Shown in pieces: positions 1 to 64,000 of a DNA stretch of 64,000 nucleotides. The notes under the pieces are model-generated. The model searched no databases. It was given only the letters and a program-made list of their open reading frames with translations, and was not told the DNA's origin. How positions within the stretch are numbered: position 1 is the stretch's first letter; every line of letters starts with the position of its first letter. Origin of the DNA: Cafeteria roenbergensis (Eukaryota; Sar; Bigyra; Bicosoecida; Cafeteriaceae); contig VLTN01000013.1 of assembly GCA_008330645.1 (NCBI GenBank), positions 124,001-188,000 on the forward strand, written 5' to 3'. The translations under genes and the position numbers were made by a program.

Positions 1-271
1 GCCTGCGCAATGTCTGACGCCGCGGCGGCAGCAGGCGCGGAAGCCTCGGGCTTGGATGACGGGCGACGGCGCTTGGGCATTGTTCCTGCTTCCCGCCTGC
101 GCGTGCGAGTGCCGGGCGCGTCCTGGGCCGTGCCAGGCCGCCGGGCGGGGGCGACGAGGCCGCAGGGCAGAGCAGGCCGTCCAGGCTCTGCCGAGTTGTC
201 CACTCCCGACACATGACAGCGCGGCGCGCGCCCACTGCACAGCCACTGCGCGCCGGGCCGCAGCGCCGGCC

Positions 272-2860
272 ATGGACACCAGCGCCAGGCTGTCAAAGGA
301 GGCTTTTACCGGAAACAATGACGGAACTGACGCCTTCACCGTCCTGGGACTGATGGTTGTCGTCCCCGTGAGCTCGCTCGGCACTTGCCCGCTGCTGGCT
401 CGCGCCTCGATCCGTCCGGAGCCTGTTTCCCGAGGCCCCGCTCACTTTGCTTGCCGTGTCCATGCTGCGTGAACCGCCCTGCCGCCCCTGCCTGGGCGCA
501 GGCGGCCATCTTCCTGACCAAGGTTGCCTCGTCGCTTTTGCACTCGGGACCAGCCGGCGCACGCCAGGTGAGTCTGCGGGTGCGTGCTCTCCCGCTCCCC
601 CCCCACCCCCACCCCGTCGCGGCGCACCCATCGGTGGTTCGCGCCGGTCTTGCGCAGCCAGCGCGAGCGCATCGGCTCTCAGGGGGCGGGGCGACGCCGC
701 GTGGCCACTGCCGCCGTTGTCGCGTCTTCTCGCTCTTGGCTCGCCTCCGCAACCGCGCAGCCGCATGCCGTCGTGAGGTTTGCTGTGGAGTTCTGCATGT
801 TCGTGGTTCCTACTCTGCTCGCCATGACGTCGCTGGCGAGCCAGGCGTGGTGGCTGGCGGCCGCCCTTGTGGCCGCCGGCCTGCTCCTCGACGGACTCAT
901 GCGGGTCACGACGGGCCACCCCGTGGTCAGCCCCCGCCGCGCGGCTCGCCACGCGGCGTGGTCCTACGCATCGGGCCGTCCCCCGTTCCTCACCCACCTC
1001 CGCGCTGGGGTCTTCGTCGTCACTGTGCTGGCCATCCTCGCGGCAGACTTTCCGGCCTTTCCCCGCGAGCTGCTCAAGACCGAGGTGGCTGGCGTGTCGC
1101 TCATGGACATGGGCGTTGGGGCCGTTGTGCTTGGCGGCGCGGTGGCCTCCCGCCAGTCGCGCAGCGTATTCAGCCGCGCAGTGACTCTGGCCAACGGGCG
1201 CGCCGCCGCGGTCGAGGCCCAGCGGGCCGCGAGTCGATACGGGAGCCACGCGGCCAGCGCCGCGCGGCAGCTCTTTGGCCTGGAGGGCGCGTTCGGCAGC
1301 GCCGTGGCAGCCTCGGGGCCGTGCCTCTTGCTGGGGCTGCTGCGGCTCGCAGGCACCGCGGCCACCAACTACCAGACGCACGTTGGCGAGTACGGCGCGC
1401 ACTGGAACTTCTTCGTCACGCTGGCCCTTGTGGGGCCCCTCACGGTCGTGGCCGAGGCAGCCTGTGTGCTCTGCGGGCTCACCCCGCCGCTTGCCGAGTC
1501 CATGCGGTCGGACCAGGAGCTGCTCGCCGCCGACCCCGCACGGGACACCGACGAGGACGACGTGGCAGCGGCGAGGGCGCGGGCAGAGGCAGCATCCAGG
1601 CTGGCCATGGGAAGCCCCAGCGGGTTCCGAGGCGCTGCCGGGCAGTGGCTGGTGGACGCGCTCCCGCTCGTCGTGTGCGGGCTGTCCCTCTCGGGACTGC
1701 ACCAGCTGTGGCTGGCGAGCAGCGGCTTTGACTGGATCACGGGCCCCACGCGGCTGCTGGACGGCTCGGATGCCTCCAGCTTCCACATCGGCATCACGCC
1801 CTGGGCGCTCGTCGACGCGAACAGGGAGGGAGTGACCTCCATGGCGGGCTTCCTCGCCCTCTCCCTCATCGGCGTGGGCATCGGCAGGGGGGTGTTCCTG
1901 CCCCTCGCGCGGCACAAGGCCGTCACGGCCAGGGCCTCAAGGCTGCTCGCTGCGGCTGCTGGCGGCGCCGCGTACAACAGCTCGCTGGCGGAGGATGCGG
2001 CCGCGGACAAGGCCCCGGCCAAGCTGCGCCGCCCCGCAGCGGACGGGGTTGAACTGGACGATGCCGACTGCGACGATGAAGTCGCTCTGCCGGCGGAGGC
2101 GCTGTGGGGCATGGCCGCGGCCATGGGCATCACTGGGGCTGGCCTGGGACTGGTGTTTGGGCTGCTGCAGCTGTGGGACGGAGAGCGGCCCTCTGGCTGG
2201 GGCGCCCCCACGCCGGCTGAGGACACTTCGCGCGGCTTCGGGCCGCTGAGCCCCTCCCGGCGCACTGCCAACCTGACGTACGTTGTGGCCGTGGCCTCTG
2301 GCGTGGCCATCCTGCTGGCAGCCCTGCTCGCCGTGCACCTGCTTGTCGTTCCGTCTCCGGCGGTGGACAGGGCTGCCAGGGCCGAGCAAGCGGCGGCCGC
2401 GGGCGGCGCCCCCTTGCATGGGGAGGCGGAGAAGGGGCCTGCCGATGGAGCCGCCGACGACAGCGACGAAAGCGATGCTGACCATGACGTGGACGCGGCC
2501 GAATCGGAGGAGCAGACGCCAGCGCGGCAGCGCCGCCGCACGGGGCGCTCATCCTCGTCTTCCCGGCGGCGCCCGGGTCAGCTGCGAGCCAAGCCTGGCA
2601 GCGCAAGCGGGCAGCTGGCCGAGCCGCATCGCGAGCGGCTTGGGCCGTGGGTGGCGCTGCTGGACGCTGCGAACCGGCACCCTCTGACGTTGTTCTTGGT
2701 GGGGAATGTGCTGACCGGGGTCGTCAACCTCACGCTGCAGGACTTGACGCTGCGCACTCCCAACTGGGCAGCTCAGGCGCTGCTGGTCGGGTACGCCGCC
2801 GCATGCCTCGGGATTGTCTTCGAGCTGGACAGGTCGGGTCTGGTGCTGTCCGTGCTGTGA
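272..2860 (+). CDS. PIGW: GPI-anchor inositol acyltransferase, PIGW/GWT1 family, three exons
   Basis: Exons are 272-367, 502-567 and 761-2860, all joined in phase 0, giving about 753 residues. Introns are GTGAGC..CAG and GTGAGT..CAG. PIGW/GWT1 is the ER multipass enzyme that acylates the inositol of GlcN-PI during GPI-anchor synthesis. The N-terminus (SKEAFTGNNDGTD) matches the family start (KEAFVSNLNGT in the human protein). Exon 3 carries the hallmark block ILAADFPAFPREL followed by KTEVAGVSLMDMGVGAVVL, and the C-terminal NVLTGVVNLTLQDL block. Many hydrophobic segments fit a roughly 13-helix membrane protein. It is longer than the usual ~490-500 residues because of insertions, including an acidic then Arg/Ser-rich stretch at about residues 595-680. 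A start at an ATG inside exon 3 would lose the family N-terminus, so the spliced model is preferred. Confidence 0.88.
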
Positions 2861-3333
2861 GCGGCTTCGTCGAGTTCGGCCCTATTGGTGCCTTCCAGCG
2901 GGCAGGCGTGTTTGTCGCGCTGTCGGAATCCGGAAGGGCTCGCATGGGACGCGCTTACCGCCAGTCTGCACCCCGTGCAGGCTGTCGGGCACCTTCAGCG
3001 CTCTCACGCAGTGGAATGGCAGGTGAATCACGACACTCAGTGCAGGTTTTGCCGTTGCGTTTGGCCTTCGCGAGCTGGCACTGTCATGCTGGCAGGAGGG
3101 CGAGGTCGTGCCAGCCATCGCGGCAGTGCAGTAGGGCCAGCTGGATCAATCACACTTGGTCGACTGCCAGTGCACGAGCGCCCTGCGCCGGCGCCAGCGC
3201 TGCAGACGCTCGAGCGCCTGGTCCACTTGCTCGACTGTCGCGGGGCCATCCCGCGCCTCTTGCTGCGCACACGTGGAATCGGACACTTGGAGAACAACGA
3301 ATCAAGGCGGACAATTGTGCGGGGCACGCCTTG
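2861..3333. other. Convergent intergenic region
   Basis: This stretch lies between the stop codons of the PIGW gene (+) and the ankyrin-repeat gene (-). I see no convincing ORF, RNA gene or long repeat in it. It presumably holds both 3' untranslated regions. Confidence 0.5.
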
Positions 3334-5875
3334 TCAGCGAGTGGCGCTGCAGGAAGGGTTGGTCTGCGGCAGCCCCGCTCGAATCTGAACGAGCAGGCGC
3401 ACGGGCCTCACCGCGGACTTGCCCGGCACTCTTGCCCCGCAGGCGATGAGCCTTTGCACAATTTGGGCGGGGATATGCCCCGGAGCATTGACCAAGTCCT
3501 TGCTGAACGACTGCGGCGCGCCAACAGCGGGTGCAAGGTACGGTGAAGGCGTCTCGGAGGGTCGCCGGCTGGCTCGAGTCGGAGCACGCAAGGAGCTCGT
3601 GCGCGCAAGACGGTGAGGGCAGGAAGCGGGGTGCAAGCGTCGCCACAAAGGCTTGTTGGCAGTGACGTTTGCGGCAGCAGGGCGCGCACAAACAGGACCC
3701 ACCTCTAGACTGGGGTCAAGGGCCGCCTCTTCGCTCAGCATCAGCGCCAGCACCTCAAAGTGGTCGCCGTGTATTGCCTTTTGGATCGCGAGGTTCAGGA
3801 ACTGCGACGCATGTCGAGCAGGCGCTCACCGTGGGGTTGGGCAATCGCGCAAGCAGCGCTTGGGCTGGCAGGCACCGTCCGCAGATCTGCGCTCACTCCG
3901 TACTCGCAGTCCTTATTGACTCCCCGATCCAGGAGCAGCGCCACAAGCTCGACGCAGCCACTCGCGCAGGCATGCACCATGGCTGGGTGCCCATCCTGTG
4001 AGGGCAATCGACACACGGCCATGGGCAGTCAGCCGCTGTCGCCCCGCCGCGACTTCAAGCGGATCTGCCCCGTGCACCCAAGCGGCACTCCACCACGCGA
4101 ATCGAACAGCGATGGTGCCGCCCTGCCCCCGACCCATCGGACATTCGGTCGGCCAACTCACCCGGGCGCAGGTGTTCACGTCGGCGCCGTGGTCCAGGAG
4201 AAGCTTGGCCATTGCCGTGTTGCCCTTCTTGCATGCGACGTGAAACGCAGTGAGGAGGTCACTCTGCGAAGACGCAGTGCAGCGACGAATGCGTCGCTTG
4301 GGCTGAATGCTGGGGCATCGAGGCGAGGCCATCATTTGGAGGTGTGCGTGGCGGCGTCGGGACTGCCCGGGCCAGCCGGCTGGACTGAACTCACACTTCC
4401 CTTGACGTCGACTTCGGCGCCATGATCCAACAGCCAACGAGCGGTCTGCTCGTGGCCGAGCAAGCTCGCGAAATGCAGTGCAGTACAGTTGTCCTGCGGG
4501 CGGGAACCGCGTCATCGGCATTGGCGATTGCAGCAGCGATGGCAGCAACGGCAGCAACCAGCTTGCGCGAAAGGAGCGGGCGCCCGGCAGCTCCGCCCAG
4601 TTCTCTGGTCGATCAGGGAGGTGGCTGCTCGAACAACGAGCTGAGGACGGTTGCCTCACCTGCCCGACGGTGTTCACGTTCGCCCCATGATCGACAAGCA
4701 GGGCTGCCAGCTCTGTGTGCCCTCCGCAGCACGCCAGGACAAGCGCGGTGCTGCGGAACTGCGAGCGTTTCGAAGTCCGAGAGCCAGCAGTGCGAAGTCG
4801 GCTTGGCGGATGTCTCCGTTCACTCGACCAGCCTGGTGCAACCCTCACCAACGAAGCAACAAGCCACACCTCGTTCTTGGCCTCGGCATCAGCGCCGTGC
4901 CCCAGTAGCATCTTCGCAACCTCCGTGTTTCCCGACTCGGCCGCTGCCATCAGCGCCGTGTTGCCCTCCTGCGTAGCGCAACGTGCCACGACCGTGCACC
5001 GCGCATGTTTGGACATTTGGTGCAAGCGCCGCTTGTTTCGGAGCCGCCTCGCGGAATGCTACTGCACCTGCGGCGGCGCGCTCGTCGGGCGCAGCTCCAG
5101 CGCCGTGCACCTCCTGTGCCTGCAAGGGGCATGCCGAGTGGCAGCTTACCGAGTCTGCCAGGTTCACGTCGGCCCGATGCTCCAGAAGCAGGGCTACGAT
5201 TTCGGTATGCCCGTTGCGAGCCGCATCGAACAGCGGCAACACGCCGGCCTGCGGGGAGGTGCCTCGTGACCATTTTGCCACGAAGCTGGAATTTCAAGGT
5301 TGTCCCGCCCTGGCACGACTGCACGAGATTGCCGACTCGCACACTGCCTGCACCGCCCTCCGACGCGCTGCAATGAGAGTGCCTCACACCAGTTTGTTCA
5401 TTCGGATCGGCACCATTTGCCAGCAGACTCGCAGCAGTCTCGACTTGGCCGGTCCGGCAGGCTTGGTTCAGCGCAGGCTCGCGCTCCTGCGGCCATTGCG
5501 AACAAGGCAGGGAGGACTCGAGGCCCCCTTGGCATCCATCCTCACGATGCCGGGCTCGCAATCCAGCTCGGCGACGATGCAGGGGACACTACAGCTTGCT
5601 GAGTCATGCACCAAAAAAAGCTGCGCTGCCGAATTCACCAGCCACTCGCCACTCACCAGCCCGCTGCCAAACGGCAAGTGCGCGGGATGGCGTCGCGCGC
5701 CCTCTGACTCGTCGTAGTCAGGCGCGCCCTTGGGCCAGTCGTGCTCCGGCGCGCCCTTGGGCCAGTCGTGCTCCGGAGCGCGCTCGGGCTCGTCGTAGTC
5801 CGGCGCGGCCCGCGCGGCCTTCAAGACTGGAGGAGACCGCGTGACAGCATCATCGGGCTGGTGCGCGTTGGCCAT
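3334..5875 (-). CDS. Ankyrin-repeat protein, one repeat per exon
   Basis: Eleven exons on the minus strand: 5875-5546 (N-terminal region, 110 codons), then repeats in 5486-5388, 5248-5150, 4968-4870, 4758-4660, 4493-4395, 4263-4162, 3995-3897, 3801-3703 and 3510-3412, and a short tail 3363-3334 (least certain). Eight repeat exons are exactly 99 nt and one is 102 nt. Every junction is phase 0. The total is about 417 residues. Repeats show the ankyrin core, for example TALMAAAESGNTEVAKMLL and HGADVN. Repeats 8 and 9 are divergent. Ankyrin repeats are protein-binding scaffolds, and no catalytic domain is visible, so the partner is unknown. The start is the ATG at 5875, in a fair context (gcaATGGcc). 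The N-terminal exon contains a 9-residue tandem repeat. Introns run from 48 to 192 nt. Confidence 0.85.
5704..5812 (-). repeat. 27-bp tandem repeat coding for a 9-residue motif
   Basis: About four units lie inside the N-terminal exon of the ankyrin gene. The central two units encode identical APEHDWPKG. The outer two are diverged (APDYDEPER and APDYDESEG). The unit length is a multiple of three, so the reading frame is preserved. Boundaries are approximate. Confidence 0.8.
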
Positions 5876-6129
5876 TGCTTCCGCTCTCGGGAGCGCAGGC
5901 TGGGCGAGGGTGCGGCCGTGACTCAACGAGTTACTCGAAGCCCCAATGTTGCCCTTGCCCCCACACATTGGCAATCGTGCGTCGCTTGCGTGCTTTTCCA
6001 CCCGCGCATCGCCAGGTTTGCCGTTCGGGTCGCGAAAAGCGCGTGCCAAACAACACGCACTCCTCGCCACATTGCGGGCAAGTGCCAGGCCAAGTTCGCC
6101 GAACGGCAGGTCGGGCCGGCAGCGACCCC

Positions 6130-8549
6130 TCACTCGTCAAGCCAGACGGCAACGGGTGCTGGCGTGGCAGGCGTGAGCGTCGACCCAGCGGGGGCCGCCC
6201 CAGCAGCGCGCTCCGACGGGACGCCAAGCTGCTTGAAGCGGCCGGACCTCACCCTGTTCACCGCGGCCGCCAGCTCGAACCGCCTTGGCCTCGTGAGCCC
6301 GTTGTGGAACCACCCCGGCTTGAAGGCATCCACGCCGCGCTCGTCCAGCATCCGCTCCGCAGTGTCAAGCACCTCGCTCATTGACGGGCTGCTCGACCGG
6401 CTGGACGCGCCGCCGGCACCCCTGGGCGTAGCGCCGAGCCCGCCGGCGGTGAGAACAGAGAGGACCTCAACGATGGCGCGCGTCTGACCGATCTCAACCA
6501 GCTGCTCCACGCCCGTCAGGTCCAGGGCCAGCGACTCGAATCCGGTCACGCGGTGCATGTCCCGCACGTGAGTCTTGCCTTCCAGCGCGAAACCGCCGGC
6601 CGGGCTCCGGTTCGTCGGCAGCGCCAGAGGCTTCGCACCGCTCCCCCCCGCCGCCGAGCGCCCACCCGCGTCGCTCAGCACCGCAGCGGCGCCCCCCGTC
6701 TCCTCGATGATCGCCTTGGCCCGCGCTGTGGCGTCGGCGGGGACGTACTCGTCGATGGCGATGACAAGGTCAGCCACTGCAAAGTAGTCCCCGGCGCCGC
6801 CCACGACCACGATTGTGGACACCCCGAATCGCTCCCACAGCTCCCTGGCGCGGGCGATGAAGGGCGTGATCGGCTCCTTGTCGGGCGCGATGAGGCGGGC
6901 CATGCGCGCGTCCCGGATCATAAAGTTGGTCGCGGACGAGTCCTCGTCGATCAGGAGCAGGTCAGCGCCGGCCTCGAGCGACTCAACGATGTTGGCGGCC
7001 TGCGACGTGCTCCCGCTGGCGTCTGCAGTGGAAAAGTCGGCCGTCGACCGCCCTCCCGGGAGGTTCTGGATGAACGCGCCAATGTCCACCGACGACACGG
7101 ACCGCCCGTCCTCGGCCCGAATCTTCACCGCGTTGGACGAGGACGCGACCAGCTCGCGCCCGTCCCCCGGAACGTGGTTGTACACCCCCACCTGCAGCGC
7201 CTGCAGCAGTGTGCTCTTGCCGTGGAAGCCGCCCCCGCAGATGAGCGTGACTCCCCGGGGCACCGCCATGCCCGTAACGGCCCCGGCGTGGGGCAGGCGC
7301 ACGGTCCGTCTGAGCGACGCCGGGGACCGGAATGGCACGGCAGAGCTTCCCTCCATGGGCGCGTCGCTCGCACCCGACGCCCTCGGAAGGATCGCCCCCT
7401 CCCGCACGAACGCTGCCAGCCCTGCTGGGCCCAGCGCGGCCCTGAGGCACTCCTGGTCCTCGGCGCTCTGCACGTGCGATTTGAGCGACGCGGCGTCAAG
7501 CGACGCGTGAATCATTGCTCTGCCGACGACGTCGGGAAGGTGCAGCCCGATCACCTCGGCAGCGTACTTGCCACACACGCTCCGCCCACGGGCCGGCAGA
7601 GCCACCGTAAACCGCGCTTCCAGGGTAGAGCCGCGAAGTGAGCACGCGGTGCGCTCGAGGATGTGCTGGGAGCACTGCTCGATGCGCAGGTCGCCGCCCT
7701 TGGCACCGTGCCACCCCCCGCCGCCGCCGGACATTGCGCGGTCGATGCCCTTGGCGGACACCGCGTCGTGGAATCGCCGGCAGACGAAGTCAGCCGCGGC
7801 CACGCGGCGCGTGTGGTTGACTGCGAGCGAGGGCGGGAACCCGGCGGCGCCAGCGTCCACCGTGACGTGGCAGCGGGAGGGCGCGGCGTACGCGTCCCCC
7901 TGAACGTGGTCCACCGTGAACGTGAAGGGCACGCCGGCCGAAGTCGCCCCTCCGGCGGCAGGGGCTGGGCGGGCAACGCCTTCCCAGGATCCCAGAATCT
8001 GTTTGTAGGCAGGGTACGGGGCCCCCTCGATGCTGCGCAGCAGGGTCTCCAGGTCCTCGATCGACCCGCGGTGGCGGGCGCTTGATGGGGCCGGGCTGGC
8101 GCTCGGCGAGGCGGCAGAAGGCGAGCTTCCGCCGTAGCTGCCCCCCCCGCCGCCGCCACGCCCACCGCCGCCGCCCCCACCGCGGCCGCGACCGCGGCCC
8201 CCGCCGCCATACTTGGCCTTGTAGTAGGCGCCTGCGTCAGCGGGAGGGGAGGGAAACGAGCACGGGCAACGAAGGTGGTTCAATTGCAGCTTCCAACACC
8301 AGCCGCTCGTGCAGCCAAGCGATCCGGACTGGCGCCCAAGCCCGTGCAAAGCGCAGGGCGCAACTCTGCGCGGCTGCCTGCGCGAGCGCGGACGATAAAT
8401 CGAGCTGGTGCTCGGCCCTGAGCCGTGCTGTCGCCATCTCGGCGGGGCTCACCCCTGCCTCGGCCGCCGCCGCCGCCGCGTCCTCCTCCTCTGCCGCCGC
8501 CGCCGCCGCCGCCTCCTCGGCCGCCGTATCCCCCGCCGTAGCCCGACAT
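6130..8549 (-). CDS. Predicted ATPase of the ABC class (P-loop ATPase), two exons
   Basis: Exons are 8549-8453 and 8231-6130, joined in phase 1 across a GTGAGC..CAG intron, giving about 732 residues. Exon 1 is a Gly/Arg run (MSGYGGGYGGRGGG), and the start of exon 2 continues it in RGG style, which suggests nucleic-acid binding (inference). The rest matches the widespread ABC_ATPase family found in bacteria and plants. A conserved N-terminal block (LETLLRSIEGAPYPAYK) is followed by a Walker A loop GGGFHGKST near residue 370 and a Walker B LLLIDEDSSATNFMIRD near residue 458. It has no membrane segments, so it is not a transporter. The physiological role of the family is poorly known. It is divergently paired with the ion-channel gene. 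Confidence 0.85.
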
Positions 8550-8859
8550 GCTGGTCCAGTCGTGTGCGGCCGGGGAACGACACGGGCCGCTGACTGCTTG
8601 CAGAGCCGCCCTGCCGATTCAATAAAGCAGTGCCTTTGGCAGCCTGGGGTTTCTGCCCGGCCGCGCTCGGCGCTTCCGGCCACCGTCGCGCACCGAGGTG
8701 ACGCAGGCTGCCTGGCCGCGCGACTGCGAGCGGGACCAACCGAGGGGACGCCGGCTCCCCAGCCAGCGGGCACGGCCGACCGGCGAGGCCTGCCGCTGGG
8801 CGGCCGAGCGACCCCGAGCGCCGCCAAGACTGCCGGCAGAACTGGAGTGGACGGCGGCC
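8550..8859. promoter_or_regulatory. Divergent promoter, ABC ATPase (-) / ion channel (+)
   Basis: 310 bp lie between the two start codons. The only AT-rich element I see is TTCAATAAAGCAG near 8619-8631, which could serve as a TATA-like element for either direction. The promoter role is inferred from gene layout only. Confidence 0.45.
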
Positions 8860-11800
8860 ATGCTCGCGGAGCCAGACTCGTGCGCGTCGAGAGTGCGGCG
8901 CTGGAGAGCGTGGCTCCTCCGGCACGTTGTCAAGGCCCGCTGGTTTGACGGCGTCGTGCTGGCGTGCATCGTTGCGTCGTCCGTTGTGCTCGCTTTGGCC
9001 AACCCGCTGGCCGCGCCGGGCGACCCGCTGCAGGACGGCCTCAACGTGGCCGACCTGGTGTTCCTGTGCGTCTTCGCCGTGGAGGCGCTCCTCAAGATCG
9101 TTGCCATGGGCGTTACGCGGCGCTGCGCCCCCTTGGCGCGCTGCTGCGCTGGCGGTTGTGGGTCTGGGTCGCTCGCAGTCGCCCCCGAGTCGGCTGCAGG
9201 GGGTGCGCCGGCGGGCGCGCAGGCAGGCAAGCTGAGTGCAGCTGGCACGCCCTTCGCCGTCGTCCACGGCGTGGCGGAGGCGGGGGAGGGCAGCGGCGCA
9301 CGCGGGAGCCACGCGTCGGCTGCGGCCGACACACCACAGCCCAATCGCAAGCGAAAGCGCCGCAGTTCCGTGTTTGCTGCCGGCGAGCGGATGATCGAGG
9401 CCGAGGAGCGCGAGGCGAACGACGGCTCCGGCCCGGGCTACTTTGACGTGGGATGGAACTGGCTCGACTTCGCCATCGTGGTCAGCGGGGCGGTGGAGGC
9501 GACGGCGGGCAGCGGCGGCGGAAGCAGCGCGTCGGCGCTTCGCTTGCTGCGTGCGCTCCGGCCGCTGCGCTCCATCAACCGCCTCCGCGCGCTCAAGGTG
9601 ATCGTGGCCACGCTTCTCACTTCCTTCGGAGACCTGGCCCAGGTCGGGGTGCTGCTGCTGTTTTTGTGGGCCGTCTTCAGCGTTGCGGCAATGCAGCTGT
9701 TTGGCGGGGCCCTTCACCAGCGCTGCGCCGCCACGGGCGAGGTGCTCAGCCCCAACCGCAACCCTGTCACGGGCGTGCCGTCCCTCGACGCGGCCGCGTC
9801 GATTGTTGGCTTTTGCTCCTCGCCGGGCGGCCCTCCGACGCCCTTGCCGAACCACTCGGACGCGCAGATATCGTCGTCTGGCTCCACGGGGGAGCTGCTG
9901 CAGCCCTTGGGCCAGTGTCCCCCCGGCCTGCAGTGCGGTGTGGCCTCCCGAGACCCGTGGTTCGGGTACGCGAGCTTTGACAACTTCGGGCTGGCACTGC
10001 TCAACGTGTATGTCGTCACCTCGCTTGCCAACTGGACCGCTTTAATGTACATGACGTTTGACGCCGTGGGCCCGGGCGCATTCGCCTTTTTTCTGCTCCT
10101 CACGCTGCTGACGTCCTTCTTCGCCATCAACCTGGTCGTGGCAGTGATCCTGCGGCGGTTCGAGGACGCGACTGCCGACACGGAGGACGAGGCGGCCGGG
10201 GCAGAGTCGGCGACGCAGGAGGAGGAGCTCGCAGCGGCCATGGAAACTCTGCGGGCAGCCCGCGACGCCACGTCCGCGGCAGTGGCCGCCACGCTGGCCC
10301 AAGCTCGCGCAGGCCACAGCGCCTCAGTTGAGCCCTCGCCCACCGTGTCGGGCGCAAGCGGAGACGGGCGCGGTGCCTTTGAGGTCAGCACCGGCGGGGA
10401 GGCCAGCGCCAAGAGCGGAGCCACCGACGGCTGGGAGGACGCCACGGCGGGTGCGGCTCGCTCCGGCGCGTCGTTGCATTCCCGGTCGCACTCTCGGTCT
10501 CGCGCCGCCGATTCAGGGCGATACGAAGGTGGCGCCGTCAGCGGTGCCGGGCCCACGCCCCTTGCCTGGGCGCAGGCTGTCTCTCGCGAGGAAACCCCCG
10601 GCAGCGACGCAGGGGTTCACGGCGCAAGCGTGGAAGGCGACGCGGCCGCGAAGCGTCGCTCGGCCGACCAGACGCGGCAGCCGTCGCCGGTGGCGAGCTG
10701 GCAGGCCGGCGGGACGGGGGCGCCCGCTCTGGCGGCTTCACCGGGGGCGGGAATCGGGCCCGCGGCGGCTGCGAGCCGCGCCGGCCGCGCTGGCGACAGC
10801 ACGGGCAGGCCCCATGGCGGCGCGATCAGAACCGGAGGTCGAGTCGCGTGGGCGGCGGGCGACTCGGACCCGGTTCAGCTGCGCGGCCGCGCCCGCGGCA
10901 GGGCGGGGAGGGGCCACAGCGACCGGCAGGGCGCTCCTCGGGGGCGGGACAGCGGCGCTGGCATGAGCCCGAGCAGCGCGTCCTCCGGCGCAGGGCTGCC
11001 CGTGGCGGCATCCCGGGGAAGCGACCGGCGGAGCGCCGGGCAGGCGACGGAGGAGCTGAGCAGCGAAGCGCTGACCGGTGACACGAGCATGATGTCGGCT
11101 GCGGACAAGGTGGCGTTCGCCGGCACGCTCACCGCCGCGCTCGCGCTGGACACCGGGTCCCAGCGGCTGCTACGCGTGCCGGCGCGGATGCGCGCTGCGG
11201 TGGCGGCCGAGCAGCAGAAGCGGCTGCGCGTGGTGGATCTCGCGGTAGTGGCGCAAAAGTCCACTTCGCGTCTGGTGAAGTTCCGCCCGACGGAGATGGT
11301 GCTGGAGGAGGTGAGGTCGATGGCCGACCTGCGGGTCACATCGCGCGGGCGCATGCGGGGGGCGGCGGGCGGCGCAGCCAGCGGGTCCGCGTCGTCCGAG
11401 TCGAAGCACCTGGCAGGCCCGGCGGTGGTCGTGGGGCGCTCAAGCAATGCATCGGGGGCGAGTGGCGGCGGGCGGCGCAGCAGTGGCGGGCGGCCTGGCA
11501 GGCCGGAGCCGCGCAGCCGAGCGAGCTCGGCGACCGGGTCACCTCGGCAGGACGCCGCAGACCGGCGCCGGCTGAACGGCTCTGCCGACGACGACGACCT
11601 GGACGTCACTTCGCGCGGCAGCCCCCGGAGCGGCGCCGCGGGGGGCCTTGTGCCGCTGCTGCCGCCGACAGCTGAGTGGAAGGCGCGGTCTCACTCCGAG
11701 GCCGTGGGCGCGCGGCGGCCCCGCCGGAGCGCGGAGGCGCCGTCTGGGGGCAGCGCGGGCGAGGACGTTCACCCGTACGCCGAGACGACGTCGGGATCCG

Positions 11801-14800
11801 AGGCGGGAACAGCGTCGCGGGCAGGCGCGACTGCCGAGCCGTCGCCCGTGCGGTGGGAGCCGCCGCGGGTGCGGAGCCGCCTGGGAGCCGGCAGCAGCCT
11901 TGCTGGGAGTGCCAGCCGGGCGAGCGGGGACAGCGGCGCTACGGGCAAGCCGCCCTCCAGCGGAGCGCGACGGGCTCGGACCAGCATCCCGTTCGTCGGA
12001 GCCACAACGGAGGCCGCGCCCGCCGCGCCAGAGGCGGTGTCTTCGTACCCGGGGTCGCAGGGCGGGTTGCTCGCGCACGCGGGTACGCGGCTCCTCTCAG
12101 CGATGATTTTCATTCGCCGGGCAGACCGCATCCTGCGGCAGCGGCTGCAATACCTCGAGGGCAAACCAGCGGCGGTCCTGTGGCTGAACAGGGCTGTGCA
12201 GTCTGGCGTTTTCGCGTCGCTCATCATGCTCGCGATCGTGGCGAACACGGTGGTGCTTGCCATGGACCGGTACGACCTGACCGCCGGCGAGGACTTTGTG
12301 CTGGAGAGCATCAACGCGGGCCTCACCTTCCTATTCGCCGCGGAAATGGCGGCCAAGCTGCTGGGGCTGGGGTGGCGCGAGTACGCGGCGGACGGGTTCA
12401 ACCGTTTCGACGCCCTCATCGTCGTCGTGTCGCTTGTGGAGCTGGCGGTCTCGGGCCTGCCCAGCCGGCCGGCGGACCCCAGCGTGCCCGCTACAATCGT
12501 GTCCGGGGGTGCCCTCAGCGTGCTGCGCACGTTTCGGCTGCTGCGCGTGCTCAAGCTCGCGCGCACGGTCAAGTCCGTCCGGACGCTGCTGCTCGCCATT
12601 CTGGACTCGCTGCCAGACGTGGGGTGGATGACGGCTCTGCTCGTGCTGTTCCTCTTCATTTTCTCGGTCCTGGGCGTGCAGCTCTTCGCGGGGGTGATGG
12701 GCGGCGTGGAGGACGCGGGCATCGCGTTTGACAGCTTCTCCGAGTCAGTGCTCGCAGTGCTGCAGATAGTGACCGGGGACGACTTTCCGCTTGCCATGTC
12801 GGCCGTCGCAGAGGGCTCTGGGAGCGGCTGGTCCATCGCGTACTTTCTCTTGCTCCAGTCCTTCGGCGCGTACATCGTGATCAGCCTCTTCGTGGCGGTG
12901 CTCCTCGCCAAGCTGGCGCAGCAGACAGACGACTCGCTCGACGAAGAGGACTTCACTTCCCTTGCGCTGGCGTGGAGGGAGAAGTCGCTGAGGTCGGTGC
13001 CGGGTCAGCCGCCCGTGTTCGCGCCGCAGCTGCCTGCGGCAATGTCCTTGGCCGAGCGGCTGCGGGCGCTGCATCAGGAGCGATTGACGGCCGTTCGCGA
13101 GAAGCGTCGCAAGGCTGTCACAGGGGCAGGCGGCGTGTGGGCCGACAGCGACGACGATGAGCCCGCCACCACCGCCCCGGGGCACGGGCCGGCCGGGTCA
13201 GCCGTGCCCTCGCAGGCCACGTCGTCTGCCAACACTCCGGGGACCTTTTACACGGCGAACGGACATCGCGATAGCGACGCCGCGGGCCCTACGTCGTCGA
13301 GCCACGAGCTTCACCCCTCAAGGCAGCAGCTCCAGGGGCGGGGCCAGCCACAGGCGCTGCGGGCGCCGCCTCGCGCGGATGCGCGGGGCTGCACTGCTCC
13401 CCTCGACCTGCTCGACGTCACTGACCCGTCGCCGCGCCAGCTGGGGTCAGCCGACCCGCCGGGCGCTCTTGCGGACAAGCTGGCGTCGGGCGACGCCTCT
13501 GCCGCCCCGCTGAGCACCAGGTCCGGCAGAGCCGCCATGCTCGGCCAAGCCGCGTCGAACAGGAGCCTTCTCAGCGACGACACGTCGGGCCAGCGGCGGC
13601 GCAGCGCGTCCACTGCGACCGGCGAGCCCCCCACCCCCACGGGCGGGGCGGCCGGTGCGTCTCCCTCAGGCAGGAGCCACGGGGCCGGCGCGGGCGGCGC
13701 TGGGCAGTCCTTCAGCGCGTTCCCTCCCGCAGAGAGGCGCAGCGACGCCCCCCGCATGTCTGTGGGCACAGCTGACCCCGCTGCAACCAGCGGCCACGTC
13801 ATCGATCCTCGCACGTGGGGGCCGGGCGTGGACCCGCCAACCGACCTTGCTCTCGGCTGCCTGAGCCCCGCCAACTGCGCGAGGCAACGTGCCTACCGCC
13901 TGGCCCACTCGCCGTGGGTCGAGGCCGTGGTGCTGTGTCTGATCCTCCTCTCATGTGTCTGCCTCGCGCTCGACAGCCCGGAGCTGGACCCGTCCAGCCA
14001 GCTGGCGGTGGCGCTGCAGTGGCTGAACGTGGTGTTCGCCGTGCTGTTCGCCCTGGAGGCCGCGATGAAGGTGGTGGCGCTCGGCCTGTGGACGGGCCCC
14101 GCCCCAAACAGCCGCCTCGGCCTCCCGCAGGGGTATCTTCGGAACGCGTGGAACCTCATCGACGCCGTCGCCGTGGTCTTCTCAATCGCGGCCCTGGCTC
14201 TGCCCAGCGTCGGCGCGCTTCGCGTGCTGCGCGCCGTCCGCCCGGTGCGCGTGGTGGTGCGCTCCCCCGAGATTCGCATCGTGCTGCGGGCTCTGCTGGC
14301 AGCCTTGCCTTCCATCGCCAACGTGACGGCTCTCACGCTTCTGCTGTGGACGATTTTTGCCATCCTGGGCGTGTCGCTGTTCAAGGGAACGCTGTCCTCC
14401 TGCACCGACCCTTCGGTCGAGACCAAGGCGGCTTGCAACGGAACCTTCACGGGCGAGGACGGCTCGGTGGTGGCCCGCGAGTGGGGCCCCACGGCCGCTG
14501 ACTTCGATTCGTACCCCGGAGCGATGCTGACGCTGTTCCAGGCTTCGACGCTGAGCGCCTGGGCGGAGATGGCGAGGGTCATGATGGCGGCCCGCGGCGT
14601 GGACCTGGCCCCGAGCGGGAACGGGTCCCCGTTCAGCCTCGTCTACATGGCCTCCTTCGTGGTGGTTGGGAGCTGGCTCTGCCTGCAGCTCTTCACAGGC
14701 GTGGTGATCGACCGGTTCAGCCAGCTCCGGCGGGAGCTCGACGGCTCCGCGTTCCAGACCGAGAAGCAGCGGCGCTGGGCGAACACACGCAAGCTGCTCC

Positions 14801-17800
14801 GGGCGGTCAACCTCGAGGTGCGCAACGACCCTCCGGCCGGCTGCCTTCGCCGGGCTGCGTTCAACGTCGTGGAGCACGCGTGGTTTGAGCCCGCCGTGCT
14901 CGGCGTCATCCTGGCCAACACGCTGGCGATGACGCTCCAGTACTACGGCCAGAGCCCCGCGTGGGCCGCGGCCCTGGAGACGGCCGACTGGGTGTTTCTC
15001 GGCATCTTCACCGCGGAGGCCTTCCTCAAGCTCCTTGGCCTCGGCCCCGCGGTCTACTTCAAGGACCGCTGGAACGCCTTCGACGCCGCCGTGCTCGTCG
15101 TGTCGTACGCGTCCCTCGCGTTTCCGTCGGGAACGGGGGCGCCGGTGCTCCGCGTGTTCCGGCTTGGGAGGGTCCTGCGGCTGGTGCGCCGCGCCAGGAC
15201 GCTGCACAACCTCTTCCAGACGCTGGTGATGGCTCTGCCGGCGTTGTACAACGTGGGGGGGCTGCTCGCCGTGCTGTTCTTCGTCTTCAGCGTGGTGAGC
15301 ATGGGGGTGTGCGGGGACGCCGCGTTCGAGGACCCGGACGGCGAGGGCATCAGCCGGTTCGCGCACTTTCGAAACATCGGAATGTCGCTGATGACCCTCT
15401 ACCGCGTGTCGACGAACGACGCCTGGGAGGGGATCATGCGAAGCTGCCGCGCCGCGGCGCCCACGCCGGCGGGGGAGTCGCTCGTCACCCTCTTCTTCGT
15501 GGTGTTCATGGTGACGGTGAGCATGAGCATGCTCCAGCTCCTCATCGCCGTGGTGATTGAGACCTTCACGGAGCGGCAGGAGGCCGACGCGCAGGAGGAG
15601 ACGCTGGAGCGGGTGCGCCTGTGGACGTCGACGTGGAACCGAGAGTACGACCCGACTGCCGAGCGGTGGGTCCCGGCGTCGCTCTTCGCGTCGCTCCAGT
15701 GCGACGCCCCGGCGCCCTTTGGCTTCGCCACCACCGCTCTCTCCAGGGCGTCGGTGCAGCGGCTGCTGCTCCGCGTGCGCGTGGATGTGGTGAAGCGGCC
15801 CCATGGGACCGTGGCAAAGGCTGCCGCGAGGTTCATGGCCCGGCGCTACGGCGCAGTCAAGGCTGGGAACGGCCAGAGGCGGAAGCACGACCGCAAGCCG
15901 GGCCTCGGCAGCAGCGGTACCGGTGGGGTCGGCAGCAGCGGCGGCAACTTGAGCCAGTCGTCAGCGGCGGCAGGCGCCCCCTCGCACGTGTCCGCGGTCG
16001 TCCGGGCGCGGCGCCTGCTCCAGCGGGTGACCATTCGAAGCCGCGCGGGGGCGACTGGCAGCGAGGCCGGTTCCGTTTCAGCTCGCGGCGGGTCAGGCTT
16101 CGTCGGCGTCGTGGCGGCCCCTGCGAGCCGCAGCTCGTCACCGTCTCGGCGGCAGGTACCTGCGTCCCCGGTCACCTTGGCCGCAGGAGCCTCTCCGCGT
16201 CTGGGGCCGATGAGCGGCTCGGCCGCCACCGCGGCGCCCCCCGCCGGCGGAGCCACTGGACCGGCGACTGGCGCTCCGGCTCCAGCTGCTGGTCCTGCTG
16301 CTGCTGCTGCTGCTGCTGCCGCTGAAGCGAGGCAGGCCCGGCCCTCTGGCTCTGCCGCCGCTTCATGGGGCTCTGCCAAGCCTCCCCTCGTGCTCAGCGC
16401 GGCCGCTCGCGCCCGGCCCGCGCAGGCATCTGCGGCGGCCGTCCCTGCTCACAGCCGCGCCGCGTCCGGCGGCTTGCTTGGCGCCGCCAACGCCTCCACA
16501 AGCAAGTGGACCGCTAGCGTGGATCGCACAGACTCAGCCGACGTCAACCTCGCCTCAGCTTGCCGCACCCAGGACAGCGCGGCCACGTCAGGCGTGGCTG
16601 GGGCCCATCCCACGCCTCAGTCCACGACGATTCGGGGCCTGCCTGCCCGACGAACCTCCTTGTCCGACGGTCCGGGGATGTCCCTCGTGGTGGGGCGGCT
16701 GGGCCCCCTGAGCGGGTCGGGCGGGAACCAGGCGCTCCAGTGGGGCTCCGTGGCTCCTGATGCGGCCCCGACGGAGGTGCGTGTCGTGGAGGCCTGGGCT
16801 CTGCCGGCTGGCGTCCGTGGGCGCTTCCACGTGCGCCCGTTGGCCAGGGCCGGCGGCTTTGCAGCGGGTCCGATCCTGGCGACACAGGCCCAGCTGCTGG
16901 GCATGGAGGCCGGGGCGTGGATGGGCGGGCTGGCGGCCGTGGCCACGGCGGTGGGCAGCCCCCGCGCCGGCGACGCTGGCCGGGCGAGGGGCTGGCGCCG
17001 GAGCACGGCCGGCCAGTTCGGGCTGCCGCTCAGCGGGCAGGGCGGTGGGCGGGTTGGCCCCGCGGCAGGGGCCAACGCTGCTGCCGCCAGCCGCGGCCTT
17101 GCAAGCGCGCGTGCCAGCGCTGAGCCCGAGAGGGAGCTTCCCGTGGCGGCGGGGTGGTCGTCAATGCCGCACGCTGCCGTGGAGCGCGAATGCGGCGACG
17201 GCGCGCCTTCTGACGGGCCCGCCGCGGGCGCCGTGCCTCGGCGGGCGTCGGGGCAGGCGCCAGTGCGGGAGCGGCCTCCGGAGCGCAGGGTAGCCGCAGC
17301 GCGCGCGGCCGCTGCTGCAGCTGCCACTGGCGCTGGTGATGGAGATGGTGCTGCTGGTGCTGGCACGGCGGCGGCCAGTGGCGGCGTCGGCGGTGGCGGC
17401 GGCGGTGGTGGCGTCGGCGGCATCGCGGCGGGCGGCGCTCGCGGTGGTGGCTCCCTGGCCGCTTCCAGGATGCCGGCCAAGTCGGGAGGTGCGGCTGCGG
17501 GCACGGCTGACGAGAGCGGATCCGTGGAGCTGCGTGGGGCTCTGCCGGCCCGCCCGACGACGGGGCCCGCTCCTGCCGCGCCGCTGCGAGCCGTCGGGCC
17601 GGTGGCCACGTCGCGATCGGCTGCTGCGGGGCACGGGCTGCGTGTGGACGCCAGCCGCGAGACGCTCGACGACGCGACGCAGACGGAGGGCGCCGCCGCG
17701 AACTCTGGCCCGGGGGGTGCGGCAGCCGCGGCGTCCCCCCCGCTGCTGACACCTGCTGCCGTCGTGTCGCCCGCAGCCGTGCTGCCTCACGGGCTGGCGG

Positions 17801-18249
17801 CCGAGCCCCTGCAGCGGCGCGCTGGCCGCCCCCCGGCGCTGACGTCCGTGACGAGTGCTGGGCAGCACCCGCTGATGACTTCCGCGTCGAGGGAGCGCGG
17901 CGGCAGGAGCGGGCGGTCTTCAAGCTGGGCGTCGTCCCGCTGGCTGGCCGCCAACGCGCGCCCCACCGGCGAGTCGGCCGGGTCCATCGACCAGCGAAGG
18001 GGGCCCACCGCGCTTGAGAAGCCCGAGCTGTGGGTGGTCGAGTTCAACAGCGCGATTCACGCCCTGGCCAAGGTGGTAATCGGGCTCCGGACCAGCACCG
18101 ACAACAGGCGGCAGCTGCTGACTCGGCGATTCTTCCTGCACGAGTGGTTCGCTGTGGAGACCATCTCGCTGTGGTGGCTGGAAATCGAGCGGCGGGCGAG
18201 GCACGAGGCAATGGCTCAGTCGTCTGGGGCGGACGAGTGGCCGGAATGA
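8860..18249 (+). CDS. Four-domain voltage-gated cation channel alpha subunit, atypical filter
   Basis: A single uninterrupted frame of about 3129 residues starts at the ATG at 8860. Four six-helix domains are visible, with S1 near residues 28, 1115, 1687 and 2007. The S4 segments carry regularly spaced Arg/Lys (domain I RLLRALRPLRSINRLR; domain II RTFRLLRVLKLARTVKSVR; domain IV RVFRLGRVLRLVRRAR). The pore loops align gap-free with calcium channels. The four filter positions are Ala390 (SLANW), Asp1307 (TGDDF), Ser1899 (STLSAW) and Asp2187 (STNDAW). The family normally has EEEE (Cav), DEKA (Nav) or EEKE-type (NALCN). Long disordered linkers join I-II (about 650 residues) and II-III, and a roughly 900-residue Gly/Ala/Ser-rich tail follows domain IV. 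The III-IV linker has the usual short length. It acts in a membrane, probably plasma or flagellar. Ion selectivity cannot be told from sequence. Confidence 0.93.
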   Translation: MLAEPDSCASRVRRWRAWLLRHVVKARWFDGVVLACIVASSVVLALANPLAAPGDPLQDGLNVADLVFLCVFAVEALLKIVAMGVTRRCAPLARCCAGGCGSGSLAVAPESAAGGAPAGAQAGKLSAAGTPFAVVHGVAEAGEGSGARGSHASAAADTPQPNRKRKRRSSVFAAGERMIEAEEREANDGSGPGYFDVGWNWLDFAIVVSGAVEATAGSGGGSSASALRLLRALRPLRSINRLRALKVIVATLLTSFGDLAQVGVLLLFLWAVFSVAAMQLFGGALHQRCAATGEVLSPNRNPVTGVPSLDAAASIVGFCSSPGGPPTPLPNHSDAQISSSGSTGELLQPLGQCPPGLQCGVASRDPWFGYASFDNFGLALLNVYVVTSLANWTALMYMTFDAVGPGAFAFFLLLTLLTSFFAINLVVAVILRRFEDATADTEDEAAGAESATQEEELAAAMETLRAARDATSAAVAATLAQARAGHSASVEPSPTVSGASGDGRGAFEVSTGGEASAKSGATDGWEDATAGAARSGASLHSRSHSRSRAADSGRYEGGAVSGAGPTPLAWAQAVSREETPGSDAGVHGASVEGDAAAKRRSADQTRQPSPVASWQAGGTGAPALAASPGAGIGPAAAASRAGRAGDSTGRPHGGAIRTGGRVAWAAGDSDPVQLRGRARGRAGRGHSDRQGAPRGRDSGAGMSPSSASSGAGLPVAASRGSDRRSAGQATEELSSEALTGDTSMMSAADKVAFAGTLTAALALDTGSQRLLRVPARMRAAVAAEQQKRLRVVDLAVVAQKSTSRLVKFRPTEMVLEEVRSMADLRVTSRGRMRGAAGGAASGSASSESKHLAGPAVVVGRSSNASGASGGGRRSSGGRPGRPEPRSRASSATGSPRQDAADRRRLNGSADDDDLDVTSRGSPRSGAAGGLVPLLPPTAEWKARSHSEAVGARRPRRSAEAPSGGSAGEDVHPYAETTSGSEAGTASRAGATAEPSPVRWEPPRVRSRLGAGSSLAGSASRASGDSGATGKPPSSGARRARTSIPFVGATTEAAPAAPEAVSSYPGSQGGLLAHAGTRLLSAMIFIRRADRILRQRLQYLEGKPAAVLWLNRAVQSGVFASLIMLAIVANTVVLAMDRYDLTAGEDFVLESINAGLTFLFAAEMAAKLLGLGWREYAADGFNRFDALIVVVSLVELAVSGLPSRPADPSVPATIVSGGALSVLRTFRLLRVLKLARTVKSVRTLLLAILDSLPDVGWMTALLVLFLFIFSVLGVQLFAGVMGGVEDAGIAFDSFSESVLAVLQIVTGDDFPLAMSAVAEGSGSGWSIAYFLLLQSFGAYIVISLFVAVLLAKLAQQTDDSLDEEDFTSLALAWREKSLRSVPGQPPVFAPQLPAAMSLAERLRALHQERLTAVREKRRKAVTGAGGVWADSDDDEPATTAPGHGPAGSAVPSQATSSANTPGTFYTANGHRDSDAAGPTSSSHELHPSRQQLQGRGQPQALRAPPRADARGCTAPLDLLDVTDPSPRQLGSADPPGALADKLASGDASAAPLSTRSGRAAMLGQAASNRSLLSDDTSGQRRRSASTATGEPPTPTGGAAGASPSGRSHGAGAGGAGQSFSAFPPAERRSDAPRMSVGTADPAATSGHVIDPRTWGPGVDPPTDLALGCLSPANCARQRAYRLAHSPWVEAVVLCLILLSCVCLALDSPELDPSSQLAVALQWLNVVFAVLFALEAAMKVVALGLWTGPAPNSRLGLPQGYLRNAWNLIDAVAVVFSIAALALPSVGALRVLRAVRPVRVVVRSPEIRIVLRALLAALPSIANVTALTLLLWTIFAILGVSLFKGTLSSCTDPSVETKAACNGTFTGEDGSVVAREWGPTAADFDSYPGAMLTLFQASTLSAWAEMARVMMAARGVDLAPSGNGSPFSLVYMASFVVVGSWLCLQLFTGVVIDRFSQLRRELDGSAFQTEKQRRWANTRKLLRAVNLEVRNDPPAGCLRRAAFNVVEHAWFEPAVLGVILANTLAMTLQYYGQSPAWAAALETADWVFLGIFTAEAFLKLLGLGPAVYFKDRWNAFDAAVLVVSYASLAFPSGTGAPVLRVFRLGRVLRLVRRARTLHNLFQTLVMALPALYNVGGLLAVLFFVFSVVSMGVCGDAAFEDPDGEGISRFAHFRNIGMSLMTLYRVSTNDAWEGIMRSCRAAAPTPAGESLVTLFFVVFMVTVSMSMLQLLIAVVIETFTERQEADAQEETLERVRLWTSTWNREYDPTAERWVPASLFASLQCDAPAPFGFATTALSRASVQRLLLRVRVDVVKRPHGTVAKAAARFMARRYGAVKAGNGQRRKHDRKPGLGSSGTGGVGSSGGNLSQSSAAAGAPSHVSAVVRARRLLQRVTIRSRAGATGSEAGSVSARGGSGFVGVVAAPASRSSSPSRRQVPASPVTLAAGASPRLGPMSGSAATAAPPAGGATGPATGAPAPAAGPAAAAAAAAAEARQARPSGSAAASWGSAKPPLVLSAAARARPAQASAAAVPAHSRAASGGLLGAANASTSKWTASVDRTDSADVNLASACRTQDSAATSGVAGAHPTPQSTTIRGLPARRTSLSDGPGMSLVVGRLGPLSGSGGNQALQWGSVAPDAAPTEVRVVEAWALPAGVRGRFHVRPLARAGGFAAGPILATQAQLLGMEAGAWMGGLAAVATAVGSPRAGDAGRARGWRRSTAGQFGLPLSGQGGGRVGPAAGANAAAASRGLASARASAEPERELPVAAGWSSMPHAAVERECGDGAPSDGPAAGAVPRRASGQAPVRERPPERRVAAARAAAAAAATGAGDGDGAAGAGTAAASGGVGGGGGGGGVGGIAAGGARGGGSLAASRMPAKSGGAAAGTADESGSVELRGALPARPTTGPAPAAPLRAVGPVATSRSAAAGHGLRVDASRETLDDATQTEGAAANSGPGGAAAAASPPLLTPAAVVSPAAVLPHGLAAEPLQRRAGRPPALTSVTSAGQHPLMTSASRERGGRSGRSSSWASSRWLAANARPTGESAGSIDQRRGPTALEKPELWVVEFNSAIHALAKVVIGLRTSTDNRRQLLTRRFFLHEWFAVETISLWWLEIERRARHEAMAQSSGADEWPE
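16288..16326 (+). repeat. CTG/GCT trinucleotide run in the channel tail
   Basis: A near-perfect (CTG)n run, read in frame as GCT, gives a poly-alanine tract in the disordered C-terminal tail of the channel. Confidence 0.8.
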
Positions 18250-18305
18250 GCCGCTGCGCGCGCGTGCGCGTTTGGAAATTGTGTTGTGCGAATGGGCGTG
18301 CACTG

Positions 18306-18329
18306 CCCTGACCAGCAAAACAGTCAGGG
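18306..18329. repeat. Hairpin with 7-bp arms past the channel stop
   Basis: CCCTGAC (18306-18312) pairs perfectly with GTCAGGG (18323-18329) across a 10-nt A-rich loop. It begins 57 bp after the channel stop codon and could be a 3'-UTR structure. One such hairpin can arise by chance in GC-rich DNA. Confidence 0.5.
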
Positions 18330-18692
18330 TTCCCGCCGCGTGCGATGGAAGCGCGCCGCTGCACTGCCCGTGCATCGGGGCGCAGTGCCCGGCTGCGTGC
18401 CAATCGCGAACGCGGCTCTTGTTCCCCCCGCACGCAGCGTTTGGCCGCAGCCAGTTCGGAGCCCTGCAAGCAGTGCTGCTGGTCCCCCAGGAGCTTGTCG
18501 GGCGAAAGCCGGCTGCAAGTAGCACGTGTGAACGATTTTGATGCGATGGGCATGGGTGTGGCCGACGCGCCCCGTGCGAGGCGTGAGATCGTTGCGGATG
18601 CTGTCGAAGTCCGCGCAAAGCACCGCATGGACCTCCGCAGCACTAAGGAGCCTTGCATCCATGTCGCGGGATGCATCAAGGGAGAGCCTCAT
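18324..18692 (-). CDS. Possible small protein, unrecognised
   Basis: A 122-residue frame starts at the ATG at 18692. The first ~54 residues (MRLSLDASRDMDARLLSAAE onward) look protein-like and helix-forming, with less Ala/Gly/Arg bias than the surrounding spurious frames. The remainder looks like noise, so an intron or a different end is possible. Strand alternation of the surrounding genes favours a minus-strand gene here. I recognise no domain. Confidence 0.3.
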   Translation of the reverse strand: MRLSLDASRDMDARLLSAAEVHAVLCADFDSIRNDLTPRTGRVGHTHAHRIKIVHTCYLQPAFARQAPGGPAALLAGLRTGCGQTLRAGGTRAAFAIGTQPGTAPRCTGSAAARFHRTRREP

Positions 18693-19089
18693 AGCACGGG
18701 TGGTCCGCGTCGCGCGCCGCGCGGCGACGATAAACTGAAGGAATGAGCAAGCCGAATCACGGCTCGCGCCTTCCAGCCCGGCGCAAGGCCATCCTCCACC
18801 GGCTCGTGGTCAGGCAGACTTGCCGAGACCCATGCTGCGGTTCGGGCGCGAAAATCGTCACCCCAAGCCATGCTAGGGCACGGGGAGCAGCCATAAGGTG
18901 CGCTGGCAGAAAAGCTTACAACGCCTGTCTGTAACCCTTACAGTGGCCGAAAAATTGTTAACTTTTTGCTAACAAAAATTTGGACTCTGCCAGCAGAAGA
19001 CGAGCAATTTCCGGTAGAGCCCGAGGTGGACCAAGGCGGCTTGGCGCGCGGAACGAAGAGCGCGGCCCGCCACCTCCGCGCCGTGGAAC
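18693..19089. promoter_or_regulatory. Upstream region with an AT-rich island
   Basis: This region lies upstream of the gene starting at 19090. It contains the most AT-rich patch I saw in the window (about 18945-18982). Within that patch TTGTTA (18955-18960) is inverted as TAACAA (18970-18975) around a T-run. It ends 107 bp before the ATG. A promoter or protein-binding site is likely by position. Confidence 0.45.
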
Positions 19090-22000
19090 ATGGCCGACCT
19101 CGGGCTCACCGTGCTGAACAAGCACCTTCGCGTGGCCCTGTACAACGGCGGCGCAATCGACGAGGATTGCGAGGGCATCGCGCCGGTATTCGACAAATTC
19201 GACGATGTCGAAGCCTACCACGAGACCACCGCGGGCAAGGGCTTTGACGTGGTCTTGGAGCCGACCAGCGATGAGCCCATGGCTGTGACACACGCTGTCA
19301 TCCTGGGGCCGGTCACATGCTCGTGCCCGCTCAAGGACCTCGGAATCTTCGTCCGCCCGGAGCGCTCGGCCGACGATTCGCTCGACGGGTACACCGCGGC
19401 CAGCAAGCCCTACACTGAGGGCGGCGCAGCATCCGCCGGACCCACGTTTGCATTCGAAGCGGTGGCCCAGTCCCCCTACTTCAACGGCGTGGGCCGCGCG
19501 TCGGCCGTGACTCCCTTCGGCCACTTGCACTTGTGCCTGCGAAGCTGCGAGCTGTGAGCTCCGGCCGCCCTCAGGCTGCGGGCGCGCGCCTGCATCCCAG
19601 CGACGGCAAGCGACTTGATTCGCGAACCTGCGCTGGAGAGGTGCGAGGGGCCGGCGCCATTCCCTGCGGCGGCGCCTGGGCTCTCGCGCTCGCGCGTCTC
19701 CGCGAACCTTGCCCAGCCGCGTCCACACCGCTGCCCGTTCCCCCGCTCTTGCTCCCTTTGCAGCCTTGACGACGAGGCCCCCTACGTGAACATCGACCTC
19801 GGCTCCATCGTGCTGCTCGGCTACCGTGGCGCGGCGGCCATCGAGGCAGCCCGGGCAGCAGGCGACGCCGCCATCCCCCACCGCATCCCTGCCGGGCTTG
19901 GCTTGCCGCCCGTCGGCGCAGAAGCTGGCGTGGTCAACAGTGAGCCCCGGCTGGAGGCGCGCGCCGCTGCACCTCCCCCTGACCTCCCCCGTGCTCCGAG
20001 CAAGCGCTGCGGGGCACCGCTGCGGCGGGAAGTCTGCTCGAGCACCGCTGCGGGCGAATGTCGCCGCCGAGCTGCAGCCCCCAGCGTACTCCCCCCCCCC
20101 CCCCCCTCCGCCTCCCGTTGCGCAGCGCTTCCCCCGGACCAGTTCAAGATCGTGCAGTCGTGGCCCACGCTGGTGATGCTGACCAACCGGCCGGGGAACG
20201 CGCACCCAGCAGTCGCTCAGGCCAAGCTCGCCATGGAGGCCGCCGCCCCCCTGATCAGCAAGCGCCAGCCCGTCATGTCAAACTCCTTCCAATACCAGCG
20301 GAAGGACTACCGTTCCGACGACCTCAGAGCCGTCGCGCGCGGCTTCGACGAGGACGTCGCCGCGGCCGGCCCCCTCGTGGTCATCTCCGACGTCGAGCAC
20401 GACATCGCTGCGCAGAACGCGGCCAACGCCGCCGACGGGCCGGAGGACGAGGAGGCAACGGCGCGCGCAGCCGCGGCTGGCGCCGTGGTTGACTCCGTCG
20501 CCGCCGGCGCCGCAGGCCCCGCCGCCGGCCCGGCCGAGGGGCTGCCCGCCGAGGAGGGCTTTGCGTCATCCGCCGTCGCCGCGGCCCCCGCCGACTCTGT
20601 GGGCTCAGACCTCGCCCACCTGGCCGCCGCCGCCACCTCGGCCAGCGGCACCTCCACCGGCGCCGTGGCGTCGATCGAGCGCATGGGCGCCGGGGAGGAC
20701 GGCTCCTCCCCGCTCGTGTTCGCGGACAGCAACCCCGGCATGGAGGCCATGATCCGTGCCGCTCTTGCCAGCGCGGCTTCGCAGTCTGCGGGCCGCCCCG
20801 TGCCCACGGCCTCGACTGTCCTTGGCGCAATTCTGCTGCGCTGCCGGCTCGACGGCGGCGTTGGCGGCCCCGCCGGCGAGGCGAGCAGGGCCAAGCAGAA
20901 CGGTCCCGTCGGCGAGATTTACTACCTGGACCCCCGCGCATCCCTGGGACAAGGCTCGGCCGCCATGGCTGCGATCAACGTGGGCCGCTTCCGCCTCCGC
21001 GACTGGCGCGAGGCGGGCAGCCCTCCCGCGGGCACCCGCCTGCCCCTGGACAAGATCCTCGTGGTGCCCCACTGCGGCCACCACGCCCTCCCCGCCCCGC
21101 TGGAGCCCGCCCCCACCGCGGACGAGCTCGTGGCCTTTGTTGCGGCGGCGCAGGCCGGGTCCGCGCCTGAGATGCTGACCGACCTGCCGCTCAGCGAGAC
21201 CGACGCGCTCGCGCTCCGCGCGGGCAAGCCCGTCCCTCCAGCCACGCCCGAGACCTCGGAGCTGCTGGCGCGCGAGGCCGAGGCCCGCGCTGCGGCGGAG
21301 GGCATCGAGTTCGTCGGCGCGCGCGAGGCCGTGTACCGCGCCCTCACCGGCCCCAACAAGACTGGCCGCGCCCTCATGGTCATTGTCAGCTCCGCCCTGC
21401 GCCTCACGGTGCCGCTCTTCCGCGGCGCGGCGTTGGCCGCCGCGGTGATGCGCGAGAGCGGCGTGCCGGTGGACGTCGTCGCCCTCGGCTACCGCTCCGC
21501 CGACGCGTGGGCCAGGGTGTTCCCCGACGCCGACGACGACGACATCCGCCTCTTCCTCCCCACCAACCAGAGGCCCGTTCCGGCCGAGGAGGGGACTCCG
21601 GTGGGGTGGGCGGCGGTGCCGGGCGTCAAGGGCCCCGGGCTGCGCCCCCACTGGGACCTGCTCGTGCCCAGCGTGAGCTACGACGACTGGCTCTCGTGCG
21701 GTGGCATGGAGGCTGCCAGCGCCATGTCTGCGCTGGTGGAAGACGACATGGCGTCCGCAGGCTGCTCCACCCCCAGCAGCGCCGGAGCCGCCTCCGGGGC
21801 TGGCGGAGGCGCCGCCTCGGGCGTCGGCGGCAGGGTTGGCGGGGCGGGCGACGCTGACGCTGACGTCATGGAGGCGCTGGAGGGCGACGAGGAGCTGCGC
21901 CGCAAGACCCCGACCGCCGCCGCGCTCACTCGCTTCGTGACGTCGGTCATCACCGCATCCGGCCTGGTGCCGCACAGGTCCCCCTCCGCCGACGCCGACA

Positions 22001-22722
22001 CCGACGTGGAGGACTCGGGGTCGGTGCTGCCGTCCCGACGCTGCAGCGTCCAGAACATGTCCGAGACTGGGGCCGGCGAGACGCTCCCCTCCCTGCAGGC
22101 CGACATCCGCGCCCTCACGCAGGCCACCCACCACGTGGAGGTGCTTGCGCGCGCGGCGGACGAGCTCGTTGCCAAGGCGGAGAACGTGATCGAGCTGGCA
22201 GAGTCCGCAATGGAGGGCGAGTCAGAGCCCGTTTGCAGGCTTCGCGCGGCGGCCCACACCGCGCGCGTGGCGGCCAGCGTGGAGGCGGTGACGGCGCCCG
22301 ACGGCCCCGAGGAGCTCGGCCCCGCTCTGGAGGCGCTGGAGGAGCAGCTGGACCGCGTGGGCGCCATGTTCTCGGAGGACGCCAGCGACTGCATGGTGCG
22401 CGTTCTGGACGGCACCCTCATGTTCTCCAGCCTCGTGCAGGCCCTCGCCGACCCCGACGTAGACTCCACGGGCATGGTCCTGGTTCACAAGGACGGCGAC
22501 AAGGACTCGCTGGTGGCCTTCAACACCGTTGCGGAGGACCTTGACGGCATGTCCCTCTTTGCCTCGCTCAAGCGGTCGCTCATCGAGGACCTGGAGCAGG
22601 TCGGCGCCGACGAGTCAACCCCCCTGCCCTTCGTCGTGGCGCTGCACGGCGGCGACACCACCATCATCCCCGGCATCGACGCTGCCAAGATCCACGAGGT
22701 CGCCGTGTCCGTCCTCGGCTAG
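19090..22722 (+). CDS. Unrecognised 1078-residue protein, three exons
   Basis: Exons are 19090-19553, 19764-19939 and 20126-22722. Phases 2 and 1 match at both junctions, with donors GTGAGC and GTGAGC. A poly-C tract ahead of the 20126 acceptor fits a pyrimidine tract. Residues 1-240 look like a folded, beta-rich region with no match I know (for example HAVILGPVTCSCPLKDLGIF, YVNIDLGSIVLLGYRG and KIVQSWPTLVMLTNRPG). The middle is acidic and Ala-rich. A later globular part includes RALMVIVSSALRLTVPLF and ends near HWDLLVPSV, faintly like the histidine block of OTU-type proteases, but I find no matching cysteine block. The C-terminus again looks folded (PFVVALHGGDTTIIPGIDAA). No signal peptide or clear transmembrane helix is seen. 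Confidence 0.75.
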
Positions 22723-22999
22723 ACGCGGTGCAGCCCGCGCCAAATCTCCCCAGCTGGCCGCAGTCCGGTGCCGTCCAGGTGCTTCGGCGCGTGCTTGTTG
22801 CTTGCGCCGATCAGAATTGCGTGGCCAAGTTGTGCGTGGTTGCGACGAAGCCCTGGCGGCATAAACCCGGGCGCTGCACAGGCAGGAAAGACGCAAAATA
22901 AGCCACCGGGACCCCAGCCACAGCCGCGCAGGCCTCACAACACCCATGCACGCGCTTGCTGCACGCAGCACGAGGCACGGTTCGGCGCCGAGTTGCATG

Positions 23000-23263
23000 T
23001 CAGGTCGCCTTCTTGTCCGCCTTCTTCTTGTCCGCTGCTGCCTGCGCAGCCGCGGCCCGGCGCGCCTGCCTGGCGCCCCGAACCACGGCCGCGTCCATCT
23101 CCAGCCTCTCCGCGTCGAAGAGCGCAAAGGCGCGCTTCACCGCCGCCGTGTCTGTGTCGAGGGGGTCGTCCGTCGCACTCTGCGAGCTCGGAGCGACGGC
23201 GGCCGCCAGCCCGGCCAGCGCAAGCAGCGCAAGGAGCACCGCAACACCCAAGACTGCCCTCAT
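23000..23263 (-). CDS. Small secreted or membrane-anchored protein, 87 residues
   Basis: The ATG at 23263 opens a classic signal peptide: MRAVLGVAVLLALLALAGLA, then AAVA, a plausible signal-peptidase site. The mature part of about 60 residues has an acidic start, a helix-forming middle (AVKRAFALFDAERLEMDAA) and a Lys/Ala tail (AADKKKADKK). No family is recognised. It shares a 205-bp divergent promoter region with the gene at 23469 and is convergent with the gene ending at 22722. The hydrophobic core, ATG start and layout support a real gene despite its size. Confidence 0.6.
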   Translation of the reverse strand: MRAVLGVAVLLALLALAGLAAAVAPSSQSATDDPLDTDTAAVKRAFALFDAERLEMDAAVVRGARQARRAAAAQAAADKKKADKKAT

Positions 23264-23468
23264 TCACCACGGGCGGGGACGGGCTCCCCCTCGCTGGCCG
23301 CGGTGGCCCCGCTGCGGTCCAGCGCGAGTCGCTGGCCTGCTCTGCCGCGCGCGAACGACATCTGCCCGCGGGCACTTGCAAGCTGCCTGCGTTCGCCGCC
23401 CCCCGCCTTGCAGCGAGCCGCCCCCGCTCCGGCCCCGGCGCCCGCTCTCGGGGCGGAGTGTCCCCGCA

Positions 23469-25303
23469 ATGATGTCAATGGCCCAGCCACTGACCACCGC
23501 GGCCTCGTCCGTCGACTCGGTCGCCGCCGAATTGGCAGGGCTTGCTCGCGCCGGAGCCCGGCCCGCGGCAATGTCATTGTCAGCGCGTCCTGAGGACGGG
23601 GCGGCGGCGATGGAGGAAGGGTCGTTCGTGAATCGGTTCGACAACGGTGAGAGCGCGGGCTGGACGCCGTCCTGGCGGCGCATGCTGCGTTCGAAGCCCA
23701 GGCCCTCTGCCCAAAACGAGCAATTGCCCGTCTGCTGCACCGGTCGGGCCCGCGCGTTGCCCCACGCTGCCTGCCGCCGCGCGGCGGCCTGCCAAGCCGC
23801 CCCCGCTCCGCTCTGCGCTGAGCAATGTTCCCTGCCTCGGACCGCGCTGCGCCTTGCGCGGCGCCGCAGCCAGTCTTCCCAGCGGGAGTGTCGATGCTGC
23901 CCTCGACATTGCGTTTTCCCCCCGCTCGTGCGCTCCCGTTCCCCGCAGCTGCAGGCCACCCCGTGCGTGCGGCGCGGGCCTGCCGCCCAAGCGCCGACCT
24001 CGCCGCCGCGGCCCGTTCCGGCGGGGACGGAAGCCCGCTGGGGTCACTGCCCACGCTGCCCAGCGCCACGCTGCCCAGCGTCGCGGCGCACCAGCGCATT
24101 GCCGACGAGCCGCTGGTGTGCCTGGCGCGGGACCTGGCACTGCGTTGCGCGGCCCTGGCTCGCAGCGGGGAGTTGCGGGCGCCCAAGCGCCTCCGCCCGA
24201 CGGAGCCCGCTGAGGAGTCAGGCATCGTGTCAGACGACGAGAACTGCAGCTCTGGCGGCGACAGCGTGGACAAGGACCACTATGCAGCGGCAGGCGCCTC
24301 TGGCGGCCCAGGGGCGGGCCACCAGACTACCACGTCGAGCTCGCGCTCGAAGCGGGTCTGCGCTGCGGGCACCGCTCCCGAAGCGGCGGCTCGGCTCCCT
24401 TCCTCGCAAGGGGCCGAGTCCGCGTGCGACAGCGCCATGGTCCCGGCCGCAGAGGGGTGCATGGGCCCGCCCAGCTCGAGCCAGCCGGCGACCGAGCCCT
24501 CTTCCGCAGCGGCCAAGGCAGCTGCGCGACGGATGGTGGCGGAGGCGCTGCCGGGCGCAGTGGTGCGGAGCGTGCGGTCGGTCGAGGGCGCCGACTGGGT
24601 TGGAGGCGGCTCCCCTCTGGAGGTCTGGCGGCGCGACGCCCACCACAGCGCACAGGCGAGCGCCGCCAGCGGGCTCCAGGGCGCCGTTGACGCCTCGGTG
24701 AGCTTCTTGTGGCTGCTGCAGGACGGCATTCCCGCTGGCAGGATCGGTGCGGCGGTTGCATCGCTCCACCGCCGCGCTGCGGATCTCGTCACCCGCGGCC
24801 GCATCCCCAACCACGCCAGCGTGCCGACCAAGGTCCAGCCGCGCGTGAGGCTCAATGTGACCCGGAGCGCTCTGCTCGCTGTGGCCGACGCCGCCATTGG
24901 CCGCCACGGCCCTCAGGCCGCCAGCCTTCGAGCCGCTCTGGACGCCGCCGCGTCCGCGCCGTGCCACCGCCGCCCTGGCGTCTTCGTTCGGTTCGAGATC
25001 GTGCTCGTGGCGGCGTGCCTCGGCAAGGTCTCCTCCGCCTGCGGCTCCGCCGGGGCCGCCAGCACGGCGCTGGACGCGTCGTGCCTGGCCGTCGCGGCGT
25101 CTGTTCCCAGCGGCAGCCACAGCCTCGAGGTGGTGCCGCCCCACCTCCCCCATGGCGCCAGCGCGCCAATCCTCACCGTGGCCTCCCCGTGCCAAGTCAG
25201 CCCCGCCCTGATAGTGGCCGTGGACCTGCCCGTGCCGGCCCGCGCGCTGTCTCACCTCGTGCAGCACGTGGCTAGTGCCGACGCTGGCCTGCCCGCCTCC
25301 TGA
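23469..25303 (+). CDS. Unrecognised protein, two exons
   Basis: Exons are 23469-23646 and 23955-25303, phase 1, donor GTGAGA, acceptor GCTGCAG, giving about 508 residues. Exon 1 is mostly small residues and ends SFVNRFDNG. Exon 2 has a basic patch PKRLRP, a possible nuclear-localisation signal, followed by an acidic Ser-rich stretch (EESGIVSDDENC). The C-terminal half looks more ordered, with blocks such as SFLWLLQDGIPAGRIGAAV and RPGVFVRFEIVLVAACLG. I recognise no domain. An in-frame ATG in exon 2 would give a shorter protein. Exon 1 is supported by matching phase and consensus splice sites only. Confidence 0.6.
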
Positions 25304-25849
25304 CGAGAGGGGCCGGGTGGCAGCTGCCGCCCGCGCGGTGAGCAGCGAGCGCGCTCGCGAGCCTCGGGGCCTCGCGGGGCGGGGCTGGCTTCTTGATTGT
25401 GTTCCTTTGCCAGCCCATTGCGAGCTCCCTCGCGAGCGCAGCCTGCATTGCGTCTGCTTCGGTTGCGGTGCAAGCCTTTCACGCTGGCGTCCAGCGCGAG
25501 CCTCAAGCGGGCCAGGGGTCGTATCTGCAGCCGTCACGCTCCCTCGCGGGCTGTGCGGTCACGTGCATGCTGGGCGTTCCGTCGCCGTGCTTGACGCGCC
25601 TTGGGGTGTCTTCCGTTTGCGACTTGATTTGACCAACGATTTTGCCACACAACACGACCAGCTTCCACCCCCCAGCGGCCTTGGCCAGTTCCCGCGGTGA
25701 AGCCTGTCAGCTCACATCAACCGACTCTGCGCACAGCCGCGAGCAGAGCCGAGAAAGCTGGGAGGCGCCCGGTCCCGCTCGCCGCGCCGTTGCGCCACGC
25801 CGCAGCAACGCACACGCCAATCAGCGGTGCAGCGCAACTGTCCCACCGG
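25304..25849. other. Convergent intergenic region
   Basis: 546 bp lie between the stop codons of the gene ending at 25303 (+) and the coiled-coil gene (-). No ORF with protein-like composition, RNA gene or clear repeat is seen. Confidence 0.5.
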
Positions 25850-28800
25850 TCACTGCACCGCGCAGTCCCGCCCCACGCTGCGCGCAGAGGCATCGGCCAT
25901 GGCCTCGGCAGCGGCGTCCGCCGCCGCCTCCGCCTCTGAGAGCCGCTCTGACACCATCCGCCTTCGCAGCACCGTGACTGCTCTGCCGCCCCCCAGAGCC
26001 ACCCGCTCTGTCCGCACGACGTCGTGGTCGCCCGTAGCACGGGGCAGCTCCTCCCCCGGGCTCAGCACCACCGGCCGCCTCCTGGACGCCGCGGCCACTT
26101 CGCCCAGGTCGTCGACCTCCTCTCCCCGAGCAGCCGCCGCTGCAGCCCTGAGCACGGGCAGCACGGCCGGCACCAGCCGTACCATCACCCGCAGCAGCAA
26201 GCCTTCCGACTGCGACAGCGCTGTTGCCAGGCGCTGCTCGCACTCTTGGCTCGCCCCCTCGCGGGCGCCGCCTCCCCAGTCCGGGCTCGCTCCCTCGCCC
26301 CGCCCACCCTTGCCGCCTCCGCCCCCTCCCCCCTCTCTGCCGGTGCTGGCACCACTGCCCTCAAGCCGACCCGGAGCGTCGGAGGACCCGCTGCCCCAGA
26401 GGGCCGCCGCCGCCCCCCCCGGTGCTGCCTCGGCCCCGCCCACGCGCGCCGCCCCCGCCCTCTCGGCAGCCGCCTCTGCCTCCGCCAGCGCCTCCTCGGC
26501 CGCGATCCGCAGCCCCCGTTCTTCCGCAGCCTCCGCCCTCGCAGCTTCTAGGGCCCGCTCGCCCTCCCGCAGCCTGGCTGACACGGCCTCGAGCCTGGCC
26601 TCCGCCGCTTGCCTTGACCCGGCAGAGACTCGACTGTGCCGAGGGGACGGGGAACCGGAGCCGCTGGGCTCCGCCCCGCCGTGCCTCAGACTCCGCACGA
26701 GCCGCTCCAGGTCCGCAACGCGGGCTTCGAACTCCGCACGCTCTGCCGCCCACTCCTGCTTGCCCGATGTCAGCGCAGCCTCCGCCTCGGCGCGGCGACG
26801 GTCCGCGGCGTCCGCTCGGTCGGCCGACCGCCGCGCCTCCCTGCTCGCCGCTTCGGCGTCTCTCAGGAGCGTCGCGGCCGAGCGGATGTCCGACTCGGAC
26901 TGGCTCGCCCTGGCCACGGCCGCGTCCGCCGTTGCCTGGGCCCCAGCCAGCTGCTGCTTCAAGTCCGCCACTCGGGTGCGGAGCACGCGGGACTCCGCCT
27001 CCGCTTCCTCGAGGCTGCTCCGCAGAGACGAAACCGCCCCGTCCTGGCCCCGCACAGCGGCCTCAATCGCCGCCCTGCCCTTCCTCGCCGCCGCGGCCTC
27101 CTGCTCAGCAGTGGCTGCAGCTGCCTCGGCATGCCGCCTGGCAGCCTCGGCTTGGTCGCGCGAGCGCCTCGCTTGCTCTGCCTCTGCCTTCATCAGCTCT
27201 GCCACGCGGCTCTGCCGGGACGCCTCCGCCTGCGCCGTCGTCACCACTTCGCCGAGTGAAGCAAGGCGGCGTCCCAGCCGCGCCGCCAGCGCCTTGGACG
27301 ACCGTCGCTCCTCGTCCACCGCCGCCTCGGCACGAAGGCACCGTGCCCGCAGCCACGTCTCCACGCCGGCCGGCCCGCCCGTTGGCGAGGGGTCGCCGCT
27401 GCGCCGGCCCGCGTCTGCGGCAGGCAACCCGGCCTCGCCCTCTCGGACACCTCGGGCGGCCTGGCCGCGTCTCTCGGAACGGGAAGTGCTCGACACAGCT
27501 CTGCCACCCCTTGAGCTTTCCTTCGCGGCGGCCGTGTTCGCGGGGGACCCTTGCTCAGCGTCCTCGGCGCGTTCCCACCGCAGCGGCGCCGATGCAAAAA
27601 AGTGACCCCCACCCCCGGGTCGCCCGTCCCCGACGCCTCGGGGCTTGGCTGGCCCACGCGAGCCCTCGTCCGTGGCTGGGTCGCGTGCCAGCGGAAAGTC
27701 CGCGACGAAGCCGTCACGGAACCGAGGCTGGCTTTCGCCGGCAGAGCTGTCCCTGGCCGGGGAGTCGCCCCTCGCGCCGCCGGCGGAGCGGCTGCTGGGC
27801 ACGGAGAAGGCGCTGTCCACGCTGCCCTTCCTGCCTCTGCCGCGCCGGCCGGAGAGGAGGGCGAGGCGCGCTGCCGAGCCAGCGGCAGCGGCAGCGGCAG
27901 CGGTTGCGGTTGCGGTAGCGAGCGGGGCCGGGACCGCTGCCGCCGCGGAGCGATGGCCGGGCGGGGGCGCGGTCAGGGGAAGCCCTCCCGCGTGGCTGGC
28001 CGCCGGACTGCGGCGGCCCAGTCTCTCGCTGATCCGGGGCCGGTCGATGGGCTCGCCGAAGCGGAAGTGGGCTGGCGACGCTGCGGGGGTGGCCCGCCCG
28101 CCGTCTTGGCTGTGCTGCGAGAGCGGGGCGCCGGCTCTGCCGCGGCTGCCGGGCCGCAGAGCCGGCGACAGCAGGCCCGCTTCCCGCAGGGCGGCGATGG
28201 CCCTGTCAGCTGTGGACAAGGCCGCCACGGCCCGGCCAGCGGCGTCGCTGGCTTCTGGCTGACGATCGGGGGATCCCTGGCCTGGTGCTGGCGGGTCGCG
28301 ACTCTGCTGCGAAGCGCCGCTGTGGGAGCCGTCGCAGTGGGATGGCAATGAGGGCAGCGCCGAGAGCGCGCGCAGCGGGTCCGCGGCGCGACGGGCAGGC
28401 GCGGAGGCGCCAGCGGGGCTGGCGTCGGCTCGATGTTGGCCGTCGTCATCATCCCCGCTCCAGTCGCTGGAGCGAAGCTGCAGCCTGAGGTCTCGGCTGG
28501 CTGCGTCGGCCGTCGCGGCCTCGCCCGGCCCTGCCCCCGCGCCGCCAGCGGAAGCAAACAGGTGCCCCCAGCCCGGGGATGCAGCCGCCTCAGCTGTGGG
28601 TGGGCCCGAGGGCGCGCCGGGTCGCCACGCCTGCTGGAGGGGCCGATTTGCGCTTGCCGCCGCCGTTTGAGACCGCGCCTGGGAACGGGGCGGCGTGCCA
28701 CTGCTGGCAGGAAATATGTCACCATAGCTGTGATCGAGCCCGTCCAGGTCGCCGTCCATTGCGGCAAGGCCGGCCAGGTCCAGCGATTCAAACGGCGCAG

Positions 28801-29047
28801 CAGGAGCGCGCGGGTCGAACGCCCGCGTCGTCAGGCCCACGCCCGCCCGCGACCAGGATAGAGGCTGGTCCGCACCCGACGGGTCCAGCACTGTGCTGTC
28901 TCCAGGGAGAACTTCCATCTCCAGGATGAGGTCATCGGCCCGCCGCGGGGATGGTCGCGCCGCCGGCTGGGGGGCAGCGGCGCGCTGCCCGCCCGCTTCG
29001 GGCGAGCGGCCCCCCTCGCTTCCGCCAGGGAAAATGTCGGCGCTCAT
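25850..29047 (-). CDS. Large coiled-coil protein, unrecognised
   Basis: A single frame of about 1065 residues from the ATG at 29047 (MSADIFPGGSEGG). An upstream extension of the frame lacks protein-like sequence. Residues 1-530 are low-complexity, with a short ordered block near the start (DDLILEMEVLPGDSTVLD). Residues of about 540-800 form a long heptad-type coiled coil rich in Ala/Glu/Arg (for example VAELMKAEAEQARRSRDQAE and RVADLKQQLAGAQ). A shorter helical stretch and a basic C-terminus follow. A structural role such as cytoskeleton or basal body is common for such proteins, but nothing here proves it. It is divergent with the OPT transporter (284 bp apart). Confidence 0.7.
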   Translation of the reverse strand: MSADIFPGGSEGGRSPEAGGQRAAAPQPAARPSPRRADDLILEMEVLPGDSTVLDPSGADQPLSWSRAGVGLTTRAFDPRAPAAPFESLDLAGLAAMDGDLDGLDHSYGDIFPASSGTPPRSQARSQTAAASANRPLQQAWRPGAPSGPPTAEAAASPGWGHLFASAGGAGAGPGEAATADAASRDLRLQLRSSDWSGDDDDGQHRADASPAGASAPARRAADPLRALSALPSLPSHCDGSHSGASQQSRDPPAPGQGSPDRQPEASDAAGRAVAALSTADRAIAALREAGLLSPALRPGSRGRAGAPLSQHSQDGGRATPAASPAHFRFGEPIDRPRISERLGRRSPAASHAGGLPLTAPPPGHRSAAAAVPAPLATATATAAAAAAAGSAARLALLSGRRGRGRKGSVDSAFSVPSSRSAGGARGDSPARDSSAGESQPRFRDGFVADFPLARDPATDEGSRGPAKPRGVGDGRPGGGGHFFASAPLRWERAEDAEQGSPANTAAAKESSRGGRAVSSTSRSERRGQAARGVREGEAGLPAADAGRRSGDPSPTGGPAGVETWLRARCLRAEAAVDEERRSSKALAARLGRRLASLGEVVTTAQAEASRQSRVAELMKAEAEQARRSRDQAEAARRHAEAAAATAEQEAAAARKGRAAIEAAVRGQDGAVSSLRSSLEEAEAESRVLRTRVADLKQQLAGAQATADAAVARASQSESDIRSAATLLRDAEAASREARRSADRADAADRRRAEAEAALTSGKQEWAAERAEFEARVADLERLVRSLRHGGAEPSGSGSPSPRHSRVSAGSRQAAEARLEAVSARLREGERALEAARAEAAEERGLRIAAEEALAEAEAAAERAGAARVGGAEAAPGGAAAALWGSGSSDAPGRLEGSGASTGREGGGGGGGKGGRGEGASPDWGGGAREGASQECEQRLATALSQSEGLLLRVMVRLVPAVLPVLRAAAAAARGEEVDDLGEVAAASRRRPVVLSPGEELPRATGDHDVVRTERVALGGGRAVTVLRRRMVSERLSEAEAAADAAAEAMADASARSVGRDCAVQ

Positions 29048-29331
29048 CGCAGCAGGTCCGCGCGCCCTGGGGTATCGTCGCGGAGCGGCGGTGTCGCAGG
29101 CCGGGCGCCTGGTGCAGCAACCCCAGGCAGAGCAGCAGCTGGATGTCGGCTTGCGGGTCAGCCGGCGGAGCACCCAAGCAACACTCGCCGGGCCGGGCTC
29201 CCGGCCTGGAAAGCCGGCGCGGCCAGCGCGGGCCTGCGACCTGCAAGCCTCGCGCCGCTGACACGCGCGTCGCGAGCGGCCTGGCTCCACCGCGGCGCTG
29301 CTGACCCTCTGGCCGGCCCCGTGGAGCGGAA

Positions 29332-31695
29332 ATGCCCCACGTCCCTGGCCCCTCGCTGGAGCAGCCGCCCGCCAAAGCCCCGCCGCCCCGCCACCCGGAC
29401 ATGATCGTCGATCCCGCGTGCATCACCCCCGAGGACAGGGCGGGCCAGCTCTCTGTCCGAGCCGTCTTGGTCGGGTCCGTCATCGGCAGCATGCTGTGCG
29501 CAAGCAATGCCTTTTTCGCGCTCCAGACGGGCTGGGTGACCATGGCCTCCCTGCAGGCCGCAGTGGTCGGCTTTGGCGTGTTTCGCGTCGCTCACAGCTC
29601 GTGTGGCTGCCGCCGCCTGACCATGCTGGAAAACGTGGTCGTGCAGACGACCTCGGTGGCAGCTTCAACGCTGCCCTTGGCGGCCGGCTTTGCCGGAATC
29701 ATTCCCGCATTCGAGCTGATGCGCAAGGAGGGCCACCCGGGCGCCCCGCCCGAGCTCTCCATGGCCAGCCTGTTCCTGTGGGCCGCTGTGCTGAGTCTGT
29801 TCGGCGTGTTCCTCGCCGTGCCGCTGCGCCGCGACGCCATCCTTGTCGAGCGCCTCAAGTTCCCCTCGGGCACGGCCACGGCCGAGGTCATCGCGGTGCT
29901 GCACAGGGTTGCCGCCCCGAGCCCCCCCAGCGGCACCCCCGCGATTGGGCTGTCCGACGCCTCGCAGCTGGAGCAGCCGCAAGCCGGGGCTGTTCCTGCT
30001 GCCGCGGCCGGCGAGGCAGCCGCTGCCGGGAGCGCCAAGGTTTCGGGACGCGACGCGCCAGCGGCCGAGGAGCCTGGCATGTCCGTTGCGGAGCAGGACG
30101 AGGCCAGCGAGGACGCCGCGTGGACGCAGCGGTGGCGGGTGCTTGGCTTCACAATGCTGGCCGCAGCGGCCGTCAGCGTCGTCACGGAGTTCGTGCCGGT
30201 GCTCCACTCCCTCCCCGTGTTCCAGTGGATGGGCGTGCCCCTCGCCACGGCCGTGGGGTGGACCATCACCCCAAGCCTGTCGTACGTGGGTCAGGGCATG
30301 ATCATGGGCCCGCGCACCACGGCATCGATGCTCCTGGGGTCGGTGCTCGCGTGGGCCGTCATGGCCCCTGTAGCGCAGGCGGCGGGCTGGTCAAGCGGCC
30401 CCGTGGGCGGCGCCGAGCACGGCGTCAAGGGCTGGGTCACGTGGCTGGCGCTGGCGGTGATGCTGGGCGACTCAGTCGTGATCATCGGCTCCACCTTCTG
30501 GCGCCTCGTCGGCTCGCTCAGGGCAAAGTACGGTTCGCGCATGCCATCTGCCGTGTGCTGCAGAGGCCTCTGCGGTGCCGGGAAAGCGCCCTCGTCAACG
30601 CCGCAGGAGGGCGCGTCGCTCATTCCCCGCTCGCACTCGAGCGACCCCGCGAGCCCGTTGGTCCGCGGCGAGGCGGGCGCGGGGGGGGCAGCGGGCGGCG
30701 TGGCCGCGGCCGTGGACCCTGCCGTTGCGGAGGGGACCCTCCCCTCCTCGCTGGAGCTCCAAGTGCTGGATCCGGCCGAGGAGGCCGGCGAGAACGTTCC
30801 AACGATGTTCTGGGTGGTCGGGCTCGCCCTGGGCACGGCGGCGTGCGCTGTTGCGCTCTCGGTAATGTTCAACTCGCCCATCTACGAGCCCCTGGTGGCT
30901 GTGATGCTCTCCTGTCTCGTCGCAGTCGTCGCGGCTCGCGCACTCGGCGAAACGGACCTCAACCCCGTGTCTGGCGTGGGCAAGCTGTCGCAGCTATTCT
31001 TCGCAGCCGTGGCGCCCGGAAACGTGACCTCGAACATCGTGGCCGGCGCCGTGTCCGAGGCGGGAGCCCAGCAGGCCGGAGACTTGCTCCAGGATCTCAA
31101 AACGGGCCACATGCTGGGCGCAAGCCCCCGCGCCCAGTTCTTCGCGCAGATCGCAGGCTCGCTGGTGGGCGTCGTGGTCAGCGTGGTGGCCTACAAGCTG
31201 CTCACGCTCGCCTACCCTGTCGGCGGCCCGGAGTTGCCGGCCCCGACTGCCCGCGTGTGGCTGGGCATGGCGGAGCTGGTCAACGGGCAGCAGCTCCCTC
31301 CCTATGCGGGCCTCTTCGCCGGCCTCTTCGGGGCCGCCGCGCTCCTCGTGTCGGTGCTCAAGGCCTGGGCGGGACGCCCGGAGCCGGGGGAGGCCGCTTG
31401 GCGCCGCACGCTCCGCGGCGCCATGGCCTGGGCGCCCAGCGTGATGGCGGTCGGCGTGGGCATGTACATCGCGCCCAACTGGGTCCTGCCGCGGTGCGCG
31501 GGCTCGCTGCTGCAGGTGGTCTGGAAGCGCACCAACAGCGCCGGGCACGACAGGCTGATGCTGCTGGCCGCCTCCGGCTTCGTGCTGGGCGAGGGCCTCA
31601 TGTCCATCGCAAACGCCGGCCTGCGGGCGGGCGGCGCGGAGCCCTGGACTTGCGACGGCTGCGTCGGGGAGCTGGCATGCTCTGGGTGCCCCTAG
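29332..31695 (+). CDS. OPT-family oligopeptide / metal-chelate transporter
   Basis: A single frame of 787 residues from the ATG at 29332. It has many hydrophobic helices typical of the OPT superfamily (usually 12-16), whose members import peptides or metal complexes such as metal-nicotianamine. Family-like blocks are the first helix region (SVIGSMLCASNAFFALQTGW), the ENVVVQTTSVAAS block and a C-terminal GEGLMSIANAGLR block. A disordered loop lies near residues 195-260 and another near 415-480. The extreme C-terminus carries four cysteines spaced CX2CX5CX2C (TCDGCVGELACSGCP), unusual for the family as I know it and suggestive of metal binding. Substrate cannot be assigned. Confidence 0.85.
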   Translation: MPHVPGPSLEQPPAKAPPPRHPDMIVDPACITPEDRAGQLSVRAVLVGSVIGSMLCASNAFFALQTGWVTMASLQAAVVGFGVFRVAHSSCGCRRLTMLENVVVQTTSVAASTLPLAAGFAGIIPAFELMRKEGHPGAPPELSMASLFLWAAVLSLFGVFLAVPLRRDAILVERLKFPSGTATAEVIAVLHRVAAPSPPSGTPAIGLSDASQLEQPQAGAVPAAAAGEAAAAGSAKVSGRDAPAAEEPGMSVAEQDEASEDAAWTQRWRVLGFTMLAAAAVSVVTEFVPVLHSLPVFQWMGVPLATAVGWTITPSLSYVGQGMIMGPRTTASMLLGSVLAWAVMAPVAQAAGWSSGPVGGAEHGVKGWVTWLALAVMLGDSVVIIGSTFWRLVGSLRAKYGSRMPSAVCCRGLCGAGKAPSSTPQEGASLIPRSHSSDPASPLVRGEAGAGGAAGGVAAAVDPAVAEGTLPSSLELQVLDPAEEAGENVPTMFWVVGLALGTAACAVALSVMFNSPIYEPLVAVMLSCLVAVVAARALGETDLNPVSGVGKLSQLFFAAVAPGNVTSNIVAGAVSEAGAQQAGDLLQDLKTGHMLGASPRAQFFAQIAGSLVGVVVSVVAYKLLTLAYPVGGPELPAPTARVWLGMAELVNGQQLPPYAGLFAGLFGAAALLVSVLKAWAGRPEPGEAAWRRTLRGAMAWAPSVMAVGVGMYIAPNWVLPRCAGSLLQVVWKRTNSAGHDRLMLLAASGFVLGEGLMSIANAGLRAGGAEPWTCDGCVGELACSGCP

Positions 31696-31919
31696 CCGCC
31701 GTGTGTGCCCGTCGCGTGGCGCCGCGCGAGCGCTAGTGGGTGGCATGGAACGCGGAGCGGCGACACACAACCAATGCCCGCTCATCAAACCACAGCGTGC
31801 CGGGTCCGGGGCAGCGGCGGGGCCGTCCTGCCAGCTCGCGCGCCTGACGACTCTGCCGCGCCCACACCCTCAATGCGGCGCGCGAATCAGCGCCCACGCC
31901 GCGCCGAGGGGCTCTGCCC

Positions 31920-34096
31920 TCAGTAGGCCTTGCCCAAGTAGAGGGCGGCGGCACGCGACAGGGCGGCGGTATCGGCCGCCGTTTCCTCCGCAGCGACCAC
32001 GCCCCGCACGCCGACCTCCTCGCCGTCCGCAGCCGCCATCGAGCCGACGCCACGCCTGGGCGCCCAGTCCGCCCCGCCCGCGCCGATGGCAGAGTCGGAC
32101 CCGTCGTGCAGCGCCCCGAACGTGTATCCGTTGGCCTTGTCCACGGCCCTCGTGACGTCGATCACGCTGTCCTTGTCCATCACGTTCAGCGGCCGGAACC
32201 CCACCAGTCCGAACTCGTCGACCAGCCCCAGCAAGGCGGAGTTCAGCCCACGCCTCCTGTCAAGGAACCCCCGCAGCTTCGCCAGCCTGGCGCGTGCATC
32301 GGCCTTGCTCTCAGCTGCGGCGGCGTCAACTGCCGCGCCGCCCCCCGGCGCAGCGGGCTCGCAGTCGGCACCGCACGCACCGCCGCTGGCAGCGCCGCAC
32401 GCAGCACCGCACGTCGCGGGCGCGCTGTCCGCCGCCTGTGCTGCCGAGGCATCGCCCTCCTCGGCGGCGTCTGACTCGACCTGTCCGTCCCACTCGCCGT
32501 GCTGCTTCGGCTCTGGCGCGCTCTCCAGACCCGCGGCCTCCTCTGACAGGCCCAGCGCCTTTGCCGCCGCCTTGACGTGCCGCCTGCTCTGCTCGTCGAT
32601 GAGGCCCATGACGCGCCCCGGCTCATCCAGCCGGGCGAAGAAGTCTAGGCCAAAGGCTGCGCCCGGACGGATTGACAAGCGGGCGAGCAGGGGGCGGGGA
32701 GGGGGGTGTGGGGTGGGGTGGGGTGGAGGGGGGGGGGTGGAGCGTTGGCGCGGGGGCCTCTCGCGGCGGCTGCAGCGGGTCTCGGTCTGTCCGCCGTGGC
32801 CGGCACGGAAATCGCGGCGCCGGACCGCGGCGAAGCCAGCAGCAGCAGCGGCGCTCATGGCCCCGGGTCGAGGTGCGAGCCGGGCGGGCGGCCGCGGGCC
32901 TCGGTGCGGGCTCACGCAGCGGTCCGTAGCGTTCTGCGATGTCGATTTTGGACAGGATGTTGACGTGGGGCAGCTCCAGGCGCATCATCGTGTTCAGCGA
33001 GAGGAGGGAGGCGGAGATGATCTTGGAGGGGTCACTGCAGTGGTGGGCATCCACGAGATGCACAGCAGCGAGCTGCGCGCGCGAGGGGGGAAGGGGAATG
33101 GGGGGCGGGGAGGGGCGGGGGGTTGAAGGCTGACAGGGCGGCGGCTTGCCTGTCGGCTCAGGTGGGGCGGTGGCACTGCGGCAGAGGACACGGTGCGAAC
33201 AGAGCGCTGAGCGGCGGGGGCGAGAGCGACACGGCAGCGGGTTCAGCCGCCGCCTCGGGAGCGGACGCGGCCGCTACGACGGCGGGCGTGTTCCCAGCGC
33301 CTCTGCCCACTGCCCGCCGCTCACCCGGAGCTTGAGCGGCCCGACAAGGCGCCGGACCACGGCGAGAAACGACGGCGACTGCGTGAAGAGCTCTGCCTGA
33401 CCGGGGCAGTCGATGAGCACGTACGCGCCTGTGAGCGGGCAGGGACGGGGCACGGGCGGAGCGGCAGAGGGAGCGGGGAGTATGGGCGTTGGTGTGCCTG
33501 CGGCCGGTTGGTGGGCTTTGAAGAACCAAGCTGCACAGGTGCCGCAAGCCTGTGGTGGCAAAAGCCGCGCGGGAGTGCCGGCCGAGCGGCGCGAAGCCAC
33601 AGCATGCGAGGCGGCGCGCTCGCTGGCTCGCCACGGGCGCGGGCGCTGAGGCGCCCCCAGCGCTCACCGCCGGAACTCTCTCGCTGGATGGCCTGGATGC
33701 GCTCGTCCAGCCAGGCCGCGTTTTCGGCGAGGAAGTCCATGCAGTACATCAGCCCCCCGTTTGGCCCCAAGTCCATCGCCTCCATTACGTCCGAGCAGGT
33801 GATGAGGTCGGCAATGTCAAGAGCGCACGGGTACGGCAGCTCGTCGTTTGCGGGGTCCAGGTTGATCACCACAGGCCGCCTGCGCGGTGGTGACGTGGGA
33901 TGGCAACCGCACCACGCTCGCGAGAGGGCTGGCCACGGGCAGCACAGAGCGCCCCGCCCCCGCCACCCGTTGCACAGACGCTTTGCACGCCTGTGAAGGT
34001 GGCTCACCTTCCAATGCCGCTCAGGAACTCGTGCATGCCCGTGCAGTACGTGCTCTTGCCCGAGCCCGGCGGGCCAATCACCAGCTGCCCGAACAT
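31920..34096 (-). CDS. GPN2: GPN-loop GTPase 2, five exons
   Basis: Exons are 34096-34008, 33879-33668, 33428-33325, 33072-32916 and 32656-31920, with phases 2, 1, 0 and 1 all matching and every donor GTGAGC, giving about 432 residues. GPN GTPases act in assembly and nuclear import of RNA polymerases. Motifs in order are the P-loop GPPGSGKST (residues 8-16), INLDPAN, the defining GPN triplet at 68-70 ([14 protein letters not shown]), DCPGQ and SKID as the base-recognition motif. [14 protein letters not shown] and [10 protein letters not shown] favour GPN2 over GPN1/GPN3. An Ala/Cys/Gly-rich insertion in exon 5 makes it longer than the ~310-residue human protein. The block [16 protein letters not shown] then [13 protein letters not shown] closes the fold. 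The start is the ATG just ahead of the P-loop. Confidence 0.92.
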
Positions 34097-34429
34097 GGCC
34101 CCGGCCTCGAGCTGCGCAGCAGCACGCAAGCTTTCAACGAAGGCCTGGGAGTGACGCCTCAAGGCACGGGCAGTGGCCTGGGGCCGCGCGCCGCGAAGCG
34201 CCGCGTCGCTGAGGAGATTTGGCCTCGCAGTGTCGCTGACTTGCTCTGCAGCCTCGTGAACCGTCGCTGTTTGCATCAGGAGAGACAAGTGCGCACCTGG
34301 CGACTGGACTCGCCCGCGGCCGGGAAGGCACGAGCTGCCTCCTGGCCCAGCCCCAGTTTACTCAAGCAAGAGCGAGCACCCTCGGTGCGCCGGAGGGGGG
34401 GGCGGTCGCGCGGCGCCCGCGCGGCCGCA
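34097..34429. promoter_or_regulatory. Divergent promoter region, GPN2 / disordered protein
   Basis: 333 bp separate the two start codons. No clear TATA box or repeat is visible. The role is inferred from layout. Confidence 0.35.
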
Positions 34430-37400
34430 ATGATCGCCGCAGCGGTGCTCGGGCAAGCCAGCGGAAAACTTGTCGCCTGCTGCTGTGCCGGAGAAACGCC
34501 CCGCGACCTCGCCAGGGTGGACGCGCTCGGACCGGTGCTGGCAGCCCTGTCGCAAGCGGTGGGAAGCGGTGACAGTGGGCAGGAGTCGGTGCTGCCACCC
34601 GTGCGAGGGGCGCCCCGGCGAGCCCCGGTTCGCTGCGTCGAGAGCGTGCTGGGGCCGTTCGCGGTGGCCGCATCCGTCGTTTGCGGCGTCATCGTCGCAG
34701 CCTTCGCCGCAGTCTCGCCCGTCGTGGACCGGGGTCCATCGTCAATTCGCATTGTGGACGGCGCACGGCGCAGGGCGGACGCCCTGTCTTCCGCTCGCGC
34801 CGTTTGCACGGCGAGCGTGGCCGCCGTCCAGACGCGAGACTCTGGCGTCGGGGTCGCGCTCGCCGCTCTTGACGGGCCCGCCGGGCCGCTCCTGCGGGCA
34901 GCAGCCCGTGCTGACTCCGCAGCCACGTCGGCGGCAGCAGGCTACACCGCGCGGACGGCGCTGGAGAATGACTCAGCGAAGGCGAGGTCCCTGTTTTCGC
35001 GCGCGGCACTGCACGCCGGGGGCGCGCGCTGCTGGGGGGCGGACACCGCATGCGAGGCCGCATCGCTCGCGCTGCTTGCTAGTGCAGTGGCTCCCCGGGT
35101 TCCCGGCTCCACCGTGTCGGAGCAGTCCACGCCCGCGGCCTCGTGCTCGACGCCGCGCGGTGACGCATGCGCGTCGGCGCGCTGGCAGTGGCCGCGCTCA
35201 ACGAGCGGCCACGGCCACGACACCGAAGCAGCCGTGGACCTCACGGGCCGGGCGGAGGCGCCTTCGCCTGGGGCGGTCACTGGCCGGCTGCAGCGAGTTG
35301 CAGTCTCTCAGAGCGACCAGGCGGCTTCCGCCCAGCTTTCCGCCGCTGCGGCAGGCCTGAGGGAGAGCGGGGCCATTTCCACTGCGACCAGCACCTCGGC
35401 CACGACATCGCCCCCGCCAGAGACGCGCTCCGCTGCGGCCTCACGCGCCGATGACTCCGGCGGCGCTGCAGGCATGGCTGCGCGGGCAGCTGCCGTCAGC
35501 TGCCCGCCCACCTCGCCAGGGGCGCGGCGCCTCAAACTCGCGACTCCCGCCCCTGGCGCTGGCGACGCTGGCGCGCTGACGCCGGAGCATCCCGCGGCCA
35601 TCACGCCCCGTCGCCCATCCGCGCCTCCCTCGCACGGGCAGGGCGCCACCCCGCGCTCCAGACGCACCTTCGGCGCCGATGCGGTCTCCCCGTCGAGCCG
35701 AGGGCCTCTGGCCCCGGGAGGGCAGGCCCCTGCCCCGTCTGCGGCCAACGAGGCCGTCCCCGCCGCGAGGCGCAGGCTCTTCCCGGCCAGCCCCCGCCAC
35801 GCCTCTGCTGGCGCCACGGCCGCCGCCGAGGCGGACTCTGCCCCGACCAGGCCGTCAGCGGCTCTGCATGCCCCGAGGACCAGCGCCACCACGGCCGGCT
35901 CTGCCAGCCCGGTTCCGCCCGTCGACCAGACTCACGGGGCACCGGCGCGCAACAGTGCGGCCGGCTCGGGTGCCGTGGGTGCCGTGGGCCTCGCGCGGTT
36001 CGGCACCCAGGCCGGACTGGCCAAGGATCGGCCCCACGCCCACGTGCGCGGTGCGGGCTCTGCTCCGCCTCAAAGCGGGAGCGATGGCTTCGAGGGCTCG
36101 GCTAGCGAGAGCTCGACGGGGTCCGCCATGTCCCAACCCGCATCCGGAGGCTTCAGCGGTGGGGAGTTCCACTTCGTGTCCGGCATCGCGTCCAGGGACG
36201 TCGGCAACGCGATGCCTGCGTCAGCTGCCGGTCACAACCGTGGCAGGACGGCGTCGGCGGGGCTGAGCGGCGCCGCTGGAACGGCAGAGCGATTGGCTCG
36301 TCGCGACCACAGCGGCAGTGACGCTTTGCGGGCGCTGGACGGACCCGCGGTTCCCACAGAGTCGCGGAGCGTGCCGCAGGCGAGCCGGAAAATTGGCGGT
36401 GCCCATGGCCATGCCGGCGACGCAGACGCTGGAGGCGGCGCAGGTCGCGGCGGGAGGGGGCGCCCGTTGGTTCAGCTGCCAGGCTATCCGGTGGAGCTGG
36501 TGCCGTGCCTGCTCCCGGGGGCAGGGGTCGTTGCCTTCAGCGAAGGGGGCGACACGGACGGCGAGAGCTCGTCGGAGCGGCTGACGACGGCAGGAGCCGG
36601 CTTTCAAGTGGCGGTGGCGGTGCCAGCGGCAAGTGCCGCTGCCGCCGCTGCCGCTGCTGCGACAACCACTGTGGCTGGCGCTGCTGCTGTTGGCGGCGGA
36701 GGAGCCGCGCGCGGAGCAGGCTACGGGGGAGCCACTGGCTCTTCGCCCTGGCAGGCCGGAAGCCTGGAGGTCACGGACGGCCCCAGCGCGCCCGGGCTGC
36801 CTGACGACCTCGGGGGCGAGCGCGGCGCTGGCACTGGGTCGCAGCTCGACCACACTGCGCGCGGCGTATCCGCGGCGTCGTGCGGGGACGAGGTGGTCCT
36901 TGGCTGGGGCAACCGGTCCGGCCTGGGGGCAGACCTCTCCCGGGACTGGAGCGAAGATGGCGTTGGCGTTGCCGGAATCGCCGGCGAATCGTTTGGCCGA
37001 CGCAGCAGCGGGCGCTACCGCGTCTCCAGGGCGCAGCCGGCGCCGGCCCATGACCGCCAGAGCCGCGAATCGGCGCCTGAAGCAGCGCCCCTCCCGCAGC
37101 CGGCGCTCCCTCCCCGCCGCCAGAGCCACACCCGCTCCCCGGATCCCCCTAGTCCGCCCGGGCAGGGCGCAGGCGGCGACACCGAGGGCTTGCGGCCTCG
37201 CCAGCAACAGCGGCGGAAGCACCGGTCCAAGCTCAAGAGCCCGCCGTCGCCTGGGACAGAGGGAAGCGCTAAGAGAGCCGGTATGATCCACCTTCGTACC
37301 GACAGAGCGACGTCCGTCACGACCGAGGGGGCCATGTCTCCTCGACGGGGCGGTCTCGCGTCATCCCGAGGCGAACGCGGCGAGCGGCAGTCGGCAGCGG

Positions 37401-40363
37401 GCTCGTCCTTGTTCGCCGATGACGGAGTCTCCGGCACCGGGGTCGATGGCCTGACGATGCTTGGGCTGGCATCCGCTGACCACGACGACGACGGGGCGGG
37501 TGAGCCAGGGAGCGCAGTGCTGGCCCATGCGTTGGGGGGAGGGGCCAGCGGGTTCGTCGGGGGGGGCGCGACTGTCAGCGGGCTGCCTGCTGCGTTGAGC
37601 CGCGGCGGGTCTTCTGGCCGCACAGTGGGGCATGTGGCCGGGGGTCGGGTCGCCACCGAGCACGGTAGCGGCGGCGGTGGAGGTGGCGGGCGCAGCGGCA
37701 GGGGCCCGAGCCGGCACAAGCCGCCCGCCCGTCACCAGACAGCGGGGGGGAAGTCTCGCAGTGGCGCCATCGACCACCCCGCCCTCGGCCTCCAGCACCA
37801 GCACCAAAGCCGTGGCGGCCGCGGCGCGACGGGTAGGGGGGAGCGCTTGGCCGGCTGCGATCTCAGCAGCAGCGAGCAGCCATCCGGCTCCGGCTTCAGC
37901 GACTCTGTGGACGACGCCGCTGCCGCCGGCGACTCCCTCACGCCCGACAGCGGCATCGCTGGCACTGGGACCGACGCCCCGCCTCCCGCCAAGCGCCTCC
38001 TGTCGCCCTGGGGAGGGGAGCACCGAGGCCGCTTGCCCGCCGCCAGCTCTGACCATGCAGCGAGTCCCCGCCGCCCCGGCGGGGCGCTTGAGGCCGCTGC
38101 TGACGTCGGCAGCGTCGGGCCCTCTGGAGCGGCCGGCCCGCCTGGCGGAACCGCGGCTCCCGAGTCCGTTGCGCGGCCGTCGGCTCTGCCGGAGAGGCAA
38201 GCTGGCTTGCAAAGGGCAAGGGAGCTTGCAGTTGCTGCCCAAGTCGATCCAGCGGCTGTGGGCGGAGACGGTGGCGGTGCTGCAGCGGGTGCCAGTGCTG
38301 CAGGCACGGACGGTGCTGCCACCGGTGCTGCCACCGATGCTTCTGGCGGAGGTGTCGCTGTCGCGTCCAGCACCAGGGGCCGCGGCTTCGCTAGCGGCAC
38401 GAGCGGACGCCGCCTGCGCACCTCGGCCATCCACCGGGTGGACTCGGGGCTCAGTGTGGACACCGAGGGGTCGACGCCCCTGGCCGTGCGGGGCGGAGCC
38501 GGAGACAGCGGCAGTGGCGTCAGCAGCGGCGGGTTCATCACCGGGTCCAGCAGCGGCAGACCGCGAGAGCACGCCGCCGGGCAGGTCGGCAGTGCGACCC
38601 CAAACAGCCCCTCCACCGGATCTGCGGCCGGCACTGCCGCTGACATCGCCTTCGCGACCGGTGACTCATCCGGGGCAATGCCCCGCTGGGACGGGAGCAG
38701 CAACAGCCACAGCGGACATCTCGGGGGCATTGCCTCCGCTGGGTCTGGCAGAGCCACTTCGCACAGCGTGGGCCAGTCAGGCGCGGGTCACTCAGGCGTG
38801 GACGTGGTCGGGCTTGGCAAGGGGTGGGCCAGTGGAGCGCGCCGCCCGACCTCCAGCAGCGGAGGCGCCGGCAGAGTCTCCGGTGGCGTCGTCCCCTGGG
38901 CTGCTGACTCCCGGACAATGCCTGGCGATGGGTCGCTGACCGACCCGGCGACGTCTCTTGAAGCCGCGTCCGCGACCTCTGGCGTGGAGCAGGACCAGCC
39001 GCCCGCCTCAGCACGGTCGGCCGTTGGCTCTGAGGCGGAGGCTGACTCGGCGCCCGCAGAACCAAACAGCACCGCAGCCAGCGCGGCCACGCCAGCTGCT
39101 GGCCACCCGTCTGCGGGCATTGTCGCAGCAGAGCCTGCAGCACTTGCCACTGCAGCGACTGGCTCTGCCCTGCCCCCACGTGCCTCGGCACTCGCCGCGT
39201 CGGCAGAACCGCCCGAGCGCCGCGCAGACGATGCATCCTGCGCTCCGCCGCAACGGCCGGCGTCACCGGCCGCTCCCGCCCAGGTCAGTCAGGTCGATCC
39301 AGTCCCGACTCGCCTGCCTGGCGGGGAGGCGGACCCGCAGCCTCATCGCGGGCCCGCAGGGCAGGCGACGGTACCGCACAAGGCAGCACTGCCTCGCCAC
39401 CATGGCGGAGACGTTTCACGCAACCCATCCTTCACACCCATGCGTGGATCTGGCCTTGAAGTGTCCGTTGGGGCAGCGTCGACGTCGCGCGTCGCGTCCA
39501 GCACTTTCCAGCACGCGTCGGCAGCAAGGGGGCACGGCGACGCGCCGACGGCAGAAGTGATGCCCGGTGGCAGCGAGCGTGCCCCGGCAAGAGCCAGGCC
39601 GCGGCCCGGGGAAGCGCTGCCCCGCCGATTGTTCCACGGAAGCGACGCAAGCCGGCAGGACGCCTCCGACGCCGAAGTGGAGATTGCGTCGATGGCTGTT
39701 GCCTCACGGGACCAGGCCGTGTCCAGCGCGGCAAGCACTGCTTTGGCGCCGGCAGAGCCGCGTGGGGTAGCCTCTGCGAGGCGCGGCGGGCGACGCCCAA
39801 GCGAGAGTGTGCCCGCGGATGCTGCTGCACGAGCCAGCGGGGTGCCGGCTGCCGGTGCGCCGCCAAGGGCCCGAGTGCTCGTCGCCCCCTCCGCAGCCTC
39901 AGCTTCGGTCACCATGAACGGGAGCGTGACGCCTAGACGCCCAGGCGGCGCTCCGCCGTCAGCCGCCGGGAGGGTCCGGGCAGGGGCGGCCCTCAGGACC
40001 CCGCCTGTCCGGTCAGGGGCGCCTCGTGCTGTTCGACCCCTCGCCGCCGATCTCAGTGACGAGGACGACACAGTCGTGGCGCCCAGTTCGGCCGTCCACG
40101 GTCGGCATGGCGGTGGCAGCTCACGCGGGCGGACTGCTGCCACCGCGGCGTGGTCAAGTCCCGAGGGTCCCCAGGTGGGGCAGTCGCTGCTCGGCGAGCT
40201 GTCGGGCACCGGCACTGGCGTGCTTGATGGCAGCACCATGGGTGCCGCGTCGGAAGCTCCGGCCGCACAGGAAGGGAGCTCTCGCTGGGGGAAGGGGAGC
40301 GCCGGCGGGCGGGCCAACGGCAATGACGGACGGGGCGCTGTGCTGGCGTTCCTGTCCCCGTGA
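34430..40363 (+). CDS. Giant low-complexity protein, unrecognised
   Basis: An open frame of about 1977 residues from the ATG at 34430. The frame extends further upstream, but that part overlaps GPN2 exons. Residues 1-250 are the most ordered, with an Ala/Cys-rich N-terminus and one hydrophobic segment near residues 72-98 (FAVAASVVCGVIVAAFAAV) that could span a membrane. The remainder is Ser/Gly/Ala/Pro/Arg-rich, with many SP and TPR-type sites and a poly-Ala stretch (AASAAAAAAAAATTT). Such a long frame in GC-rich DNA is suspicious, but no competing gene on either strand fits and the codon phase stays stop-free for 5.9 kb. A hidden intron is possible. The last residues are AVLAFLSP. Function unknown. 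Confidence 0.6.
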   Translation: MIAAAVLGQASGKLVACCCAGETPRDLARVDALGPVLAALSQAVGSGDSGQESVLPPVRGAPRRAPVRCVESVLGPFAVAASVVCGVIVAAFAAVSPVVDRGPSSIRIVDGARRRADALSSARAVCTASVAAVQTRDSGVGVALAALDGPAGPLLRAAARADSAATSAAAGYTARTALENDSAKARSLFSRAALHAGGARCWGADTACEAASLALLASAVAPRVPGSTVSEQSTPAASCSTPRGDACASARWQWPRSTSGHGHDTEAAVDLTGRAEAPSPGAVTGRLQRVAVSQSDQAASAQLSAAAAGLRESGAISTATSTSATTSPPPETRSAAASRADDSGGAAGMAARAAAVSCPPTSPGARRLKLATPAPGAGDAGALTPEHPAAITPRRPSAPPSHGQGATPRSRRTFGADAVSPSSRGPLAPGGQAPAPSAANEAVPAARRRLFPASPRHASAGATAAAEADSAPTRPSAALHAPRTSATTAGSASPVPPVDQTHGAPARNSAAGSGAVGAVGLARFGTQAGLAKDRPHAHVRGAGSAPPQSGSDGFEGSASESSTGSAMSQPASGGFSGGEFHFVSGIASRDVGNAMPASAAGHNRGRTASAGLSGAAGTAERLARRDHSGSDALRALDGPAVPTESRSVPQASRKIGGAHGHAGDADAGGGAGRGGRGRPLVQLPGYPVELVPCLLPGAGVVAFSEGGDTDGESSSERLTTAGAGFQVAVAVPAASAAAAAAAAATTTVAGAAAVGGGGAARGAGYGGATGSSPWQAGSLEVTDGPSAPGLPDDLGGERGAGTGSQLDHTARGVSAASCGDEVVLGWGNRSGLGADLSRDWSEDGVGVAGIAGESFGRRSSGRYRVSRAQPAPAHDRQSRESAPEAAPLPQPALPPRRQSHTRSPDPPSPPGQGAGGDTEGLRPRQQQRRKHRSKLKSPPSPGTEGSAKRAGMIHLRTDRATSVTTEGAMSPRRGGLASSRGERGERQSAAGSSLFADDGVSGTGVDGLTMLGLASADHDDDGAGEPGSAVLAHALGGGASGFVGGGATVSGLPAALSRGGSSGRTVGHVAGGRVATEHGSGGGGGGGRSGRGPSRHKPPARHQTAGGKSRSGAIDHPALGLQHQHQSRGGRGATGRGERLAGCDLSSSEQPSGSGFSDSVDDAAAAGDSLTPDSGIAGTGTDAPPPAKRLLSPWGGEHRGRLPAASSDHAASPRRPGGALEAAADVGSVGPSGAAGPPGGTAAPESVARPSALPERQAGLQRARELAVAAQVDPAAVGGDGGGAAAGASAAGTDGAATGAATDASGGGVAVASSTRGRGFASGTSGRRLRTSAIHRVDSGLSVDTEGSTPLAVRGGAGDSGSGVSSGGFITGSSSGRPREHAAGQVGSATPNSPSTGSAAGTAADIAFATGDSSGAMPRWDGSSNSHSGHLGGIASAGSGRATSHSVGQSGAGHSGVDVVGLGKGWASGARRPTSSSGGAGRVSGGVVPWAADSRTMPGDGSLTDPATSLEAASATSGVEQDQPPASARSAVGSEAEADSAPAEPNSTAASAATPAAGHPSAGIVAAEPAALATAATGSALPPRASALAASAEPPERRADDASCAPPQRPASPAAPAQVSQVDPVPTRLPGGEADPQPHRGPAGQATVPHKAALPRHHGGDVSRNPSFTPMRGSGLEVSVGAASTSRVASSTFQHASAARGHGDAPTAEVMPGGSERAPARARPRPGEALPRRLFHGSDASRQDASDAEVEIASMAVASRDQAVSSAASTALAPAEPRGVASARRGGRRPSESVPADAAARASGVPAAGAPPRARVLVAPSAASASVTMNGSVTPRRPGGAPPSAAGRVRAGAALRTPPVRSGAPRAVRPLAADLSDEDDTVVAPSSAVHGRHGGGSSRGRTAATAAWSSPEGPQVGQSLLGELSGTGTGVLDGSTMGAASEAPAAQEGSSRWGKGSAGGRANGNDGRGAVLAFLSP

Positions 40364-40924
40364 CAACCTCGTCAGTTGCTGAAAACAGCCCTCAGAGGCG
40401 TGTCTGGGTTTGACGACTCCGTGCCAGCATGAGTGAATTGGCATGCGGATTGATTGACTTGAGTCACAATGCAGCAGTATGGCCATCCGTTTCACCCTCG
40501 GGACCACAGGCACCACGGGGGTGCAGACAACACAATCAGATGCTGGCGAACCGGCCTGAAACCTCGAGACGAACGAGCGTCTCAGCCACGAGCAAGCCGC
40601 ACTCTACGACATTTGGCGAGTGAACGCGGAGCTTGAGTGTTTGGATGCGAGCGTCCTGGCCGCTATCACAGCCACAGTTCGGTCAACAACCGGTTGACCA
40701 CACACAAAATTTGGCGCTGCTTCGATACATAAGCGGGCGCAGACCAGGCTCAAAGGCGCACGCGGAAAGCGGTCCGGGAAGGACGGATCCCGCTGCGAAC
40801 TGGCACTGGGACAAGCGCGCCCGGACCTCGGAGTCAGTTCAAGCTTCCAATTCAAATGGCTGATGAGGCAAGCGGCAGGCTGACATGGCCGCTAGCTGAG
40901 GAAGCTGCGGCTTGCGGAAGTTCT
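40364..40924. other. Convergent intergenic region with a short inverted repeat
   Basis: 561 bp lie between two stop codons. The 40640-40760 part is AT-richer than its surroundings. GGTCAAC (40681-40687) is inverted as GTTGACC (40693-40699), with the perfect palindrome CAACCGGTTG nested inside. No gene is visible. Confidence 0.5.
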
Positions 40925-42577
40925 TCAACGAAGAGCATTGTGTCGGGCCAGCGAGAGTTCGGCCGAAGCATCGTTGTCGCCCTGGCGGGGCGGTGCCCTA
41001 CGATCCGCTGTGAGGCGTTCACCAGCTGCACCAGCCTCCAACGCGAGTTGAGTCCCAGCAGCCGGGCCAACCATGCCACATCGCTCGCATGCCAAGCGGA
41101 GCAAAGGCTGGCAAGCAGCAGCGACACGTCGCCGAATCGCATTCGCGTCAGCCAGCAAGCCAGTGTGTGCGTGCGCCTCCGTCGGCGTTTCGCCAAAAGT
41201 GGCAGCGATGCTGTGGCGCCCAGCCGGCACGTCGACCCGGCCCGTCCACGTTGGCGCCACCCCACGCCGATGCGACGAGTCGCCAGAGGCAGCTGCGGCC
41301 CCAGGGGAATCAGGGCGTCCTCGTTTCGCCCGCACCGCATCCGCATTTGCAGGGTGCCGCGGTGGCGCCGCCACAAAGGGGATTTGAATGCGTCCCCCTG
41401 ATGGTTCGGTCCCCGGAGTCTGACCCGCGAAACCAGAACCGCCCAGCGCAGAAGTGTTGATCGCGGGGCCACTCTGTGAGGCGCAGCTGCTGCTGCTCAA
41501 GGCGCTTGTCACGCGTAACGCGAAAGACCGCTGTGCACGGGGCCCTCGCCAGGTGCTGCCGCTGTTGCAACTGGCTCCTGACGATCTGGGGTTGGCAGGC
41601 GGCTGTTGTTCCATGGACACGTCTCTCGCTGCACGGGATGCCGCTTCGGCCAGCGACATGGCGCTTGTTGCGTCCTGCTCATGCCCGAGCTGTCGCGTCC
41701 GGCCGGATGCCTGAGCTTCTGGAGGCTGTGCAGCGGGATTCCGAATGCGAGCAGGCTCCATCGCGGGCCCAGGAAGCCGTCTTCTCTGGCCGACAAGCGT
41801 TGGCGCGGAGGCCTCAAGCTCGCGGGCTTCGCTGGGCGGCTGGGCTTGGAGGCGAGAAGTCGCGTGCCACCCTGTAGTGGTCGGCTGGCTGCAGGCATTG
41901 CCACCGGGGCTGCCATTGAGACTGCTGTCATCCTGCTGGTGGGGATCTGCGCGGCTGCTCGCGCCGGCCAACCCCGGGGGCGGGGGCGCGGCGCGTGGCC
42001 TGGGCTTCGCGTCTCTCGCGTGCACTGGAGAAGCGGCGGCATGCAACGCTGCCGATGCAGGTCGGCGATCTCGCTCCGGAACAGGCGCTGGGACCGGTGG
42101 AGGACAAGACTCCCCGGGGGACGCAAGTGCGTGAGTGTGGGGCGGCAGGCCTTGGTGTCGACGAAGCATGTTGTCCATGGCGATGAGTTGAAGGCGAAAC
42201 CCTCGGTTTGGGAGAGCCTGCGCCCGCACAACTGCCAAGTGCGCGACGGCAACAGGCAGCGGCACTCCTCGTCGCATCACCAGGAAGGCCAGAGCGAGGG
42301 CAGCAGATCGCGAACGGCCGGCGAGGCAGTGAAGCAGAACGCGTGCGCTCGGGCAAGAGAGCGCCTCTTCCACGAAGGGGAATGCCACCTTCATGGCATC
42401 CCGCAGGTCAAAGTCAGGGGAGTCGGGGACGTCTATTCTGAGCCCTTGAACATCGCGCGGGAGTTCGGGCTCAATGCCGAAGGCCACGGTGACGACGTGC
42501 GTCACTTGCATTGCCCTCAGCGCAGTGTGATTCACCGCCGCCCCGACGGACCCGACGAACAGCCGCGAGCCATGCAT
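40925..42577 (-). CDS. Dual-specificity protein phosphatase with a long disordered tail
   Basis: From the ATG at 42577 the protein is about 550 residues. Residues 1-130 are a DUSP domain: LFVGSVGAAVNH at the start, the general-acid loop with Asp52 in DVPDSPDFDL, and the catalytic P-loop HCLAGRSRS with Cys84 and the arginine of CX5R. The later LPNRGFRLQL block is typical of MAP-kinase-phosphatase-like DUSPs. About 400 disordered, Ala/Pro-rich residues follow. The coding frame continues open upstream of the ATG, and a good acceptor (gcttgcgcag) lies just before 42627, so the true start may be in a further 5' exon that I could not place. Substrate unknown. Confidence 0.82.
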   Translation of the reverse strand: MHGSRLFVGSVGAAVNHTALRAMQVTHVVTVAFGIEPELPRDVQGLRIDVPDSPDFDLRDAMKVAFPFVEEALSCPSARVLLHCLAGRSRSAALALAFLVMRRGVPLPVAVAHLAVVRAQALPNRGFRLQLIAMDNMLRRHQGLPPHTHALASPGESCPPPVPAPVPERDRRPASAALHAAASPVHARDAKPRPRAAPPPPGLAGASSRADPHQQDDSSLNGSPGGNACSQPTTTGWHATSRLQAQPPSEARELEASAPTLVGQRRRLPGPAMEPARIRNPAAQPPEAQASGRTRQLGHEQDATSAMSLAEAASRAARDVSMEQQPPANPRSSGASCNSGSTWRGPRAQRSFALRVTSALSSSSCASQSGPAINTSALGGSGFAGQTPGTEPSGGRIQIPFVAAPPRHPANADAVRAKRGRPDSPGAAAASGDSSHRRGVAPTWTGRVDVPAGRHSIAATFGETPTEAHAHTGLLADANAIRRRVAAACQPLLRLACERCGMVGPAAGTQLALEAGAAGERLTADRRAPPRQGDNDASAELSLARHNALR

Positions 42578-42627
42578 CACTTCCGCGGGGGTGGAGTCGA
42601 GGGCGGCGGCGGCCAGGGCGTCGTGAA

Positions 42628-43680
42628 CTGCGCAAGCGGGCAAGGAATTCAACCGATGAACGACGGTCGCACCTCGTCGCTGGGAAGCCTTGCACGGACT
42701 TGAATGCCACGCAATGCCGGAGCCGCGCTCAAGCTCGCCTGCCTGGAGCCCAGCAGCTCCCGCGATTGCTTCAAAAGTGCCAGTGGTTGCACTTCACCAC
42801 CATGGCTGCCCGCGCGGGCTGCACGCGTCAGATTCGGCGGGCCAGTGCACTTGGCGGGCAATGGTCAGCACCACTGCCGACGCGGCCCAGGGAGTCCCGG
42901 CTCTCACATCTGCGAAGCCACCTCTGCATAGCACTGCTGGCATGCGAGGAAGCCTGCTGAGCTGCAGCCATGTGGGACGCAGGCAGGAGTTGTTTGGCGG
43001 CTGCCCCAGCTTGCTGCGCGTTGGACGGCCGAAGCTCCGGGCTGGCTGCAGTTCGGCCGGGCCTGGCCAAATCGCCGGCCTCAGAGCCCTTGGCAGCGCC
43101 CTCCCCGCTGCGCCGGGCCAGTCAGCTGCCGGGGGGCACCGGGTCCCCAAGTGGAGCCCAGGACTGGTGCAGTGCCTTCTGGGTCGTCAAGCACGGTCCC
43201 AGGCACCCTTCAAGGCGTCAAGGGCTGCACAGTCTGCAGGCCGAAGCAGAGCCGAACGAGACGCTTGCGCGACAAGTGCAGTTGGCAGACGGCCGACCTG
43301 CAGCACGGCCCAGCCCGAGCGCCCTGCGCCTCGACGGGCACCGCTGCAGTCACGCAGCACCACGCATTCCGACGCCACCAGTAGGTGCCCTTGTGGGGCG
43401 CATCTTGAGCAACATTGCTGTCGGCCAAGGCGTGTCGAGAGTCTCAGCTCGACTCGTGAGGCCGTGACCTCCCAGTGCTGTTGCGAAGGAAAGCCGGCGC
43501 AGAGTCGTGCAGGGCGAGCGTGGCTCCAAATTGCGGCCGTGCACCATGCTCCGGGGCGCCTCGCTTGGTGTGTCGCGGCTCGCCGGCGAGGCAGAGCCAG
43601 GCCTCGCGTGTGGACGCCCGACGCGGGAGCGCACCCACTCTCGGAGCGCGGTCGTCTCGGCCGGCAAGGGGCTTGGCACG
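42628..43680. other. Long divergent intergenic region
   Basis: About 1 kb lies between the phosphatase (-) and UBA1 (+). Open frames exist on both strands, but their composition (Arg/Ser/Pro/Cys-rich, no hydrophobic core) looks spurious. It may hold the missing 5' exon of the phosphatase plus both promoters. Confidence 0.4.
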
Positions 43681-46600
43681 ATGGCGTCGCCAGCTATTGA
43701 CCAGGTACAGCTCAGCCGGCAGCTTTACGTGATGGGCATGGAGGCCCAAACGCGAATGGCCCAGAGCGATGTGCTCGTGGTCGGAATGGGCGGAGTGGGG
43801 GTGGAGATTGGTGAGTCGCCGGCCTCCGCTCCCACGCGACGCCCATGGCGCCAACGCGGCAGTGTCTGCGATTCGGCTTCGTTCATTCTAGGCCCCCCTG
43901 ACACTTGGTAGGCCTCCCAGGGCAAAGGGAGGCGCCTGACGTGGAGCGAACGGAGCGACCGTCGCGTGCCTCTGCGCCCCTTTTTGCCTCGCAGCCAAGA
44001 ACCTGGCGCTCATGGGAGTCAAAGGGGTGGCGATTCACGACCCCACACCCGCGAGCTGGGCGGACCTGGCGTCGAACTTTTACCTCTCCGAAGCCGACGC
44101 CGAAGCCGGCACGCCGCGCGCGAGCGCTTGCTTGCCCAAGCTCGCCGAGCTCAACAGCAGCGTGCGGGTGCGCCTTCACACCGGCAGCCTTGGCGCAACT
44201 GATGTGTCCAGGTTTGCGGTGAGGACTCGCGACTCCCCAGGAGCCTGGGGCGCGCAAGACCCGCCCGACCGGGGCCTGCTGTGCCGTTTGCGGCAGGGCA
44301 AGGGGCTCGTCTGGCTCGGCACCACCCACTCCCCCTCCCCTCTTGCCCCTCCCGCCCGCAAGCTTGGTCTCGACTGACCGGCGCAGGTCGTCGTTGGCTG
44401 CTGTTTGCCTCTTGCGGACCAGCTCGCGCTCAACGCCGCATGCCGATCCGCAGGCTCGGCATTTGTGCTTGCGGAGGCCATGGGGGCGCTCGGCGTCGTG
44501 TTTTGCGATTTCGGGTCGTCATTTGTTGTCCGGGACCCGACTGGGGAGGAACCAGTGGTGCGCGTCGTGACGGCTGTCACGTCGGAAGCAGATGGTGTTG
44601 TGACGGTGCACCCTTCGGAACGGCACGGCCTGAGCCCAGGCGACGCCGTCACGTTTGATGGGATACAGGGCATGACCGTAAGTCGCACTTGAGCGCCCCC
44701 CCACCATACACGCGCACACACGCGGACAGCCCGACTCCCTGCTTGCAGGGAGCTGCAGGCGCCTTGCTTGCTGGACACGCCGAGAGAGCGCGCGAGCCGG
44801 CTGCCCCCGTGGCCCGAGAAGCAGTCTGCTTTCGTTCGACCCCCGACGCGAGCCTGCATTGGATGTCCTCGCCTGCCGCCACAGGAACTCAACGGCTGCC
44901 CCCCGCGCCGCGTGACGTCGGTGCTGGACGGCCACCGCTTCCGCATCGGCGACACCAGCGGTTTCGCGCCCTTCCAACCGGGAAACGGACACGTGAAGCA
45001 GGTGGTGCAGCCACTCACCGTGTCCTTTGAGCCTCTGGACGTGTCCCTGGAGCGCCCCACATTCGTCGCCACGGACTTTGCCAAGACCAGCCGGCTTGCC
45101 GGCACCCATGCCCTCTGGCGGGGCCTGCACGCCTTCCGGGGGCGCGACGGCGGGGCAGGCCGCCTTCCCGCTGCGTGGGACATTGGCGAGGCGGAGGAGG
45201 TGCTGGCCCTGGCCGAGGGCGAGGGCTGCGGCGGGTCCGGCGCGTCCACGTTTCAGGCCTCTGCACCCGAGGGCTGCGCCCCGCCGCCCCCGGACGCCCC
45301 GCTGTCCAGGGAGGCAGCCACTCGCCTGGCTTGCGCGTCGTCCGCCACCCTTTCGCCCATGTGCTCCGTCGTGGGCGCCATGGCGGCATCCGAGGCGCTC
45401 AAGGCCTGCTCGGGAAAGTTCACGCCCATCTCCCAGTGGATGTACCTGGAAGCCTCGGAGGCCCTCCCGCCGGCGGGGGCCCTCACTCCTGCCGACTGCG
45501 CTGCCAGGGGAGACCGCTACGACGGCCAGCGGCGCGCTGTGGGCTCTGCCGTCCAGGACCAGCTCTGCCACTCGTCCTGGTTCGTAGTGGGAGCGGGCGC
45601 CATCGGGTGCGAAGCGCTCAAGACGCTGGCGATGATGGGCGTGGCCGCCCCCATCCCCGGCTCGGGGCCGGCGTCCTCGTCCTCTTCGTCCGGAGCTGCT
45701 GCAGCAGCAGCCGATTCCTCCACGGCGGCGGGCTCTGCCGGAGCCAAGGCCGGCCGGGTGGTCGTGACGGACATGGACAGCATCGAGAAGTCCAACCTGA
45801 GCAGGCAGTTTCTGTTTCGTGCGGCCGACATCGGCCTCCCCAAGTCCGCCACGGCAGCTGCCGCCACAGCGGCCATGAACCCCTTGATTCGCGTGGAAGC
45901 CATGGAGACGAGGGTGGCGGCCGACACGGAGGACGTCTTCGACGAGGCCTTCTGGCGGGGGCTGGACGGCGTGGTGACCGCCCTGGACAACGTGGAGGCC
46001 CGCCTGTACGTGGACAACCGGTGCGTTCAGTTCGGCAAGCCGATGCTGGAGTCCGGAACGCTCGGCACCAAGGGCCACGTGCAGGTTGTGCTGCCGGGGT
46101 CGTCGGTCAGCTACGGCTCTACCAGCGATCCTGCCGAGGTGAGCGTTCCGGTGTGCACTCTCAAGAGCTTCCCTAGCAAGATTGAGCACACCATCCAGTG
46201 GGCGCGCGACTGGTTCGAGGGCGAGTTCGCACAGGCAGCGGAGGCCGCCAATGCCTTCGCGGCCGACTCGGCATTCCTTGCCACCATCGCCGGCACGCCG
46301 ACCCGAGTCGAGACGCTGGAGCGGGTCGTGGGCGTGTTCGCCTCAGCCTCGGCCGCAGCGCCGGCCCAGCCTTCTGCAGCAGCCGCCGCTGCAGGTGCCT
46401 CGGCCGCGTCGCCCCTGAGCCCCGTGGCGCGGGCCTGCGCCGCCTGGGCCCGCGAGCAGTTCGAGTCGCTCTTCAACCACCGCATCGCTCAGCTCTGCCA
46501 CACCTTTCCCGCCGACGCGACCAACGACGACGGCCTCCCCTTCTGGTCGGGGACCAAGCGCAGGCCCCGCCCGCTGGCCTTCGACCCGGCCGACCCGCTG

Positions 46601-47963
46601 CACCGCACCTTTGTGGCGTCAGCGGTCAGGCTTCGGGCGGCCATGCTCGGCACGGAGGTGCAGACGGACACGGAGGAGAGTGTGGACGCGCTTGCCGCCG
46701 CGGCCGCCGCGACCACCGTCGCCCCGTTCGTGGCCAAGGACGAGCAGATCGCTCGCGACGACGAGGAGCTGGCAGCGATGCAGGAGGCCAAGGGCGACGG
46801 CGGCGACGGCGATGTTGCGGCTGGGCTGGAGGCCCGCCTCCCTGCGTTTGGGGCCGCGAAGGGGCGTCACTTTGCCGTGATCGCGTTCGAGAAGGACGAC
46901 GACCTGCACGCGTCGCTGCTCGCTGCTGCAAGCAACCTCAGGGCTCGCAACTACGGCATTGAGGAGCTGGACGTGATGCAGACCCGCCGCATCGCAGGCC
47001 GCATCATCCCCGCAATTGCGACGACGACCGCCCTCGTTGTTGGCCTCGTCGGGCTCGAACTGCTCAAGCTGGCGCAGACGCAGCTCGCTCGCAGGGGACC
47101 AGCTGTTGCGGGGCGGGTGCGCACCAAGCCCATCACAGACCACCGCGACGCCTTCGTCAACGTGGCCCTGCCAGTGCTGACGGTAACGGAGCCTATGGAG
47201 TGCCCCGCAACGACCGTGCGCCTGCCGGCCGGCGCCAAGTACGTGCCCCCCGGCCTGTCGGCCGACGCGGTGGACGTGAGCGTGGCGCGCGAATGGCGCG
47301 TGACAATGTGGGACGCGGTTGACCTCAAGGGGCCCATGACCATGCAGGTGAGTGCAGTCGTTCGCGCGTTGCTGGCCCCGCTTTCGCCGCCTTAGTTGGC
47401 AGGCTTCGGAGCGGGGTGCGTTCGATCCCGCCCGCTCGGGCCTTTGCGCGACTTTCGTTATCTCTGGCTCGGAGCTCACTTCATGCTGCAGGAGCTGCTG
47501 GACTGGGCTGAGGAGCAGTTTGGGATGGAGGTGGACTCCGTGAACATCGAAATGGCAACGCTGTACAACGCCACCATGGCTAGCATGCCCATGCGCGCGG
47601 CGGTCACTCGGCAGCGCGCATCCATGACGTGAGGCAGCGCAGCGTTGACATTGCGCCCAGTGACGCGCGATCTCCCCGAAGCACCGCAGCTCTCGCCCCC
47701 CGAGCCGTCGCCCCGCCCCCCGAGCCGTCGCCCAACGCAACGCAAATGCCCGCAGCATCCCCAAGGTCTACGAGGCCGTGACTGGGACGCCGCTCCCGGC
47801 ACAGCCCTCTGTGCAACTGCTGGTCACGCTGGCGCCTCCCGAGGAGGACGACGATGACGAGGAAGAGGAAGAGGGGCCGGAGCTGCCCGTGGTCACGTAC
47901 TGGATGTCGCCAGAGGAGCTGGACGAGCTGCGCGCGGCCTCCGCCACCAAGGCTGAAGCGTAG
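43681..47963 (+). CDS. UBA1: Ubiquitin-activating enzyme E1, six exons
   Basis: Exons are 43681-43810, 43995-44218, 44387-44677, 44885-47347, 47492-47628 and 47756-47963. Phases 1,0,0,0,2 all match, giving about 1150 residues. E1 adenylates ubiquitin and passes it to E2 enzymes. It shows the start LSRQLYVMGMEAQTRM, the first Rossmann-like half (VLVVGMGGVGVEI), the FCCH block (VRDPTGEEP), the second adenylation domain (VVGAGAIGCEALKT, TDMDSIEKSNLSRQFLFR) and the catalytic cysteine C639 in VCTLKSFPSKIEHTIQWAR. The ubiquitin-fold domain is split over exons 4-6 (ELLDWAEEQFGME, then IPKVYEAVTGTPLP, ending LPVVTYWM). It is longer than the usual ~1050 because of Ser/Ala inserts, one directly after the ATP-binding helix. 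UBA1 fits better than UBA6. Confidence 0.95.
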
Positions 47964-48257
47964 CCGCTGGGCAACGGGACGCCGCTGTGCAGAGGCGGTG
48001 CTGTGCTTCAAAGCTCGGGCGTGTGTAAAGAAGTGCACAGCGCGATCAGGTGTTGCGTCTGCGCAATCGAGGCTCACTTGGGATCTGAGGAACGAACGCC
48101 CGAGGCAAACCCACTTAGACCACAAGCCGCGCGCCATCAAACGCAAATCCAAGTGTGTCAAGCAGGGCGGGGCGGAGGGGGGGGGGGCCGGACGCGGCAA
48201 GCAGGCCCCAGAAAAACAAGCGCAAGCAGGTGGACCCGAGAGCTGTGCCGAGCGTCC
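47964..48257. other. Convergent gap with a poly-G run
   Basis: An 11-base G run at 48177-48187 lies between the stop codons of UBA1 and the histidine kinase. Nothing else is visible. Confidence 0.6.
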
Positions 48258-51200
48258 TCATTCGGGGATGGACACGCCGCACTGGTCCACAAGCATGGTC
48301 ACGAGCATGGTAGCGTCGATGGGCTTCAGGACCGTAGCCTGGGCCCCGAGCCGTTTGAACTCCGCGGCGCGCGAGTCGTCGCCAGTGACCATGTTCACCG
48401 GGATGCTGGCCAAGGAGCGCGCCCGCTCGCTCTGGTGGTCCGAGAGCTTGAGGAGCTCGTGGAGCACCGCGGGCCCATCCATGACGGGCATGGAACCGTC
48501 CACGAGCATCACGTCAGGCAAGGGCTCGTCGGACAGCAGGAGCCCCTCCAGCCTGTTCATGAGCCGCCGCCCGTCCTCGAACTCCTCGCACCGCATGCCT
48601 TTGCGTTGCAGGAGCCTCGCCATAAGGTGGCGAGAGCTGCCGTCGTCGTCGCAGAGGAACGCCAGGAGACCAGCCAGCGGGCGAGCTTTGGTTGGCGTGC
48701 CGGAGGCGCCAGCCGCGGCGTCGCCGGCCCGAAGCCTGCCAGCCCGCTGCTCCCGGGGCCTGCGGGGCTGGCGTGCGGCGCGGTCGCCACGCGCGGCCCT
48801 TCCAGCGCCAGCCGCCGCCGCCGACCCACCTGCTCCGGGTGTGGAGGCCGTATCCGCCGTCAGCTGGGCGGCCGCCTCGCGTCTCTGGGCTCTCGCAGCC
48901 GCAGCAGCGCTTGCCTCAGCTGCCGCCTGGGCGGCCGCTGCTCCGGTGACGGACGACCCGCTGCCGCCTCGGCCCGCTGCCCCCACGGACTTGGGCTCGA
49001 CGGGGCGGGCAAAGTGGCGTGGCAGCGCCCCAGTATCGACGGTGGGGGGCAGCTGCCTGGGGGGCGCAGGGGAGGCTGTCGTTGCCCCGCCCAGGCCTTC
49101 GAGGCCATCGTCCGAGTCGTTGTCCAGCTCCTCCGACGCGATCATGGCTCCCCGGCTGGACGCAGCAGCGCTCGGCTGCTTGGAAAAGGCGCCGTTGGAA
49201 AGCTGGCCAGCGGTGCCGACGCGCACCGTGCCGCCGGCGGACGTGTCCGTGCGCGGCTCGCTCCGTCGGGAGCCGCCGCCGCTGTCAAGGGCCCCGCCAA
49301 TGCTCGGCTCCTGCTGCGCCGCCGCCCTCGCCACCGGCCGCACCCACACGGGAATCCTTGCGAACACCACCACGCCGTCCCTCGACGCCTGGGGCTTGCC
49401 GAAGCCGTCCGATGCCTCGCTGGCGGCGACCGGGTCCGAGTCTTCACGCAGCGCGGCGGGGTCGAAGCCTCGCCGGGCGGGCTGGGCGGCGCAGCTGCAG
49501 AGGCCGACCTCGCCTCCCATGCCGTCCACCACAATGGCGCGCACGACGGCCAGCGCAAGGCCGGTAGAGCCGAGCTGCAGACCGCTGTCGTCGTTCTGCA
49601 GTCGGGCAAATGGCTGGAAGAGCTTGCCCGAGGCTAGCAGGCGGCGAGACACGCCAGGCCCGTTGTCGCGGGCCTCAATCTGCAGGACGGCCAGCACAGG
49701 CGGCGGGCCCTCGAGCGACGGGCGGGGTTCGTGCCGGGTCACTGAGGGAAGCACGGAGGGGGGGTGGCCCGGCGCCACGGACCCTGCTGCAATGGAGGCG
49801 GCCCGCCTGCCGCTGGAGCCGAGGCCGGAGCGGGTGGTGCGCGTGGTGCCCGCGAAGGATCCGGCAAAGTCGGCCGCGGCCGTGGTGCGGCCGCTCCCCC
49901 GCCTGTTGAGGCCAAGGAGGCTTCCGATAACGGAGCCGTCGCCGGAGGATCCGGGCCCTTGGCGGCGGCCCTGCCCTGCCAGGTGGTCCTCGCGCGCCCA
50001 GCGGCCCTCCAGGACGGACAGGTCGGCGTCGTCGGGGTGCTCTGCCGGCCCGCCCATGCGCAGGCAGAGGTCCGCGTCGGGAATGACGGTGCAGCGCAGC
50101 TCCACCTTGCCCTGCTTGAGCTCCGACACGCGGCTGAGGCCGTAGGACGCGGCGTTGTTGCAAACGCCGAGAATGCGGTCGTGGTCCGCGAAGATGGAGA
50201 AGTTGTCGGCGGGCTGGACGCGAGACGACGGGTGGCCGTCGCTGCGCAAGTCGGAAGCGGAGAGCCGGTGAGAGGGCTGCCACACGCCGCTGCCGGAGGG
50301 AGAACCGTTGGACGTGAACGCGGTGTGCTTGCCTGCGGACGCGGACGCGCGGGGGGAGCCGTCGGCCGCGGAGGAGGGCGCGTCCTCCCACATGTCATGG
50401 CCCGGGCCGTAGGACAGCGTGGCCACGCGGAGCATGACGCCCGTGGACTCGCAAACGCCCCGGAACGCAAGGCGGATGCGCGAGCGCCAAGTCTTGTCGA
50501 GGCGGGCCCAGCCCCACGGCACGGCGTCCACGGCGGTGCGCCCCTTGGTCTTCTCCCAGAGCAGGAGGCCGTCCAGCTGGCGCTTCGAGTCCTGGATGGA
50601 GGCACGGAGCTCTCGCAGCAGCGACGCGCGGTCCAGCACGGACGTGGGATTGCTGTCGCCGGTGTGGAGGGGGGAGCCCGTGGCGAGGCCCACGCCCTCG
50701 CCAAAGGCGTCGTCGGCTGCGACGTCGCCGTCGGCGGTCACGTCGCCGTCGGCGGCCGGCCCTTCGCCCCCCAAGGGGGGGCACTCCACCGTGGGCGCGG
50801 CCTTGGCGCCCGAGGGCTTGTCCCCCCCCGCCTCTGCGGCCGGCTGGCCGAGCCGCCTCGTCTCGTGACGGCCTGCCGGGGGTGGCGTGCCGTCGCCGGG
50901 GACGCGCGCCCGTTCTGACGGTCCACGTGCCTTGGCTGCGCCAGCATCCTCGTCGAGCCCCGCAGTGGGGTGGTGGGCGGAGCCGTCGCCGTCTCGCTCG
51001 TCCTCGGTACCGGCTGCCAGAGGTTGCTTGTCGTTCACCTGGCGCAAGAGGGCGAGGCTGAGGACAGCGGCGTTGAGCGGCCCGCGGGCGCCGTGGGAGA
51101 CGAAGCCGATGGCTCGGCGGAGGGTCTCTGAGGCGGCCTGGCCCTCGCGCTCCCTGAGGCGCGCGGTGGAGTCTTGTGCCTGGAGAATGATGACCACGCT

Positions 51201-52659
51201 GGTGGTGACGCTGATGCAGGCGGCAAGCAGGCGGAGCACTGCCGTGTCCGTCAGGGTGCGAACGACGCCCCGGCGCGCGGCCTCGTTGGTCGGGTCGAAT
51301 CCCTCGGGCCACCTGGTGCCGGCCGGCACGAGGCTGAAGGGGGATTCGAGGTCTCGTCCGGCCTTGAGGAAGTCAGGGCAGCCCTCTTGCTGCGGCGCCG
51401 AGGCCACGTAGGCAATGCACACAACCAAAAACGCCACCATTGGCATGGAGTGCTGCAAGAGCGTCACGGCGGAGTCGCGGGGAATGCAGCACGGCCAGCA
51501 GCCCAGCCTGAAGCGCCGGGGCGACTTGCACGCACGCCGCACCGTCCAGGCAACGCCGAACAGGGGCGGGATCGCGACGGACGTGCCGATTCCGCGAGCG
51601 ATGAACGCAAACGCAGACGTGGCCTGCGCAACCCCTGCCGCCAGGATGAGGATGAAGCAGACCGTGTGGATGGCAACTCCCAAAGCGAAACGGCGCCACC
51701 CGCCCCGGAGCGAATCCGACACGCGGCACCACGACCAGCCCCTGGACTTGACAGCGGGCGCAGTGGCCCACTCCGTGTGGTCGTTGTAGGCGGCCCCCAC
51801 GTACACGGCAGCCAGGACCGTGTAGCAGAAGCTCATGACGGGCTCGATTTCCGCCACGAGGCACGTTCCCTGCTCAAAAGGCACCGCCGTCACGGACTGG
51901 GCGGTGGGCATTGCCGAGAAGACCGCCACAGATGCGGTCAGGGCGACGAACATGACAACCCTGGGAGCACGCCGGCCGTGGGAACAAACCGAAGGGAACA
52001 CAACGCTCGGCTCGGGCGGCTGCAGGCGCGGCTGTCGGGCGGCAGCCACGCCCCCCGACGCAAGATTCACGCCGCAAAAGGCGACGGGCAACATGCAGAC
52101 AAGGGCGGGGGCAGGGGAGGGGGCGCCCCGCGAAGCGAAGGCAAGTCAGCGCGCAGCTCGCGCGTCTCGGCCCGCGTCTCGGGCGCACGAGGCGCGTGCT
52201 GCAGCGACGGTCGCATCGGCAGGCTCACTTTGACCGCAGCCAGGGCTCCAGGGTCGACCAGCTCGATGCGGCGTGCAGCGAGGCCATGACCAGAGCGGCG
52301 ATGCTGGCGGCGCGCCCGATTTCGGCAGTTGAGCTCGCCGCGATGGCGCCGGAAACGACCTTGCTCAGCTGCTCCCGGACTGGCTGCGTCGAGTTCAGCG
52401 ACGCTTGCCTGGCCCAGTCCTGGGCAGCGAGTTCGGCGTCCGTGTCCGTTCCAAAGTAAGGGTGAGCAGGGATCACCAAGGCCGCGAAGATGGCCAGGGC
52501 GACTGTGAGAACCAGCAGGCTGACATCGGCAGCGGACAGGGTCAGCCCCCGCTCCATCCGGCCTCGGTCTGACGCCGAGGCCTCCTTGGGGCGGTAGGAG
52601 ACTGCCCTCCACTGGCCTCCGCGGCAAAGCTCGAGCCCTGGCGGGGGAGGGGCGTCCAT
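48258..52659 (-). CDS. Membrane-bound hybrid histidine kinase with receiver domain, two exons
   Basis: Exons are 52659-52229 and 51960-48258, phase 2, donor GTGAGC, with a pyrimidine-rich acceptor (gtgctcccag), giving about 1377 residues. The start ATG at 52659 has the strong context gccATGG. Several transmembrane helices occupy roughly residues 40-400 and look like a sensor without a known domain. The dimerisation box is FVSHGARGPLNAAVL with His433. The ATP-binding part shows an N-box (CNNAAS), a G1 box (DNGPGVS) and a G2 box (GSTGLALAVVRAIV), separated by long disordered inserts. The C-terminal receiver has the acidic triad region (CDDD), phospho-acceptor Asp1298 (MLVDGSMPVMDG), the Thr of NMVTGDD and the Lys of VLKPID. 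Phosphate presumably moves from His433 to Asp1298 and on to an unseen HPt protein. The H-box lacks the usual Glu and Thr (SHELRTPLN). Confidence 0.88.
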
Positions 52660-53551
52660 GGCCCTCGCCGGAGTGTGCCGAGGGGCAGCGGCAGTGCTTC
52701 GCGTTGTGACACAGGGGTCTCTGCATTCAACATTGCGGCCGAAGGATCCGGCGGGCCTGCCCAAACCTGCCCCGCAGTGCTTCCCCTCCGCCGCCGGGCC
52801 GCCGAGGCGACGGAGCACCGGCCCCTCCCGCACCCCCGTGCGCTCGCGAGTGCCACAGAGCGCCCCTTGCCGTGGGTTGTCGGGGCGAGCTTGCGCCGTC
52901 GAAATTGCGCTTTTGTGTCCGCTTCGACATGTCTCCAGAAGCGACCCGCTGGCGCTCTCGCTGCCTGCGACCTGCAAGGCGCCAGCGGGCGAGTCGAAAT
53001 AGCCACCCACGCGTCGAGCTGCGATCGGAGGGGTCGTGCTTGCCTCACAGGGTCTGGTTTGGGTGGCCTCAAGTCGCGCTTCAAGTCGCGTGGCTGCAGC
53101 TCGGCCCTTTCAATCAGCCTCCAAGGCGGGCTAGCGCTCTCTCGACCGCCGGCAATCTCCAGGGTGTGGTGATACGCATGTGGTGGGCCTCCCCGCTTGT
53201 ACAGCTTGCGCCTGTGGCCACCGTTGCGCGTCTCGGTCGGTTTCTCGGCTCGGAGTTGTTTTGCTTTGTCGGCGCGACGGCACGCGGGCACGCGATGAGT
53301 GGTGCCAAACCCAACGCCACGCAGGCACCCAGCCCCCTGGGCCGGGAGCCGTTGTGGCGTATCCTCACCTCCTCTGCCCGGAGGCGGAGATGGCGGAGCA
53401 CGAGCGCGTCACTTCTGCCCAGCTCCAGGCAGTGCGGTCCAACTCGGCCGAATGAGAGCACAAATGGCTCTGCCACAGTTGCCGTGAAGGGGAGCGGCGC
53501 CACATTGAGCGCTCGCCTCCGGTCGAAAGGCCCGCCCCGGGTGGCCAAAAC
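52660..53551. promoter_or_regulatory. Divergent region, histidine kinase / UTP23
   Basis: 892 bp lie between start codons. CAAGTCGCG is repeated at close spacing near 53070-53091. Frames present here start at non-ATG codons and look spurious. Presumably both promoters and 5' UTRs lie in it. Confidence 0.4.
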
Positions 53552-54887
53552 ATGCGTGTTGATCGCGCGAAGAACTCGCGGAGGTCTCTACGGTTCTTCA
53601 AGGTGTCCTACGGCCTGGTTCCTCCGTTCCACGTGAGCAATGGCGCGCCTTCCGCCTCTTCTCCCCGCGCTGGCCAGCTGCCCTGGCCCCCATGCCACGG
53701 CTTCTCCGGACAAGCGAGCGGTCTGGCGCATAGGACCGACGCGTGTCATTGCGCTTGTGGGCTTGTGGCTGTCGTGGTTGTCTCGGGCGCAGATTGTCGT
53801 GGACGGTCCGTTCCTCTTCCAGGCGTGCAAGTGCTCCGTGGACGCTCGCAAGGCGCTTGAAAAGGTGCTGGAGACCAGCAATGTCACCCTCTATATCCCC
53901 AACGCAGCGCTGCAGGAGCTGAGGGCGCTTGGCCCTCTCGCAAAGGAAGCGCTGGCGCTTGCCGAAACTTGCCACGTGATCGAGCACATCAGCCCGCCCC
54001 GCGCGCACGGGGTCGACGATGCTGCAGGCGAAGGTGAGGGGACGGGGGCAGCCGCTGCATCGGATGCCAGCGGGGGGGCTGCAGTCGACAGCAAGGTCGA
54101 GGCGGGCAGGGAGGCCGCGGACTCGGAGTCTGGAGGCGACAGCGACGGCAACGCGGACCAGGACGATGCCGACGCAAGCGATGGCGACGACTCCAGCGAC
54201 GACTCCAGCGACGACTCCGGCGACGAGGGTGGCCCCGCTCGCGCTGCCGCCGGCTCTGGGGCCAGCAAGCGCACCGCCCCGCCTGCCCCGGGCTCCGGGC
54301 CGAAGCACGCTCAGACCAGTGGCCAGCTGCTGGCCATCGGCCGAAGGTGCCGCCCCCGCGCCGGCGTCAGCGTCACGGTGGCGTCTATGCCTGCGACGCA
54401 CTCCCGCCCCGCGGTGGGTCGCGGCCGGCGCATCCGGGAGGACGACCTCCCGCCCGTGGTGCTCATCGCCACCCAGGACGTGAAGCTCCGCAACAAGCTC
54501 CGCAAGCTTCCCGGCCTCCCCATCCTCTTCCTCAACCGCAACGTGGTGGTGATGGACACCCCGTCAGAGGCCTCCAAGCTGGCAGCGAAGCGGGCCCAGG
54601 CCTCGGAAGGCACGCTCTCCAAGAGCGACCGCGCTGCCATGCGCGCCCTCCTCGGCGCGGACGCGGACGCCGCAGGCCCGGCAAAGCCCGGGAAAAAGAA
54701 GCGCCGGGGGCCCAAGGGGCCCAACCCGCTGTCGTGCCTGCCCAAGAAGCCTCGCGCCAGGGCAGAGAAGAGGCCTCGCCCCGACGCAGCGCCGGCAGCC
54801 AAGCCCAAGTCCACCCGTCGCGGCGGGCGAGGCAAGAAGCGGCCCAAGGCTGAAGCGCCCGCCGCAGACCCGGCTGCTGCCGAGTGA
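53552..54887 (+). CDS. UTP23: rRNA-processing protein UTP23 (PIN-like), two exons
   Basis: Exons are 53552-53632 and 53793-54887, phase 0, donor GTGAGC, acceptor GGGCGCAG, giving about 391 residues. UTP23 is a PIN-fold protein of the small-subunit processome needed for snR30/U17 release during 18S maturation. Exon 1 (MRVDRAKNSRRSLRFFKVSY) matches the family start. Exon 2 opens with IVVDGPFLFQA and continues LQELRALGPLAKEA and LAETCHVIEH. After a roughly 125-residue acidic Ser/Asp insertion come VVLIATQDVKLRNKLRKLPG, PILFLNRNVVVMDTPS and the C-terminal hallmark GPKGPNPLSCLPKK. A Lys/Arg-rich tail ends the protein. Taking the ATG at 53640 inside the intron would replace the conserved N-terminus with unrelated sequence. 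Fcf1/UTP24 is the nearest alternative but lacks the GPNPLSC motif. Confidence 0.9.
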
Positions 54888-55293
54888 CGCTCTTCCGGGT
54901 GCGCACCCGCTGGGCGGAGGGCGGCTCGAGCACACCCCGGTGTGCAGAGCCTGCGGGCCCGTCCCAAGCGTGCAAGCCTTGCGTGGGAAGCGATATTCGA
55001 CGGCAGTTGCATGGCGGCCCAGGCTCTGTTGCACCTTCCAATCGGTCTTCGTGGATCCGCGCGCACGCGCCGAGCGAAGCGGCTGTTGCTGCGCGCACAA
55101 CGACCACTCGGCACACTGCGTCGCGACTCGAAACGAGTTCGGCGGCGCCAACCAACACTCAAGACGAAGTATGGACCAACACGCACCGCCACACAAGCGC
55201 GGCTCAATCGGGCACGAAGCCGCGAAAGGAAGCGGTGGGGGGGGGGGGGACAGCCCATCAATCACACGAGAAGAGAAGAGTCGCTCGCAGGGC
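54888..55293. other. Convergent intergenic region with a poly-G run
   Basis: 406 bp lie between UTP23 and the Niban-like gene. A 13-base G run occupies 55237-55249, 45 bp from the stop codon of the right-hand gene. No gene is visible. Confidence 0.6.
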
Positions 55294-57820
55294 TCAAATG
55301 CCGAGCGAGCCGGGGAGCTTGCCCAGCCTGCCGAGCGTGTCGGTGATTCGCAGGCCCTGAGAGCTCTCCACGACCGCGTCGACTGTCGCGTCGATGAGCT
55401 CGTCCAGCGCCCACGCGGCGTCGGCGAACTGTTGCCGCGTCGCCTTGGCGGCGGCCGCGGTCCGGTCAAACACCGCCTTCTCGGCCTTCCGGGTCGACCC
55501 GCCCACGCTCGTCGGCGCGATGCCGTCCGCGGAGCTGGCTGCTGTCGACGTGCCTGCTGCTGCCGCCGCGGCCGTCCCCGTCGCACCAGCCCCCGCCGCC
55601 GCAGCCCCTGACGCGGCGGACGCTGCCGCGTCAAGGGCCAGGGCAGCTGCCGCCTCGTCCGCCTCGGAAGCCGGCGGCTGCAGCTCGCGATGGCGGAACG
55701 CGACCGCCGACACCGCAGACCCAGCCAGCGCGTCGCGCACCTCGGGGTGCCGCATCGCCTTGCGCCTCACGGCCGGCGAATAGATGAGCCGAAGCACGTC
55801 GCGCATGTCCCTCCGGGCCCGCTTCACGGCATCGCCGGCCATGGCGCGCGTCACCTGCCGCAGCGCGGCGGCGGGGTCCAGCCATTCGGGCCCCGTCTCC
55901 ACGGCGTCCACGAAGCAGTAGACTCCCCACGTCGCCTGGCGGATGAGCGACTCCTCAAAGACTCGCTCCACCTCCCAGAGGGTCACACCCTGCAGCAGCT
56001 CGATCAGCTCCGCCCACGTGGTTGTCATGTCCTGCAGGAGGCTGCGGGCCTCGGCCTCGTCCTCGGGGAGCTCGCCGCGCGTCACAGCCCGCACTCGGCG
56101 GAACGCTGGCAGAAGCTCGCCGCGCTGCCAGCGGCAGTTGCGAAAGAAGGCTCTGCGAAAAGGAGCGATGCAGACGCAGACGCAGACGCAGCCATGTGCG
56201 TGGCCCGCTGCCATCGCGAGCAGGCCGGAGGCGCTGTGCAGAGCATCGACCCGCCGTGCTTCGAGTCCCGCCGCCCGCCGCCAGCCAGGTGCACCCTGAG
56301 CCTATTCGCTCGCCCACTCATTCCCTGCATGCGCCCCTGCCCTTGCCCTCAGCGCCCTACCCCTCCCTTCCCCCCCGGCACCGTTCACCCAGCACACCAA
56401 AGCCTCTTGCGGGCGCGCGCCAGCGATCGCGGTCGCCTGCCGCACGACAAGCTGCTCACCTGAGTTCGCGCTCCTTGAGCCCCCTGTCGAGGATGGCGTT
56501 CATGTGCGCCCAAAAGAGCTGGACAACGGCCTTGTGAGCCTTGTACAGCGGGCGGAGGAATGCATTCACGATGTGGTCGAGCCCGGGGCCGGTGGCCTCT
56601 GCCGCTGCGGATGCGAGCACCCGCGACACCCGCTCGCGGAGGGCCTCCTTCCCCGTGGCGAGGTCCTTCACCGCACCGGGGAGGTTGCTGGTCGCCGCTT
56701 CGCGAAGCGACTCCGCGCGGCCGGCCGCTGCCTCCTTGCATGCCTGCCATGCGGAGGCCACAACCGCCCCCACAACGCGGTCCAGCTCTCCCAGCGCGGC
56801 CTGCCGCACGCGGGCCCCGTCCTTGGAGGCTGCGCCCCCCGCGGCGTCCAGCCGCGCCAGGGCCTGGTGCAGGATCCTGTCCCGGCACAGCTGGCACACG
56901 AGCTGGGTCAGCTGCTTGGGCTCGCAGCGGTCGATGCGGTACCAGCCCCAGAGGCCCAGGCGCCGGCGCAGCCGCTCGTATGCGTCGCAAAATGCGGCCG
57001 CCTCGACAGCGTCGGCGCTGAGGGGGGGCTGGGCGTGCAGCGACGCGTACTTGAGCACGGCCCGCCACTTGGACCGCTCGGCCTCGCTGTCGCAGCGAAG
57101 GTGCCAGGCGCGGCGCCCGTCTCCAGGGTCCAGGCATAGCGCGTGCTCGCCGTAGAGCTTGCGGTCGGCCTCGTCGCGCAGCGCCCGAACACGCAAGCCG
57201 CAAGGCAGGATAGCGCCGCGCTTGCGCGTTGGCGTGTCCGCGTGCTCGTCGCGCTCAAAGTAGTACACCACGAAGTTGTCAGCCTGCGGACCATGCGGCT
57301 CGCTCGCATACACAGGACAGGAGTGCGTGTGAGTGGGGGGGGAGGGAGGGCGGGGGCAAAGCTGCGCTCAGGCTCCAGGAACGCGAGTGCCGGCGCGCGA
57401 GCAAGCAGCAGTTGCTGCAAACACTCTGCCGCAAGACCCGGCGTGCCGCCGCCGGCCCCCTGGGCGCGCCGCGTGCCGCCCGCGATCGCCGCAGCACAAG
57501 CGCGCAAACGAGCCTGGCAAGCGCACCTCGTTCGTCGCCACGAAGAAGCGGCGGCGCCAGCTGGCCTTGATGGCGCCTAGCTTGACCATCCAGCCCTTCT
57601 CTAGGGGCTCTGTGGCGATGGGAGGCGCCATGAGCTCCAGCTTGAGAGCGTCGGGAAGCTGACCGCCCTCTGCCGCCCGCGTATGCGCCTCCTGTAGGCT
57701 GCGGACCGTGGCCGCGGCGTACGCTTGCACGAACAGCGGCCCGAAAGCCTCCATGACGTTGCTGGCGACATCCACCACGCGCTCGGACGAGAAGCCGGCG
57801 GTGCTGGCCTGGTTGCCCAT
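55294..57820 (-). CDS. Niban-like PH-domain protein, three exons
   Basis: Exons are 57820-57527, 57283-56460 and 56152-55294, with phases 0 and 2, giving about 658 residues. It starts MGNQAST, a typical N-myristoylation signal as in animal Niban proteins (MGGSAS). Residues of about 72-165 form a PH domain split by intron 1: EKGWMVKLGAIKASWRRRFF, then DNFVVYYFERDEH and a final RSKWRAVLKYAS helix. A long, mostly helical region follows (LGLWGWYRIDRCEPKQLTQL, HIVNAFLRPLYKAHKAV, RQATWGVYCFVDAVE) that parallels the Niban body. The C-terminus has a poly-Ala/Gly insert and a last amphipathic helix. Intron 1 uses the unusual donor GTGCGC. Membrane attachment through lipid plus PH domain is likely. The exact relationship to Niban is a judgement by eye. 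Confidence 0.75.
56168..56199. repeat. Hexanucleotide repeat next to a splice acceptor
   Basis: About four to five copies of GACGCA on the plus strand lie inside intron 2 of the Niban-like gene. On the transcript they read TGCGTC and sit 15-46 nt upstream of the acceptor, where the branch point and pyrimidine tract should be. Confidence 0.75.
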
Positions 57821-58099
57821 CACAGACCGCCCGGACGGAACCCCTGGCTGCCCGGGTGGGCTGCCCAGCGGGCGCGCCTCTGCTCGCCTTCCCGGATTGC
57901 AGCTTGCGATCGTTGCGATGGGCTGTTCGGCCGCCGCCGGCTCTGCCGCTTGGCGATCGTCCAAGCCACCGCCCGGACGGACGAACACAGTCCACCGTCG
58001 CGCTGAATTCCCCGCGCGGCATAGACGACGCCCGGGCTGCAGCTGCAGCCCTTCCGAGCTCCATCACCACCAAGGCGTCATCAAGGGATGATGATGCAG
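57821..58099. promoter_or_regulatory. Divergent region, Niban-like / PAS protein
   Basis: A short region between two divergently transcribed genes. It should contain both promoters and possibly an unlocated first exon of the PAS gene. An ATG at 57918 (MGCSAAAG) is in another frame and has no good donor after it. Confidence 0.4.
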
Positions 58100-60277
58100 C
58101 TGCCATCCAAGTTCTGGCGCGCCAGCTCGACCTCACGCTCGTCTGGTCGACGACGGGTGAGTCCCGCCCCGTGCAGGGCTGCAGACTGGCCGCACTGGGT
58201 CCCAGCTCCTCAGCCCCACGCTGTCTGACCCGCCGAGCAGCTCCCTGGCGTCGCCAGAAGTCGTGGTTTGTGCCGCTCCGGCCGCCTGGGGAGGAGGCGC
58301 GCCCTCACGGGCAGTCCCGCCCACGGGCGCGCGTCGCGCCGCTGTTGGGCCAACAAGTTCGAGCGGCCAATCGAGGGCCGGATTTTGCCCGCCGCTGTTT
58401 TGCGCCCCCCCCCCGTCGCAGGAACGGTGCGGTTCGCCGGGCCCGAGGGCGCATGCATTGCCATGCTCGGCATGGAGCCGACTGCCATCGTTGCGGGAAC
58501 CATTTCGCGGCTCAAGCACCCGGACGACCGCTTGGACTTCGAGGAGGCGCTGAACCGCGTGCTTCGGCTGCAGCGCTCGCACGATCTGACGCTGTGAGTC
58601 CCCCCCAGCCTCCCCCATACGCCCGCCCCCCACCCCTTTCTGACCGTTCCCGTGGTGTCCGCGCTTCCCGGTGCCGAGGGCGGCGCGTGGCGGGCTGCCG
58701 CGGCCAGCCGGCCGCAGTGGAAGTCTTCTGCCTTGACGTCGCGATGGCAGCTGCAACGCTTGCGCCGCCGCACTTCAGCCCGGACTTGAGGCGCCGCGTT
58801 CTTTGCCGTTTGAAATACCAGCCCAGCTCTCTGGAGCCCTTGCGCGCGCCACCGCAGCGAGGACCAGACTATTGCGGTGCGGCTGCTGACCGCGTCGGGG
58901 CTGCCGCTGTACTGCGAGGGCCGAGGCCAGGTGAGTCCGCGTGCTTCGAATCAGGATCGCGCGAGCCGAGCCTGGTGGCCCGGCTGGCTTGCCAGCCCGC
59001 TTGCGGGCGCGCCGCCCAAGGAAGTATCGGCACTGCACCACGAACTCCAGCCACGGTTGTTGTAGGTCGCCACGACGGGTTGCTGCGGGCCAGCGGCCGC
59101 GCGGTTGCTGGCTCGAGCTTGGCTGACCGGACTTTTTCCCGCTTCGCCTTTGTTGCTCGCCTCGCCTCAGGCATGGGACCTCCGAGACGATCCGTCCAAC
59201 GCGGAGTTTGTGTATGTGTTTCGCCCCGTCACGGGGGGCACTCGCGGTGACCTGGGAGGGTGCGCCGAGCAGGCTTCCAGCTCCGGGAACTCGACTGGCG
59301 AGGGGTTCACCGAGAGCAGCTCGTCGGGAGCTGCAACGGTCGACCCGGAGACGCAGGCCCGTGTGCTCACCAGGGACGGACAGAGTGGCCCGGGCCTGGG
59401 ATGGGACCAGGACAGCCGCAGCTCAGGCACACGCGGGCACTCGCCGCAGGGCGCAACCGTGAACGCGCCGCATCGGAAGCGGGCCGCTCGCGCGCGCTCC
59501 GCAGCTCGCGCCGGGGACGGCCAGGAGCTGCCCGTTCCGCCTGGCGGCGACGCGTCAGCAGAGGGCACCGGGAGCTCGGACCGCTCGCAAGGGACGCCAT
59601 CACCGCCAGTTGAGTCGGCAGGGCAGGGAGGGGCCGCAGTCTCAGCTGCCGCCATCGCGACAGCGAGGCCGCGCCCAGAGGAGCGAGCAAAGCCAGGCCG
59701 CAGCTTCGCCAGGGACGGCATTTCCAGCAGGTCGCATGGGGGCCACGCAACCTCTTCGGCACGAGCATCTGTCGACCCTGTGGGCTCGCAGAACGAGAAT
59801 TCCCGAGAAGGCGCGGCCGCTTGCCGCGCACTTGAAGCTGCAACGACGTCTGCCGCTGCGCGTCGCGCGCACGCCAACGACCCGGGCGCCTCGCTGACTG
59901 CAACGACGCTTCCCGCGCTTCAGAGTGACACCACAACGAGCCTCGGCTCTCGCAGTGCTGCTGCGGCTGCTGCCAGGAGCAGCGACAGCAACGGCGGCAA
60001 CAGCAGTGGGAGCGGGAGCGGGCCGAGCCGTCGGAGCGGTGGCGCCACGAGCAACGAGGCAGACGGCCGAAGCAGTCGCAGCGCAGCAGACGGCAGCGGC
60101 ACGTCCAGCAGCTCCGCCCAGCCAAAGCGCGCGGGAGTGCACGGCTGGTCAAGACACACAGGTGAGCTCAAACAGGTGTCCCCCACGGACGCCGTCGTTG
60201 ACGAACACTGTGGCTCTCGCCTTGCGGACGCAGCGACTGGACCCCGTGCAGAGAAGCGCCGGCGCGACCATGCTTGA
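58100..60277 (+). CDS. PAS-domain protein with a disordered tail, N-terminus unresolved
   Basis: Supported exons are (at latest 58100)-58156, 58422-58593, 58858-58930 and 59171-60277, with phases 1, 2 and 0 matching and all donors GTGAGT. Joined, they give one PAS fold of about 110 residues: LDLTLVWSTTGTVRF, ACIAMLGMEPTAIVAG, then the KHPDDRLDFEEAL helix, TIAVRLLTASGLPLYCEG and NAEFVYVFRPV as the last strand. PAS domains bind ligands or other proteins in signalling. The remaining ~350 residues are Ser/Gly/Ala-rich with a basic end (EKRRRDHA). The frame at 58100 is open further upstream but has no ATG, so a 5' exon is missing from this model. No kinase or DNA-binding domain is visible. Confidence 0.75.
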
Positions 60278-60893
60278 AACTCTAAGTGACAGGATCGCCG
60301 CTTTCTCGGGCACGGATGTGACTCATTCTTGCGCTGTTGTTTGGCGCTGCATGTGCTTGCGAGATGACTTTTTGACGGGCGACGAGCTCCAGCGTCGCCG
60401 CTGTTGCACGCACCCTCAGCTTGCGGATTCGCCATTCGGGCGCTTCACGCAGCTGCGCCTGGCCCCGGTTTCATGGCTTGAATGGGTGTCTCTTTTGCTA
60501 GCGCGTGACCAAGTGGCCACAGCGCCAGGCCACTTCACCTGGCAACCGAGCGCCTGGCTCAAAGCGCATTGCATGCACTTCGGCAACACGCCGACCTGGG
60601 GCTCGCCTCTGAATTGCGTGGCTTGCGTGGCGCAGAACGGGGCAGCCAGGGCCCGCTTGCCCAATGAACGCGATGGCACAGATAGAGGAGGGGGGGGGGG
60701 GGGGGGGGAAGAGGCAAAAAGCAGCTACACATGCAGACCATCTGCCGCAGCCACGGCGGACGCGATGAGGCAAGCCCTGATCACCAGCGGAAGGGCCCGG
60801 CACCGGTGCGAAGCACCGCAGCAGGGGCGGCCGGCGAACGAGATGAGCCTTGGCTAGGCTCGCCGACGGCGAGCGCGCACAAGCCGCTCGCGC
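60278..60893. other. Convergent intergenic region with a 19-base poly-G run
   Basis: 616 bp lie between the PAS gene and FARSB. It holds a pure G run at 60690-60708, the longest homopolymer noticed in the window. No gene is visible. Confidence 0.6.
60690..60708 (+). repeat. Poly-G homopolymer, 19 bases
   Basis: An uninterrupted G run in the tail-to-tail gap. It could form G-quadruplex structure and is a likely site of sequencing or length error. Confidence 0.85.
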
Positions 60894-63164
60894 TCACTGC
60901 TTGAGGAAGGGCTCCAGGTTGATCTCCATGACTGCCCCGGCCAGCTCCACCTCAAACGCCGCCAGGACCTCGGGGTGGACGATGCCGAAGGCGCCCAGAT
61001 CAATCTCCGTCGTCGCCGGCACGCTCTCGCCGTTGGACAGCAGAACAAGCTTGCCGCAGCGCCCCGGGAAGAAGGACGGGTGCGCGTTCTCCTCCACGCG
61101 GTACGCGAACCCGCCGCGGCCCCAGGCGTTCATGACGGCCTCGACCTCCTCGGGCGTGGACCCGGGCACGAGGGCGCCCGCGGCGTACGCGGACGCCTTG
61201 GAGGTCCAGCGGCGGGGCACCTCCAGGAGGCGCATAAGGCGCTCCATGGCGCCCTGGACGACCTCGAATCCGGCAGTGGGGCCGGCGTAGGCGAGGGCGA
61301 GCCGCCGCTCGTTGCGCGCGCCGGTGTCCGACTCGCCGTCGAGCAACACCACGTCGCTCACTTCGAAGAAGCGGAGGCCCAGGGAGGTGGGGAGGGCCCT
61401 GTTGGCGGCGATGCACTTGAGCAGGCCGGGCACGAGCGAGCGGCGCACCACCTGGAACGCCTCTGACTTGGGGTTGCTGAGGGTCACGGCCGAGTCGTCG
61501 TCTTCGAGGCGCATGGCCTCGAAGCACTCCTTGCGGGAGATGAGGGCGGTGGTCAGGGCCTCCCAGAAGCCCATGTTTGCCAGGGCGGCGCGAAGCTTGT
61601 CGGAGAGCATGTTGATGGGGAGGGCGGCGGCGCAGGTGGGGGTGGAGGGGAGGCGGGGCTTGATGTTGTTGAAGCCGTAGGCCACGGCAACGTCCTCGAT
61701 GACGTCACACTCGTGGAGGATGTCGGAGCGGGTGGGCGGGACGCGGCAAATGATGGCGTCGTCGCCGTCGGTGCGGGCGTCAAGCCCCATGCGGGAGGCG
61801 AGCGTGGCGGCGGTGGGGGCGTCCACGACGATGGAGGCCGTCTCGTTGATCTCCGACACGCGGGCGCGCATCTCAAAGGGTGCGAGGTCAGGAGTGAGGG
61901 ACGAGGGAGCGGAGGGGCACTGGTCGGCGTCCTCGTACACCACGCGCACCTGCTCTGCCGAGAAGGGCGTGGAGGCGTACTCGGAGAAGAGCGTGACCAT
62001 GGTGTTGAGGACGATGTGGGCCTTGGCGAGGTCGACGGCGGTGCACTCGATGAGCACGTCGCGGGTGGAGAGCTTGATCTTGGAGTGCTCGCCGTTGATG
62101 ATGGGGGGCATGGAGAGGAGGACGTCCTTGGAGTCGTAGATGGCGGGGTACACGGGCTTGTCCTTGATGATCTGGGGGTAGTCCTTCAGGTGCTTCACGC
62201 TGGGGTCCGTCTCGTAGTGCTCCAGCAGCTCTGCCGCTCCCCAGGTGCGCGTCTTGGTGAGCGGCACGAAGTTGATCTCAGAGGGAGGTTGCGCGGTGTA
62301 CCGGAAAGGCGGGGTGAGGGAGTCGAGGTCGTGGGTGCCGATGGCGACGAGGCGGCGGTGGCGGCACACGTTCTGGTGGAGCTTGTCCTGGAGGTCGATG
62401 AACGACGCGTACGAGGCCGGGGTGAAGGTCACGCCGCGCAGCACGGCGCACACGATGTAGGGGCGCACGAGCTGCGGCAGACAAATCAAGCGGGCCGGGA
62501 AGGGGGGCGCGGGGAGGCCGGGCCTGGGCGTTGCGGCGTGCGGGAGGCGATGGCGAGACTGTTCGCAGGCCAAGCCAGGCTGTCTGGCAGGGCAGGCTTC
62601 TCACGGCGGTGCTGGGCTCCACGGTCATGGTGAGGTGCTCGCCGCTGGCCGGTGCGGAGATGGTGTACACCTGCGAGGGATCAGCATGCGCGGGCAGGGC
62701 GCGGCTGCGAGCTTTGCTTGGACGACGCCCAACAACAACAGCAAAGAGCTGGCTGGCTCGGCTCTGATCGGCGCCTAATCGACGGGCGTGCAGAAAGCGC
62801 CGCGCCCACTGCCCCGCCGTTCAGCTGCCTGCCTGAAGAGGGTGCTCCCTGGCGTGGCCGGACTCACGGGCGCGGGATCCTTCTCCAGGAAGACGCGAAG
62901 GGCGCGAGAGAGCCCCTCGATGGAGAGCAGGTCGTAGCGGTTCGCGGCGATGTCGATCTTGTACACCGTCTTGGTGGCAACAGGCCCGGCTGCAGCAGCA
63001 CCCGATGCCCCGGCGCCAGAGGCCACGGTGCCGTCGATGGGCTCTTCCACCACGCCGTCGAGCTCGATGCCGAACTCGAAGCACAGCTTCTCAAAGTCCT
63101 CGAGCGTGTACTGGTGGCCCAGCCGCTCAAAAAGAGCATCACGCTCAACGGAAAGGGTCGGCAT
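60894..63164 (-). CDS. FARSB: Phenylalanyl-tRNA synthetase beta subunit, cytosolic, three exons
   Basis: Exons are 63164-62868, 62670-62605 and 62471-60894, all phase 0, donors GTGAGT and GTGAGA, giving about 646 residues. This subunit pairs with FARSA to charge tRNA-Phe in the cytosol. Exon 1 starts MPTLSVERDALFERLG and contains YKIDIAANRYDLLSIEGL. Exon 3 has LVRPYIVCAVLRGVTFT, LQDKLHQNVCRHR then RLVAIGTHDLD, the B3/B4-type block LLSMPPIINGEHSKI, the B5 region (PPTRSDILHECDVIEDVAVA) and the catalytic-like core ending GAFGIVHPEVLAAF. A Gly/Ala-rich insert (ASGAGASGAAAA) in exon 1 explains part of the extra length over the ~590-residue human protein. It is the eukaryotic/archaeal type, not the bacterial or organellar form. 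Confidence 0.95.
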
Positions 63165-63501
63165 CCTCGCTCTGGCAACCGCTCGTGGGCCGGTGCGGGC
63201 TGCAAGAGGCGCGGCGAGACCCTGGCGACCCTGGCCGCCTCCCTTTCGGCCGGCAGAGCCGCCCGGCCAAAAAGCGCCACTCGCTCGCTGACGCAGCCCG
63301 GGCGGCGGCTGCTCGGGGAACGAGTGGCGCACCCCGCGCAGGCCACGCGCGCGGGTTGTCTTCGTGGCTCGCTGTGGGCGTGCCCTGGAGGGTGATGCAG
63401 CCGTCGAGCCCAGCAGAGAGATCGACGGGAAGCGCGAGAGCTGGTTGCAGGGACGACGGAAGCAGGCAAGCACTTGGCTCACGCACGCGAACAAGCGCAG
63501 A

Positions 63502-63533
<32 letters not shown>

Positions 63534-63644
63534 CATCGGCTCTCGGGACGGAGGCCCGCACTTGGCACGCGTGGGTTGGGAGCGGGGCGGGCAAGAGTAG
63601 CAACCAGCCTGGGCAGGGGGCAGGCGCGGCGACGGTGCCTGCTC
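63165..63644. other. Intergenic region between two minus-strand genes
   Basis: 480 bp lie upstream of FARSB and downstream of the HECT ligase gene. It contains an (ACGC)n microsatellite at about 63501-63534. It presumably holds the FARSB promoter and the ligase 3' UTR. No gene is visible. Confidence 0.55.
63501..63534. repeat. (ACGC)n microsatellite
   Basis: 34 bases of perfect ACGC repeat, about eight and a half units. Confidence 0.9.
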
Positions 63645-64000
63645 TCACTGGAGGCCGAACCCGCGGCACTCCTCGATGGCGGCGAGCAGGAGGCGCCGCA
63701 GCTTGTCCTCGCTCGCGTACTCCGGAAGCAGCAGCGTGTGGAAGCACGTGGAGGCCGTGGGGAGCCTGTCCGAGTCCGGCCCGTTGCGCTGGAGCTTGAA
63801 CGGCGGGTCGAGCTTGGCAAGGCCTCCGATCGGCGCTCTGGAGGCCCCTGTGGCGAAGAGCAGCAGCTTGCGGCGCTGCTCGTCCGTCATGCCTCGCACC
63901 GCGTTCCAGAACGCCTTGACCGAGGGGTGGTCGGCCGAGAAGCCCCCCTCGTAGACAGTGGCTCGCCTGAGCTCGTCGTAGTCCAGGTAGCCTTGTCCGC
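63645..64000 (-). CDS. HECT-type E3 ubiquitin ligase, C-lobe only (cut by window end)
   Basis: The frame runs from the window edge to a stop at 63645, giving the last ~118 residues of a HECT domain. It matches the C-lobe closely: YEGGFSADHPSVKAFWNAV, LLFATGASRAPIGGL, RNGPDSDRLPTASTCFHTLL with the catalytic cysteine in STCF, then LLPEYASEDKLRRLLLAAIE and the final GFGLQ. The phrasing (TDEQ..LL.F.TG..RAPIGGL) is nearest to UBE3A/HERC-type ligases. The 5' part and any substrate-binding domains lie outside the window. The enzyme takes ubiquitin as a thioester from an E2 and transfers it to substrates. Confidence 0.93.
   Translation of the reverse strand, partial: GQGYLDYDELRRATVYEGGFSADHPSVKAFWNAVRGMTDEQRRKLLLFATGASRAPIGGLAKLDPPFKLQRNGPDSDRLPTASTCFHTLLLPEYASEDKLRRLLLAAIEECRGFGLQ

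Follow-up and report, generated by a model that had tools for sequence, protein, structure and literature searches.

Which cations would pass through a four-domain channel that has lost two of the four acids of its selectivity filter, and is such a filter genuine in the first place? The question is raised by a gene of Cafeteria roenbergensis (now named Cafeteria burkhardae) that lies in a stretch of 64,000 nucleotides from contig VLTN01000013.1 (positions 124,001 to 188,000 of the forward strand), referred to here as the window. Its four pore loops read A/D/S/D where Cav channels read EEEE. Two published sources disagree on what sets the preference for Ca2+ or Na+, with the relevant parts of one pointing to the acidic ring of the filter (PMC12146731) and those of the other to a beacon residue (PMC10120453). 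The window channel and one paralog, C26, separate these two features: domains I and III (DI and DIII) have lost their ring acids, and domain II (DII) has kept its beacon. Seven sister genes with EEEE filters provide a natural contrast in the same organism. Currents recorded from these channels would bear on the roles of ring and beacon and on a possible second, non-Ca2+ electrical signal in a heterotrophic stramenopile.

An intact four-domain channel gene

The frame encoding the channel is open from stop to stop over 3207 codons (8626-18249, forward strand). Its first ATG, at 8860, begins a gene (8860-18249, forward strand) for an uninterrupted protein of 3129 residues, which matches the Pfam Ion_trans family (PF00520) with 645 bits in five stretches. 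Four domains are covered, all on the forward strand: DI at 8938-10182, DII at 12208-12933, DIII at 13912-14736, and DIV at 14875-15582. In the genome-wide PF00520 search, the DI match is split into two pieces (8938-9114 and 9436-10182, profile positions 2-59 and 62-240), separated by sequence rich in Ala and Gly that lies between S2 and S3. Six segments from DI to the C-terminal region were tested for stops; the coding frame had none and the five other frames had 0 to 22, and GC3 in the domain segments was 0.85 to 0.92. No NCBIfam family was matched by the protein or by C26, and no repeat within the gene was found to bear on the filter.

Four S4 segments with regularly spaced arginines are present in the window channel and likewise in C26. 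Arg-rich S4 segments are a feature of Cav channels, and their presence in all four domains makes voltage gating of the window channel likely. The original prediction of a four-domain channel of the voltage-gated type is thus upheld by the intact frame, the Ion_trans matches across four domains, and the S4 charges.

The inactivation gate motif of Nav channels is IFM. At the corresponding place, the III-IV linker of the window channel carries SAFQT (14746-14760, forward strand), and that of C26 carries SAFMT. The stretch surveyed comprises 56 residues, between limits that we chose after GVVID of the DIII S6 and before WFEP of the DIV S1. PMC5824947, in its account of the III-IV linker, describes the Nav-type gate as three hydrophobic residues followed by Thr or Ser. 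By that description, Ala-Phe-Met-Thr of C26 is canonical, whereas Ala-Phe-Gln-Thr of the window channel is noncanonical because the Gln at its third position is polar.

The selectivity filter reads A/D/S/D

Alignment with phmmer and inspection of the codons placed the filter at Ala390 in DI (GCC, 10027-10029), Asp1307 in DII (GAC at 12778), Ser1899 in DIII (AGC, 14554-14556), and Asp2187 in DIV (GAC, 15418-15420), all on the forward strand and numbered exactly as in the original prediction. The HFS+1 positions are occupied by Asn391 in DI, Asp1308 in DII, Ala in DIII, and Ala in DIV. Translation and codons also agree with the predicted replacement of Trp by Phe in DII, where Phe1309 occupies HFS+2 (Asp1307 to Phe1309, 12778-12786, forward strand).

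From the FD block to the filter Trp, the alignments contain no gaps. Ala390 stands opposite Glu of Cav3.3, Asp1307-Asp1308 stand opposite Glu-Asp of Cav3.3, and Ser1899 aligns with Glu of Cav1.2 and with Asp of Cav3.1. Asp2187 aligns with Glu when DIV of the query is set against DII of Cav3 and Cav1.2, and also when it is set against the seven EEEE paralogs. The gap-free correspondence with Cav pore loops that had been claimed for all four domains therefore holds for DI to DIII against Cav chains and for DIV by way of Cav DII and the EEEE paralogs.

The ring differs from the Cav filters EEEE, EDEE, and EEDD, and the beacon Asp by which Cav channels are recognized at DII HFS+1 is present as Asp1308. 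Two acids, facing each other in DII and DIV, had been counted before; that arrangement stands, but Asp1308, which adds another acid to the filter, had been overlooked.

A paralog with the same filter pattern

The genome (36,303,456 bases in 167 contigs) was searched with PF00520, which returned 92 matches; scores were assigned to the best candidates alone. Among these best-scored candidates, 10 four-domain loci were found: C28, C73, C99, C7, C26, C49, C17, C27, C13 (the window gene), and C13b. The paralog set was limited to such loci; those with one or two matches were left out, apart from five read for context (L046 to L050), and C4 was dropped as a four-domain channel, its pore being of the single-domain potassium type. 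Seven of the 10 filters read EEEE, C26 reads S/D/S/D (S580, D1357, S1761, and D2048), the window gene reads A/D/S/D, and C13b has no acid. The longest open frame of the ten, at 5540 codons, belongs to C49 (L037 to L039), an EEEE channel.

C26 is the best own-genome match to the window channel, at 507.6 bits compared to 289.7 bits for the next gene. In a tree built from the 10 own-genome channels only (1021 columns, the four filter columns excluded, and with C13b, C27, and C17 on long branches), the window gene and C26 grouped together with support of 100/100. Their ring positions compare as A/S, D/D, S/S, and D/D. Both have Asn at DI HFS+1, where the other eight rows of the alignment have Gly, and both have Asp at DII HFS+1, which among the other eight channels is found only in C28. 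In raw counts, 15 of 20 residues from HFS-2 to HFS+2 are identical between the two, and over the aligned core 487 of 997 are identical. The identity of the filter neighborhoods would be in keeping with constraint, although higher conservation of the pore loops is common in channels generally.

Similarity between the two genes extends to a C-terminal segment (residues 3057-3106; 18028-18177, forward strand). When the last 90 residues were compared by blastp with the 10 own-genome channels, C26 was 34% identical over 53 columns (E = 8e-5), and all other non-self matches had E values of at least 0.14. The DI Ion_trans match is split at the same profile place in both genes; this S2-S3 split was dropped as a mark of the subfamily, as C28 and C7 likewise have DI matches that break in two near that place.

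These sequences place A/D/S/D in a two-gene [A/S]-D-S-D subfamily and make an error very unlikely, because C26 reads S/D/S/D and the clade is recovered at full support without the filter columns. The distinct subfamily that had been anticipated, should relatives share the pattern, is accordingly borne out within this genome as a monophyletic group of two members with a shared filter. The two channels need not behave alike, because the window channel has Phe at DII HFS+2 and Gln in its gate motif. C26 itself (L036, contig C26, 112 to 121 kb) carries an extra Asp at DIII HFS+1, in addition to its canonical SAFMT.

The ring of C13b (P0003; L044:921-8096, contig C13, about 570.4 to 577.6 kb) reads P/G/R/S when aligned with MAFFT and A/G/R/S by eye. 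This gene lacks Trp at HFS+2 in DI and DII and has no DIV S4 under a strict script pattern, and it possibly encodes a nonconducting or strongly altered channel. Its membership in the [A/S]-D-S-D subfamily is not supported, nor is its exclusion firm (AU P = 0.068, with a long branch and unsure placement). Beyond the genome, no relative of the window channel was found in a viral contig collection, and a genome contig collection gave one distant match of 23% identity, an Ion_trans-like stretch (L051:5001-5759) on a contig labeled as a Paludibacteraceae MAG (bacterial).

Relation to known channel families

Among the best 60 of 157 matches to chains of solved structure, Cav3 chains are the top matches of the window channel (462 bits), followed by Nav (434 bits) and Cav1 (419 bits); the best NALCN chain scores 194 bits. 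Likeness to Cav3 and to Cav1/Cav2 extends to the four Ion_trans domains, the gap-free pore loops, the DII beacon Asp, and the Arg-rich S4 segments. The window channel differs from them in reading A/D/S/D instead of EEEE or EEDD, in the Phe at DII HFS+2, and in its SAFQT linker. The beta-subunit site of the I-II linker (AID) is confined, according to PMC5824947, to HVA Cav channels.

Metazoan Nav1 and Nav2 resemble the window channel in the score of the best Nav chain and in having a III-IV motif where the IFM gate lies. However, the filter is not DEKA, DKEA, or DEEA and contains no Lys, the DII loop is not shortened, and the third gate position is Gln. NALCN and Cch1 are likewise four-domain channels, and NALCN filters include non-EEEE forms as well, but membership in this group was rejected on score, on S4 charge (Arg-rich rather than Arg-poor), and on a filter that lacks Lys and is none of the NALCN types EEKE, EKEE, and EEEE.

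TPCs have two Ion_trans domains per chain and so differ from the window channel, which has four, with acids in DII and DIV, and which among solved structures matches Cav and Nav best. The likeness to TPCs is one of pattern only: neutral DI and DIII alternate with acidic DII and DIV in the manner of two TPC halves, and DI reads Leu-Ala-Asn compared to Thr-Ala-Asn in two TPC-like genes of the same genome. These two-domain genes (L046 and L047, contigs C50 and C24) carry Thr-Ala-Asn in the first filter and Val-Asn-Asp or Val-Asn-Asn in the second.

Divergent filters in the literature

Filters listed outside animals and fungi include SESE, RSDD, RADD, TDEE, and TEND (PMC6259924, citing Verret et al. 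2010). PMC5824947 likewise describes highly varied motifs, with lysine-bearing filters in oomycetes and cryptophytes; those of oomycetes include A/G/K/E, S/S/K/E, and D/D/K/D. The protist SESE channel (PMC6259924) has acids solely in DII and DIV, as does the window filter; in this comparison, made by filter letters only, the window channel differs in having Asp rather than Glu in DII and DIV and Ala in DI. The contrast originally drawn with EEEE, DEKA, and EEKE-type filters holds, but the pattern is less isolated than that contrast implied, in view of the non-EEEE protist filters in these two sources (PMC6259924, PMC5824947).

Among the open-access papers listed, none reports on these Cafeteria channel genes by title, and the terms "Cafeteria" and "bicosoec" are absent from the main text of PMC5824947. 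In the portions consulted of two other sources, the Cafeteria channels described are PKD channels and not four-domain channels (PMC7399828), and the organism is mentioned for klinotaxis only (PMC7935092). We regard A/D/S/D as a new filter variant within a family already known for its variability, and the presence of the pattern in a second gene strengthens the finding.

Proposed function and competing readings

Building on the observed gene, filter, S4 charges, and clade with C26, we infer with moderate confidence the gating, selectivity, and cell role of the window channel: a voltage-gated four-domain cation channel that is weakly selective, permeable to Na+, and partially blocked by Ca2+. 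As the anatomy suggests, depolarization would move the four Arg-rich S4 segments and open the pore. DI and DIII would supply small neutral side chains (Ala and Ser), and DII and DIV would supply the carboxylates of Asp1307 and Asp2187; with Asp1308 placed just above Asp1307 in DII, the acidic ring would be roughly twofold instead of fourfold. Na+ or mixed cations would probably pass because two of the four acidic ring residues are lost. Such a pore may hold one Ca2+ weakly while Na+, other monovalents, and some Ca2+ pass, and the Asp1307/Asp1308 pair could produce the partial Ca2+ block.

In the Cav1 simulations reported in PMC12146731, the DIII Glu is a main contributor to valence selectivity and to the binding of two Ca2+ ions; the DIV Glu rarely touches Ca2+, and the HFS+1 Asp is given a minimal role. 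By analogy, the Ser in DIII of the window channel would point to a weak, one-Ca2+ pore that is permeable to monovalents. Under the beacon classification of PMC10120453, in contrast, an Asp at HFS+1 goes with Ca2+ selectivity or strong Ca2+ block, so that these parts of the two sources pull apart on the window channel. In addition, PMC5824947 raises the extracellular portions of the pore loops as possible determinants of selectivity. Judged by these analogies, the pore is most likely permeable to Na+, weakly selective, and partly blocked by Ca2+; Ca2+ selectivity is the main rival to this reading.

Under that rival, which we consider unlikely but well short of negligible, Asp1307-Asp1308 together with Asp2187 would suffice as a Ca2+ site, whose affinity would only be lowered by the neutral residues of DI and DIII. 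Both subfamily members keep the beacon Asp that C28 alone has among the seven EEEE paralogs, and the beacon rule (PMC10120453) would then apply to them. However, two of the three Glu residues that coordinate Ca2+ in the Cav1 simulations, those of DI and DIII, are missing in the window channel.

An outright Na+-selective channel without a filter lysine is improbable. The reduced ring charge would suit it, as would the neutral, non-glycine HFS+1 residues (Asn in DI, Ala in DIII, and Ala in DIV), a feature linked to Na+ permeability in one-domain channels (PMC10120453), and splice forms of invertebrate Cav3 pass Na+ without a filter Lys (PMC6259924, PMC10120453). Yet the Na+-selective Nav and NALCN filters on record in PMC5824947 and PMC6259924 carry Lys, and beacon Asp1308 is present.

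That the protein is a poorly conducting or nonconducting voltage sensor with a decaying pore strikes us as quite improbable. Its frame is intact across all 3129 codons, and between the window gene and C26 identity is higher in the filter neighborhoods than over the core, even though the DII Trp at HFS+2 has given way to Phe and the same genome holds in C13b a more degenerate four-domain gene with no acid at the aligned ring positions. Hardly credible is an assembly, frame, or exon artifact that masks EEEE, in favor of which nothing was found: a filter error is very unlikely because at least seven base changes across the four codons, as counted from the codons, would be needed to restore EEEE and because C26, a separate paralog, reads S/D/S/D, while the pore loops fall within a single open frame, with GC3 of 0.85 to 0.92 in the domain segments, and the assembly was polished with PacBio and Illumina reads (PMC6972860). 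Sequencing or frame error was rejected on the codons, the paralog, and the open frame.

The weakly selective, Na+-permeable reading can be carried further, more tentatively, to the origin of the pair. The two genes could form a bicosoecid subfamily of their own, derived from a Cav-like ancestor that became a voltage-gated monovalent-cation channel through removal of the DI and DIII acids, with those of DII and DIV and the beacon kept. Such a path to Na+-driven excitability would be lysine-free, twofold, and TPC-like, and would have arisen independently of animal Nav; we offer it as possible but doubtful.

Neighboring genes

Within the window, no link was seen between the channel and its six annotated neighbors. 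These encode GWT1 (584-2860, forward strand), an ABC_ATPase/MRB1590-like protein (6130-8349, reverse strand), an OPT transporter (29332-31695, forward strand), an E1 ubiquitin-activating enzyme (44768-47395, forward strand), a histidine kinase-type ATPase with a receiver domain (48258-52094, reverse strand), and the beta subunit of Phe-tRNA synthetase (60894-62573, reverse strand). A further open frame of 2158 codons, with no Pfam match at an E value of 0.01, extends from 33887 to 40363 on the forward strand.
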